From Cylicocyclus nassatus (Eukaryota; Nematoda; Chromadorea; Rhabditida; Strongylidae), in NCBI GenBank assembly GCA_958299035.1, contig CATQJL010000305.1, positions 31,323,733 to 31,387,732 on the forward strand: DNA of 64,000 nt. Direction: 5' to 3'. Below are positions 1 through 64,000 of the stretch, one piece after another. Both the position numbers and the translations under genes were made by a program. Position 1 is the first letter of the stretch, and every line of letters starts with the position of its first letter. The notes beneath the pieces are model-generated. The model was not told the DNA's origin and ran no database searches. It worked only from the letters and a program-made list of their open reading frames with translations.

Positions 1-894
1 TAGTTCAAAAAACATATGTACTGACGATTTCAGATTTTTTTGCAGCATTCCAGATTTTTGGTGACCTAATTTAAAATGATCAAAGTTTACATGGTCTTAG
101 TTTTCCATTTTTATCTCTGTACTCAGTGTGAAACAAAAGCTCCACAAAACAAAGGTTGAAAGCGGAAAACCTAATCTTTTCAATAAAACTACAAGCAAAC
201 AAATCCGTTGAAATCTCGCGAAGTTACAAATTTTTGAAAATGAAACGACAGAAGTTTTGCACCAACTTTTGCGTAATATTTTTCGCTCTATTCTAAGCAG
301 TATCAATGAAATTCAAAAGGCCTCCTCAAAATAAAAATATCTCCTTATTTCCGTGACTGCAACTAGCTCTTCATTGATTTTCTTGTACTTGTATGTCCCA
401 GAAATTGTATGGTTTTTTTCACTTGCTGTCCGCTTTACTGCCCCATAAGCTACTCACGCGTAACTTATAGAATTTTCCTCTAATTTACCGCCTTCATACA
501 CTATTTTCGTCAACTCTTACGAACTACCACCTTCAACTTAAGTGCAGCGAACTGACGGCACAATACCGGAGGGTCTCTGACGCTCAATTTGTCTTGGTGT
601 GCGATCGTAAGTTTGCCGGATGTGCGTTCGTAAATTTTTCGAAGGACAGGCAAGAACTGTACATATTAGAAATGACTTTGCGGCAAGTCGCTGTAAACTG
701 GCACTTTTCCGGATCACGAGATAGCTGGAATATAGTATAGGATCCACTGGTTTCTTAATTTTAAACACCGAAACAAGGATGAACCTGATCAACTCTAAAT
801 CCATTCCTATTCGATGTACCGAGCAGCAGGGTTTATTCCAATTTACAGTAGGACTGCGGTGATTGGAAGCTAATTATAGTTTGCAGCTACATAG
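1..894. other. intergenic, no supported gene
   Basis: AT-rich DNA with only short, stop-interrupted reading frames on both strands. I see no splice-site-flanked exon, repeat or RNA gene that I can support here. Confidence 0.5.
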
Positions 895-1077
895 CAGAGA
901 AGTCTTATTGGTCAAGAGCGTCGCTGCACGTGTTATTCCAAGAAGAGGAAAGAGGATCAGGACAGTACCGAACTTAAAGAAAAAGACGAAGTCGATATCA
1001 GGAAAAGAACGGCGACGTTTGCTTTCCGTCAGTCTCATTTTCACTCCCCACCGCGTCTTTCAGAGTGCTTGAAGTGA
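895..1077 (+). CDS. candidate coding exon, unrecognised
   Basis: An open frame of about 60 codons without an ATG, running from just after an in-frame TAG to a TGA. The translation is hydrophilic and rich in Lys, Arg, Glu and Asp (for example KEKDEVDIRKRTATFAF). It resembles a cytoplasmic C-terminal tail more than random AT-rich translation. AG dinucleotides suitable as a splice acceptor lie at its 5' edge (around 885-897). No family is recognised and no upstream exon could be linked, so it may be chance. Confidence 0.25.
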   Translation, partial: QRSLIGQERRCTCYSKKRKEDQDSTELKEKDEVDIRKRTATFAFRQSHFHSPPRLSECLK

Positions 1078-3581
1078 AGCTTGTAAACGATGGGCAGGAC
1101 GACCACTACCACCAAACCATCTTCACGGCAGTCTACTGTGCTACTTATGCAAAAGTATTTATTCTTAATAACCACCTACACTTCTGGCTTTTATCCTGAG
1201 CAGAGGCCTGGTCCATCTTTGCACTTTATAGGAGTAGAGTAGGCGGATGAAAGGTACCTTAACTTCAAAATGAAGTTCACAAAATAACTTGAAAAGTGAG
1301 CCAGGCAGGTAAAATCTACTATGAATGGTGCTGCAAAGCTTCAATACAATAAAGCCCTTCAGATACAGCTGCACTAGGATTTACACCACTAGCAAATGAA
1401 CATTCCTACATACAAAGTGCTTGACTGAAACTATGTTTAGCTGGTAGTATCGGCAGTCTATATCATTCCGCGTTCAGAATATATAAGGGATCTGGATGAC
1501 GGTTCAGTGTGAATTCCTGCATTAATGACTGCACAGATGAGAACAGCTCCCATTGGATTCTATCGATTTATGCAAACATTGATGATGAAGATTTTAAACT
1601 CAAATCGCTTTTTGTTGACCTCATCAATTTTTAGCGAACTTTGAGCTACGGAGTTGTGTCGGGATAATGCGTAACACAAACTGGAAGCGAGAATCCAGCG
1701 GAAAATTTTGAAAACCACCAACAAAGCGAAGCAAATGACGGAAATGAACACCACACGCCAATAAATCCTTCTGCAGATTTTGCTGTAGTAGGACATTACG
1801 AATGTCACAAATAAGCATTAGTGATTAATGCTATTATTATAATCATCAGAAGAGTGATTGAATGAGTGCTTGCCTTGTATTTCTTGAATGTTCCAGCGTT
1901 CCATGCTTTGTCCGAAGTGAACGTATACTTTACCTGAACAAAGATCGAGATGTACAGACGTCTGCTAGTTGGTGGAACGGGTAAGGAAGATGAAGATGCT
2001 TGAGATAATTTTTTGGTACTTTTCCGTTATCCGGACCCAATTTTTTTGAGCCTCTCATATTATATGTTCTTTAGTCTAAGAATAACTTTTCATAGATTCC
2101 AGTGTCACGAAAAAATTGACTCGTTTTGGTTCATTTTGACATGTTTTTTTTCGAAATCATTTCCGGTGAGATAAAAGAGACATCGTGATCATTTTGAAGC
2201 TGTTCGACTGGTTTACATAAGAGCAAGACAATCAAACTTATTTTAGAACATCTTGCTTGCTTTCAGCATTGATCAAAAATGCCTTTCTCTTCAAACCCTT
2301 TTCACCATATGAACATAGCCAGAAAAGGCTATAAATGATAGCTTAAAGCACTTTGCTGCTGCTTTTTCGCCTTACAATTTACGGGATCCTAGCGAATTTC
2401 TCTATTCTGAGTAAGCTAGACTGTTCATCTATCAAGACCTTATAATAACGGGCTAAGGGTTGTTTACGTGTTTTTGTGTGTGTGTGTGTCCGTCTGTTAC
2501 GAAATTCGTAGAGCGTGTTCCAGCCAGCGTTTTAAGCCGAAATTTTGCATAGCCCATGCTACCTTCATGAAAGTTCAACGTGCAAAAGCACGAATAGATT
2601 CGTTGAATGGGTCCCTCAGAAATTGCGCGCCAAACGGATCCACCTGGCTTCTGTCCCGCAAAATTGGGTCCATATCACCACTTTTTGCAAAGTCCTGGAT
2701 GTGTTTGGTAAGCAAATGTGCAAGCGATGGACTTTAGCCCAAAAAGTGGTCAAAAGTTTGCTACATAACGAAAACGGCGCCAGAAAGAGTTGGTTGCGTA
2801 AATGGTTAATTTGCTAAGGTTCTAGCTAAGCGTTTCAAAAGATTTTCGCACGGAGATGTAGCTCACGGTTACTATTGCCTTTAAGGGGACTACCAAGCCA
2901 TGACAACTTCAAAAACCTATTCAAATTTGCGTTTGTCTTCCTACGAAAAGTTTCATCCACGCGAAATCACCGATCTCACGTGAAAAAACTTTCTGAATGA
3001 GTAGCTGTTTACATTTAATTCGTGGTAGTCGGCATAGTGCGGTAAGTTCCATTGCCACGATTTTACGAGAATGAGTAAGGCACATAGATAGTAGAGCCAG
3101 TGCGAGCCTCTGCGAAGCAGAGGTGACGCACTGGTAATAGTATATCGTCATTATTGTGACAATGTTCATTTTGAAAATCTTTGATCAAAATGAGGTCAGA
3201 ATTAACTAAATAACAGATTGAAACTACATCGCTAGGTAGGGTAACACAAACTCTTGGTAAAACCTAAGCATGTAGATGACATGTCAAAGTTTTTTGGCAC
3301 GTGGCAGAAGGTTGACACTCCTTCCTATGAAGCTGGAACAAAATATGGTACAAGGATAGAAACAATGGCCCGTAGTGAACCCCACTTCACTTCAGATGAT
3401 CTCAACTGAGGGGCTGAGTTGAGGTATTTAAGATAAACTGACTAGCGGTCACTCTCACATGTTTAACAATGCGAAATGATCCGAAGGGTTAGCGTCAGGG
3501 CATGTGCCGCGATGAATTCACCTGAAATCCGTAAGAGCAGCTTCGATTTTGAGATGAATTGACCGAAATAGTGTGCAAGGG
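1078..3581. other. intergenic or intronic, no supported gene
   Basis: Mostly AT-rich sequence. A short (TG)n run lies near 2477-2490. Overlapping short frames at 2468-2817 look like dispersed repeat rather than gene. One perfect-stem hairpin (3097-3134) is listed separately. Confidence 0.4.
3097..3134. repeat. short GC-rich hairpin
   Basis: Inverted repeat: CCAGTGCG-AG-CCTCTGC, loop GAA, then GCAGAGG-TGA-CGCACTGG. Both 7-8 bp stem halves pair perfectly around a small internal bulge. There is no T-run typical of a bacterial terminator. Its role is unknown; it could be the core of a foldback repeat. Confidence 0.6.
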
Positions 3582-5534
3582 ATGAGACGCAGAGAAAAAC
3601 CCCGTAAGTTGTTCGTGAGTAACTTACAGGACATCGTACTTGACGTATTGTTGCAGTACAAGAACGCGCAAAACTGCATAATACCGGTGCCCAAGAAGGA
3701 AAGGATCAATGAGCAGCTGATTTCGGTAAACAGAAAAATAGGTTTTTTCCTTTTTGCAGAGTTTGCTTAGGTTTTTTCTACAAAAGTTACTCAGAGCGAC
3801 GATCTCTTTATTTATTTCCATTCGATTTTCCCTACTTCCTCAATTTTTGATGAAATTTTGGTTAAGAAAACGCAGTTTTGTTTTATGCATTCATTTGGTT
3901 TGTGGATTCCTTGATAGCGGCCGTCATCGATTTTTTTCGATGGTGGCCGCTATCAAAGGTTGCTCAGTGATGCGCAAAGTCGCCACTGCCCGGCGCCGAA
4001 CCACGGTCGTGCGGGCTGAGTACCCGTCACATACCTGTTTGACCAAATCTGCACAAGAGATATAGGTGTTTCCTCTTTGATAGCGCGCAAGATTTTTATG
4101 CCTGAAAAGCGATCCGCATCTGGATCAATAGCTCGCGGGATGCTAGACCGAGGCGCCATACGATCAACTCAGGTCCGTCTCAGGGCAGATCCCTGAGAGG
4201 GGTTTACTTCGGGCCAATATCTTTCTTTGAAAAAATGGGTCCGGATAACGGAAAAGTACCTTTTTTTACAACCGAGGGTGTTCCCAAGAACACCAGTATA
4301 AGTAATTTAGTTAACACGTTGACAACAAAGCGCATTTTTGGCTGACTGCCTTTTTGGAGTATCGAAATTTTTGCTAAAATCACGCAGATCGGCATCTACG
4401 CTAAACCTGCAGCAACTAAAAAGCAGCCAAGAAACGAGAAAGTAATCTCTAGGCTCAGGGAGGAAGAGAGCCTGTGCAACGAATGTACTCCCCGACATGA
4501 CCCACATGTGGGTCACGCTATCGTTGTGCTAATCAGGTACAATAGCGCTGTGCCAAAAATCGAAAGTCCGTATGCACGTACATTCTCACTGAAGAGGTGA
4601 GCGGAGCTGAGAAGTGACGCATCATAGCTCGCTGCTCTACATATCTGTATCCCTCCTTGTCTATCTACTTCATAAAAGTTCTTATATCCTGACACCTGAG
4701 CGTAATGGGTGCCAGGGCATTGCCGAAAACTAAATTCTACCATTTTGATCCTCCCTGAAAAAAACTCTTTGTTCCCAAAATTGCATATCTTCTCATAGAC
4801 CTGACGAAGTCCTAAAGCTGTGCTGAGGATCTACCATTGCAAACAAGTTCTCAGGCTACTGCACTCTTCCATGGACCAATGCTCGCGAATTGGGATTTAT
4901 CAAATTCGCAATTCACTTTCCATTTGTCCCGTAGTTGATATGCCTACAATTAGCGGCCATATAACAGATCCTCAGTACAACTTTGCGACGTTTTCATCGA
5001 ACTCATAGAAAGGTTGATGTTTTGGAAACAAGGGGTGATCCCCAACGGCAAATTCCAGCTCGTTTGGCGATGTCTTGGCAACCAGTCTGCTCCTATTGTG
5101 AGGTTCAGTGTATGAGAACCTTCATAAGAGAAACGGACAAAGAAGTGTACATACATCCAGAGCAGCGAGAAAGACTTGTCCTTTAAGAAATACGGTAGTC
5201 CTACCGTGTGACACTAAGGATATAAATCTAAGTTCATTAGTGTACAAATTCCATAATCCCTAAAACACTGACATTTTGAGTCCAATACGTTCCGAAACAG
5301 GAGAACTCGTAAGAAAGGCTGATCTGAATGTGCCCACGAAGACGAACAAAGTAGTAAACAAAAGTGCATCTAACGACGTGTGTACTGGAGACCACAAACT
5401 TTCTAGCACCCTGTGTTTCGACAATCCCGAGTTCGAAACATGCAAATAGGATTTCCTCTCAGGCTTTCTTCGAAACCTTCGGTAGAACTGCCATTTTTTC
5501 TAGAAACCTGTTATTAAAGCTCACCATTTTCCTT
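3582..5534 (+). CDS. unrecognised multi-exon gene (partial)
   Basis: Exon-like blocks join with consistent phases and GT/AG borders: 3582-3725 (begins MRRREKPRKL, ends before gtaaac), 4828-4930, 4976-5109 (ends before gtatga) and probably 5463-5534 (after ctctcag, before gtaaca). The joined frame has no stop. It reads as ordinary soluble protein with motifs such as HGPMLANWDLSNS, DVFIELIERLMFW and LVWRCLGNQSAPIV. I do not recognise the family. Two more protein-like frames nearby (5268-5447, containing CFDNPEFETCK before a stop; 4983-5186) conflict in frame and may be alternatives. The first intron holds a hairpin and a piggyBac-like MITE. The true 5' and 3' ends are not identified; the start at 3582 is only the first ATG of the first block. 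Confidence 0.42.
3911..3956. repeat. 20-bp-arm hairpin with T-rich loop
   Basis: Arms 3911-3930 (TTGATAGCGGCCGTCATCGA) and 3937-3956 pair at 18 of 20 positions around a 6-base T loop. It lies inside the first intron of the candidate gene at 3582-5534. It could be a MITE core or a structured RNA element. Confidence 0.65.
4311..4532. mobile_element. piggyBac-like MITE (TTAA target)
   Basis: The left end is TTAA followed by CACGTTGACAAC. The right end is a decayed inverted copy (ATCGTTGTGCTAA, with CTAA for TTAA). Internal sequence (AAAATCACGCA, CATCTAC, ACCTGCAG) is shared in order with the better-preserved copy at 22601-22855, which identifies the family. Non-autonomous, no coding capacity. 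Confidence 0.6.
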
Positions 5535-8500
5535 GTAACAATGGACAACATGGTGGATGACATAGCCTTGCTGAATATTGCTAATCAGCAACTGAGTATC
5601 CTAAAACATTTCTTTTTGAACATAATAGCATATTAGGCTGTATGATAATTTCGCTAGGACTGATAATTCTTTTTAGATTTCCTCTTTTTGATCCAAAATG
5701 CGGAAGCTTAAGAGCTCTTAGTTCAAACCTAATAAATGAAGAGTATACACGTCATGATTACGCCGAAAAGGCACTTGCCAGCAATTTTACAAATTTTTGC
5801 ATACTTTCTAAAATTTCCTTTTTTCCCTGAACTTTTTCTTTGCTTATATTCGCGCTTTTTCCACACTTGTTGATGATTTTAGCATGGTTTTTCCTATGGC
5901 GGCAGTCTGAGAGCCTCCGGCATCTCACAAACGAATGATCAGAAGTGGAAGTGGCCATTCCAAGCAGGCTGCCTACCATTCGATGCAGCATTCAACGCTA
6001 ATCGAATCTATATTCCATATCTGCTAAGCGCTTTTGTGAATGAAGTTGTGAGCAGTTTTATTTCAAAAAAAATCGTACGTAGAAATTGTGAAATTGAGCA
6101 CATTGTTACACTTTCAGCTCATCTTTGGGCAAAAAGTTTAAGAAGCAACCTAGTTGCATATTTTGGCCGTACATGGCGCGCACTGCCAAAATTTACGCTT
6201 TGCGTGCACGACTTCCTAGCAAAATAACGGTCTTTAACGGCTCATAACTTCACCCACACAGGCGCTAATCAAATATGGAATACAGATTCGAAGTCAGCGT
6301 TTTATGAAGCATGTAAGGGTATGCAGCTTGTTTAGATTGGCCGCTTCGATTTCCTTCCCTTGTCAAAAACGATTGTTAAATCATTCACAAAATGTACTAT
6401 GAAAAGTGTATTACCACGGCCTAGAAGAAATATGAGGAGGGTTTTCTTCGTAAACCGACTTACTCGTGATGTAGATTAGTTTGTTAGAAAGAAAGTTTTC
6501 CAGTAAAATTTGTACAGTTCCAAAACATTTTCAAGAACAACTATCTTCCCGTTTTCGTTTATTTTAGCCTTTGTGTCCATCCAGCGTGTTTGTTCGAATT
6601 GATACCTTGTTCGTTATTTGTTTTGTTGTTGTGTTTGATCGCGAAAGTCCTCTTATGCGATCAAAAAGGATCTACACCTTAGATGAAAGTAAAAAATGAT
6701 AGGGGAACTCGGAAATAATTTCAAAAATGCCAAAAAATTGTACTGGTTGAAATACCAAACAAATGCAAAGGCGTAAGAGCAGATAGTCGTCTATCTAATA
6801 TTTTGATGCTCGTTTCTAGGCTTTTATGGCTGACTAAAGCCCTTGATTGAAGATTGCTCAAAAAGCGCTTCTATGGGACCTCGTGGGTATTTTGCTCCAA
6901 CATATTCATGATCCTTGAGAAAACCTGTGACCTTTCAAAAAATTCTATTGTATAGCGGTTCAAAAACTAAACATAAGTTAACTTAAAGCTGTCAGTTTGG
7001 AGGTTTCATCCGCGCTATATGGCCTTGAAATAAATTACTATAAGTGACTTTTGATTTAGAAACCAAAGCTGACTTACGAAATATCAGTTATGTTCTATTT
7101 GCGCTTTTGCTATTCTCGAAAATATCTCTTTGACCACTTTTGCTAATCAGCACCGGCTGTTTCGCTTAAACGAGAGGAGGCTGGGTAAAACGTTGAGAAT
7201 GTCATCGAAAAAATTACGCGCTAGTTGCTTTGGAGGAAAACAAGCAATGTGCCCACATCTGTTGTCTTGAAGCAATAGCAAGTTGTGGTTTTGCTGGATT
7301 GCTTGATGATGGTATTGCTTTGCTCTTTTTTTTTCATCCCCATGTTCGCATTGATAATTTAGCAGCTTTTTCCACATTCAGTGTAAATCATTGAAGCAAT
7401 GTCTCTAGAATTAAACTGTACACCAAGAAGCGATAAAAGTAAGAGAATTCCTGCTGCGAACTTTTACAAACTGAAACTATATAGATACAAATTCCCTATT
7501 ATCTAGATAAGTTCGCTACTCTAAATTTCGACGAATTTCTTAATGTTTGAGTTTTATGTAAACCTTAGCTGTTAGCGCTTCTAGTACGTCTTCTCTTCTG
7601 GTGCGGTGAGAATCGTACTTCGCACCTTTTCAAAATATTTGAAAGAGTTCTTTAGGGGGTTATGAATGACGTATGGCAAGCGATGCAAGCTTATATGTAC
7701 GTTTCTGAGGCTTATGTTTTGGGAATTGATCACAACATTTAAATTGGTCTACACTAGGCTACATATTTTTCACTTTTCGAGCTTTTCCATGTTTCCAATG
7801 AAAAAAAGCGTGCCTCTCTATTTTGTCAATTGCTCGTTCATAATCGTTTGTTTTCACATATAAAAAGCGATTCCAGACACAATCATATCCTCCAAAATCA
7901 TTTTCTTTGCTGTTATGCTTGAACTCGAATGAGAATTTTAATTAAGTTATGTAACTCTCTTGACTAGCAAAACATGAAGCCCTCATACAGAAAGCAACAG
8001 CTACCTAATTTGAAACATTAGTAATAATATTAGCAGATTGCTTCTTGCAAAAAGCACTTTAAACGTATATTCAAAAATTCATTTAGCTTTGTAAAGAAAT
8101 GACATAATAAGCTTTGTAAGGTTCTAATTGTAATGGAATTACAAGCCGGCTAAAACATACTGAAACATCCAACCTTTTTGGTGAGCGCATTAATCAACTT
8201 TGAGAGTTTTCAGAATGAATCCGCAGGTTTTTTTTAGCTTTACCTGATAAAACGATGTTGAGTTTGTCAACAACTTGGGTGCAATTATTTTCGACACAAA
8301 CAGTGATTATTTGTCGTGTGCACGCTCAAGTTTTTCAAAGTTCTTCTTAGAGATAATAAATGTGCTTAGGCAGTCTTTTCTCCAAGTTTTGATCAAAGTC
8401 TGCCAGTAGTGTTGTAATTGTGTCTGCACACGGATATTATGCCCGGTGAAGGTGTAATACTCGAATGATATAGGCCGAGATGCCAACTGCTGCAATATGC

Positions 8501-9235
8501 CTCAAGTCATCGCATACTCATAGATCTTCAAGTATATGGTGTTGTCTCCTTGATCCTCTCACTATACTCATTCATTTGTCGCGGTTCCTGTTACAGGCAG
8601 CTCAGTGATAATTCACTAAGGTGTTAGGTTTCTTGATTTCCCAAAAAAAATCAGCTACTCTAATTTCTTGTAACCTCGGGCAGGTTTTTGACCCTTACAT
8701 CAAACTATTCAAAGATTTCTCTGATTCTTATGAATTTTATCGACTCTTAATATAGCTTAGGAGGACAAAATCATGCATCAATGGTGCCCGAGGCCAGTGT
8801 CAACACGGCATACGCGGATTTACAGGCTGGCAAAAAAATTAAATTGCAATTTTTCTGAGTTATGGTTGTGAAAATGGCAGAAGATTTGACCAGATTCAAT
8901 TAATTTTTTTGTGGTTTTACGGCTTCACTTTTTAACAAAGGTCGTGCTGAACGCCTATGACTCCTATACTAATAATTATAATTTTTGCTTTCTTAGTCGA
9001 CATTTCGATTTTATTCCAAATGAATTCTCATGCATAGTAGAGAAGAACATTGCTTTCACTACAGCAACTGATTATCATATTAAGACATTTTTTTTCAGGC
9101 TTTTCCAAATCGAATTTCTCACAACTCTGGCTTGAGACATCAAATTTTCTAATATCTACCCCGCCGCTTGTTTTCTTTTCATAAGTGATTATGAATATAT
9201 TCATTCAATTGTAACCTTTTTCCTTTGAATATTAG
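5535..9235. other. long stretch without a supported gene
   Basis: AT-rich DNA. Apart from the foldback element at 5992-6303 I see only weak reading frames. At 7151-7261 (+) a Lys/Arg-rich frame follows a possible acceptor (aatcag) and ends at TGA. The opposite strand (7147-7377) also has an open 76-codon frame, so neither is convincing. Confidence 0.4.
5992..6303. mobile_element. foldback MITE with ~70 bp arms
   Basis: Left arm about 5992-6062 and right arm about 6233-6303 are imperfect inverted copies; both contain ATTCCATAT flanked by CGAATCT and the motif GAAGTT.TGAGC. The central ~170 bp is unique. No target-site duplication could be fixed. The family was not matched elsewhere in the window. 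Confidence 0.6.
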
Positions 9236-10431
9236 TAATAGCAGCACATGCCGAGACAGGTCAGTCAATCCTTTTTATCTATTTCTTTAGCCATCTCAAC
9301 TTTTTTTATTTTTGAATTTGGCCAATCAATCAATATTGTCAAAGTCATATCTGGATGGAGAGCAAACATAATTTATTTTTGTACAGAATTGACCCTACCC
9401 TGTTCAATATTGAACTAGAGTTGTTGTTCACAAAAGCCCTCCATAAAATATGTGTTCTTGTTTGATCTTGTGATCGTTACTTTGATTTTTTGATAGATGT
9501 GACCCTCCATGAATTACATATGGTCGCACAGCTGTTCCAGCATAAAATCAATATTTGCTACGTATGTGATGTCGTTTCTATCAATAAACATCAAACAATT
9601 ACTTAAAATTTTTGGAATACTGGGACTCACAATCAGTTACATTTTATTTGCGATACGGATAACACCTATATTCCATACATGATCTTATTAATACCACGAT
9701 GCTACAGGTGGAAGAAGAGTTGGATTTTTAAACTTGAAAACTCTTCCACCAGGAACGAGTTTGTCTGATGTGGCAAATATTGAAGAGAGGAATTTCTGCC
9801 TTCTGGGATCTGTTACAAAAAGAAATTGTTTTCACATCGCAGCAATACAAGCAAATAAAAGGCACTCAAACTGTGGAATTCTTAGCCAGGTTGCTAAGAA
9901 TACTGAAAGGCTCGCTTAAATCTACTCTTTAGCGTTATTGCTTTTATTGACCTACTACTCCTTCCAAAGAATACCGGCAATAAATTTTTTTTTGAATAAC
10001 CATGATTTCTAAGATTTTTTCTCGATTTTGTTCTTAATACAAATAGCGTCTGTCATAATAGAATAAAATGATTGCATCATATTCATAAAAGTTAGATTTA
10101 TGAAGTACAAAAAACATGGTCAAAAGTTCCCGAATTTTCCAAAACTTTCGATTTGTGCCATCCGGACCAGACTGTTACATGCTTCTGACATCGTCTCTTC
10201 TTTTATTTGATGCTATGTAATTGCCATATAGCAGCTGATGTAGGTTCATCAATCAAAGGATCGCCCCTTCGATACATTCATGATGCATTGAAATTGGCTT
10301 CTTGTTTTTTCTCAAAATCTTTTGAAACAGCACCTGTATATGGAAGTTCAGAGAAAAACTGCAAGAAAATGCTTGAGAGTCAAAGCAGCTTTATGTGCGT
10401 TCGTATCGTTGTCAAGCCCTTTGTACACTAA
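9236..10431 (+). CDS. candidate exons of an unrecognised gene
   Basis: Exon 9236-9259 (after attag, before gtcagt) joins in phase to 9708-9889 (after ctacag, before gttgct). Together they read IAAHAET-GGRRVGFLNLKTL-PPGTSLSDVANIEERNFC and so on, with no stop. A third protein-like frame, 10232-10431 after catatag (ADVGSSIKGSPLRYIHDALK ...), ends at TAA. Its phase does not match the preceding donor, so an intermediate exon or a frameshift is needed. The family is not recognised. It could be a continuation of the gene at 3.6-5.5 kb or a separate gene. Confidence 0.4.
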
Positions 10432-10921
10432 AGAACATCACCATCGTAGCCGCGATCTCAGGGCACAGTGTGTCATTTATTCAAACATATGTGGAGCACG
10501 TATTTAGTAATCGAGCTTCGCAGGTTTTCCCGGGGGGGGGGGGGGGGAGGACTGAACGTGCCGGTAAACAGATGGGGTTAGCTTCGCTCTCCGGAAATAT
10601 TGATGATAAAAGGGAAAACTTCTCTACAAAATTCAATCCAAAAAAGTTTGAAAAACATTGATCATCTGCAAATAAAAAGGTTACTAGGGCAGCTGTATAA
10701 GTCAAGCAGGTTATTTTCGGCTCTCCCCCCCCCCCCCTCCCCAGTCCATTCGGTCTGTCGCTGGTTTTTACAGAATTTCTTGCCTTTTGACATCCGTTCA
10801 GAATAACTAAATGGCTGACAAAGTCAAAACTTGGAGCACTTCCCCTAGTAAATGTACACATCAGCAAAACTAAATGCCCATTGGAAAAAATAATAGCGTA
10901 ATGTTTTTGAATTCTTTGCAG

Positions 10922-11245
10922 ATTGAACACATCTACATCTGCGCCTTTGCATATGATAAAAATATCCGTCTACAAGTCTTCTTGGCTCGCTTATTCATTA
11001 CTCTCATAAAGCTGTATAATGTCAGTGCTATTCGTCTCTGCTTTCGTATCGTTTGTATTTGTTTTGCTAGTATAACTGGCATAATTTTTGGTTTTTTTTC
11101 ATGTAGACTTGAAATGTTGCCTATTCGTACATCTGATTCTTGTCCCATCCACAAAATGCAGTTTCGAGGCTATCAGCAGTTCATAAATTTTTTTCGGCAG
11201 TTTCTGCAGAGCTATATTCTAAACGGAGCTCAAGCTCTGATGTAG
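10922..11245 (+). CDS. candidate exon with membrane-like segment
   Basis: Open frame directly after ctttgcag. It begins IEHIYICAFAYDKNIRL, continues through a hydrophobic stretch (about residues 40-60, with ICFASITGIIFGFF) and ends at TAG. Internal GT and AG sites (gtttgt at about 11049 and tgtag at about 11105) could make the hydrophobic part an intron. The family is not recognised; it may belong with the exons at 9.2-10.4 kb. Confidence 0.28.
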   Translation: MEHIYICAFAYDKNIRLQVFLARLFITLIKLYNVSAIRLCFRIVCICFASITGIIFGFFSCRLEMLPIRTSDSCPIHKMQFRGYQQFINFFRQFLQSYILNGAQALM

Positions 11246-12837
11246 AATAAACAAGCCTCACAGCATAACTGTCAAACAATTGCACAAAGTGTGGAGTTTC
11301 AAGCCAAAATCCAAAAAATTTTGACCCCAGAAAATGCTATAACTTAACTTTCTAACTTTCTCGTAAAGAAAACAATCGACGATTTGCTCATTGTAAGCGT
11401 AAAGGTGGGGCATAGTTGACCGTTTTTTCAAAAACATTCAGCTGTTCAGTACGAAGAGAACGGGAAGATTTCGTATTGGGACTATGGGGCTCACTGAAAA
11501 TATGTTGAAGAAGCTGACGCTAGATTCTAATTTTTTTGCAAATCTTCTTTGTTCAAATCTTTGCATCTTCTTTCGTCCTACTGGCTTGCGGCTACAAGAT
11601 AGGCAACTTATTATTTATCATGAAGTAACAAACGTTGAATAGAGTTATTTTCTGTCACAAGGTTGTAGAAATACTTTTCTGTGTTTTCCATGTTTTTCTG
11701 CCTATTTATAATGCATAGATGAATGTGCGCTGTGTTGCAAAAGGTCTGCTGCTTCTGATGGTCTTTATCGCTTTCAGAAATTTAGATTTTTCAGAAAGCA
11801 TAGCAAGTGAGAATTAGCAAAATGGCATTTATTTGGCACAAATCTCTATATACTCTATATAACCTCTATATACCTCTATATACTTCGCTGTATTGAATAG
11901 TCACTTGAGACTGGATTGAAAGATAGAAGTGAACTGATTTGGTTAATATGAAAAAGTGGGACAACCTGATATATCTGTAGTCTCATCGTAGTTATATCAA
12001 GCATGCATCTTGTCGTCTTACTTTGTTTTCAATTTGACAGCGTTTGTTGTCAAATATAAAAAGCGGTAGCTTTTTTGCAATCGCTATACTGCTAGGAATG
12101 TCAATATCTTATGAAAACCTCATCGATTTTCTTTTTTTTTCAAAGTAACGAAGAAATTACACCTATTAGAGCACTCCTTTGAGCCCTCTCCCCATCTCTC
12201 TCATATGGGAAATGGATTGTAAATTTTTAGATGTGATCTCATGAAGCTATTTTACGTTTGAGCTTCCCCACTCTTAAGAAAAATCTGCGAGCGTTCCCTT
12301 TTTGAAGTCAAGGCTATGAGTCGCGCAAATTTGAGAAGCATTTCAAAACATTCGGTGGGAACGGCTGATTTCAGACTCGTCACTCGTAAAAATTCCATTT
12401 TCCTCTTCCTTCTCTCCCCTCCCCCCCCCCCCCCCCCCTCTCCCCCGCAAAACAAATTTTTGGACAATTACTGCTGTGTGCTCGTTTCGATTCCAGTGCA
12501 AACGCCTCTTTGCCCAAGAAGTCCTGGGATTCAGTCCCTCACTTGCGCATTTTTCTTGGGAAAATTGATTGAAAACGGCATGACAGTTCACAGCTGACTC
12601 TTCTTTCGCATGCATTCACATCTCGTGATAGATTTCTTACAACAGGCAGTTCTTTCAAGAAAATGGATAGACATTACTTCCCCCAGCTTCCAATAACGAC
12701 CTCTCTACCTCATTGTTAACGTTGTGTGGTCGATACCATCATGCCTATACTTCCATCAGAGTCGATTTGTCACCCCTCTTATAATGATGGCATAAATTAA
12801 CATGTAAAAGTCAGGTTCCAGAATATCCACGAGAACG
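11246..12837. other. intergenic; microsatellite and homopolymer runs
   Basis: Contains a short CTCTATATA-type repeat (about 11844-11890) and a long C run (about 12416-12440). A similar G run and C run lie at 10530-10547 and 10724-10738. Proline- or glycine-rich frames across these runs are artefacts. No gene is supported. Confidence 0.5.
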
Positions 12838-15800
12838 ATGTCAGACGAGAAGTTTGAGGTCAAAGAAAGCGACATGGAAGAAGCGGAGCAATCAGTGGTC
12901 GTTGCTGTGGTTCGAGAAGCACAGAAATTGTACAATATCGACAAGGTAAACCAAAATCTATGTGTCTTTCTAGCTCTTTTTTATTTCAAACTAGCTGGCT
13001 TGCCCGGCTCCGCCGGGCCTGCCAGCTAGACCCGTGTACGTATGTTCCGAATAGAAATTTTTATCTCTGAACCGATTGGGACCGAACTTTGCACACATAC
13101 ACTTCGGGGCAGGGAGCGTGTCACAGCCCACTTTTCGTTATCGATCGATGTCGATTTTACCGATTTTTTGCAAAATTTGAGCTAGGGGGCTAGGATTTTG
13201 CACAGGGGGGTAATCGAGCATGCTGATCACCCCTTCGGGGTGATCAGCATGCTCGATTACCCCCCTCTGCCAAATCCCAGCCCTCTAGCTCGAATTTTGC
13301 AAAAAATCAATAAAATCGATATCGATCGATAACGAAAAGTAGCCTATGACACGCTCCCTGCCCTGAAGTATATGTGTGCCAAGTTTGGTCCCGATCGGTT
13401 CAGAAATAAAAATTTGTATTCGGAACATACGTACATACATACAGACAGACAGACATACAGACAGACATACAGACAGACAGACAAACAGACATTCAGCTTT
13501 ATATATAAGATGAAATTCATGAAAAAAGTTTTACCTGTCTTTCCATCCCTCTAATTATTTTCGCGCAAAGTTGCACAGAAAAGATTCATATCGTTCCATG
13601 AGTTTTGAAAAGGGTCCGGATATGTAGTATTGTACAAATTTTCATCACATATGTAAAGTACATACACCACCTCCTATTCTATCAGTGCATTGATTTCACT
13701 CCAAACAACTAAAATCGAAAAAAAAATGAAAATCTAATTATTGACATTTCTACTGCACATTTTTTGATTGAATGAATAAGTACGGCAGACGACTTTCGCT
13801 TGACCTTTTATCGTCTTCTTTAAGCCGATCCGAAAATCCCATGATTCGAAAGTCTCATCAACTTGTATCGCCAACACATCAAAAATTTTTGGCTTTAAGC
13901 AACACTTGCATGATTTTCTTGATTCGAATTCCAGTAAACTAAATGGACTCTTGTTAGTAGCAAAGGAGATTACACGCGAAGTATTTAATGCGAGATCAGA
14001 TCTGTTTCCAGAATTATTGTGCGACTATTGTTGATACGAAAACTGAAGCCGCAAATGCAAGAATTTCGGTTTCGCCAAGAATCTAGCTATCGGCAATGAT
14101 TTAAGAATTTAATCGAAATATTTGACACTTATTCAACTATTCGAATATTCGAATAGTCGAAGGTGAAAAGAGTGAAAAGACCTTCATTTGAATATTTATT
14201 CCTTTGCGCTTTTGAAAAGATGGCTTATTCGAGCATTCGAATTTTCAAGGATTTTTTGAATACAGTCATTCAATATTTGAAAATTTTTAAACACTTGTTC
14301 GAATATTTGAATATTTGAGCAAGAAAGCACATATTCGAATGTTTGGGTGTTGAAATGTTTATCCGCATGTTTCATATGCGAGCTTTCTGCATATTCGAAT
14401 AATGCATTTGAATATTTGTATGTTTAAACATTCGAATATTCAATTATTAGATTATTCGAATAATCGAAAATTCGATCAAAATATCCAAACCTTGGAATGT
14501 GCCCAGATTCGATTATTCGAATTTATATGAAAGTCGGAAATCGAATTATATTCATTCATTCAAAAAATTTCAAAAAATAAATCACGTTATTCTTCATTCG
14601 AAAAATTGTCAAAAATCAATCATTTAAATCCATTCATTTGATGAAAAATTCAGTTCGTTACAACTATAATAAGAAGCAATTTCATATAGATTGCGTAATT
14701 ATGACTCACTGAAATTTCGTGGATCCTCTAGTTTTACAGTACAAATTTGAAAATCAAACGCTTCAAGCAGTAAATTGTTACAAATCCTAGGAGCGAGTCA
14801 CTCTCATTTTTCACTATCCATAATTTCAGGACGTTGCAGCTTATATAAAGGAAGAACTCGATAAGCAATTGAGTCCAACGTGGCACGTTATATGCGGAAA
14901 ATGTTTTGGCTCTAGGGTATCATACGAGATGGGCCATTTCCTACTTCTTAAATGCAATAGGGTAAGCATCTTGTTGAATTTAGCCATTATCTACATTAAA
15001 AAAAATCGCTTCTGTGCTTGAGGCAATGCTCTAAGCCCGCCCTAGGTGTACGGCTATGACGCAGTATCTGCAATTTTTTTAGAATCTTATATATAAAGCT
15101 GAATGTCTGTTTGTCTGTATGTCTGTCTGTCTGTCTGTCTGTCTGTATGTATGTCTGTGTGTACGTATGTTCCGAATAGAAAATTCCATTTCTGAACCGA
15201 TCCGGACCAAACTTGGCACACATACACTTCGGGCCCCGGCGGGTGTCATAGGCTACTTTTCGTCATCGATCGATATCGATTTTATCGATTTTTATCGATT
15301 TTTTTGCCGAGTTCACCTACGGGGCTGGGAGTTGGCACAGGGGGGTAATCGAGCATGGGGATTCCGAATACAATATTGGGTTTCAGGATTATCGATTACT
15401 TTTATCGATTTTATCGATTTTTTTGCAAAGTTTGAGCTACGGGGCTGGGAGTTCGCACAGGGGGGTAATCGAGCATGGGGATTCCGAATACAATATTGGT
15501 TTTCAGGATTATCGATTACTTTTATCGATTTTATCGATTTTTTTGCAAAGTTTGAGCTAGGGGGCTGGGAGTTGGTACAGGGGGTAATCGAGCATGCTGA
15601 TCACTCCCAAGGGGGGTGATCAGCATGCTCGATTACACTCCTGTGCCAAATTCCAGCCCCCTAGCTCAAATTTTCAAAAAATCGATAAAATCGAAAAAGT
15701 AATGGACGATCCTGAAAACTAATATTGTGTTCGTAATCTGCATGCTCGATTACCCCCCTGTGCAAACTCCCAGCCCCGCAGGTCAAACTTTACAAAAAAA

Positions 15801-18391
15801 AATCGATAAAATCGATAAAAGTAATGGACGATCCTGAAAACTAATATTGTGTTCGTAATCAGCATGCTCGATTACCCCCCTGTGCAAACTCCCAGCCCCG
15901 CAGGTCAAACTTTACAAAAAAAAATCGATAAAATCGATAAAAGTAATGGACGATCCTGAAAACTAATGTTGTATTCGGAATCCCCATGCTCACTTCGCCC
16001 CCTGTGCCAACTCCTAGCCCTGTAAGTGAACTCTGCAAAAAAATCGATAAAAATCGGTAAAATCGACATCGATCGATAACGAAAAGTGGACTGTGACACC
16101 CGCCAGGGCCCGAAGTGTATGTGTGCCAAGTTTGGTCCGGATACGGCGGAGCCGGGTAAGCCAGCTAGTTGTTAATAATCACTCATCGAAAAAGCCAATT
16201 TCACGCATCAGTCGAGCGAATCAATCTCAAAGCTTCCATTTTTGATCTCTGGCGTGCCGCCACTGGTATTTTCTCGGGTCATTTGTAACTTAACACGTTC
16301 CGGACCGGTGCTGCACATGGTGCAGCACGCGCCTTTCAAAGATCTTTTTAGTGTTTGCAGGAAGTTTTCTTTTTGTCCAAGGTTATAGTCAAAGGCCTAA
16401 GCTCCTCCTTTTTGAATGACTCTGTAAGGCTGTGCCGCCGATATTTGTTTAGAAGATATGAGGACACAATTCGAACACAGTTGCAACGAAGTGCGGCAAC
16501 GCGAACGACGCGTGCGACGTCGCAACTTTTCTTAGCTTTGAATACAAAAAGAAGAACCATAGTTTTAATAATGATGTGTATCGTGTACAACATAGATATT
16601 TTTGGATACAATTAGAAACTGAGTTCTTGTTCCTATCTCTCAGGAAAGCACAGAAGTCCTTCTCAGGCGACAAATTTCAAACACTTCGAATTCACTCAGA
16701 ACTTTGGGAATGAATCTTATCTGACATGCTGATTACAGATGTAGCACACAGTAAACAAATTAAGGTCTCTTTGTTGGCTAACGGCTGAAAGTACCCTAAT
16801 TTCACGCGTACAGGGCGCGGAGGATTATTTTTTCAAAATTGACTGGCCCAAATACGCCAAAGAACTTTGCAACCAAAGGACCCTATGCCATGGTGTATAT
16901 TGCCTGAGAGAATCGTACGACATAGGGATCGCTTTCCGAAATACTTTGGAGCGGCTGAGGAGTTTGATTGAAAAATCGAAAAAGGCGCGCCTTGTACGCG
17001 TGATTAGGGCACCCTCTTTTTCGCCGCGCGCGATTTCGCGGTCCGAAACGTGTTAATATGTGGGTCTGCACACTGTGCGCGTCAATCGACGACACCGTAA
17101 CTTGTAACTCCTCAGTAAAACCTTTTCTAGCGTGATGGAGTGTGGAAATGTGCATTCCTTACACTAATACACATCCAATCAAATCAAAAAAAAAACAAGA
17201 AAACAAGAAGAAATTACTTGAAATGAGCAGGCTATAAACATTCGGTACGTCAAATAGCGCGCACGGTGTGCAAGACGCATAGTCAATTATAAATGACTCA
17301 CCGATAAAAAAAATCTCAGGACAAGTTGAACTAGCCCACTACGTGAACATGCGCTTGCTACTTGTTTATGACGGTTTTTGCTGGAGAAAAGATCGAATCT
17401 TTGTTTCAAAACTCTCTGCGATAGCAGTACGCGAAGTGTTTGTGACAGTGACACACCTTGTGCCGCATCTCAAAGCATTGGCAAGAATATACGTCAGATA
17501 AAATTCTTCGTTAAATTGTAGTGAGCTTGATTAGCAAAGTATGGTTTTTCACTCAAAAGTCATGAGGTTTGAACAGAAATGCAGGAAGGTTGGGCTTTCT
17601 GGCGATCCTCATGACTTTTGAATGAAAAACCAAGCTTTGGTGAAATGGGCTTATCTTATAAACGAGTTGGCCAGATTTTTCGAGATCCTATCCTATCTCT
17701 ACCTAACACTTCACGGCGCAGTTGAAGATATTTTTGCTTTTTTTCTGCCCTCGTGGTGCAGTTTGTCGTGCAAACATTTCAAAAAGTTTTTCAAAAATTT
17801 TGTTCACTAAGTAGCAACCTTCACGTTCTTGTAACCAAGCTTTTGGCGACTCTTCTGTAGGGGATTTTTCAACAAAATTTAGGGGGACACAGCGTACTCA
17901 TAAACAAGAGTTTGAGTGCTATTGACTTTCAAAACAAAAGGGAGGAATTCTCACTCAAGTATCTGCACAAAGCAAAGAACTAATTTCGTCGTGATTACAA
18001 AGTAATCGATGATTGTGAGAAGTCTCTGTTTGCGATCTCACTCTAGTACCAGAAATCTAATATGGCCGTTTCTTAAAGGGCCTTCTTGATATATTCAATA
18101 TATTCTATGACAATTATTTTCTACAGAATGTAATTTACCGAACAGAATTCCTTTGCTAACTTTATCACTCTTGAGATTTGTAGGTCCCTATAGTATTTAA
18201 CCCACATGAACCAGTTCACATTAACGTTGCAGTGTTTAGTATTTTTCCCGCATGCTGTAAAGATATACGCTAAAAAAAGTGACAACCCGACGTGCATTTC
18301 CGCCAAATTTCTTCTCCATTCAATACTCTAAAGTTCAACAATTCTGTAATCAATTCAGGTGAACGTCATGATCTTCAAATGCGGTTACTAG
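12838..18391 (+). CDS. dynein light chain, LC8 type
   Basis: Three exons, 12838-12945, 14830-14961 and 18359-18391, with GT-AG introns all in phase 0, encode 90 residues; LC8 proteins are usually about 89. LC8 is a small dimer that binds short motifs in dynein intermediate chain and many other partners. Family features: an acidic N terminus, helix 1 ([16 protein letters not shown]), helix 2 ([12 protein letters not shown]), the block [14 protein letters not shown], then [12 protein letters not shown] and the final strand [10 protein letters not shown], matching the canonical H-F-I..VAILLFKSG ending. It is more diverged than the near-invariant ubiquitous LC8, so it is probably one of the extra nematode dlc paralogues. 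Introns 1 and 2 (1.9 and 3.4 kb) are filled with transposons. It converges on vdac-1, 357 bp away. The start is the only upstream ATG in frame. Confidence 0.85.
12991..13510 (-). mobile_element. non-autonomous Helitron with foldback core
   Basis: Read on the minus strand it begins TCTTATATATAAAGCTGAAT, has a CAGA/TCTG microsatellite near its 5' end, and ends in a GC hairpin (CCCGGCGGAGCCGGG) about 10 bases before CTAG. It sits between host A and T, as Helitrons do, with no target duplication. The interior is a long inverted repeat centred near 13228 (GATCACCCC/GGGGTGATC), with arms of about 190 bp carrying ATCGATAACGAAAAG-type sequence. It lies in intron 1 of the dynein light chain gene. Confidence 0.82.
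14110..14640. repeat. ATTCGAAT-rich degenerate array
   Basis: The palindromic word ATTCGAAT or close variants (TATTCGAATA, ATTTGAATAT, TTCGAATGTT) recur many times in both orientations at irregular spacing, within intron 1 of the dynein light chain gene. It has no fixed period, so it resembles a decayed satellite or a repeat grown from a short palindrome. Confidence 0.65.
15085..16168 (+). mobile_element. non-autonomous Helitron with foldback core
   Basis: The 5' end is TCTTATATATAAAGCTGAAT after host A. The 3' end has the GGCGGAGCC hairpin and then GCCAGCTAG before host T. The interior holds several tandem and inverted copies of a ~120 bp module (TCGATTTTTTTGCAAA..., GGGGCTGGGAGTT, GGGGGGTAATCGAGCATG) arranged as a foldback about a centre near 15615. 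It is twice the length of the copies at 12991 and 48072 because of module duplication. It lies in intron 2 of the dynein light chain gene. Long open frames across it are repeat artefacts. Confidence 0.82.
16290..17056. mobile_element. piggyBac-like element, TTAA flanked
   Basis: Begins TTAACACGTTCCGGACCG and ends with the inverted CGGTCCGAAACGTGTTAA (17 of 18 match). TTAA target plus such ends is the piggyBac superfamily hallmark. About 770 bp. An open frame without ATG runs from about 16746 to the right end but resembles no transposase motif I know. It lies in intron 2 of the dynein light chain gene. Confidence 0.75.
17535..17639. repeat. 33-bp-arm hairpin in dynein intron 2
   Basis: Arms 17535-17567 and 17607-17639 match at about 30 of 33 positions (both contain GGTTTTTCA and CAAAAGTCATGAGG) around a loop of about 39 bases. 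It is long enough to fold like a small-RNA precursor, but equally typical of a tiny foldback MITE. No target duplication is obvious. Confidence 0.7.
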
Positions 18392-18748
18392 AACAGAGGA
18401 ACAGAATCTATACAAAATATAATTATACTGTACATTCGATTGTATAAATCTTGCCAAGATTTTTTCTATCACATTCTATATGCGATAATCTTCTCGAATA
18501 TGCCTCGTTATGCCAATCTCCCGACTCTCTTTTATGAAGTGAAACGTTACGAGCACAAAAATTGCATAACACACACAATCAAATTTAACACAAACGAGAA
18601 TTATTTCCTATAAACAACGCATAAATTTTCATTACGCCATCTTAATAAGGATCCACAGGAAACAACTTCAACAGGCCAGCAAGAACTACCAATAACTAGA
18701 CTAAAAACATCTAGAGACTATGGAGATAGTCGATCAACAACACTATAA
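18392..18748. other. convergent intergenic spacer
   Basis: 357 bp between the stop codons of the dynein light chain (+) and vdac-1 (-). AT-rich; it must hold both 3' ends. I could not place a clean AATAAA for either gene. Confidence 0.6.
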
Positions 18749-21700
18749 TCACTGCGCTGGTTCATACTCCAGTCCCATTCCAAATTTGTGGTGGTCGTTC
18801 GAGGTCAAATTGAATTGCGATGAGAGCGTCATCTTCAAGTCGGGTGAAAGGGAGTGCGTCGCAGCTAATGCCACCTTGAAAAAATTTCGAATATATAAAT
18901 TTGCAACGAATATCCAAACGAGGTAGGAAGAAAAAATAGCAGTAACGAATAACAAAACCAAAACTAATGATAACCTGGCTAGAGTTGTTCAACTTGGCAC
19001 GAAGAGTAAGGTCTCTTGAAGGGGCGTACTTAGCTGCAAGGCCAAAGTCAGCTCCATTACCTCCAACCTAAAAACTTTGGAGATAAAGTAACAGACTGAA
19101 TATCCAAGCTTAAATCAATGCACTAGATCATATAAAACGGAATGAGTGGGACTATCCTACTCTGAGTGTCAGCTCTAGATTTGATGACAAAGGCGCCAAG
19201 CAGCAACAAAAGCTCGCGATCTTGTGGTGCTTCCTGCTTTTTCTGTGAAAGACAAGATAAACGTCTAACTTTACACTCTGAAGAGTCAAAGCAAATAGGC
19301 GAGCAAGATAAGTCAACGCATCATTGCGAAGCTGCAGTTACAGACCTTCTTACTGCGGTCAACAGTCTTTTTGCGTCATGAAATGACTGCCTTTTACCCA
19401 GGGCAAGTGTCATTGACTGTAAGATCAAATCTGACATTTCAAAATGACTTCCAAAATTATTCGCTTTACTGATATCAATGTGGCTTTTATCACCTTACAA
19501 GCTGGATCTTCTGCAACACTTAAGGAAATAAACCCATCCAGTTTACTGCTTGAAAATGTCTAATCAAAAACACTCAAACTACAACAAACAAGCGCCGTCT
19601 AACTGAAAGACTATGGTGGCTGGTGGCTATGCCCCACTCGTTAGCGACAAGATAGCATCCGAGCATAACTAACAATAACTTTGCTGCAGCTGTAATCAAA
19701 GAAATTTCGCGAGGCGAAGGTGCAGGTCGTTGTCGCATTGACAAGCATGACGCCTTCAACAAACACTTTAGATAAGCGATTTTTCTATAAAACTAAAGTG
19801 AAAACATGACATTGTTTCGCGCACGTATGTTCAATGTTTGATCCCGTGCTTGTACTCAAGCTCAGATGAAAATCTAAGTCCGGTAAACATTTTCGACAAC
19901 CTTGTTGCAAATTAAAGCGCTAGACGCGTTGAATCAAAATCATCGGGACCATTGTGTATGAGCTCACAAAATCAGAAAGCAGCAAATAAGACAAAGAAAA
20001 CATTTGTGATTGCAAAGCGATTGCACAGGATAAGAAAGTATGCCATTTGTGGGGAAAAAAAACTAACGAAATGCGGCTTACATGCCCAGATATTCAGATT
20101 TCTTGCAATATGACTCAAGAGAACATGCTTCTGTACACAAAATAATGGAATTAGCAACAGTAACCTAGCAGATTATCTGCTTGAGTCAAGAATGTACGAA
20201 ACGTTGAAATCGATGTAGTGGTAAGCAAAGAACAGCTGAACATACCTTCCATCCAAGCATGGTTCCGATTTCTACATTGTACGCAACTTTGTGGAAGAGA
20301 GAAGCGCCAAAGTCGGTGGAGTTGACAACAAATGAATGCAAAGTATAGTCGGGAGCCTGATGCCCGAATGCCAGCGAGGTTGAAGCAAGCTGAAACAGCA
20401 ATCATATCCGTTTTAAACAAAGAAGATGAGCAAAGTAACCTTATTTGTTGCAGTATCGAAGGTAGCCGCTGCTCCAAACAACCATCCGTCGTGGCTGAAA
20501 ACACCAGCAGCGTTGACGACGGGAGAGGATGTAAGACCAACTTCAGCTGTTATCTGAAGCGAACAAGATAAGAAAAGACGCGATGATCACATCTCTAGAG
20601 TTCGTTGAACTTACCCTAGCAGTTTGTGCAGCCCAGTCGGCCTTCAGCTTTCCAGTTCGTTTACCAGCATGTGGGGCATAAACAGAGTCAAAAGTAAGCT
20701 TGAGGCCCCTTCCAAATTGCTCATTGACCTCGATGACAGTTCCGAGCTGATTCTCGGTGTTCCATTTTTCAGTCAAGGTGAGACCTGCAAGCAGGTATAA
20801 CAGATAACATTCCAAAAAATTTGGGAGAAAACGGAACATGGCGCGCTTTCAATCGATGGGATAAAGCATACGAGTACCCATGCTAAATCAGGAAAAAACC
20901 GTTACACCAATCTTCTACTTGAAACGTCATTCATTCCAGGGAAGACTGAGAAAATGTTTAAAGTGTACTATCGCCGCCAGCATCCGCGTTAAATCAGAAA
21001 ACATATGACTGCTATCACATTCAATAGTGTCAAATGTATAAGACGATCAAAGTAACATTTTACCCTTGAATTGATGAAAACGATTCAAATAATCGAAATA
21101 ACAAGAATGATACCGGAATTCGGCTGATTATCAATGAAATCTATTCTGTGGAACCATTGCAATGCTGTTTGATGCAAACAACCTTCTTATGAAGTTTACC
21201 AAGTTTGTGATGTGACCGCGATTTACCTTAGACTGAGAGAAACTGAACGCTGCGCTTTTTTATCACAGCTTGAGCTTGTTTGTTCTGTCATTTCAAATTG
21301 TAATCCCGAGAGGAGCAATTTCGACTTGGTAATCAAACGTAAGCAAACGTTATTCCCCTACTCTCGAACAAATGATACACAACTCTCGATAACTGCAACT
21401 GAGTAAATGCAATCGATTAATGTCTTAGATCTGTCAAAACTCATCATCACGACAGACTTGAGATAAAAAGCGACAAAGTTTTCGCAGCGAGCGAATCAAA
21501 CACTTATACCAGTGTGGATGAATGCGCAAAAGACATGAAAATCCATGATATGAGCGAAAGCGTAACATGAATGTAATTTCACTTACCATACGAAGGGATT
21601 TTGTACTTCACATCAAGGTTTCCGCCAAGTTTGCCTGAGCCCAAGTTATGAGACGCAGATGTCTTGAATTCTACTTCCTTCGCATCGCCTGCCCTGGTAG

Positions 21701-23104
21701 TTGTGTCAACCTTCAGGAATCCGTGATCTGAAAAATATAAAAGCATCGCTAACACGAAACCATAAGTTTTCTTCATTTTTTTACCCCATGTGTACTGCTG
21801 CTTTGTTGTATTTTGGTCATCATAAGCTTATGGTGCCAACTTTCTTTACACTGTATTGAGGGAATGCGATAAGCTCTCCCATAGACGGGAAAAAGAGATT
21901 TAGTGTACTCTCCATCCACTTTGTATTCGATTGTATTGCTGCGAATAGCGAATTCCTTTCGATTAAAAAGTAAAGATCAATCTTATTGACATGACTCCTT
22001 CCGTTACAGCTAAACAAGCCACTTTATCACTGAGTATGTGGATGTACTACTCAAAGCCTATGATGATATTACACCCCATCAGTTAAAGCGTTCATGCAAA
22101 ACATAAAACTGGTCTATGACACACGGAATAGAAGCAGCTCTTGTTGGTGACTTCGGTACTACTCAAGATCTCAAACATAACTAAAACTTGCATCTAATGG
22201 TCATTGTTCTGATATGCTGATTAGAAAAATCATGCATTCGCTAATTAGCGTCTCGCTGTAGATATACGATATGGGGTCAAACTCAGATCCTGTTGAAACT
22301 TCGCATAGAAAAGGTGGCGCATTTGACATGTTGACCCCAGTATCACGCTCAGCATATCAAAATATCAATCAAAAGTGGGAACCAAGCACAAAAGCGGAAA
22401 TCCCTACTTCTCACGCAGAGATGTTGCCTGCGTTCTGTGCCTGCGTTCTGTTATATTGCTCAATGATTGTCTTTATCAAACGTCGAGCTTTAGACAAAAT
22501 TTTAGGCAAAAAGTGAAATTCACCCTCTACCTTATTCGCCTGCAGCTTACTTCACTATCGTAACAAAAGAGTATATTTGTTACGACAGTGACATGATCGA
22601 TTAACACATTGACGACCAAGGCGTTTCACGGATCAGTCAACATTTTTTAGATAAAATCACGCACAATTCCATCTACAGTACACCTACAGTAACGCTGGAA
22701 TGCTAACAAAAACGGTAGAGGTTGTGTTTAGATCCAGTACAAAAGAAACTCCCGAAGTGGATTTAACACAAAATAGTAGCCATTTCGACGACACACATGG
22801 TGTGTCTGTCAAGCCTTGACGCACCATGTGTGTCAAGCGGTCGTCAATGTGTTAACATGACAGACTATACTCGGCGCAAAGTGACGAACAGCGATTCAAT
22901 TCCAAAAAGGTACCTAATCTTGCGACAAATCTTGAATCTCTTCTTCCCCCTCGCGAGATCCAGATTACAGTGCCTAATAAATGCACCAAGTGCTAATAGT
23001 AAAAATTGCAAGTATAAAGGAGATGATGGTATGAACTTACTGTAACCCTTGTTGAAAAGATCCTTGCATGATTTCCCAAGATCAGCAAATGTTGGAGGAG
23101 CCAT
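18749..23104 (-). CDS. vdac-1: voltage-dependent anion channel (porin)
   Basis: Seven exons, 23041-23104, 21587-21727, 20615-20784, 20440-20553, 20246-20389, 18975-19067 and 18749-18874, all with GT-AG introns and matching phases. They encode 283 residues, the usual VDAC length. VDAC is a 19-strand beta-barrel of the outer mitochondrial membrane passing ATP, ADP and anions. Visible: an N-terminal helix starting MAPPTFADLGKSCKDLF, the strand block GGNLDVKYKIPSYGLTLTEK, the nucleotide-binding GLK motif in QFGRGLKLTFDS near residue 95, and the C-terminal KFGMGLEYEP. It is very close to C. elegans VDAC-1 throughout (recalled). An acceptor-like ttttgcag ends one base before the ATG, consistent with SL trans-splicing. 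Intron 1 (1.3 kb) contains a TTAA MITE. It appears intact. Confidence 0.97.
22601..22855. mobile_element. piggyBac-like MITE (TTAA target)
   Basis: TTAACACATTGACGACC at the left and its exact inverse GGTCGTCAATGTGTTAA at the right; 255 bp. An inner hairpin (ACACATGGTG... and CACCATGTGT) lies near the right end. It is the best-preserved member of the family that also includes 4311-4532. Located in intron 1 of vdac-1. Confidence 0.85.
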
Positions 23105-23115
23105 TCTGCAAAATC
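23105..23115 (-). promoter_or_regulatory. probable trans-splice acceptor of vdac-1
   Basis: On the minus strand a T-rich tract ending ttttgcag is followed by a single A and then the vdac-1 ATG. A 3' splice site this close to the start, with no coding upstream, is the usual signature of spliced-leader addition in nematodes. A 5' UTR intron is the alternative. Confidence 0.6.
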
Positions 23116-23597
23116 TTAACGTTGTTACTGCAAAGCTTCGAAGTAACGACAATTAAAAATTGGAAAGGAAGGAAGCTCTTCGCAAGATGAAGACGATACA
23201 ATGCACGTTTGAATCTCTAGTAAATGAAACTAAAGACCAGATTTACGACAACCGGTGGAAGCAGTCCACCTCTACCAACTGATAAATGAGGCAAAAGACA
23301 AACTAAAGCGCAGAAGTGCGCTCAGGAAAGGTCGAGATCGACAACACACTTTGAGAGTGCATCGATGAATGACGGGCGGTGAACGCGATATCGACAGGGA
23401 CGCAGAGACGCGCGCGGACCAACTTTGTGCACTTTTCGGTGATCGAATTCGCAGCTCAATCTTTGATCTGAAGCAGCAAGATAGGGAGGGTGATGTTTGA
23501 TGATAAATAGAGCAGATGCACTAGACGCATGCGATGGGAGTAAAAAATATGCAGAAGTGACGCGCTCCACTGTTGAGAGCGAGAAACAGACGGAAAA

Positions 23598-23790
23598 GAG
23601 GTCGTCAAGGGGTGGGGGAACGAAAGCCGCCAGGGAACGCGGTGCCCGCGTGCAAACTCGTACACATTCTGCAATGTTTACGCGCCTCTGCACTAATCGC
23701 CGCAAGTTGCACGCCAAATAATGCTCGATCGCATTCCTTCGTATTTTTCATCACTTTTTGGACTTTTCTTATCTTCTTCCTCATCGTACT
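23598..23790 (+). repeat. dispersed CpG-rich repeat, copy 1
   Basis: About 190 bp (contains GAACGAAAGCCGCCAGGG and CACGCCAAATAATGC) is repeated in inverted orientation at about 32940-33140 at roughly 90 percent identity. It lies about 0.5 kb upstream of vdac-1. Function unknown; it may be part of a MITE, since CpG-rich sequence of this type is rare elsewhere in the window. Confidence 0.75.
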
Positions 23791-24129
23791 AATCTTGCAC
23801 AGCGTCGGCTATGCTCTGTATTCAATCTCGCGTCCCTTCTTCACAAGCTTTCCGTTATTTTTATGCAGAATCTTCGTTTTCAATAACCAATTGCTTTGTG
23901 GTAGCTGTGTGGTTGTCTTATTTGATTGCTGTATGATTGAATTTTGTTGGTGAACGTTGTCCTCGACTAGTATTCCGCATTGTTTATGTCGTTGGTTGGT
24001 ATGTTCACATAAAATGTCTGATGCTTTCAGGCATATCGTCTACGCATCCAGAGCTATAAGTTTTCGAGGCTGTCAACGTCATCTGCGTAAGTTTCACTTC
24101 TTTCAATTCGTTTAATGTTCATTTTGCAA

Positions 24130-24480
24130 GTGCGCTTGTGTTATATACGTTACTTGTCTATTTATATATGCTTTACATACATTTGCTTGTGTATATATGT
24201 ACTATGTTTGCTGATTATGTTTGTGTAGTCTTGTTTGTATATATGTGTGCATGTTTGTGTATAAATTATGTTTGTTGTTTGTGTTTATGTGTATGTGTTT
24301 GTATGTGTATGTTTGTGTATATTTGTTTGTATATGTGTGTGTGCATGTATGTGTATGTGTGGGTGTGCATGTTTGTGTATGTATTATGTTTGTTGTTGTG
24401 TTTGTATATGTATGTCTGTGTATATTTGTTTGTATATGTGTGTGCATCTTTGTGTACGTGTGTGTTTTGTTGTCGATCTG
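24130..24480. repeat. TGTGTATR-type simple repeat
   Basis: Imperfect microsatellite of TGTGTA, TTTGTG and TATATG words. Long Cys/Val/Tyr-rich frames on the plus strand and Thr/His-rich frames on the minus strand are by-products of the repeat, not genes. Confidence 0.9.
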
Positions 24481-24559
24481 TACTGAATGTCCATGTGCTT
24501 GTCTGCTTTATTCATTGTTATTTTCTGTACTTACATTCTTTTACAAGTCTTATGTTTCA

Positions 24560-25672
24560 GATACCATCGTAACGCTCGTACGTCAATCTGCGTAAGTCTT
24601 TCATGCTTCATGTTCACATTTCCCTTTGTTGTAGTTACATAGTGAGATTGTGGTTACTTCGGTCAGTATACTTCGTGAGTTATAATCAAGTGAGCATCGG
24701 GAAGAGTAATCACAATCGACTATCATGTGCTCAGAATAACGTGGAATCTGCTCTTCCTGTGACTGCTTCGAAGTTGTGATGTGGCTTTCGACTTACAAAT
24801 CACCCTTGCATGCGTTTGCCACCACGCTCGTTGATGATGTTTCTCTTGCTTCATTTTGTTTCTATTGTGGTTGACTTTCACGAGGATCACTCAGTACTCG
24901 TCTTTCTATGATAAGATGAGCTTTGTGATCTGCAGCGATAGCACCACGCAAGTTTCTTGTTCCCCAATTCTCTTTGCATAACTTCGAATGTATCACGGAG
25001 AGACGGTTCCATTGCACGCATGCACTCGTACTTATGTATCATTTGTGCATGACTAGATGATGCTTCTTAATTACGAGGTTCACGAATATGAGTTCTATGT
25101 TGATGATTTCAGTGTGAATCGGAGACAGTTGGAGTCAAAGTTCCACATCAAAGACGTCATCTGTGTAGGTTTTCCTAGTGTTCTTGTATTTGTTGTTCGT
25201 AGTCATGCTGTGATTATGGTGACCTAATGCGCATTAGATTCCATATCTGCTTCAAACGTTAATTGGTCACAGTAATAGCAGTTGGCTATAATGATTGCGG
25301 AATGATATGGAATGGGGTAATGTTCTTGTTTTGAATGAACATCTACAGGAATGTGTTCTCATAAACAACTGAGCGGTTATGATGGACTGTCAACACCATT
25401 GAATTCTACGTCTGCAAGAATCGCATGATTTTGGTGATGTCATGTTTCTTTCCTCTATCTTTCTGTCTTTCTATCCTTGCGTGGCTGATTTTCACTAGAA
25501 TCACTCAGTACTCATCTTTTTTGTGATAAGATGAGCTTTGTGATTTGAAGTGATAGCGTCACGCATCTTTTCCATTGCATTTCCTTCTTCCTTTCACACT
25601 GCATGCATGGTATTGAGTATGATTCTTGCTTCTCTATCGGCTTTCCACTAACAAATGTCTCTGTGCAGCATT
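24560..25672. repeat. diverged tandem duplication up to the gap
   Basis: A block at about 24840-24955 and another at about 25480-25575 share the ordered words ATCACTCAGTACTC, GATAAGATGAGCTTTGTGAT and CACGCA at roughly 80 percent identity, so this stretch is an old ~0.6 kb tandem duplication. Three exon-like snippets, each ending near CGTCATCTGC/gtaagt (about 24087, 24592 and 25166), recur with the same spacing logic. 25241-25672 is also near-identical to 27249-27680. Confidence 0.6.
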
Positions 25673-26172
25673 NNNNNNNNNNNNNNNNNNNNNNNNNNNN
25701 NNNNNNNNNNNNNNNNNNNNNNNNNNNNNNNNNNNNNNNNNNNNNNNNNNNNNNNNNNNNNNNNNNNNNNNNNNNNNNNNNNNNNNNNNNNNNNNNNNNN
25801 NNNNNNNNNNNNNNNNNNNNNNNNNNNNNNNNNNNNNNNNNNNNNNNNNNNNNNNNNNNNNNNNNNNNNNNNNNNNNNNNNNNNNNNNNNNNNNNNNNNN
25901 NNNNNNNNNNNNNNNNNNNNNNNNNNNNNNNNNNNNNNNNNNNNNNNNNNNNNNNNNNNNNNNNNNNNNNNNNNNNNNNNNNNNNNNNNNNNNNNNNNNN
26001 NNNNNNNNNNNNNNNNNNNNNNNNNNNNNNNNNNNNNNNNNNNNNNNNNNNNNNNNNNNNNNNNNNNNNNNNNNNNNNNNNNNNNNNNNNNNNNNNNNNN
26101 NNNNNNNNNNNNNNNNNNNNNNNNNNNNNNNNNNNNNNNNNNNNNNNNNNNNNNNNNNNNNNNNNNNNNNNN
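25673..26172. other. assembly gap, 500 N
   Basis: Exactly 500 undetermined bases, a conventional fixed-size scaffold gap. Reading frames that span it are meaningless. Confidence 1.
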
Positions 26173-28392
26173 CGCTACGGTAGATGGGACGCATACGTGG
26201 TTGAGCTGGCAGGGGTCGCTCAAGAATTTTTTATCAATGACCTGAGTTACCATTTCTTAGCTTAGGCGCGTAATTGTGTTGGCGAAGTGCTGCTCACTCG
26301 AATAGTGGTCGTTTTGTTGAGAGCTTTGCATTTTACGCATCTGTATTGGTCGTATCCTTCCTTCTTTTTTGAGAACGCAAACACATGCGCCGTATCCGTA
26401 CCTGGAATTCGATACGACAAGACCTGTCCACCTTTGCGGCTTACCTGCGTTTCTCCTAGATAAAAGTTTTCGTTATTTATCCCCGAGGGTCCAGGTGCAT
26501 CGTAATTCTAGAAAAAACGAAAGTTTATCCGAAACCGACGTGATTTGCTTTAGAAATCTTAAGCTTTGTCATGAAGTCGTCAATTAGGAATGTTCGAGTT
26601 CGCACTAGGTGATCGAAATTATTTCCAAAATGTAGTAAGACTTTTTCATGGCCCAACCTCGTTAGAAACTCCGCCTTGTTGTTGAATTCCGGCTACAAAA
26701 AACTCATATGAAAAGGTTCCTTTGAAAATCTGTACCGTTACCACTTGGTGGGTCCGCAGGTGTGTATGTAAGTGCTCCGCTCAGCTTATCTACCTCGAGG
26801 AGAAGAGGTTGGCCTTCACTTGCACTCATTTCGCTGTAGAAATAATTTGAGATCAACTCAAACCTGAGTTAATGACTGAACGGTTAATGCTGCACAGAGA
26901 CATTTGTTAGTGGAAAGCCGATAGAGAAGCAAGAATCATACTCAATACCATGCATGCAGTGTGAAAGGAAGAAGGAAATGCAATGGAAAAGATGCGTGAC
27001 GCTATCACTTCAAATCACAAAGCTCATCTTATCACAAAAAAGATGAGTACTGAGTGATTCTAGTGAAAATCAGCCACGCAAGGATAGAAAGACAGAAAGA
27101 TAGAGGAAAGAAACATGACATCACCAAAATCATGCGATTCTTGCAGACGTAGAATTCAATGGTTGTTGACAGTCCATCATAACCGCTCAGTTGTTTATGA
27201 GAACACATTCCTGTAGATGTTCATTCAAAACAAGAACATTACCCCATTCCATATCTGCTTCAAACGTTAATTGGTCACAGTAATAGCAGTTGGCTATAAT
27301 GATTGCGGAATGATATGGAATGGGGGTAATGTTCTTGTTTTGAATGAACATCTACAGGAATGTGTTCTCATAAACAACTGAGCGGTTATGATGGACTGTC
27401 AACACCATTGAATTCTACGTCTGCAAGAATCGCATGATTTTGGTGATGTCATGTTTCTTTCCTCTATCTTTCTGTCTTCTATCCTTGCGTGGCTGATTTT
27501 CACTAGAATCACTCAGTACTCATCTTTTTTGTGATAAGATGAGCTTTGTGATTTGAAGTGATAGCGTCACGCATCTTTTCCATTGCATTTCCTTCTTCCT
27601 TTCACACTGCATGCATGGTATTGAGTATGATTCTTGCTTCTCTATCGGCTTTCCACTAACAAATGTCTCTGTGCAGCATTAACCGTTCAGTCATTAACTC
27701 AGGTTTGAGTTGATCTCAAATTATTTCTACAGCGAAATGAGTGCAAGTGAAGGCCAACCTCTTCTCCTCGAGGTAGATAAGCTGAGCGGAGCACTTACAT
27801 ACACACCTGCGGACCCACCAAGTGGTAACGGTACAGATTTTCAAAGGAACCTTTTCATATGAGTTTTTGTAGCCGGAATTCAACAACAAGGCGGAGTTTC
27901 TAACGAGGTTGGGCCATGAAAAAGTCTTACTACATTTTGGAAATAATTTCGATCACCTAGTGCGAACTCGAACATTCCTAATTGACGACTTCATGACAAA
28001 GCTTAAGATTTCTAAAGCAAATCACGTCGGTTTCGGATAAACTTTCGTTTTTTCTAGAATTACGATGCACCTGGACCCTCGGGGATAAATAACGAAAACT
28101 TTTATCTAGGAGAAACGCAGGTAAGCCGCAAAGGTGGACAGGTCTTGTCGTATCGAATTCCAGGTACGGATACGGCGCATGTGTTTGCGTTCTCAAAAAA
28201 GAAGGAAGGATACGACCAATACAGATGCGTAAAATGCAAAGCTCTCAACAAAACGACCACTATTCGAGTGAGCAGCACTTCGCCAACACAATTACGCGCC
28301 TAAGCTAAGAAATGGTAACTCAGGTCATTGATAAAAAATTCTTGAGCGACCCCTGCCAGCTCAACCACGTATGCGTCCCATCTACCGTAGCG
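26173..28392. repeat. ~1.08 kb-arm palindrome at MULE 5' end
   Basis: Left arm 26173-27255 is the near-identical inverse of 27312-28392 (only isolated one-base indels seen), with a 56-base spacer. The right arm holds the promoter-side DNA and first four exons of the MULE gene. The left arm runs into the N gap. Part of the right arm is present a third time, forward, at 25241-25672. The order forward, gap, reverse, forward suggests either head-to-head element copies or a misassembly. Confidence 0.9.
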
Positions 28393-30015
28393 AAGGATAT
28401 GGCGGCAAGAACATCTTACCAGGTGAACTGCGGCAGATCTACTAAAAGCCGAAGAAGGTGACTTCTCAGATGCTACAAGACCTTCGAAACGACCCGAAGG
28501 CTAGCAGCAGGCCTCCTCTCAGGCACTGGCTGAACACCATCAGACAGCTAGACCGGAACGCCACCCTAGGTGCAAACCAGCTTTGGTTTACTCTGTTAAT
28601 CAGGGTTATTCCTTATTGTAGAGGAAGACTTGCGAGCGCACGTGGTGGATGAATTTCGCGGAGAGGGGTATTCGCACAAAAAACGCGCAATCAGAAAGTA
28701 TGTGGGAAAAATACAGCTAACTACACGCAGTAGACAATGGAAATGTTGCAGGGCTTGCGGTAGCGGTCACACTGACGCCGTTACCATGGATAGCGTCCCC
28801 AGCTATCTAGCAAATTTGTCGGATGGAAGTCCATTCCTGCAAGTTAAAGAGCGCGGAATGCACGTCTACATATCTGATGCATCGGTCGAGGTGCCGTCAA
28901 TGCTTGCCAATCAAACCAGTTCGGACCCTTGATGTTTTAGAAAGCTTGCAAGAATGGGTTGTCGGTGCTGGTGGCGGACGGCGTACACAGCAAAGCCCCG
29001 CGATGCATCAAGAAAGGCTCGCAGCTCTATGTTATTCATGGAGTCTGCCGCGGCGGGTTCGACGTCCCCCTTCTCTACGCCATCATGGAGAAGAAAGATA
29101 AGCAGTCTTACGAAACAGTACTTTCACACCTGAAGACCCACCTGCTTAGGTTTGGTGCTGTCGATGGACTGCAAGTAGTCGTGGACTACGAAAAAGCTGC
29201 GATTGCCGCCATCCGCACCGTCTTTGAGAGGAGTGCAGTCCAGGGCTGTGCATTCCATCTTGCGCTAGCGTGGAACAGGCGGCGAAATGCGTTCGGGCTC
29301 ACTCGTTTTATATCTGGTAAAGACACCACAGCAGACGTCGTTGGCTGGTGGAACACCATCAAAGGCCTAGTTTTTTTGCCAAGGCGTCTGCATGGTGTTG
29401 TCCGCGCATTAAAGGAGCCGCCTGTTCCGCGCGAGCATCCAGCCTATGCGTGCTGTACTAATTTTTTGAATTACCTAGGTAAAACTTGGTATAAGGGTCC
29501 CCTGGCCAGCCTTTGGGATAAGTCCGGCATATACGATGTAAGGACCACAAACATAGCAGAAGCCTTTCACCGGTTAGAGGGTCATAAGGGAACTCCTTAC
29601 GGTCTGATATAAACCCTTTTAAGGCGACTGACCGTTTTGCTGGATGACTTCCCGGTGCTGTCGGAAGTCATCGACACGTTCCATACGTTAGAGGCGGAGT
29701 GCAGAGCTACGCTGAACTCCCTTGAGATGGTAAACATATTATCATTAAGTAGTACCAAACATCCATCCGCTCATCAGCTAAGTTCTTTTTTAGCACCCCG
29801 ACCACCAGAAGGAGATTAGCCACGAAGCCCTCCAACGACGAGATGAGATAGCTGCAGCGATGAGAACGTACGCGTCCCACAAGCCAACTAAACTAACTAA
29901 TTCACAACTCCCTTACAGGTTCGAAGATCAGTATAGGGCTCGTGGTGTGACCAGGGAAGAGGCCGAAACATATTGTAAAAATATGGCGAGATTTGTAACA
30001 GATAAAGCATTTTAA
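27737..30015 (+). pseudogene. MULE transposase gene, one in-frame stop
   Basis: Eight exons can be chained in phase: 27737-27772, 27873-28025, 28058-28267, 28324-28422, 28449-28569, 28622-28890, 28941-29729 and 29794-30015 (about 630 codons). Two Cys/His knuckles precede the catalytic core: YRCVKCKAL with LNHVC (exons 3-4), and QWKCCRACGSGHTD (exon 6). The Mutator-like DDE core is clear: VLVADGVHSKAP (first Asp), YVIHGVCRGGFDVPLLYAI, VVVDYEKAAIAAI (second Asp), GCAFHLALAW (C/H motif) and NIAEAFHR near the end. A TAA at 29610-29612 interrupts exon 7 but the same frame continues to the stop at 30013. Two short proposed introns (28026-28057 and 28423-28448) may instead be small indels. An acceptor (ctacag) sits just before the ATG. 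Confidence 0.8.
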
Positions 30016-30295
30016 ACTTTTATCATCTACATCACATAAAGTTCATAGAAAAAGTAAACGCAGAAAGAACAAGAAAGTAAATGCATAAAGAACAAGCAAG
30101 AAAGGACAATCAAGGTAAAAATTCTAATAAATGAAAATACAATCATGAATGACGTACAATTTTCGGACGTTTACAGCTACTGTAGCATTCTTCTCACTGC
30201 AGACAAGAGAGCAAATAATCCACCAGAAAAACAGGCAAGGCGCTCCATCTTCCACTCTTTCCTCGAATGTTTGCAAAGTCCTTAAATAAAATCAG
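30016..30295. other. spacer between MULE gene and mannosidase relic
   Basis: AT- and A-rich sequence after the MULE stop. I could not identify the MULE 3' terminal inverted repeat or a 9-bp target duplication here. Confidence 0.5.
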
Positions 30296-31395
30296 AAAAT
30301 GTCGTGTTAAGAAAAAAGGAGAGCGTTGACCATAGCTTGTTCTTTTCCATAGCAAAACAGCTGCATCGTACTCTCTTGTTGAGTTCATCCTTTCTGCCAG
30401 TTATCAGCCAATGTTTAAGCAAACATTCATAAAAGCTATCACCCGTTGGGGTGGCTGTAAAAGAAAAACGGGATCAACTAAAGCAAATAGATCATATCGA
30501 GTAAAACTTACATAAACTCCATTGATCAGTCCTAGAATTGAGATGAAGGAGTAAAGTCCGGCTTATCCATGAAGTGAGTAAGTTCCTTTTTTCCAGCCTT
30601 CAAAAAGTTATCCACGTAAGTGCAAGCACAGAGATGAAAAGCAACAAAAACAAACCTTATTTCCGTAACGTTTATTAGGACTCAGATTCAAGCGGAAGTG
30701 AACCAAACTCAGAAAGGATTGAGCAACCACCATGTCGAAATAAGGTAACAGCATCTTCCCGCTTGCTTCAGCCTGCGCTATGTAAGCCCTACAGAAGCAA
30801 TAGAGTCAGAGGATGGCGAGTAGACACCTACTTTATCGTTCATCAGTGCATATAACGACAGAAGCCAACCGATAAAACGTATATTTGTCTCGAACAGAGA
30901 TACGTCACCTCTCTGAATCAGCTTTGCAAGTTTAAACAAATGATTTCAGTGAACTACCGCTGCTTACGAAAAGTCGACGGTGTTGAGGATCCAACTCCGA
31001 GCCATTATCCATAGTGTGTCGATAGCACCTACTAATGTAGCCACAGTGTTGTCCATTCCAAAAACATGCAGCATGACCTGAAAGTGCACTTGTAGAAGTG
31101 GACATCATTGCCGCGAATTGATTCACTGTTTAAAATTGCAAAATCATGACTTCCTTGTATGTGAGAAGGACCCAAATTCTTAATGATCTGATAGTTCAAA
31201 GTTGCATTTCTATATAGAACTTCTTCTTTGAAATTACAACGTCACCAAGAAATACCCTACAGCAGTGAGGACGGAAGTGAACCCCTATAAAACAATGGAA
31301 GGAGATTGAAAGTGCAAGGAATCCCAAGTTAGCTCTTTCGAAACAGGTCGCAACTCGTTGTGACTCCACATAGTTCCAGAATGTCCCAGAAACCT
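30296..31395 (-). pseudogene. GH47 class I alpha-1,2-mannosidase relic
   Basis: Conserved GH47 blocks occur in order on the minus strand: NELRPVSK (~31320-31395), VATLVGAIDTLWIM (exon 30968-31077), DVSLFETNIRFIGWLLSLYA (exon 30832-30921), GGCSILSEFGSLPLE (~30680-30790), KPGLYSF (~30520-30620) and GDSFYECLLKHWLITGR (exon starting 30454). Class I mannosidases trim mannose from N-glycans in ER or Golgi. Several blocks need a change of frame inside one exon (after MDKP, after LPLESES, after DELNK), the loop after DTLWIM is short, and the whole C-terminal half of the barrel is missing. This is therefore a decayed, truncated copy rather than a working gene. It ends where the MULE-bearing segment begins, which may explain the truncation. 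Sequencing errors are the alternative for the frameshifts. Confidence 0.75.
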
Positions 31396-31412
31396 CGTCA
31401 TATACGGTATGT

Positions 31413-31562
31413 GTCAATCACGTACTCCCTTTCGCGTAGAAAATACGCGCGCGCAACACGAGGGCCTTCCGTGACTTCCGATCGATAAGGCCTCTTCGAG
31501 AAAGCTCAAGCCACACGCGCGCGAAGCCCTGGCGTGGCCGGAAAACGGAGCACGTGATTGAC
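31413..31562. mobile_element. small MITE, GTCAATCACGT ends
   Basis: GTCAATCACGTACTCCCTTT at the left and the inverse (GGAGCACGTGATTGAC) at the right, 150 bp, CpG-rich inside. The same terminal motif recurs at 54436-54866 and, as a single end, at about 45245. Confidence 0.75.
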
Positions 31563-31806
31563 GATGACTGTATAACAACGATATAGAAAATATTAAAATG
31601 ACGAAAAAATCAGAGAAAATATGAGAGAAATTTCCAAAACGATAGTATCTGTTTGACGGTAAGTCTTCTTGCCTCAAATCGGCGGCAATTCCAAATGTCA
31701 GTATTGTGGTGCCACATACCAGCGTTCAGTTCCCCGGCGCAACTTCTTTTGTAAAACTCTAAAATCAATATTTGAGCTAGCTTGAAGTGCAAAATTTCAA
31801 AAAAAT

Positions 31807-32461
31807 GGACGTCAGGCAGGAGGCAGCAAAGGTTGGCCGCATTTGCTTCTGGAAGTGCCTAAGGAGCTCCTTTCCTCGCGCCTCTAATCATTATCGCACC
31901 TCTGACTACTTTACAAGCAAGGAAATCAAACAAAAACTTCAAATCAAGTTCGAAATCTTGTAATTTCTTTCAATCCCAGCCATAATCGGTTTCCGCCTAT
32001 AGAATATCGGTTTCAGAGCATTTTCTTCCAAAATCGTTTACTAGAAAGGAATAAGATGCCCCAAAATGAAGAACGTGGCTATCAGTCTTTTAAGTCCTTT
32101 TTTTCGATCGGAATTATCATGGCGAAAAAGTTACAAGAAAAGCTCAACATTCCGGCTCAAAGATTCAGTTACCAAGTCATACTTCCATATCAAACCAAAA
32201 ATTCTGATAGACCGTCCTTGTTTGAATTAGGCTTATTCTATAAACCTTTCTAAAACTTACTATTTCATTTGCTTTGAATATGTAACATAAAACCTATATT
32301 TCGCAATCTATCACACTTGAAGTCGAATAATCGGGCATAGTTCATATCAAATAGATACTAAGAGGTGCGAAGTAGTAATTAGGAGCGCGAGGGACTCTGA
32401 AGCTCCTCAGGTACTTCCATAAGCAGAAGCGGCAGGCCTTTGCTGCCTCCTGCCCGACCGC
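31807..32461. mobile_element. inverted-repeat element, ~100 bp arms
   Basis: 31807-31905 and 32358-32461 are imperfect inverted copies (GGCAGGAGGCAGCAAAGG at both outer ends, TCGCACCTC at both inner ends). About 450 bp of AT-rich DNA lies between; a 65-codon frame there is not recognisable. Probably a non-autonomous DNA transposon; no target duplication could be fixed. Confidence 0.65.
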
Positions 32462-32611
32462 CAAAAAAAAATGAAGAAAAAAACACAAAGGAAAGACGAA
32501 ATTGAGCAGCCAACCACAAAGGTGATTGCCCATCATACAGGAATTTATGAAGAAAGAGAACTTACCTCAATCCCACATCAGAATTGCGGAGCAATTTGCT
32601 GACTGATGAGT

Positions 32612-32692
32612 TCATGACAACCAGTTGAGGGTAGCAGACGCGGCAAGAAAGGCGATTCCCAATAGAACCGCATTCCAAACGCTTATTTTCAT
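32612..32692 (-). CDS. short hydrophobic leader-like frame
   Basis: ATG frame of 26 residues, MKISVWNAVLLGIAFLAASA then TLNWLS and a stop. It has the charge and hydrophobic pattern of a signal peptide or type II anchor. A GT (gttgtc) near its end could be a splice donor. It could be the first exon of the mannosidase relic downstream, since GH47 enzymes are membrane-anchored near the N terminus, but no exon links the two. Confidence 0.3.
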   Translation of the reverse strand: MKISVWNAVLLGIAFLAASATLNWLS

Positions 32693-32939
32693 ACCCGTAA
32701 CCCGTAAACAAGGCAGACAGAAAAACGACCTAAATGACTAACTCTGTGGTTCACTCAAACCGAGTATGAAATCAAAAAGTACACATCCTTTGCAAAAACA
32801 TATGCAATTTTGTGGTGAGGTGACAGCAATCTACAGCAATCGTAACGGCAAGTGTGCAAAAGCGTTAATTCTGCACAAGAAAGCGTAAAGATCACAAAGA
32901 AAGGAATTAGACTAGATACCATACACAAATGACAAAGAA

Positions 32940-33140
32940 AAAGGGTAGCATGATGCCAAAGATGATGAGAAAAGTCCAAAAAGAGTGAGAAATGAGAAGA
33001 AATGCGAATGGGCATTATTTGGCGTGCAATTTGCGGCGACTAGTGCAAAGGCGCGTCGACATTGCAGAATATGTACGAGTTTGCACGCGGGCACCGCGTT
33101 CCCTGGCGGCTTTCGTTCCCCCACCCGGTCGTCAAGGTGT
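32940..33140 (-). repeat. dispersed CpG-rich repeat, copy 2
   Basis: Inverted copy of 23598-23790, including the CpG-rich part (GGGAACGCGGTGCCCGCG when read on the minus strand) and an AT-rich tail with TTTTTGGACTTTTCT. Confidence 0.75.
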
Positions 33141-33345
33141 GCATGCACTCATTTTCCTGTGAGACCGAAATTCGCAAAACTCTGCGTGAATGAAATTCAG
33201 CTTGGAGAATCCAAGGCATCGCTGGATCTGCGGATCACGGCAAATTTGGTGCACTGCAGTGTTGACAACATTCGCGCGTAACAAATGCACATTTTTATGC
33301 GCTCCAGCGTCATTTCTAATGCGCGCATGTTATCATAAACACATA

Positions 33346-33655
33346 GGGATCGGCCATACTAATCCTGATGATTCCTGCGACACCTGCGATTCCTGCGACT
33401 CCTGTGATTCCCCACAGTTCTATGATGCCCGCACGGTTTAGGCGCCGCTTAAACGAGCGCATTCTGCGTTTGTCATTTGGTGCCGCGTAAGGCAAAATCG
33501 AATGATTCAGTATATTGCTGTGAACGTGTTTTTTTCTAATTGTAGGCATATTCACACCTCGTAATTAATATGAAGATGTTTTAGAGGTGTTAACGAACGA
33601 TACACTTCTTTCAGATCTTGCGTTTCACCGAAAACAAGTGTTGCCTTTACTACAT
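33346..33655. repeat. Harbinger 310-bp TIR, copy 1
   Basis: Identical over 310 bp to 34252-34561 and 39149-39458, and the inverse of 44701-45010. Its first 65 bp carry four near-repeats of CCTGCGAYT (or CCTGTGATT), a plausible array of transposase binding sites. Confidence 0.92.
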
Positions 33656-33872
33656 TACTTATGTCGCCAGCGTGCATGCAGTGAATGTTGTTGAATGCTC
33701 AGCACCAGGTATGTCCAAATTTTGTGAATGCTGTGTTTTTTGTTTTCTCCGTCACAAGGAACTCTGTGGGAATGCATCTTGTTCTCATGGCGAAATGATG
33801 CAGGGTTGTGTTGACGGAACTCTTTTCGTGACTTTCCCGATTCCGCTATCTTTCATATGCCATCGTGTGTAG
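33618..33872 (+). CDS. 84-residue Cys-rich protein, Harbinger copy
   Basis: The ATG frame begins inside the TIR (MRFTENKCCLYY) and leaves it. It contains more than ten cysteines, including FCECCVFCF and CGNASCSHGE, and ends FICHRV at a TAG. It has no signal peptide. Splice-like sites inside (gtatgtcc at about 33712 and cacaag at about 33758) mean the true exon structure may differ. No family is recognised; standard Harbinger elements carry only a transposase and a Myb/MADF protein, so this would be a third frame. An identical copy lies at 39421-39675. Confidence 0.4.
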   Translation: MRFTENKCCLYYITYVASVHAVNVVECSAPGMSKFCECCVFCFLRHKELCGNASCSHGEMMQGCVDGTLFVTFPIPLSFICHRV

Positions 33873-34251
33873 AAACGCTTCTCATGCTTTTATTTACCTT
33901 TTACCTGTATAAACATGGAGGTGGGCTGGTATCCCAGTTAGCTCTTCTATTTTCAGCCTAGTAGCGAAGAACAACCGTGCGCAGAAGAGCATAATTGGAA
34001 GCGATGCTTGCTCAATGCCCAGGTAAGCTAGTCTTGAACTAATTGCGCATGTTCTTTGTGTTTCTGAGAGTATATGATTGAAATCAAGTTCAAAGCAAAT
34101 ATCTTTCTCCCGTCACCAAACTTTCATTTGCTCATGCTTGGCGGACTTACTGAGATCCAACGATGCTATTTTCTAGATCCACCGAGAACACTATAAACAT
34201 TAGGTCACTTCATTTTCAAGTTAAGGATGACTGAATTGTTGTGCAAAGTAT

Positions 34252-34561
34252 GGGATCGGCCATACTAATCCTGATGATTCCTGCGACACCTGCGATTCCT
34301 GCGACTCCTGTGATTCCCCACAGTTCTATGATGCCCGCACGGTTTAGGCGCCGCTTAAACGAGCGCATTCTGCGTTTGTCATTTGGTGCCGCGTAAGGCA
34401 AAATCGAATGATTCAGTATATTGCTGTGAACGTGTTTTTTTCTAATTGTAGGCATATTCACACCTCGTAATTAATATGAAGATGTTTTAGAGGTGTTAAC
34501 GAACGATACACTTCTTTCAGATCTTGCGTTTCACCGAAAACAAGTGTTGCCTTTACTACAT
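34252..34561. repeat. Harbinger 310-bp TIR, copy 2
   Basis: Left end of nested copy X2, preceded by TAT. On its minus strand a frame starting MNMPTIRKKHVHS runs through the TIR and translates the short repeats as GVAGIAGVAGI. The same frame exists in all four TIR copies and is more likely a by-product than a gene. Confidence 0.9.
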
Positions 34562-35090
34562 TTACACGTCGTGATTTGCATAACAATTTAAGTCGTGATG
34601 TTTGCTCTCTCTACATTTACAACTTTATGTCTGATTTGCATTACAACTTTGAGTCGAGATGTTAGCTCTCTTTACATACAACTTCATGTCGTGATTTGCA
34701 TTACAACTCTAAGTCGTGATGTTAGCTCTCTCTACATTTACAACTTCATGTCGTGATTTGCATTACAACTCTAAGTCGTGATGTTAGCTCTCTCTACATT
34801 TACAACTTCATGTCGTGATTTGCATTACAACTTTGAGTCGCGATGTTAGCTCTGCCTACATTTACAACTTCATGTCGTGATTTGCATTACAACTTTGAGT
34901 CGCGATGTTAGCTCTGCCTACATTTACAACTTCATGTCGTGATTTGCATTACAACTTTGAGTCGCGATGTTAGCTCTGCCTACATTTACAACTTCATGTC
35001 GTGATTTGCATTACAACTTTGAGTCGCGATGTTAGCTCTGCCTACATTTACAACTTCATGTCGTGATTTGCATTACAACTTTAAGTGATT
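34562..35090. repeat. 62-bp satellite in Harbinger X2
   Basis: Tandem 62-bp units (ACATTTACAACTTCATGTCG ... TTAGCTCTGCCT), the outer ones diverged, the inner ones nearly identical. Placed between the TIR and the MADF gene, as subterminal repeats often are. Each unit carries ATTTGCAT. Confidence 0.92.
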
Positions 35091-35122
35091 CCTTATCTCA
35101 AAGTTCTGTTTTGCAGGCAGGA

Positions 35123-36155
35123 ATGAACATCAGGGAACACATTGCGATTTTAGTGGAAAAGCATCCGAGCCTATGGTTGCCATCGCATGATGACTATCAC
35201 GATAAGGACGTACGCGCAGCCACATGGAATAAAATTGTCGATTTGTTGCTTGAACGTGGTATTGCGGCTGATTGTAAGTTGATAGATACTTTTTTCTTCA
35301 GCTTTATCAAGATTCGTTTCAGTAGATGATGTGAAAGCGAAATGGAAGGCCATGCGCAGTGGCTACATGAAGTGCCGTAAAGGAAAATCAGGACAAGCAG
35401 CCACCCGCACAGGAATTTTCAGATATCTGACATTTCTGGATCAAGCTGAAGTGGACGCGTACGTCTCTCCAACGCCACTGATTCTGAAGATGAAGTTTGC
35501 TGTATTTCAGGCCGCGACTTTCGAATTTAAATCTGAGCGATGAGGAGCACGTGAACGACGAAAACGGTAGAGCTCTTCTGCTGCTCTTCTTACACAATAC
35601 ATCGGAACTGTTTCAGATTTTCCATCGACTAGTTCTCAACACGAATCAACGAACCGAAAGAGACCCGCTGAAGAAATCGAGATACCGCTACTTGGACAGC
35701 CTTCTGAAAAGAGAAAGATTACCCCGAAAAGATCCCGAATGGTTGACATGTGTGATGAAGGTAAGATACTTCTCCACTCATTCTTCAACACTATGCTCGG
35801 TTTCAGATAGAGTTGCTCTGCGCGATGCGATAAACACAGTTAAAGAAATGGTGGAGGCGGTCAAAAAGAATGACAAATACGATACGTTTGGTGAGTTTCC
35901 AGGCACAACTGATCGAGCTATTCGGTGTTTTCAGGTGTTTTCGTGGCTCAAAATCTGAGAGATATGGGCGATGCGAAAGCGCAAGAGAAGATACATGTCA
36001 TAGTAACGTCTCTGGTGACAGAAGTTAGACATGTCATTACACCGGAGGAGTTTCGCCAGTGCGTGGAAGAGGCATATCGATCTAAGAGCAGTCTCCCAAT
36101 CCAAGTAGTCAAGCACTACGAAGACAATGTAAGAGAACCATCTCCCGAAGAATGA
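35123..36155 (+). CDS. MADF-BESS DNA-binding protein of Harbinger X2
   Basis: Exons 35123-35273, 35323-~35462, 35511-35566, 35617-35760, 35807-35890 and 35935-36155; an acceptor (ttttgcag, ending 35116) lies just before the ATG. The first two exons form a MADF domain: ILVEKHPSLW, HDDYHDKDVRAATWNKIV, DVKAKWKAMRSGYMKC and FRYLTFLDQAEV. A basic linker (NRKRPAEE, KRKITPKRSR) resembles a nuclear signal. The end, FVAQNLRDMGDAKAQEKIHV, is BESS-like. Harbinger elements pair the nuclease with such a protein, which carries the transposase into the nucleus and onto the ends. The junction after exon 2 (35463-35510) does not keep phase with any normal-size intron, so one small indel is likely. Identical inverse copy at 43045-44077. 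Confidence 0.78.
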
Positions 36156-36850
36156 TTTTGAGTGCATTTTCTTTGTTTACTTTTCATTTTCGTTATCAGT
36201 AGTTTGTTTACTTTTCATTTTTTTTGTTACCAGTACCATTAGCAGTTCCACACTTTGAGAAGCATTCGATTGACTCTTTAGCAAGATTCTTAGTTCTTGG
36301 ATCTCGGTGAAGTACGGTTGTTACGGTTGATACGATACGGTTTGATACGATACGGTTCACATTTTTTCAAAGATTTTGTACAGTTTTGGATTTCAAGAAG
36401 AAGTAAAAGTTTATCGTGATTATACACATCAGTTCGTATAAATGGCACGTGAGTATCTGTTGAGAACTATTTAGGAACGAAAACACTGTAGGCAAGCAGA
36501 TGTATTTACAGACCGAAGTTCGGCTTCTTACAAGATATACTCGAAAACACTTACTGATGATGGGGAAAAGCGGCAATATAAAAGACAGCTAAGGCGGAAG
36601 TAAGGCTTTCTCCCAGGGTTAAGACAATACCCAAGTCTCATCTTTCATGACCGTATAAATCAACGTAGTATTGTGTTATAAGATCTCTCGCAGCACCGCC
36701 TGTTGGTAGGAGATCCGTGTTCCTCAGTGGATGGTACGCGTTTTGTGCAGGTCTAAATCTCTCCACTTCTGCCAAGCTGTCCTGTCTTCGGGGAAGCATG
36801 TTGTGAAGGATCTATAGCCATTGCTCAATAACTCAATGTCAGGAATCGGT

Positions 36851-38130
36851 TCAATAGTCAACTGGACTAACCATGAGGGAAACAACCAGCCGCTTTGCTC
36901 GCTCTGGAGTCAAGGTCATCCGCGTCATCAAAATTTGGAAACGCTGGGCCAGCAAACCAAAGGTGGATTCTATCATATGCCGAGCTCTAAATGCTATTCC
37001 TCCACATCCTCATGTCAGATAGGTGATAAGTTACCCGCTTAATTGTCGGTTGAATCGCCTTCTATCTCCTGTAGTCGTTTCGGGCTCTCTATACGGTCGG
37101 ATAAATCGCGGCCCTTGAGCGAAGCCGCCGTCCACCAGGAAATGATATTGGACAGGGCCCACTCTCCCAAGCCCTCTCGTGGGAGGAAAAACGTCATCGT
37201 GACGTTCCAGCCATCTCTGAATTCCCGAATCAAACTCCGTATTTTCTCATTAGCGAACCAAACCTTGATAGCGGAATTCCGAAACACGCCAGCATCACCA
37301 CGGCGACCAGGAGCTCCAACGTCGTACGCCATAAAGCGATAATCACAATCGCATATTGCCAGGAGAATGATCGAGTGGTAATGCTTGTAGTTCCAGTAAT
37401 ACTTCCAGAGCGGGCGGGCTTCTAAACACACACTGTCGTTGTATACATCTTGCATAAGCACTGAGAACCTGGATATTTATGTGCTTGCCGTCCATGAACC
37501 CCACTGCCCTGGGGTAGTCAAACCGTGCCTGTGTCTTTCTGGCTACTTCCTCTAGTCTCGCACGTGTTAGAGGTGGAAAAGCAACATTATGCAGAACTGA
37601 ATCACGATTGGTGGTAATGTATATAGCTAGCGTTCTGCTTATACCCCTTATGATGGCTTCTGCCACTTCCTCTACCACATTCGATACTGTTGTTTTCCCC
37701 ATTCCTATGTCCAAAGCATAAGCGGTGAAAGTCCTCCTCTGCGTTACAAATCTGAAGGGACAATGCATGTTATTAGCGGTTTAGTTCACGTTATCAGTTC
37801 CCCAAGCTTTCACCTGAGGTAGATCATCAGTCTGTGACGGCCGGTTACTGGACCAAGATGGGTACGAGGATGCTCTAACCCACTTCCTATTCTTTCGTAA
37901 AGGTCCTCAAATTCATCAGGCAAGAGCTTGATGAATTCGAGAAAACCCTCAGGCCTCCTCGTAACCAGGTATTCGTCAAAAATGCGGAAGCGAGTTTCAA
38001 TGAATCGAATGTGCTCTTGCCGCACATACTGCCGCCTCTGCCGCGGAGATATCTGGCCTGCAGTAGGCTCGCTCATAGCGTACAAGAACTCCAAACTTCC
38101 CAAAAGATTCGATAATGATTCGTAGCTCAT
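36851..38130 (-). pseudogene. Harbinger DDE transposase, X2 copy
   Basis: Exact inverse of 41070-42349; see that entry for domains and defects. The first exon starts MSYESLSNLLGSLEF at 38130. It carries the same two frame breaks as the X1 copy, so they predate the second insertion or come from the assembly. Confidence 0.8.
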
Positions 38131-39148
38131 TCTGCAACATACAATGTAATTGAAGGATGACTATGCTACACTACAAAGTTACGAACGCGATGCATGCACA
38201 TGTCACTGCAGTTCGCCCCCTCCTCCGACATCAAGGTATTCTCCGAAATAAAGCTCAAATACACTGGGAGCAAATTATCTATTCACATTTCGTAACAGCT
38301 GAAAAGGAGTCTGCTAAAACCCTAGAAGAGATGGCGCAGACAAAAAGACAGGTTCTCTGATGAAAAAGATCCTAGGTTAGTCAAAGCTGTAATTGTATTC
38401 CTTCCATTTATGGCCGAAGAACTAACACTGTTGAAGCAAGGCGAGGTGTGATGTTAGCAAAAGCGAAAAAAATGTTTCCTCACATGATACAGACAAAAAA
38501 AGTAGCAAAATCTTCATTCAGAATTTCATCATCGCAAACTCTTTCGACTATTCTGAACAAAAGTAATGCCGCCATGAGAATATCTACATCATTCATCACA
38601 TTGTTATCTTTATTCAATCAATCCAAAAATCACTGTTGAAGAAACGGGGTTTGCTTATCAAGCAAAAGGTCTACGGTGGCAAAGAACCACCACGAGTTAC
38701 GGCGACTTCCCCTCGATACTTCGGGCAGTCAGATAGTTGACAGCAAAAATGTTCAGTGCTAAAGGAACTCGCGTTGATAAATGATAAGATAGTAGATTGC
38801 AGTACAAACTTACATTGTCATAAGTAGAGAATCATTTTGGATTGTCCCATGCTAAGTTGCTTGTTATGCGACCACAGATTTCTCCGTCCTTGAACATAAA
38901 CCCACTCTGTCTTTCTAATACGAACCTATAAGTGAATACTACACGGCTTGCTTATGAGTATCGAGTAGGAAATATATCCAAGAAACGTCACAAGAATAAA
39001 AAAGCAAGTAACATACCAGCACACTACTCCTTGAAGTGATCCAGCCAGCTATTTGTCTGAAGCAAGTGAGAATAATGAGGCGATTCCCTAAATATTAAAT
39101 CTCTTATTCTGAGTACTAGCCACACTACAGCAGGTGTAAGAACAGATA
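38131..39148. other. inner arm of Harbinger X2, non-coding
   Basis: Mirrors 40052-41069. It contains only short frames (for example 38448-38639, Lys/Ser-rich) with no recognisable domain. It ends GAACAGATA, the inner edge of the palindrome arm. Confidence 0.6.
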
Positions 39149-39458
39149 GGGATCGGCCATACTAATCCTGATGATTCCTGCGACACCTGCGATTCCTGCG
39201 ACTCCTGTGATTCCCCACAGTTCTATGATGCCCGCACGGTTTAGGCGCCGCTTAAACGAGCGCATTCTGCGTTTGTCATTTGGTGCCGCGTAAGGCAAAA
39301 TCGAATGATTCAGTATATTGCTGTGAACGTGTTTTTTTCTAATTGTAGGCATATTCACACCTCGTAATTAATATGAAGATGTTTTAGAGGTGTTAACGAA
39401 CGATACACTTCTTTCAGATCTTGCGTTTCACCGAAAACAAGTGTTGCCTTTACTACAT
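39149..39458. repeat. Harbinger 310-bp TIR, copy 3
   Basis: Start of the 903-bp loop between the palindrome arms, preceded by ATA. In a simple nested insertion this TIR would close X2 in the inverse direction at 40051. Confidence 0.9.
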
Positions 39459-39675
39459 TACTTATGTCGCCAGCGTGCATGCAGTGAATGTTGTTGAATG
39501 CTCAGCACCAGGTATGTCCAAATTTTGTGAATGCTGTGTTTTTTGTTTTCTCCGTCACAAGGAACTCTGTGGGAATGCATCTTGTTCTCATGGCGAAATG
39601 ATGCAGGGTTGTGTTGACGGAACTCTTTTCGTGACTTTCCCGATTCCGCTATCTTTCATATGCCATCGTGTGTAG
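39421..39675 (+). CDS. 84-residue Cys-rich protein, second copy
   Basis: Identical in sequence and length to 33618-33872. Kept open in both copies, but both are nearly identical as DNA, so this says nothing about selection. Confidence 0.4.
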   Translation: MRFTENKCCLYYITYVASVHAVNVVECSAPGMSKFCECCVFCFLRHKELCGNASCSHGEMMQGCVDGTLFVTFPIPLSFICHRV

Positions 39676-41069
39676 AAACGCTTCTCATGCTTTTATTTAC
39701 CTTTTACCTGTATAAACATGGAGGTGGGCTGGTATCCCAGTTAGCTCTTCTATTTTCAGCCTAGTAGCGAAGAACAACCGTGCGCAGAAGAGCATAATTG
39801 GAAGCGATGCTTGCTCAATGCCCAGGTAAGCTAGTCTTGAACTAATTGCGCATGTTCTTTGTGTTTCTGAGAGTATATGATTGAAATCAAGTTCAAAGCA
39901 AATATCTTTCTCCCGTCACCAAACTTTCATTTGCTCATGCTTGGCGGACTTACTGAGATCCAACGATGCTATTTTCTAGATCCACCGAGAACACTATAAA
40001 CATTAGGTCACTTCATTTTCAAGTTAAGGATGACTGAATTGTTGTGCAAAGTATCTGTTCTTACACCTGCTGTAGTGTGGCTAGTACTCAGAATAAGAGA
40101 TTTAATATTTAGGGAATCGCCTCATTATTCTCACTTGCTTCAGACAAATAGCTGGCTGGATCACTTCAAGGAGTAGTGTGCTGGTATGTTACTTGCTTTT
40201 TTATTCTTGTGACGTTTCTTGGATATATTTCCTACTCGATACTCATAAGCAAGCCGTGTAGTATTCACTTATAGGTTCGTATTAGAAAGACAGAGTGGGT
40301 TTATGTTCAAGGACGGAGAAATCTGTGGTCGCATAACAAGCAACTTAGCATGGGACAATCCAAAATGATTCTCTACTTATGACAATGTAAGTTTGTACTG
40401 CAATCTACTATCTTATCATTTATCAACGCGAGTTCCTTTAGCACTGAACATTTTTGCTGTCAACTATCTGACTGCCCGAAGTATCGAGGGGAAGTCGCCG
40501 TAACTCGTGGTGGTTCTTTGCCACCGTAGACCTTTTGCTTGATAAGCAAACCCCGTTTCTTCAACAGTGATTTTTGGATTGATTGAATAAAGATAACAAT
40601 GTGATGAATGATGTAGATATTCTCATGGCGGCATTACTTTTGTTCAGAATAGTCGAAAGAGTTTGCGATGATGAAATTCTGAATGAAGATTTTGCTACTT
40701 TTTTTGTCTGTATCATGTGAGGAAACATTTTTTTCGCTTTTGCTAACATCACACCTCGCCTTGCTTCAACAGTGTTAGTTCTTCGGCCATAAATGGAAGG
40801 AATACAATTACAGCTTTGACTAACCTAGGATCTTTTTCATCAGAGAACCTGTCTTTTTGTCTGCGCCATCTCTTCTAGGGTTTTAGCAGACTCCTTTTCA
40901 GCTGTTACGAAATGTGAATAGATAATTTGCTCCCAGTGTATTTGAGCTTTATTTCGGAGAATACCTTGATGTCGGAGGAGGGGGCGAACTGCAGTGACAT
41001 GTGCATGCATCGCGTTCGTAACTTTGTAGTGTAGCATAGTCATCCTTCAATTACATTGTATGTTGCAGA

Positions 41070-42349
41070 ATGAGCTACGAATCATTATCGAATCTTTTGG
41101 GAAGTTTGGAGTTCTTGTACGCTATGAGCGAGCCTACTGCAGGCCAGATATCTCCGCGGCAGAGGCGGCAGTATGTGCGGCAAGAGCACATTCGATTCAT
41201 TGAAACTCGCTTCCGCATTTTTGACGAATACCTGGTTACGAGGAGGCCTGAGGGTTTTCTCGAATTCATCAAGCTCTTGCCTGATGAATTTGAGGACCTT
41301 TACGAAAGAATAGGAAGTGGGTTAGAGCATCCTCGTACCCATCTTGGTCCAGTAACCGGCCGTCACAGACTGATGATCTACCTCAGGTGAAAGCTTGGGG
41401 AACTGATAACGTGAACTAAACCGCTAATAACATGCATTGTCCCTTCAGATTTGTAACGCAGAGGAGGACTTTCACCGCTTATGCTTTGGACATAGGAATG
41501 GGGAAAACAACAGTATCGAATGTGGTAGAGGAAGTGGCAGAAGCCATCATAAGGGGTATAAGCAGAACGCTAGCTATATACATTACCACCAATCGTGATT
41601 CAGTTCTGCATAATGTTGCTTTTCCACCTCTAACACGTGCGAGACTAGAGGAAGTAGCCAGAAAGACACAGGCACGGTTTGACTACCCCAGGGCAGTGGG
41701 GTTCATGGACGGCAAGCACATAAATATCCAGGTTCTCAGTGCTTATGCAAGATGTATACAACGACAGTGTGTGTTTAGAAGCCCGCCCGCTCTGGAAGTA
41801 TTACTGGAACTACAAGCATTACCACTCGATCATTCTCCTGGCAATATGCGATTGTGATTATCGCTTTATGGCGTACGACGTTGGAGCTCCTGGTCGCCGT
41901 GGTGATGCTGGCGTGTTTCGGAATTCCGCTATCAAGGTTTGGTTCGCTAATGAGAAAATACGGAGTTTGATTCGGGAATTCAGAGATGGCTGGAACGTCA
42001 CGATGACGTTTTTCCTCCCACGAGAGGGCTTGGGAGAGTGGGCCCTGTCCAATATCATTTCCTGGTGGACGGCGGCTTCGCTCAAGGGCCGCGATTTATC
42101 CGACCGTATAGAGAGCCCGAAACGACTACAGGAGATAGAAGGCGATTCAACCGACAATTAAGCGGGTAACTTATCACCTATCTGACATGAGGATGTGGAG
42201 GAATAGCATTTAGAGCTCGGCATATGATAGAATCCACCTTTGGTTTGCTGGCCCAGCGTTTCCAAATTTTGATGACGCGGATGACCTTGACTCCAGAGCG
42301 AGCAAAGCGGCTGGTTGTTTCCCTCATGGTTAGTCCAGTTGACTATTGA
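41070..42349 (+). pseudogene. Harbinger DDE transposase, X1 copy
   Basis: Exon 1 41070-41386 (MSYESLSNLLGSLEF...), exon 2 41449-41733, then 41778-42165 and 42214-42349, with GT-AG introns. The DDE nuclease fold is recognisable: GFMDGKHINIQ (first Asp), KPARSGS and YWNYKHYHSIILLAICD, YRFMAYDVGAPGRRGDAGVF (second Asp), YHFLVDGGF, FIRPYREP, FNRQLSGARHMIESTFGLL (catalytic Glu). This is the standard PIF/Harbinger order. Two frame breaks, near 41804 (ATTAC) and near 42010 (a TTTTT run), split the third exon, so this copy cannot make a full protein unless these are sequence errors. The enzyme cuts and joins the transposon ends in the nucleus with its MADF partner, encoded convergently at 43045-44077. 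Confidence 0.85.
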
Positions 42350-43044
42350 ACCGATTCCTGACATTGAGTTATTGAGCAATGGCTATAGATCCTTCACAAC
42401 ATGCTTCCCCGAAGACAGGACAGCTTGGCAGAAGTGGAGAGATTTAGACCTGCACAAAACGCGTACCATCCACTGAGGAACACGGATCTCCTACCAACAG
42501 GCGGTGCTGCGAGAGATCTTATAACACAATACTACGTTGATTTATACGGTCATGAAAGATGAGACTTGGGTATTGTCTTAACCCTGGGAGAAAGCCTTAC
42601 TTCCGCCTTAGCTGTCTTTTATATTGCCGCTTTTCCCCATCATCAGTAAGTGTTTTCGAGTATATCTTGTAAGAAGCCGAACTTCGGTCTGTAAATACAT
42701 CTGCTTGCCTACAGTGTTTTCGTTCCTAAATAGTTCTCAACAGATACTCACGTGCCATTTATACGAACTGATGTGTATAATCACGATAAACTTTTACTTC
42801 TTCTTGAAATCCAAAACTGTACAAAATCTTTGAAAAAATGTGAACCGTATCGTATCAAACCGTATCGTATCAACCGTAACAACCGTACTTCACCGAGATC
42901 CAAGAACTAAGAATCTTGCTAAAGAGTCAATCGAATGCTTCTCAAAGTGTGGAACTGCTAATGGTACTGGTAACAAAAAAAATGAAAAGTAAACAAACTA
43001 CTGATAACGAAAATGAAAAGTAAACAAAGAAAATGCACTCAAAA

Positions 43045-44077
43045 TCATTCTTCGGGAGATGGTTCTCTTACATTGTCTTCGTAGTGCTTGACTACTTGGA
43101 TTGGGAGACTGCTCTTAGATCGATATGCCTCTTCCACGCACTGGCGAAACTCCTCCGGTGTAATGACATGTCTAACTTCTGTCACCAGAGACGTTACTAT
43201 GACATGTATCTTCTCTTGCGCTTTCGCATCGCCCATATCTCTCAGATTTTGAGCCACGAAAACACCTGAAAACACCGAATAGCTCGATCAGTTGTGCCTG
43301 GAAACTCACCAAACGTATCGTATTTGTCATTCTTTTTGACCGCCTCCACCATTTCTTTAACTGTGTTTATCGCATCGCGCAGAGCAACTCTATCTGAAAC
43401 CGAGCATAGTGTTGAAGAATGAGTGGAGAAGTATCTTACCTTCATCACACATGTCAACCATTCGGGATCTTTTCGGGGTAATCTTTCTCTTTTCAGAAGG
43501 CTGTCCAAGTAGCGGTATCTCGATTTCTTCAGCGGGTCTCTTTCGGTTCGTTGATTCGTGTTGAGAACTAGTCGATGGAAAATCTGAAACAGTTCCGATG
43601 TATTGTGTAAGAAGAGCAGCAGAAGAGCTCTACCGTTTTCGTCGTTCACGTGCTCCTCATCGCTCAGATTTAAATTCGAAAGTCGCGGCCTGAAATACAG
43701 CAAACTTCATCTTCAGAATCAGTGGCGTTGGAGAGACGTACGCGTCCACTTCAGCTTGATCCAGAAATGTCAGATATCTGAAAATTCCTGTGCGGGTGGC
43801 TGCTTGTCCTGATTTTCCTTTACGGCACTTCATGTAGCCACTGCGCATGGCCTTCCATTTCGCTTTCACATCATCTACTGAAACGAATCTTGATAAAGCT
43901 GAAGAAAAAAGTATCTATCAACTTACAATCAGCCGCAATACCACGTTCAAGCAACAAATCGACAATTTTATTCCATGTGGCTGCGCGTACGTCCTTATCG
44001 TGATAGTCATCATGCGATGGCAACCATAGGCTCGGATGCTTTTCCACTAAAATCGCAATGTGTTCCCTGATGTTCAT
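43045..44077 (-). CDS. MADF-BESS DNA-binding protein of Harbinger X1
   Basis: Exact inverse of 35123-36155, same six-exon structure and same unclear junction after exon 2. It lies tail-to-tail with the transposase of the same element, with about 700 bp between stop codons that includes TACGATACGGTT-type short repeats. Confidence 0.78.
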
Positions 44078-44109
44078 TCCTGCCTGCAAAACAGAACTTT
44101 GAGATAAGG

Positions 44110-44700
44110 AATCACTTAAAGTTGTAATGCAAATCACGACATGAAGTTGTAAATGTAGGCAGAGCTAACATCGCGACTCAAAGTTGTAATGCAAATCACG
44201 ACATGAAGTTGTAAATGTAGGCAGAGCTAACATCGCGACTCAAAGTTGTAATGCAAATCACGACATGAAGTTGTAAATGTAGGCAGAGCTAACATCGCGA
44301 CTCAAAGTTGTAATGCAAATCACGACATGAAGTTGTAAATGTAGGCAGAGCTAACATCGCGACTCAAAGTTGTAATGCAAATCACGACATGAAGTTGTAA
44401 ATGTAGGCAGAGCTAACATCGCGACTCAAAGTTGTAATGCAAATCACGACATGAAGTTGTAAATGTAGAGAGAGCTAACATCACGACTTAGAGTTGTAAT
44501 GCAAATCACGACATGAAGTTGTAAATGTAGTGAGAGCTAACATCACGACTTAGAGTTGTAATGCAAATCACGACATGAAGTTGTATGTAAAGAGAGCTAA
44601 CATCTCGACTCAAAGTTGTAATGCAAATCAGACATAAAGTTGTAAATGTAGAGAGAGCAAACATCACGACTTAAATTGTTATGCAAATCACGACGTGTAA
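44110..44700. repeat. 62-bp satellite in Harbinger X1
   Basis: Inverse of the array at 34562-35090 but one 62-bp unit longer. This is the only length difference found between the two ~4.9 kb arms. Confidence 0.92.
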
Positions 44701-45010
44701 ATGTAGTAAAGGCAACACTTGTTTTCGGTGAAACGCAAGATCTGAAAGAAGTGTATCGTTCGTTAACACCTCTAAAACATCTTCATATTAATTACGAGGT
44801 GTGAATATGCCTACAATTAGAAAAAAACACGTTCACAGCAATATACTGAATCATTCGATTTTGCCTTACGCGGCACCAAATGACAAACGCAGAATGCGCT
44901 CGTTTAAGCGGCGCCTAAACCGTGCGGGCATCATAGAACTGTGGGGAATCACAGGAGTCGCAGGAATCGCAGGTGTCGCAGGAATCATCAGGATTAGTAT
45001 GGCCGATCCC
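44701..45010. repeat. Harbinger 310-bp TIR, copy 4 (inverse)
   Basis: Right end of X1, ends GGCCGATCCC and is followed by the ATA duplication. Confidence 0.92.
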
Positions 45011-45013
45011 ATA

Positions 45014-46377
45014 GATGAATTAACCGGCCATATTTACTGAGCTATATGCTAGAGTCGGTTCCAATCGGTATCACAAACTCTGGCAAAAAAGCTAAGCAGT
45101 TGCATTACAGATGCCCGCCAAGCAGTGGCGTTTTACCAGAAACGGGTCAAAGAAAATGAGCAGACGAGACGAAAGTAGTAGACAGGCGTAGTCCTACCAC
45201 GGCAAGGCACAAGTCCACTAGATTTTCCGCTCAATATACGTCAATGTCAACTACGTACTCCCTTTCGCATGGGAACTACGCATGCGCAACGCAAGCAATG
45301 CACGCGGATCCAGTTGCGATGCTCGTTGCGCTTAAGGAAAAGAAGTACGTAATTTACACGGACTAAATGTGTTGGCGCCGAGTTTTGCAGCCAAATTTGC
45401 GCGTGAATAAATGGCCAAGCCAATGATGTCGGCAGTTTGCGCGCGCAGCTGACTGGCATCGGAGGCGTAGGTGTTGTTCACGCGCAAATTTGGCCGCAAA
45501 ATCGCGACGTCGCAACCACACACATTGAGCGGAAATTATGCCAGACTGTGATCGTGAACATTAGGCACAGTAGCGATAAGAGCACGCAACACGCCGTCTT
45601 GATTGGGCTCGGAGAATTTATCGAACGCGTCTATTTAGTACAAGAACCTCAAGTGTGCTCAACAGCATATGACAGTGTGTACAAATCCGAGAAGCTAGTT
45701 GTGAAGCTGAGAAGAAACTATTCATACCGCAGTGAATTCCCCCTCCTCCACGTTAGAGTCACGCGTCAGAACTTGTAATTATAATAGTTCCACCCCCGCT
45801 ACAAGAGCAGCGGCATCTCGCACAGCAAACTTGAGGGTGATGTCATAGTTGTTCAAGATCCGAACTGGATCCGCACCTGATCCAAATGTGATCGCGATAT
45901 TCGCCACATGGTCGCACTCCTCAACGCAAGCGACAGTAACAACCATCACAGACAAACTGAACACGACATACGCCAAGTACCCGGTCCGGACCCCGAGATA
46001 TGAATATGGCAACAATGGCACTACCCTGACTCCTGCACCCTTCTTTGATCGTTGGTATATTTCATCATGGTTAGTCGATGTATCGCAACCAAAGCATTCT
46101 CATAACTACTGAAACTTGTTTTTGTTTTTTCTTGTTTTTTAGGAAAAAATCCCGTCCCACTCTTCTGTCCTCGTTCAACACGACACATACGACCTCGGCA
46201 CTGGCTCTTTCGAGATAGCAATACTGACTTTTTTCGTAAGTCTATGAGTTTTCGTTCTCTTTTTCTTGTTTTCTTGATTTCCGCGGTTCTGAGAAGTTAT
46301 TTTGGAAAGTTGAGTCTATGTATCCCATCACGCTATGCGTGTGGGTGGAATTACTTCATGGGCACATACATACATAC
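45014..46377. other. intergenic; repeat fragments, no supported gene
   Basis: A single end of the GTCAANNACGT MITE family lies near 45245-45290. An inverted repeat occurs at 45383-45501 (separate entry). A frame on the minus strand at 45779-46021 reads like protein (ECDHVANIAITFGSGADPV), as does the opposite strand, so neither is accepted. Confidence 0.4.
45383..45501. repeat. 25-bp-arm CpG-rich inverted repeat
   Basis: Arms 45383-45407 and 45477-45501 (TTTTGC.GCCAAATTTGCG) differ at one position and enclose about 69 bases. Probably the core of a foldback MITE. Confidence 0.7.
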
Positions 46378-46711
46378 CACTGGCGGCCCCAGGATTTTGG
46401 ACCGGGGGGGCGGCAAAAATTTTTTTTAAATGAAGGTGCTTGGCACAATGGCACTCCGAAAATTTTTTTGGGATGCTCAAAATTTTTGCGCGTCCGTAAC
46501 CCCTAAAATCTTGAGAAAGGGGCCTGGCGTTAGCCACGCCTCGAAAAATTTTTTTTACAAGGCTAATTTGAATTTTTTAAAGAATTTTAAAATTATTTCA
46601 ATTATTTACAAGAATAAACAAGTCACTTGCACATTTTTGTAACCCATGTAAGTAAATTTCAAAAATTTCGCGACTCATTCTCGGGGGGAGGGATCTCTCG
46701 GTGCGCTACTG
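46378..46711. mobile_element. hAT-like MITE, copy 1
   Basis: Ends CACTGGCGGCCC and GGTGCGCTACTG (decayed CAGTGGCGGACC inverse). Flanks ATACATAC and ATAGATAC match at 7 of 8 positions, as an 8-bp hAT duplication. The interior (CGGCAAAAATTTTTTTT, AAACAAGTCA.TTGCACATTTTT) is shared with 50911-51238. Confidence 0.8.
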
Positions 46712-47602
46712 ATAGATACATACATGAAGGCCGCGCCGCTGCGTGAGGAAGGCGCAGAACCAGTACTAGTTGAACGGGAGCGGACGCTGCGCGCGCGATC
46801 CTCGCCGTTGTAAATCCTGCGCCCCTGCACCTTGCGGCTAATGAGACGCGTTCGCGCGCAAAGATAGTGCGCCTACTTCCTGCAGCAACTTACACATATA
46901 CATGACTTGGCCTTCCATCATTCTACCGTTTGTGTGGTCGGTTGAAAATCTTATCTGCTGCATTTTTGCATTTTTCTGTTCTTTTGCCTTTGAGTGCTTT
47001 GAAATAAATAAATAAATAAATAGTAGTGAATGTCGCAGTTCGCGAGATACACATGTGGCTGCTTAAGGGCAGCGTCCAGGCAAATCTGGACATATGGGGA
47101 TCGCACCTGGAAATTGATCCTGGACGTTCAACTAAGAAACTGCCCAAACGGCAACGCCGATGGTGCACATTTGGCTGAGATAATCGCCCCCAAACCAAAC
47201 TCCGATACCGTATTTGGGGGATGACTTGCCTCGGGTTGCTTGTCATTGCGCGCGGATCCACCGCCCACGTGCTGGGTCCGCGCCAAACCGTGGAAGTCCA
47301 GGTAAGTCGCCCGCTAAGTACGGTACTGGGGACAGGTGCCTGAACGCTGCCTTTGAAGCAAGGAAACAAGCCAAGTGCTGGTTGCCGCGTATTCGCATTT
47401 GATTACGGTAGCATGTACAATCACCTCTTTGCTATGCTGGACCACTTCCTGCGGCGCGTCGCCACGCTATATTTAGTGGCAGCCCTCAGAGAACGTCTAT
47501 GTTTTTCCTTATTGCACTTTGTGTTGGATGCATCTCCGTTTGTGTGAAATAAGTGAATATGCTAGTAGAAATTGTCGTACTCAGAACTTAGACAAAATTA
47601 TT
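46712..47602. other. intergenic; possible retroelement tail
   Basis: An (AAAT)n run (47002-47022) adjoins about 330 bp of GC-richer sequence (47030-47370), the arrangement seen at 3' ends of LINEs or SINEs. A minus-strand frame of 148 codons covers both but has no recognisable motif. No element could be named. Confidence 0.35.
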
Positions 47603-48071
47603 TTAGGTTGATGCAAAAGTTCTTGCTCATCATTTTAAAAAGTCATAATTTCTTGCTCTCTCAGCGAACTTGCATAAGCTTAATTTTGCTAAATATAGGA
47701 AACCCTTTTCCTTGCGTAATGCCTTTGTCACTCTCTAATAACTTTTAAGATGGGAGCAGGAGAATTTCAATTTCGTTCATTTTGGGTTAGGCTGCCAAAA
47801 ATCTGGATCTTGCGATGAAAATACTGTATAAAATCAGCTTTCTATGAAGAGTTATGATTTTCACACAAAAATGCCAAAAAAAATCAGATCTGTCGTTTTG
47901 TATTGCTCAACAAAAATCATTTGAAAAGGTGCATCAAAAGATTTACTTTACTGCTTCCTGGGAATTTTATCGCAGGTTTCAGATTTTTAGCAGCTTAACT
48001 TAAAATAGCCGAAGTTGAAGCGATTTTATTTTCCTGCTTCCATCTCAAAAGTTATTAGAATTATTAGTTAC

Positions 48072-48547
48072 TAGTTGGCAAACCCGGCTCCGCCCAGCCC
48101 TGTCAATAACATATTTGTAATCAGCATGCTCGATTACCCCCCTGCGCCAACTCCCAGCCCCGTAGCTCAAATTTTGCAAAAAATCGATAAAATCGATATC
48201 GATCGATAACGAAAAGTAGTAGCCGATGATACGCTCCCCGCCCCGAAGTGTATGTGTGCCAAGTTTGGTCCAAATCGGTTCAGAAATAAATATTTCTATT
48301 CCGCACGTACGTACACACAGACATACAGACATACATATGATCGTCTCCACGATTCGTGTAGAGGTGTACTGCAGACTTTACCTGATAACACAAGTAAACT
48401 TCTTAAACCTCCACGTCATAGCATTGTTTTTTGTACTCTCTCGCTATCAAAAACCGCCACGCTTTGAGTTGGCAAAACCTCGCCTCTACACGAATCGTGG
48501 AGCCGATGATACATACAGACATTCAGCTTTATATAAAATATATAAGA
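48072..48547 (-). mobile_element. non-autonomous Helitron, copy 3
   Basis: On the minus strand it starts TCTTATATATTTTATATAAAGC after host A and ends in GGCGGAGCC... CTAG before host T. It is a shorter member of the family at 12991 and 15085 with only one copy of the foldback module. Confidence 0.8.
48345..48502. mobile_element. 158-bp MITE nested in Helitron
   Basis: CTCCACGATTCGTGTAGAGG at the left and its inverse at the right (21 of 22 match over the arm). It lies inside the CAGA/CATA microsatellite of the Helitron. Confidence 0.75.
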
Positions 48548-48921
48548 TCAGAAAGCGGCAAAGGCACTTTCACAAAGAAAAATGTTTCCCCTATCTAGCA
48601 AAACTAAGTTTGTGCAAACCCGTTGAGAGAGCAAGAAGTTAAGACTTTTCAAAAAAATGATAAGCGAACTGTTGCATCAACGTGATATAATAAAATTGAT
48701 ATTTTACACGCAGAAGCTATACCAGGCATTCTAGGTCTATTATCTCAATTGATATAAAAAACAACTAAACAGGAACTCTTAGAATAACAAGGACATGTAC
48801 GTGTTTAACCGATTTCATGCAGAAATCATCACAGCTCAAATATAGTCTACCTGGAAATGAGTACAATATGTTGAAATATCATCTCATTTTTTCACATGTC
48901 TAAACAGAAATCCGTTCATGC

Positions 48922-49365
48922 TTAATAAATAAGCGTGTGAATGAATGCCGCACTGGCTGGTTTATTTACTAAGCGGCCCAGCATGTATTTTTTGGGGTGA
49001 GCAATTACCAAGATCTCGGATTCAGATTTGCACTGCGTTGTTGTTGGATTGGGATGGTAGCGTAGTGTAAAATTCAAACAAAAAGAAAGTGAAGCCGCGT
49101 ACTGCCTACGCTTCCCGGTACGCGACATATTCGCTGGGTAAACCTCGGAAATTAAGATGTATCGTATAAAATCTTCGGAGAATGTATAGTTGCTGGTGAT
49201 CGAAATTTGGAATTTGAGGCGATATGCATGCTGTGCATTAAACAGGTGAAGAATCGATTCCGTTGCACCACCGACATGTAAAAGTGCAAATGGATTTCTC
49301 TGACAGACGCAAGTTGCCAAGAAGTGGGGAGCACCTGCGCCCAAGTACGAGAATTTCTTTAGCAT
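48922..49365 (-). CDS. hypothetical 147-codon frame
   Basis: Single open frame downstream of, and on the same strand as, plc-4. It starts MLKKFSYLGAGAPHF and ends ASAAFIHTLIY at a stop. It has no signal peptide, domain or splice context that I recognise, and the overlapping opposite strand (49263-49631) is open too, in a CpG-rich patch. Probably chance or repeat-derived. Confidence 0.22.
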   Translation of the reverse strand: MLKKFSYLGAGAPHFLATCVCQRNPFALLHVGGATESILHLFNAQHAYRLKFQISITSNYTFSEDFIRYILISEVYPANMSRTGKRRQYAASLSFCLNFTLRYHPNPTTTQCKSESEILVIAHPKKYMLGRLVNKPASAAFIHTLIY

Positions 49366-49923
49366 CTGATGATGGGGCGCAAAAGATAGCGCAAAGAGCG
49401 AAAGGCGTGCGAAGCGGTGGTATAGTTAACTGCACGGAATTGCCCAAGCTGAACGCGCGCGAGCGTGTCTCTTGCAGACTAACATTGGCATTCGCGCGCA
49501 TGAATCATAGTGCCGATAATCGGCAGCCGCGTTGCAAGTACGCTCGCGTGCGTTCAGCCTATAGCGACCCGGGCGATTTCGTGCAGTCAACTCTACTAGC
49601 TGTGGTACTGAAGCTGGGACATAGACCATGAGTGTCTAGGTTCCATATGGAATCAATCATGATGGCGAATAATTTCAACATTAACCGACTGGAAATTCAA
49701 GCAAATCTGTAAACCAAGACTACGCTGAAAATGTTTATGCAACTGACATAATCTATGCCCGCAAATTATACACGATTTTATTCATAGAAAATGTATGAAA
49801 CTGCTGTGCAAATGCATGCTACACTAAGACAAGTGAAACAACTGGAGCATATCGAAAGTACAACGTAAACTTATGAATACAATTAGAACAAGCTTCACAG
49901 AGCTGCAGAAAATGCTGTGTCTT

Positions 49924-52900
49924 TTATGACAATGGATCTAGGGCAATTCGAACAAGAAGGGAGGCAGAGTCATCAGGTGTGTGTTGGCTGCCAGTATTCA
50001 AGCGTATCTGGGAGTATCCTGAAAACAGAAATTTACTAGAATTCGTTGTGAATGGTAGAAGGGAAAAAAGCTTTGCTGGTATTAGCACTCAACCATTGAC
50101 GTGATTTATCAAACTCATCGGGCAATGATGAGGTGATGAGCAGGCGGCGCAGTACTGTCATAACGCGCGCTCGATTGGGCGTCTTCTAGATTCCCGATTG
50201 GGCGTTAGCGGTTGACTTTCAAAATCAGGCATCTCTCGACCAATCGAGTTCTTCGCTTATAATGGTAAAACAGCTCCCAATCATCTCTTGCAATCGAGAG
50301 TTCTTGATTACCGCCCAGCAATTCAGTTCCAAATTTTACTATAATTTCGTAAAAAAGGTTATTTGACTTGTGATGATATTCTCTGTTCAGTAAGCAGTAT
50401 TCAGCATCGCAGTACCTCTCCTCCTATTTGATAGGGTTACGGTAGCTGTACGGTAAAGGGTCTAAGTCTCAGATGCTAAAACTTTGCAAAAAATCGTTAA
50501 AGGAATATGCATCCTCTCACGAAGTTTGTAGCAAAAATTCTAGGTCGCTGACTCCTCATAGCGATTTTTTCCAAGCTGAATCTTTATGCACAACGCAGAA
50601 AAACTCAATAATCTGTGATGAGTACCTCTTCTCACGCTGGTAACAGGAATTGAAAATTCTCCAATAAAATCATGCTGTGTGGTAGAATCATAATCTTTGA
50701 CGCAGAAACGTAAAATCGCCAGTTCTGGGAAACATAGATCCTTTTTGAAAGACTGGTTCCACACCGGATTGAACCCTGAAAAAGGATGATATGGAATATA
50801 GGTCGTCCCAAAAGTTCGTTCGTACCATAAAAGATTCTCAAATTGTGCTTTTTCAACCGATATGCTTGCTTTTATTTTAGTCACAAGGGCAGAACATGTT
50901 CACTATAACACAGCGGCGGTCCCGGGATTTCGGACCAGAGGGGGGCGGCAAAAATTTTTTTTCAAGTGAAGGTGCGTGGCTAACGCCACGCACTCTGGAA
51001 AAATTTTTGAGGTGCTTCTCAAAATTGTTGCGGGGTCCCTAACGCCCCGGAAAAAAATTTTGCATAAGGCTAATTTGAATTTTTAGGAAATTTTAAAAAT
51101 TATGTAAATTGTTTACAAAATTAAACAAGTCATTTGCACATTTTTATAACTCATCTAAGTAAATTTCAAAATTTCGCGAGCCGTTCTCGGGGGGGGGGGG
51201 GGTGGGGGGAGGGGGCGCCCCCTCTCGGTCCGCCACTGCTATAACAGTATCTCACTGTTAGCTTTTTTAGCATACATTGCACAGAGAGAAGCGGTAGAGA
51301 AAATTACTAATACTCTGATTTTTCTATCTCTGGTAGTAAAAAATCAGAAACTTACAGTAAAAATTGGGGCATTTGGTTTTATAGGTTCTCTTAGCTGCTT
51401 TTTCCTATTTGGGGAGAATTTGTGCTGATTAAAAATGTCTGCGAATAGTTGCGATTTTCGAAGAGATGTCAAAAAATCAAATTTGCTGTTTTTGCTGCTC
51501 TCGAAATCATGATTTTTGATGGGGGAGCTCAATCAGTACGAACTGTGTTCAGTTAGTAAGAGCAGATAATAAAACCTATAATACCACTTCCTCCGATTTT
51601 TATACAAGTACTAGACTTCTAACCAAATACAAAAAAAAAATCAAAACTTGGATAATCTGTGTTCAACAGAAAGTCGCTAAGATATTAGGTTGTCCCGAAA
51701 GTTTTGTCGGTTTTTTCAAATCGCTATAAAACCACGCACAATAAAGACCTGAATGAGTTTCAACATGCAATCGATGCAGCTTTTCCTTCTCTTTCTTGAT
51801 TACATCTTTTTGCCATAATCCTGCATTCTTTTTCTGATAACTGCTAAAATTTTTCACCCGTCATTTTTATCTGCTCAAAGTTTGGCTAATTTTCACAAAT
51901 TCCATTTCAAAGTTTTCGAAACGCTTAAGTATGTAGCAGATAAAGCAATTCTCGGACTACATGGTAATGTTTATCGATTCTTCTAATCTTCTGTTTTTAG
52001 CGTAAAAAAATCATTTTTTCCAATGTCTCGATTTTTGGCAAAGTCATGAAACGCACAACTGCAGCAAAAACATGGAAGCTTTTAGAATTTTTGCGAATTG
52101 GTTTTTGTTTGTTATTAAACATTATTTATGCAACCTATCCAAGTTTGATCTGCTTTGAAAAATCACTTTTTGGAGTTTTCGGTACTTTCACGTGTTAAAC
52201 GTAATCAAAATGCCTTGGTTTTTCTCAAATAAATTATTATTACGGACTTACTAAATGCGCCTCATGTAATCCAAAATATGCACGATGTAGCCAAAGGTTT
52301 GCTCTACGTAACAGATACCAGCGCTCTTTAGAAATATCGAAATAAAAATTTTCAAAAATTCAGGAAGGGTTTGACAATACTGTAAAGCTGCTCGAAAAGC
52401 CGTGATGATAACACCGCAAAGACAGAGTAGATCAGAGAGCAAATATAGCTGTAAGAAAGAGGATAAAAATACAAATTGAATGATACTTGAACCGTCCATG
52501 GATTTCTGCTCTGTGAGTTTTAGTGAGCGATGAAATAAACCGACAAAACTTTCGGGACAACCTAATATTTTCATGAAGAGCATGATTGGTTCCTTGAAAC
52601 AAAAATAAAAGCAACCAAATTGATTGGAAAATTCAAAAGTTATGATTTTTGAATATGACGCGGTAGAATTGCTGTTGCAGTGTCCTTACGGTGAAGACAA
52701 CATTTGCACGAGTAAAACGAGGAAGAAAGTAAAGGTCCGCGCTCCATAATCATTTAGGCCAAAATGCTATCGACACTGCAGGGACACTACAACAACGCAG
52801 ATTTGCTAGATCAAACCTCTGAACTTACCGTTATCCTTTATGTGTGTTGTTTTAGCCTTCCATGTGTCTTTGTCCACTCCGAAAATTTGAATTGTGACGT

Positions 52901-55900
52901 ATGGGTCAACAATGTCCTTTCCAGGAGCGGACTTGGGCAAATACTGCGCGCTAACTATTGCAATTTCTAATCTCACTCTAGGCTTGATGACGGCAGCTTC
53001 ACTTCGTGGGTCTGAAAATATTATGAGTTGTTCGACGTTTTCATTGAACGTTGAATATGCCCACCAATTCCTTTCAGGAGTATCTCCGGTTTTAGTACGT
53101 AGCCGCAGTTCCCATTTATTCGGAACAAGCCATCGTTCAAGTCAAGTTCCTAGAAAAAGAACATGGGAGTTAATTTCAAATGAGATTTTCAGGAAACCTA
53201 CCTCTCCAGCAGTTTGCATATTCATGGCAACGCTTTGAATACCGCACAACCATGAAGTGAAGGGATGCATGTTCGAGGAATCTTGACGAAGTCCCTAAAA
53301 TTGTCGTTGTGAAAGAAGCCTCAGCATTTTAGCGTCTGTTCTTGAATTACACTCTACTGGATGCAGGCTAATTCTCCTTTTCAAACCAAGCAGGTAAAGC
53401 ATCATGGTATATTTATGTTTATCTATTAGGTTGATTCATAATTAATGCATGTTTTTCTCACCTCTTCTTTCAGGAGCTGGTATTTGATGTGTAATCAATT
53501 TCCTCGAAAACTTTTTACGCCATCCAAAAGAGCGTTTTTCTGGTTTCTTATGTGGCCCTTCGCTTTCGTTAATCTCCGTTCATTCCAAAGTTATGAGCCT
53601 TTGAATAAAAGAGACTAAATCCCAGAACTTTTGCTTTTCACTCTTTTTGCCCTAAATCCATGAGCAATGGCCGGATTAAAAAAATATGCATAAGGATTAG
53701 AAAACTTTGTGCTATGAGATGCTATTTGAACAAAATTCTCCATGAACTTTGAGCCGAGAAATTCAATTGCGAACTTGAATGATCGTCGCGGCCCTTCCGT
53801 GTCATATAAAACTTTGAAGCAAAAGGCGATGCAGGTCTTTTGCACTATCCAGCAAAGGTACACCTAGTTCATTTGATGGTAGAAAAGCGCTAGGGTTTTC
53901 TCACTTTTCAGCGGAGAAAAATGAAATAATTTCAAAAATGACCGGTTTTTGAACCCGCCGAGATGCCAGAAAAAAGTGAGTACTTCGACTTTCTCGCGAT
54001 ATTTTCTTTCAAAAAATTTCCGTTACATCCAAACTTAACAATACTGCTCAAGAGACCCTTGGCTACACGAAGAGCGAAGTCTGCTTTATCCTACTTCATT
54101 TCAACATAAGTTATGCTCTCTCAAAGGAGGCTTCTGAAAAAAGTTGTTGGCAATCTTCAGGCCGGAAAATCTTTCATGTGGTAGATACAGTCACCAAATG
54201 TATCTGTTTCATAGCCACTGATTTGATGGTTACAGTAATTCTTATTATCTTTTCAAAAAAGAATTATCTCGGTTGAAGGTTGAAGTATAAAAAACGTGCA
54301 TTAATTACATATGAACCAACCTAATATTACACTCGAGGTGCGCCAAAAAAACAAATAAAGAAAGAGTGAGTGAACATATACTAACTAGTCACACTACATA
54401 AAGAAAAACGTAATAAATAAGAGTACATATAGTTTGTGTTAACCACGTGTTCCCTTTTCCGTGGCAACCACGCATACGCAGCGCGTGGGCATTGGGCGGC
54501 CATTCTTCGCCGAGAAAAGCCCAAAAGCGTTCAAAAAGGCTAAAAAAAGCCCGAAAAAGCCTGAAAAAGCCGGAAAGAGCTGGAACGCAGCAACGTAGAA
54601 ACGAAACTCTAATAGGATTCTGACATTATTTTGATGTGCAGAAGGCATGAAATGAAGCAAAGACTCGGTTGCAAAATCAGTACACATGCCTTAGCGTCAA
54701 AACGGAAGAGACGTCTCGGCTTTTTCCGGCTTTTTTGAGCTCTTTTGGGCGCTTTTGGGCTTTCCTCGGGGAAGTATGACGGGTCCCTCCAGCAATACGC
54801 TCGCGAACGCGGCAAGGGGCTCGCGTTGCGTTTGAGCTAGTCGGAAAGGGAGCACATCGTTGACACAGACTGTACGCTATTTGCAGTTTAGTGAAGCTTA
54901 TGTGACGAAATATGTGGGAAATAAAAAAAAGCCTTTTCTGTATGATGACCGAATATGAGAGCACTAGCTGAGTTAATTTTCTTATGTACAGAATTCTTAT
55001 ATATGGAAGAGTTAACTCGCCTTTGGATAGCTCTTCACAAACCGCGTGGCAGTGTAGGAAAAAATGGGACTTCCTCCATTATAGAGTGATTCAACTTTGC
55101 CTTCAGAAAGTGAAGGAGACCCGTCTTTAGGATCTAAACAAGGTTTGAAGTATTACGTGAATGAAACATGTACTTGCAAGAGCATTTCTTTAAAAAGAAA
55201 AAATCTTCAATTTCTCGAAATATTTTTTTGCCTATGCTCAGTGGCACTGGAAATCCAGTCGTGAGCAGGTAGCTTCCACTGGTGTCTACTAATTCTTTCC
55301 CTTCAGCTTTTCAGAAGAGTACAACCAAACGCTAACTTTATGAGAAGAAGTAATAAGCAGCGTTAAAGGCGTATCGAATCGATTAAAGATTGGGTTGGGT
55401 TTCCGGAAAATTAGAAAAGTAGGCTCCTTTGTAATATTAGGTTGTTGATTAATGCACGTTTTTCTAACCTCTTTTTGAGAGAGCTGATTGTCAAAGAAAA
55501 AACAGTTTTCTTCAGAACCCTTTATACGCTCGGAAAGCCCTATTCCTCTAGTTTCTAACATGTGCTTTCGTTTTCGCAAATCTTTGTTGGAGCCGAAGCT
55601 TCATGCCTTCAAAGACAAGTGATTAAAATTTGAAATTCTTTCCCTTCACTCTCCTTGCTCTAAATCTATGAAAAGTAGACGGATTTTCTACAAAAAATAT
55701 GCGTAACGATCGCGAAGCTTTGTGCTACAAACTGTTTGTCAGTATGAGATTTCTGAAAAAATCAAAGCTGAGAAATCTTGTCTCAAATTTGGCTGGTCGC
55801 TGAGGCCCATCTTTGCTGCATAAAAATCTCAAGCTAAAAGCGACTGTATAAATTGCGCTATGTACACGTAGAGAAGACCTAGTACAACTAATGCTAGAAT

Positions 55901-58900
55901 AAACGCAGCATTTTATCGTCTTTTCGAAGAGAAAAATTCAAAAAATCCCAAAAAGGCAGTTTTTTGGATCTTCCAAAATACTGAAAAAATGGGTACTTCC
56001 AGTTTTTGTGCAAATTTTTCTCACAGAAATATGCGGTAAAATTCAAACTTCACTCCACTGCACAACGGAATCGGCTAAATAATGAGCAAAGTCCGCGCGA
56101 TCCTAGTAGATTTGAAAGTTAAGCTCTCTCTGAGCATGTTTCTAAAAAAAAAGTTCGGGAATTTTTTAGACTATAGAATCTTTCTTAAAGTGGCTGCGAT
56201 CAAAGAAAAGTATGCGTTCTATAGTCAAAGGTTTGTTGTTTGCAGTAATTTTTATTGCGCTCAAAAAGATGGTTTGGGAAAAGAGTTATCTTGATTAGAA
56301 GCTGAAATTCATAAAACGTGCATTAATTGTGGGACAACCTAATATTTCTGGAATGATACTGTGTTTGCTATGCAAATTGCTTCAGAAGCTCAGAAACCGC
56401 CACCGCTCAACTTATTAGTTTAGCTCCTCACCGAAAAAAGCGGCATGATATAATGCGCAACAGCCAATCGTAGCAGCACCTTATCCGCTTCGCTGCTGCG
56501 CGACCATTGGCTGACGCGCGTCCTGACACGCTTCTCTCGCTTCGACGAACAAAGTGAGGGGCTAGTGTGAGTTCTGCAGTATTTTCTCGTCAAAATTAGC
56601 GGTAGCACTCAAATTCAGCTTCGCTGGGAGCCCATGTCAGAAATCTGTTACAAATCTTATAGCACCCCTATATGCGCAGACATTGCCGAAAGCACTGAGT
56701 TAGCAACGTTACATCTAGAAAAACTCAAATGCTAGGAAAACCTCGCAATTATTAGAATTTTGCGATTCATGGTGAACTAACGTGTTTGAATGTCTCCATA
56801 GATGTTGTGTGACAATTTCACGGATGGAATGGCGATCAACGCAGAAAAGTCTGGGTCGAGTGGAACGGTTTTTGGGCCCTGAAAGTCAAAATAAATGGGT
56901 CACTTTTGGAATTTTTCCCTCATACAGAGTGGTTATATAGCCCATACCTTATCTTTTGTGGGGACATCCTCTTCATCCACGTCATCGGGTACATTGCCGC
57001 TTTCTCCTAGTTTCTTGCCTCTCAACAGAATTTTCTTCTTGAGGGCATTTGGACTGGGCAAATCAATTTGTGATGATCTCGGATGTGGAAGATAGAGGAG
57101 ATCGCCAAGAACCTAAACCGGGCTCTGAACTTCGCAAATGGTCATAGTAACATTGTCATTTACATCAGAACTCTTTACCATTTTACAAGGGCAGAACTTT
57201 TGGTGCAACATTCTTGATATTAACACTTCTCCCTTTTTTTCTATTACAGAAAGATCTGAAGATTTTTCTCCAGTTTCCCTTTAATTTTTAGCAGAATTCG
57301 GCGGAGTTACTCACCTCCTGGAAAACATCAACCATAACCCGTTGCTGTACCAAGCCGACATGGTTCTCTAGTGTGAGTATGACTGGATATGGAGAAGTTT
57401 CGAAAGCGCATCGCTAAATGGTGGTTGGTCCAGAACTACTCGTAAATCTAAGCAACTGACATACCTTGATGGCTTCGAGAGCATTTCTCAAAGTGATGGG
57501 ATCAATCAGTGTTCGCTTGTGCGTGATTACCGGCTCCCCATGAGCGCCATCGAAGAGATCCACTAAAATAAAATTGTACAAAATGAACAACAGGCGAAGT
57601 CCAAAATTTCAATTTCTATAGCATTTAGTCCCTTCTAGTTTCGGTCGTACCCAAATATACGCTCTAAGTTGAACGTTCCAGAAATGGAGCCTTTCCCATT
57701 GTGGAAGTGCTTGGACAAATTCCAATGTTGCTGTGACGCGCTGCGATCATCTTTCAACCCGTGAAATGTGTTGCAGACTGATATCTCCGCTTTGCTTTCC
57801 GCTTTAGTAGATTACTTGTGAATGGGCGGAACTGACCAAGCAGGCAGCTACTCAAGTAGGCGGGGTTATCCAACTAGGCAGGATTCTCTTTAATTCTAGA
57901 GCGTCTTTCTCGCTTTTGGTACTTGCTTCCGCATTTAACAATGTTGTGAGTCCGATACGCCTATGATATTGAATTGGAATACGAAAATTTTGTTCAGAAC
58001 GGCTTTCGGCAAACCTTGTAGAAACTCAAGAACTTAACCAAGGCACAGCGCTGATTTGAAAAAAAAGGAAAAAGAACTCTTTGAAATGCTAGATTTGGAC
58101 GAAAATGTCACATAAAAAGAATTCCCCATCGTACTAAATAATTACTAATTACCAAATGAATGTAAGAAAGAAACAAACATTCTAGCAGACGAGCTCCTCT
58201 CCTCAAAGCGTAGATGTATCCCTCTACCGTAGCTTCGCCCTTCAATTGCAATCCAGCCAGATAGGTATTATGGCTAGAGTTACAGAAGTAATGCGGAAGT
58301 GGATGGTCCATATTTTGCCATACAGCTTCATGACCTTCTTTCAGTATGTTCCCCCATCTTGAATGAAGCAAGCGGCGAAGTCCTGAAAAATTTGAATTGT
58401 TGGACTCTCGCATGATTCCAGAAACAGTAAGTAAAAACTACAGAGTACAAAAATTTTGGCTAGAACTGACCGATGATTCCCATGACTTTTTCCTGTGTTT
58501 TGTCTTGAAGTACTTGTTCAAACGTTTCTAGGATTGACTCTGCCTTTTTGATATCGATGTCATGGAACTGAAACGGAGGGAATAATGTATGTTTTTTGAG
58601 GACTGTAATGTGTGTAAGCGTCTCATAACATGATAATTTCGTTGCTGTAGTGAAAATAAAGACAAAATATTTTTACTCCCTTGCAACTTGTTTACAAGCC
58701 GATTTCACATCTGTGACTGTTTTTACAATATTTTTTTGTCATTCAAGTGCTTAATTTTGGAACAGACCACATTGTAAACGATCAATTGCGACATGCAAAA
58801 ATACTCGGTTAGCAGCGAATGCATTAGTTATCTGTTCTCCGCCCCTTCTCCCTCTTTCCTTCCCAGAAGTCGCAAATTTTCAAAAATGATCAAAGAGCTG

Positions 58901-61900
58901 GATAATGCATGACTTGTTTTGTCTGTAGCAAAAACTAAAGTATTAGGTTGATTCAAAAGTTCTGTCGCTTTGATGTTGAAAAATTTGTAACTGCTCCCTA
59001 AGTGGATACTGACTTACAAATAATACCACCAGATAGAAAAGTTCACATCTTTCTAACTCTTCGCCTTTCTCTGAAAACAGTTGGCTAAGATAGAAACTGG
59101 AAAAGGAGAACAACTCAAAATCCCGATATTCGAAAATAAATCGTCAAAAATCTGAAATGCTGCAGAAAAATCTGAGAGCATGTTTTTCAAAAGTTTTGTA
59201 AGCAGCTCCTTCTAATGGTGTCAAATTTGTGCTGATCGCGCTTCTCTATAAAAAAGATTTCCGTGAATGCAGAAAAATGCAAGAGACGGCAATTTCGTCC
59301 CCCTTTCTGAATTTCTCCGGAGTCATGTTGTCAAAGAGCCTCAAAGATTTTGTTAGAAAGTAGATGAATATTTCTATTTTGTAAGTCGTTACGTTCACAT
59401 TGAGAGCAGATAGGAATTTTTCAAAATCAAAGCGATAGAACTTTCAAATCAACCTAATATAATAAATCTCTCTTTATCGAGAAAGGTACACTGCAAAATG
59501 TACCTTTTCCAAAAAAAAATTCCAGAATATAGGGCCAACTCACATTCTTATATTTCCTTATCCTGCACAATTGAATTTTCAAGGAATTTCCTAGAATTTT
59601 TTTGGCGGCCCTGGTTAACATCACTCTCTTTGTTGAAAAAAAAATTATTGCTGCTTGGAGGTTGCAGCAATTTTTTCTATGAAAATTTTGGCTAAATACG
59701 GCAAAAGACTGTAAAATCTGCAAAAAAATAAAAATGAGAAAAAAACAGAAATTGAAAATGTGAAATTATCTGAAATTTAACTGCAAACGCGTCCACCCAC
59801 AAAGGCAAAGATAAAAAATTGAAATGAAATTATTTGAAATCTATTTGTAACACTTCCTGTTCACCCACATCTTGCTCCTCAGTAAGAAATCTTTGCAAAT
59901 CGCTAGGTGTGAGGCTTTCTACTCCATCGGCACTTGCCATCCGTAGCAGGTGATTCAGTTCTGGTCTGTCCGTTAGTCTGTTGAAGAAGTTGACGAACTC
60001 AGCCTCGTCCAGAACACCATCACGCGTAGTTTTTGCTTCGGAATCCTATACACACGGTAAACGACCACGCAAATTTTAAACAATATTGTTTGTACCTTAA
60101 ACATGGCTTTCGCATATTCTTCACTGAAATGTAGGTTCATTTTTTTGAGAAGCACCCAGACCTCTTTGAAGCTCAGAAATCCTAAAATGATGCACAATCT
60201 ATGTGATAGTGTGAGTGAGACATTCTATCGATTTCTGACTTTTAGAATATCATCTACCAATTCAAAAAAAAATTATTTTAAACTAAACAACAGTAAAAGC
60301 TTCAAAGAAAACCTTTTGTGGACGTGGCTGAAGGTTTAAGAGCAATTGTTCCGATAGTTTCGTATTTTTGTATATATTAGGTTGTCCCAAAAGTTCTTGC
60401 GCCGGATTTTCAAAAAATCATATCTTCCTTGCCACTCGATGGATTTTCTTGATTTTAATTTCATTTGAAAGAAGAAACCTTTCTCTTTCCCATTGTTCCT
60501 TTGTTGTGAAGCGGCGTAAGAAAGTTCCAAAGCTAGAAGCTATTGAATAAAATCAGTCAAGATCGGCATTTTTCAAGCTGGATCACGAAAAATTTTGAAG
60601 GTATTTTTATTTGATAGGGAAAATTTTGCACATTACAGTGGTACCTTTCTCATGAATTAAAACGAAGTAGATCGAGAATTAGAAACAAATAAAGAGAATT
60701 TCTTCAGTTTTGCAATTTTTGATCATGCTCAAAAAACTTTGACAACGTCACAGAAAAGGCGAAAAAATCATAAGCATGGGTTTTGTGACCTTCCCTTTCC
60801 AGCTGAGCGAAAATCTTGCCAATCGGGAGCAATTTTGATTTTCGTGATTTATTCAAATTTTCGGGCCTGCTTTTTTCACGAAAATGAAAATTGCTCCCGA
60901 TTGGCGCGATTTTTGCTCAGCTACGAAGGGAAGGTCACAAAACCCATGCTTATGATTTTTTCGCCTTTTCTGTGACGTTTTTAAAGTTTTTTGAGCATGA
61001 TCAAAAATTGCAAAACTGAAGAAATTCTCTTTATTTGCTTCTAACTCTCGATCTATTTCGTTTTAATTCACGAGAAAGGTACCAATGTAATGTGCAAAAT
61101 TTTCTCTATCAAATAAAAATACTTCCAGAATTTTTTGTGATCCAGCTTGAAAAATGTCGATCTTGACTAATTTCCTTCAATTGCTTTTAACTCTCGAACT
61201 TACCAACGCTGATTCATGGCAAAGGTACCTCTATAAAGAGAAAGGTTTCCTCTTTCATACGAAAATAGACTTGAGAAAAATCGTTGAGAAGAAAGAAAGC
61301 TATGTTTCCTTGAAAATCCGGCGCAAGAACTTTTGGGACAACCTTATATATTTAAATATTAGAAAAAGTATTTTCTATTTTTTGAGGTATTTTTTACATT
61401 ACGGAGCTCCAAATGTTTTTCCTGCTGATGTGACATGAAAAAATGAATAAAAATGAGCAGATATTCTGAACATTATTCAAAACGCAGTTTTTCTTTCTCT
61501 TTTTAGCAAACATGTCTTTGAGCTAACTGCTCTTGTATGCTTAAAAGCCGAAATTTCAAAAAAAAAAACTTTCTCACCATGCAACTTGAGAAATTTCTGA
61601 AATTTTTTTATGAGGTCTTGGAAGAGCGTTGATAGCAGCTGGATAGAGTAAATAAAGTGACACAATGAGTTATTTGTGCATCTCCGACTTGTTTTTCAGT
61701 ATCTAACGAACTTCAAACACCATAAAATTTCCGAAACTTGAAACTTCCAAAATTGGTGCATGACTAAACACTAATTTTACAAAGCAAGTTAACTTCTGCC
61801 GCTTCATTTGAACTATGAATTTTCTGGCACAGTCTGGGACACGATAAGAAACACAAGAATCATGATGGTTTTTGGAGCCTAACAGGTTGGGAAGAAATAG

Positions 61901-62880
61901 CTCCTGGGATAGCCAAATATGGAATTTGATAGCATCAAAAAAACTGTAAACTTTAAAAGCCAGCTCAGTTTAGAGAAATGCCCTAAAATGCATTTTGTTT
62001 TCTCTTTCCATATGTCAGCGAAGCTCATTCAAAAGTCCAAAACTAAAAATTTGAGATATTTTCAGAGTTGGACATGCTATAAACCATGGGTTGGAAATTT
62101 TGGCTTATTTTTGGACCACAAGAGGAACTATGTAGCTCAAACAAGAGTGATGTAGAGACGAAGAAAGGTTGTGTCAAATAGTTTTTGAATGTTTGCCATC
62201 TTGAATTTCTACGTGTCTTACACTAGAAAAAGATGGAAAGGACTTTCGGACCAATCAAATGTTGTGCGTGAGACAAAATCAAATCTTGAAATTGGGGTCC
62301 TTTCACTCGTAATAGTTCTGATATTTTTCGCTTTGTCCAGCTTTTCCAATATAAACGTTTAGCTCGAATTTTCTGCCACCCCCTCCCCCTTCCACACAGA
62401 ATCTATCGCTCACTAGGCCGCCTACCGTTTTTGTTGGTATCGGCCTCATGGAACTTTTCAGTTATGAAGGATTCCTCATTGTAGTGCGCTCTTTCCTCTT
62501 TTGCTTTCGATACCAAGTAAGTGAGTGCAGATACCCATTTGTCACGGTCCTATAAAAAACTATCTGAAACTTCCCAATAGATTTCTGTAAGAGAAGTGCG
62601 GATTACAAAATGCGCAAAAAATTGAACAAAAAGCATTAATAGAACCAGCTTACCTCTTTACTACCCGCTGCAAAGTCTACAGATTTGTGCAGAAATTGTG
62701 CATGTGTAAAAATTATGGAAAAGCATGTTGCCTCCTAGAAACAACTTCTCTTGTAAAAAAAACAACGAAGAAAGATCGTAATCACCGGTGCAGCCTCTTG
62801 GAATCTATAATGCTTGGCAGCCCGATGAAGGTTATCGGTGTTGTAACCAGCACGAACTTCTAAGATTTTGGTCAGCGGCA
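49924..62880 (-). CDS. plc-4: phosphoinositide phospholipase C, delta type
   Basis: Seventeen exons in phase give 679 residues: 62786-62880, 62654-62734, 62426-62549, 60096-60181, 59869-60045, 58471-58567, 58179-58382, 57465-57562, 57315-57413, 56948-57112, 56782-56878, 55021-55133, 53202-53294, 53065-53149, 52829-53011, 50626-50775 and 49924-50018. It hydrolyses PIP2 to IP3 and diacylglycerol at membranes. Domain order is that of PLC-delta: PH (KILEVRAGYNTDNL, CFSIIF), EF-hands (loop DTNKNGFLSFKE), X box, Y box, C2 (PYVTIQIFGVDKDTW, GFNPVW, FCVKDYDS). Catalytic residues are present: SSHNTYL, LELDLFDG, the His in PVITHK, LTLENH, and the Y-box Arg in YPKGLRQDSSN. The 5' end (about 75 residues) is missing beyond the window edge. 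The intron after exon 12 has a GC donor. Introns hold seven MITEs. Confidence 0.95.
50911..51238. mobile_element. hAT-like MITE, copy 2
   Basis: CAGCGGCGGTCC at the left and GGTCCGCCACTG at the right, flanked on both sides by the exact 8-bp duplication CTATAACA (50903-50910 and 51239-51246). 328 bp, same family as 46378-46711. Lies in a plc-4 intron. A long G run sits near the right end. Confidence 0.9.
51685..52565. mobile_element. mariner-like MITE 1 in plc-4
   Basis: Ends TTAGGTTGTCCCGAAAGTTT and the inverse AAACTTTCGGGACAACCTAA with TA on each side, 881 bp. The TTAGGTTG(T/A)... start is typical of Tc1/mariner elements. No transposase frame seen. Confidence 0.88.
53426..54324. mobile_element. 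mariner-like MITE 2 in plc-4
   Basis: Starts TTAGGTTGATTCATAATTAA; the right end has TTAATTACATATGAACCAAC followed by CTAA, with TA flanks. Same subfamily as 55437-56342 (shared inner blocks such as CGTGCATTAATT). Sits in the intron with the GC donor. Confidence 0.85.
54436..54866. mobile_element. MITE, GTGTTAACCACGTG ends
   Basis: GTGTTAACCACGTGTTCCCT at the left and AGGGAGCACATCGTTGACAC at the right, imperfect inverse. Inner palindromic arms are built from AAAAAGCCNGAAAAAGC words. Related to the 150-bp MITE at 31413-31562. Confidence 0.72.
55437..56342. mobile_element. mariner-like MITE 3 in plc-4
   Basis: TTAGGTTGTTGATTAATGCA at the left, TGCATTAATTGTGGGACAAC then CTAA at the right, TA flanks, 906 bp. 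Sister of 53426-54324. Confidence 0.85.
58943..59457. mobile_element. mariner-like MITE 4 in plc-4
   Basis: TTAGGTTGATTCAAAAGTTC at the left and the inverse ending AAATCAACCTAA, TA flanks, 515 bp; the first ~45 bp are inverted repeats. Confidence 0.88.
60377..61346. mobile_element. mariner-like MITE 5, near-full palindrome
   Basis: TTAGGTTGTCCCAAAAGTTC at the left and GAACTTTTGGGACAACCTTA at the right, TA flanks, 970 bp. Nearly the whole element is one imperfect inverted repeat centred near 60861 (for example TTGCCAATCGGGAGCAATTT against its inverse), so its RNA would fold into a long hairpin. It lies in the plc-4 intron between the EF-hand exons. Confidence 0.88.
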
Positions 62881-64000
62881 CTAAACAAATATTTCATTTA
62901 TGAATGCTTTGAAAGGAGAGAGAGATAGAATAAATGTGAGAGAATAATGTAATAAAACCCAGATTAAATCGTTAATTTGCAAGGAGAAGAATAAAAACGT
63001 CCCATTTCTAAGTACAGAACTTCAATATTATATAATATTTTGTCGTCAAGCTATTGTTGTTCACAAAGTGTTCGTAATCAAAAGAAACACTTAAAAATAT
63101 ATGCCTGCTGAGAAATTAATAACTGTTAAAATTAACCCCACTGCATTAATTTTTGTACATTTTGTTACCATTGTTGAACACGTGAGAACAGATTAGAACG
63201 TGCAGAAGAAACCTAATTGCACCAGGTGAAACTTCCAAAATAGATTTGTAATTCTTACTTGCGGCTGTTTTCTCAAGAAATCTGATTACTGACAAGTGAA
63301 GACTCCTTGGAAAAGCGTAATGCAGCCTCTTCAAATAATTCTTATAGAACCCATAAATACTGGATGCATGAAAAAACAGCCCTTCAGTTGCTTGAAGCTG
63401 GTGTTACACACTAATGATTTGGAGCTTCGTATTACTCGCTGCCGCCTTGATAAATTCTTTGAAATTTTTGCTGCGACTGCTACGACAAAGATGCAATTAA
63501 AAATATGGAAGACTTCATGGTCAAGGTTCGGCACGAGGTGGCTTTCGGAGAATGAAAAAAAAAACGAGGTCCTCTTTGACTTTTGCGAATTTTTACAAAG
63601 TCCCCTTTGACCCCAAACACTTAACGTAAAAAAAACCCTCGAAAACGAAACGTCGACTAAAAAAACTCTAAAATTTTTGTGTCTTTTCGGGCTCAAAAAC
63701 AATACCCACTTTGCTTTTTGTTCCAGAAACGAAATCCAGCTTGCTTACAAGCCACCAGTGCCAAGCCCTGTTCCTGATGACAGTTTTGCTATGACTAAAA
63801 CGGTTGACTAAAGCGAATTCCATAAACTCTCCAGATGTTAGAAGTCGAGAGAAGCTACATACTTTGGAGAAAAAGTTTTTAAGCAAGTTCCGTTGCTTTG
63901 TAGTCATTTTGGTACGAATTTCTTTTTTCTCGGCCTTCTGACTTATTATGTTTGAAGAAGAACCAAATCGTTTACTTAATGCGATTACGACTCCCATGAC
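62881..64000 (-). other. plc-4 5' intron; possible upstream PH exon
   Basis: AT-rich. On the minus strand 63749-63861 (after ccaaag, before gtaagc) reads SRLLTSGEFMEFALVNRF... NRAWHWWL, the shape of the first strands of a PH domain (LL.SG..f.. .. RaWhWwL). It would fit the missing PLC N terminus, but its phase does not match exon 62786-62880 directly, so one exon is still missing between them. Confidence 0.4.

What the first reader, a model, noticed from the sequence alone, without database searches (positions are those of the whole stretch)
33343..45013. Harbinger transposon inserted into its own copy, making a giant palindrome
The 11.7 kb block resolves fully as one ~5.86 kb element (X1, ends GGGATCGG/CCGATCCC, ATA duplication outside) with a second ~5.80 kb copy (X2) inserted in opposite orientation at an internal TAT, which is duplicated at 34249-34251 and 40052-40054. 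Self-insertion in opposite orientation produces ~4.9 kb inverted arms. If transcribed, such DNA yields long double-stranded RNA, so this could be a natural silencing trigger for the whole family.
Basis: partly seen in the sequence, partly recalled or inferred. Interest (0 to 1): 0.8.

Follow-up and report, generated by a model that had tools for sequence, protein, structure and literature searches.

The report
Jumping gene that integrated into itself
In a horse-parasite roundworm, a cut-and-paste transposon of the Harbinger kind appears to have attacked its own DNA, leaving one complete copy beside a 4.9 kb mirror-image piece; this looks like a young natural example of a known kind of accident, and whether it silences the transposon family is untested.

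Summary
The 11.7 kb block is real: a young Harbinger composite in Cylicocyclus nassatus with outer ATA repeats and ~4.9 kb inverted arms. The order is ATA-A-TAT-rc(B)-A-B-ATA, where A+B is the 5,862 bp element (A = 903 bp). Two histories give the observed order and junctions: one-step transposition joining ends of two sister copies to a TAT inside the element, or self-insertion followed by a flip of the 903 bp loop. Outside a 62-bp array the two copies differ at 0 of 5,260 aligned sites. They share 9 substitutions and 2 one-base indels absent from the three other copies aligned; one is a transposase frameshift. The nearest of those differs at 27 sites. The second copy thus most likely came from this same insertion. 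I favour sister-assisted self-transposition. The silencing idea resembles maize Mu killer but has no data here. New variant of a known kind.

The parts
33343..33345 (.). left outer target-site duplication ATA
   Evidence: sequence; matches 45011-45013
33346..34248 (+). A1: left 903 bp of the element (one end GGGATCGG), cut off by the event
   Evidence: identical to 39149-40051, 903/903
34249..34251 (+). TAT: one copy of the duplicated internal target (also the reverse complement of the outer ATA)
34252..39148 (-). rc(B): inverted copy of the right 4.9 kb of the element, beginning with an element end and ending at the internal target (...AACAGATA)
39146..39148 (-). ATA: second copy of the internal target, inverted, directly before the second left end
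39149..45010 (+). complete 5,862 bp element A2+B2 with uninterrupted A|B junction at 40051/40052
   Evidence: same junction in L009 and L011
39149..40051 (+). A2: loop between the inverted arms; orientation opposite to that expected from simple self-insertion
40052..45010 (+). B2: right arm
45011..45013 (.). right outer target-site duplication ATA
39149..39459 (+). 311 bp terminal inverted repeat, perfect match to 44700-45010; further copies at 33346-33656 and 34252-34562
44114..44694 (+). 62-bp tandem array, 9.4 units; 8.4 units in the left arm at 34568-35086
41070..42562 (+). Harbinger-type transposase gene (DDE_Tnp_4), exon model with short introns; one-base frameshift in a conserved motif relative to other copies
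36638..38130 (-). mirror copy of the transposase gene with the same frameshift
43045..44077 (-). second gene, MADF/Myb-SANT-like DNA-binding protein; extent read from open frames, exons not modelled in full (mirror copy at 35123-36155, +)

Best explanation
A single Harbinger element sat at a host ATA site. During or after its replication, transposase paired the right end of the element on one sister chromatid with the left end of the copy on the other sister, and joined both ends to a TAT 903 bp inside the first copy. The B part was thereby inverted (A-TAT-rc(B)-ATA) and tied to the complete sister copy (A-B). This is a chromosomal, sister-assisted form of autointegration. The 3-bp staggered cut gives the TAT at 34249 and the inverted ATA at 39146. 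Shown: the arrangement, the two element-end junctions, the 3-bp target duplication and the shared private mutations. Inferred: use of sister chromatids, transposase supplied by another copy (this one is frameshifted), and a reciprocal empty chromatid. Any effect as an RNA hairpin is a possible later consequence, not shown.
For: The model gives the order, orientation and junction letters of 33243-45113 in one step (the pieces were cut from the window itself, so the test is of arrangement only). Both new junctions join an exact element end to the two sides of the same internal 3-bp target. The two copies differ at 0 of 5,260 columns outside the array and share 9 substitutions and 2 one-base indels absent from L009 and L010; L011 agrees with those two at 9 of 9 substitutions and at both indels. 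The nearest other copy aligned, L009, differs at 27 columns; a donor that distant would give zero differences with probability about e^-27. The family makes 3-bp duplications elsewhere: 8 of 9 and 19 of 24 two-ended copies, with ATA in 1 of those 27. [quoted passage not shown] Maize sister chromatid transposition gives flanking inverted duplications (PMC3744419, passages).
Against: The final letters are the same as those of self-insertion followed by a loop flip, so sequence alone cannot separate them. The internal TAT equals the reverse complement of the outer ATA, and the left contexts AACAGATA/AACACATA match at 7 of 8; of 185 ATA sites in the element (both strands) only 3, this one included, have so similar a context. 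Transposition does not predict this. In the passages seen, alternative transposition is described for P elements and Ac/Ds and suggested for Tam3, not for Harbinger. No read data were available.
Confidence: 0.52

Rival explanations
1. Classical self-insertion of a whole element (excised from the sister) in opposite orientation at the internal TAT, followed by inversion of the 903 bp loop through homologous recombination between the two 4.9 kb arms.
For: Gives exactly the same string as the favoured model. Near-identical 4.9 kb inverted arms around a short loop are a good recombination substrate (general knowledge). Self-insertion in inverted orientation is known from maize double Ds (recalled; not found in the library).
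Against: Needs two events within a short time: 0 substitutions outside the array, at most about 105,000 generations at a recalled worm mutation rate (gene conversion would make this bound too young).
Confidence: 0.25
2. Real self-insertion, but the loop orientation in the assembly is wrong because reads did not span a 4.9 kb arm.
For: The unflipped order has the same local junctions, so shorter reads cannot orient the loop. The window holds a 500-N gap at 25673-26172. I found no paper giving the read type (listings).
Against: The arms differ by one 62-bp unit, so they were not filled from one consensus. The block lies about 7 kb inside a gap-free stretch that fills the window from 26173 to 64000.
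Confidence: 0.1
3. An excised element autointegrated into an inversion circle (A-TAT-rcB-ATA), and the circle recombined through its 903 bp A part into the remaining sister copy.
For: By reasoning it gives the same letters. Inversion circles are described for Sleeping Beauty and piggyBac (PMC3952818, passages).
Against: Needs an extra recombination step; no circle evidence. I did not write this model out in a script.
Confidence: 0.07
4. Microhomology-mediated template switching during replication or break repair, not transposase.
For: TAT/ATA microhomology at both junctions and the 7-of-8 match AACAGATA/AACACATA. An older copy of the family has an inverted duplication whose breakpoints are not at element ends (L029/L030).
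Against: Both landings are exact element ends, and both departures are the two sides of one 3-bp target. This must be coincidence here but is required by transposition.
Confidence: 0.05

Closest known systems
Turmoil-1 (C. elegans, PIF/Harbinger)
   Same: Nematode Harbinger of about 5 kb with long terminal inverted repeats (5,024 bp with 760 bp repeats; PMC2572040, part 1 of 2 of the text seen)
   Different: Differs in length and repeat length as printed; not compared by sequence here. Its Table 1 lists a + and a - fragment sharing 3 bp at chr I 5980183-5980185, which may be a similar composite but was not examined
[quoted passage not shown]
   Same: Element ends attack the element's own DNA; inversion products with target duplications (PMC3952818, passages)
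   Different: Those products are excised circles; this one is chromosomal and includes a complete second copy
Sister chromatid transposition / hybrid element insertion (Ac/Ds, P element)
   Same: Ends of two copies used together; flanking inverted duplications (PMC3744419, passages)
   Different: Target lies inside the element itself; Harbinger superfamily; nematode
Maize double Ds
   Same: One element inserted into an identical one in opposite orientation (recalled)
   Different: The loop orientation here is not that of a simple nested pair
Mu killer (maize)
   Same: Inverted duplication of part of a transposase gene at a rearranged element (PMC3440606, abstract and passages)
   Different: Mu killer is reported to silence MuDR; nothing of the kind is tested here

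Membership tests
PIF/Harbinger superfamily | DDE_Tnp_4 (Harbinger/HARBI1-type) transposase | tested here: met
   Open frame 41724-42161 E=6.3e-07; close relative P0002 from the same species (93 per cent identity) E=7.6e-26
PIF/Harbinger superfamily | second Myb/SANT- or MADF-like DNA-binding protein | tested here: met
   MADF_DNA_bdg E=1.5e-06 for open frame 43871-44164
PIF/Harbinger superfamily | 3-bp target duplication leaning to TWA | tested here: met
   8 of 9 and 19 of 24 two-ended copies; TTA/TAA in 8 of the 19; the window's own ATA is uncommon (1 of 27)
PIF/Harbinger superfamily | terminal inverted repeats | tested here: met
   311 bp, no mismatch
Autonomous element | intact transposase reading frame | tested here: not met
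   One-base frameshift shared by both copies, absent from L009, L010 and L011; another splice pattern keeps the frame open but is untested
Simple self-insertion (double-Ds type) | complete inner copy with both ends, in opposite orientation | tested here: not met
   Inner stretch 34252-40051 lacks a right end; the model differs from the window. A later flip could have produced this
Alternative (sister-chromatid) transposition | two ends from different copies joined to one target with target duplication | tested here: inconclusive
   Junctions at 34251/34252 and 39148/39149 with TAT/ATA fit it, but self-insertion plus flip gives the same letters
Alternative (sister-chromatid) transposition | reciprocal product (chromatid without the element) | not tested
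   Empty-site pattern search was sent three times but not answered
Mu killer-type silencing locus | transcripts and small RNAs that silence the family | not testable with these tools
   No RNA data

The most novel reading that the evidence does not exclude
A Harbinger element in an animal underwent chromosomal, sister-assisted autointegration in one step, and the young locus that it left makes the steps of such events readable from private mutations and acts as a natural hairpin source against its own family.
Probability: 0.15. Interest if true: 0.65.

Novelty: new variant of a known kind. Interest (0 to 1): 0.42.

Why it matters
Self-insertion has been put forward as one hypothesis for why long Harbinger elements reinsert poorly (PMC10288884, passages), but the library searches made here listed no paper that I recognised as dissecting a natural chromosomal product of it in an animal. 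Here the orientation of the loop and 11 shared private changes allow the history to be read: the second copy most likely came from the same insertion. The locus is also a testable candidate for hairpin-triggered silencing in a parasitic worm.

Tried and rejected
Same-orientation nested insertion: does not fit. Insertion of an independent copy from elsewhere: the nearest other copy aligned has 27 differences at 5,260 columns and lacks the shared changes. A donor absent from the assembly, copies not aligned (L012, L013/L029, L031 and the shorter pieces), or gene conversion between copies could still mimic the result.

The idea that ATA/TAT is impossible as a target for this family was dropped, because 1 of 27 other duplicated sites is ATA (L040). 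A candidate second sister-transposition locus (L044, flanks inverted) was dropped: the small element there sits in the middle of a roughly 500 bp palindrome, which explains the inverted flanks.

Exact scans of genome contigs and viral contigs with the 20-base end found nothing (the tool says that the window's own genome may be left out there). No solved structure matched P0002 by sequence. The paper searches (all ten allowed) listed no paper that I recognised as describing this locus or this worm's genome assembly; two searches returned no paper at all. Listings only were seen except for the papers named in this report.

No structure prediction and no RNA folding was run, since no claim depended on them.

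Full report
Setting. The window is stretch C305:31323733-31387732 of a 514.7 Mb assembly in 369 contigs. The transposase search (39 proteins listed) returned Cylicocyclus nassatus proteins whose contig lengths (83,539,078; 93,436,948; 89,099,805; 107,728,306) equal those of four of the six contigs from which I fetched stretches. P0001 matches both copies in the window piece by piece. The host is therefore this strongylid nematode.

Anatomy. The element is 5,862 bp (39149-45010), with 311 bp perfect terminal inverted repeats and a 62-bp tandem array. It has a Harbinger-type transposase gene rightward and a MADF-type gene leftward. The transposase exon model uses introns of about 40-62 bp (one acceptor was corrected). 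Relative to other copies the transposase has a one-base frameshift in a conserved motif, shared by both copies. Copies without this frameshift exist elsewhere in the genome (L009, L010, L011).

Arrangement. The order is ATA | A1 33346-34248 | TAT | rc(B) 34252-39148 | A2 39149-40051 | B2 40052-45010 | ATA. A1 and A2 are identical and point the same way. The arms differ by one 62-bp unit and one substitution, both in the array. Simple self-insertion in opposite orientation predicts the reverse complement of A in the middle, which is not what is present. One search wrote out four arrangements from pieces of the window. Two fit 11,871 bases without a difference: self-insertion plus flip, and one-step two-copy transposition into the element's own TAT. 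These two yield the same string, and because the pieces come from the window the test concerns order, orientation and junction letters only. The two simple nested-insertion models did not fit.

Where the second copy came from. I aligned the two window copies with L009, L010 and L011, two full-length and one long interrupted relative, chosen from the 67 matches; other partial copies fetched (such as L012, L013/L029 and L031) were left out. Counting columns outside the array in which both window copies, L009 and L010 have a letter, the window copies differ at 0 of 5,260; L009 differs from them at 27 and L010 at 120. Nine substitutions and two one-base indels are shared by both window copies and absent from L009 and L010; L011 agrees with those two at 9 of 9 substitutions and at both indels. 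The second copy thus carries this insertion's own marks. The simplest source is the sister chromatid. Gene conversion or an unassembled or unaligned donor remain possible.

Target sites. In one search, 8 of 9 two-ended copies show a 3-bp duplication (L024 and L025 have flanks that are reverse complements and may be one duplicated insertion). In one search, 19 of 24 do, of which 8 are TTA or TAA and 1 is ATA. The failures are L019 and L037, L039, L041, L044 and L048. The 24 were picked as pairs of facing ends from the places listed, which shows only the first part of 316+329 end matches, so they are not a random sample. ATA is allowed but uncommon. The agreement of inner and outer triplets, and of AACAGATA with AACACATA, stays unexplained (3 of 185 ATA sites, this one included, have so similar a context).

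Mechanism. In the favoured reading, the right end of one sister copy and the left end of the other are joined to one TAT inside the first copy. Everything up to the junctions is shown; the sister step is inferred. [quoted passage not shown] Self-insertion was raised as a hypothesis for the poor reinsertion of long Harbinger elements, with its role still to be confirmed (PMC10288884, passages).

Silencing. A transcript crossing both arms could fold into a hairpin of about 4.9 kb, and Mu killer is a known inverted transposase duplication that silences its family (PMC3440606, abstract and passages). That paper, however, reports short antisense transcripts in effective silencers and presents them as a new model in place of the long hairpin, which it leaves as a possible contributor. 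In the window I sought no promoter, and no transcript data were on hand. The idea is open.

Age. Zero substitutions in 5,260 columns bound the divergence at 5.7e-4 (95 per cent). That is about 105,000 generations at a C. elegans rate recalled from memory. Gene conversion would make the locus look younger than it is.

Verdict. The parse needed correction, and that correction changes the mechanism. It is a new variant of a known kind of transposon accident.

Noticed in passing
window 25238-28392: A 2.2 kb near-perfect palindrome (98.4 per cent) begins at the first base after the 500-N gap (25673-26172), and the stretch before the gap repeats part of it. It may be a foldback repeat that stopped the assembly.
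   Followed up: partly
L029 and L030 (C305:69.386-69.392 Mb): An older copy of the same family holds a separate inverted duplication with arms of about 1,532 bp at 99.4 per cent identity; its breakpoints are not at element ends.
   Followed up: partly
window 41070-42562; protein P0001: The public protein most likely predicted from this copy bypasses the frameshift by a splice choice that drops the stretch around the motif that I take, from recall, to hold the first catalytic aspartate, so the annotation hides a broken gene.
   Followed up: partly
whole genome: 316 forward and 329 reverse matches to the 20-base element end (up to 3 mismatches; 0 and 0 in the reversed control) point to a large family; many of the listed pairs lie about 200 bp apart, as expected of short non-autonomous relatives.
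   Followed up: partly
L044 (C112:2114325-2114822): A short relative sits in the centre of a roughly 500 bp palindrome, so its flanks are inverted copies of each other.
   Followed up: partly
L024 and L025 (C1:102.25 and 102.36 Mb): Two short copies about 105 kb apart have flanks that are reverse complements of each other, suggesting an inverted segmental duplication.
   Followed up: no
window 28941-29612: Open frame with a MULE transposase domain, another transposon family.
   Followed up: no
window 50540-53141, - strand: Two open frames with C2 domains of a probable host gene, perhaps a phospholipase C (that name is recalled), pointing toward the composite from about 5.5 kb away.
   Followed up: no
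PMC2572040 Table 1: Two Turmoil-1 fragments of opposite orientation on C. elegans chromosome I share 3 bp (5980183-5980185), possibly a similar composite.
   Followed up: no
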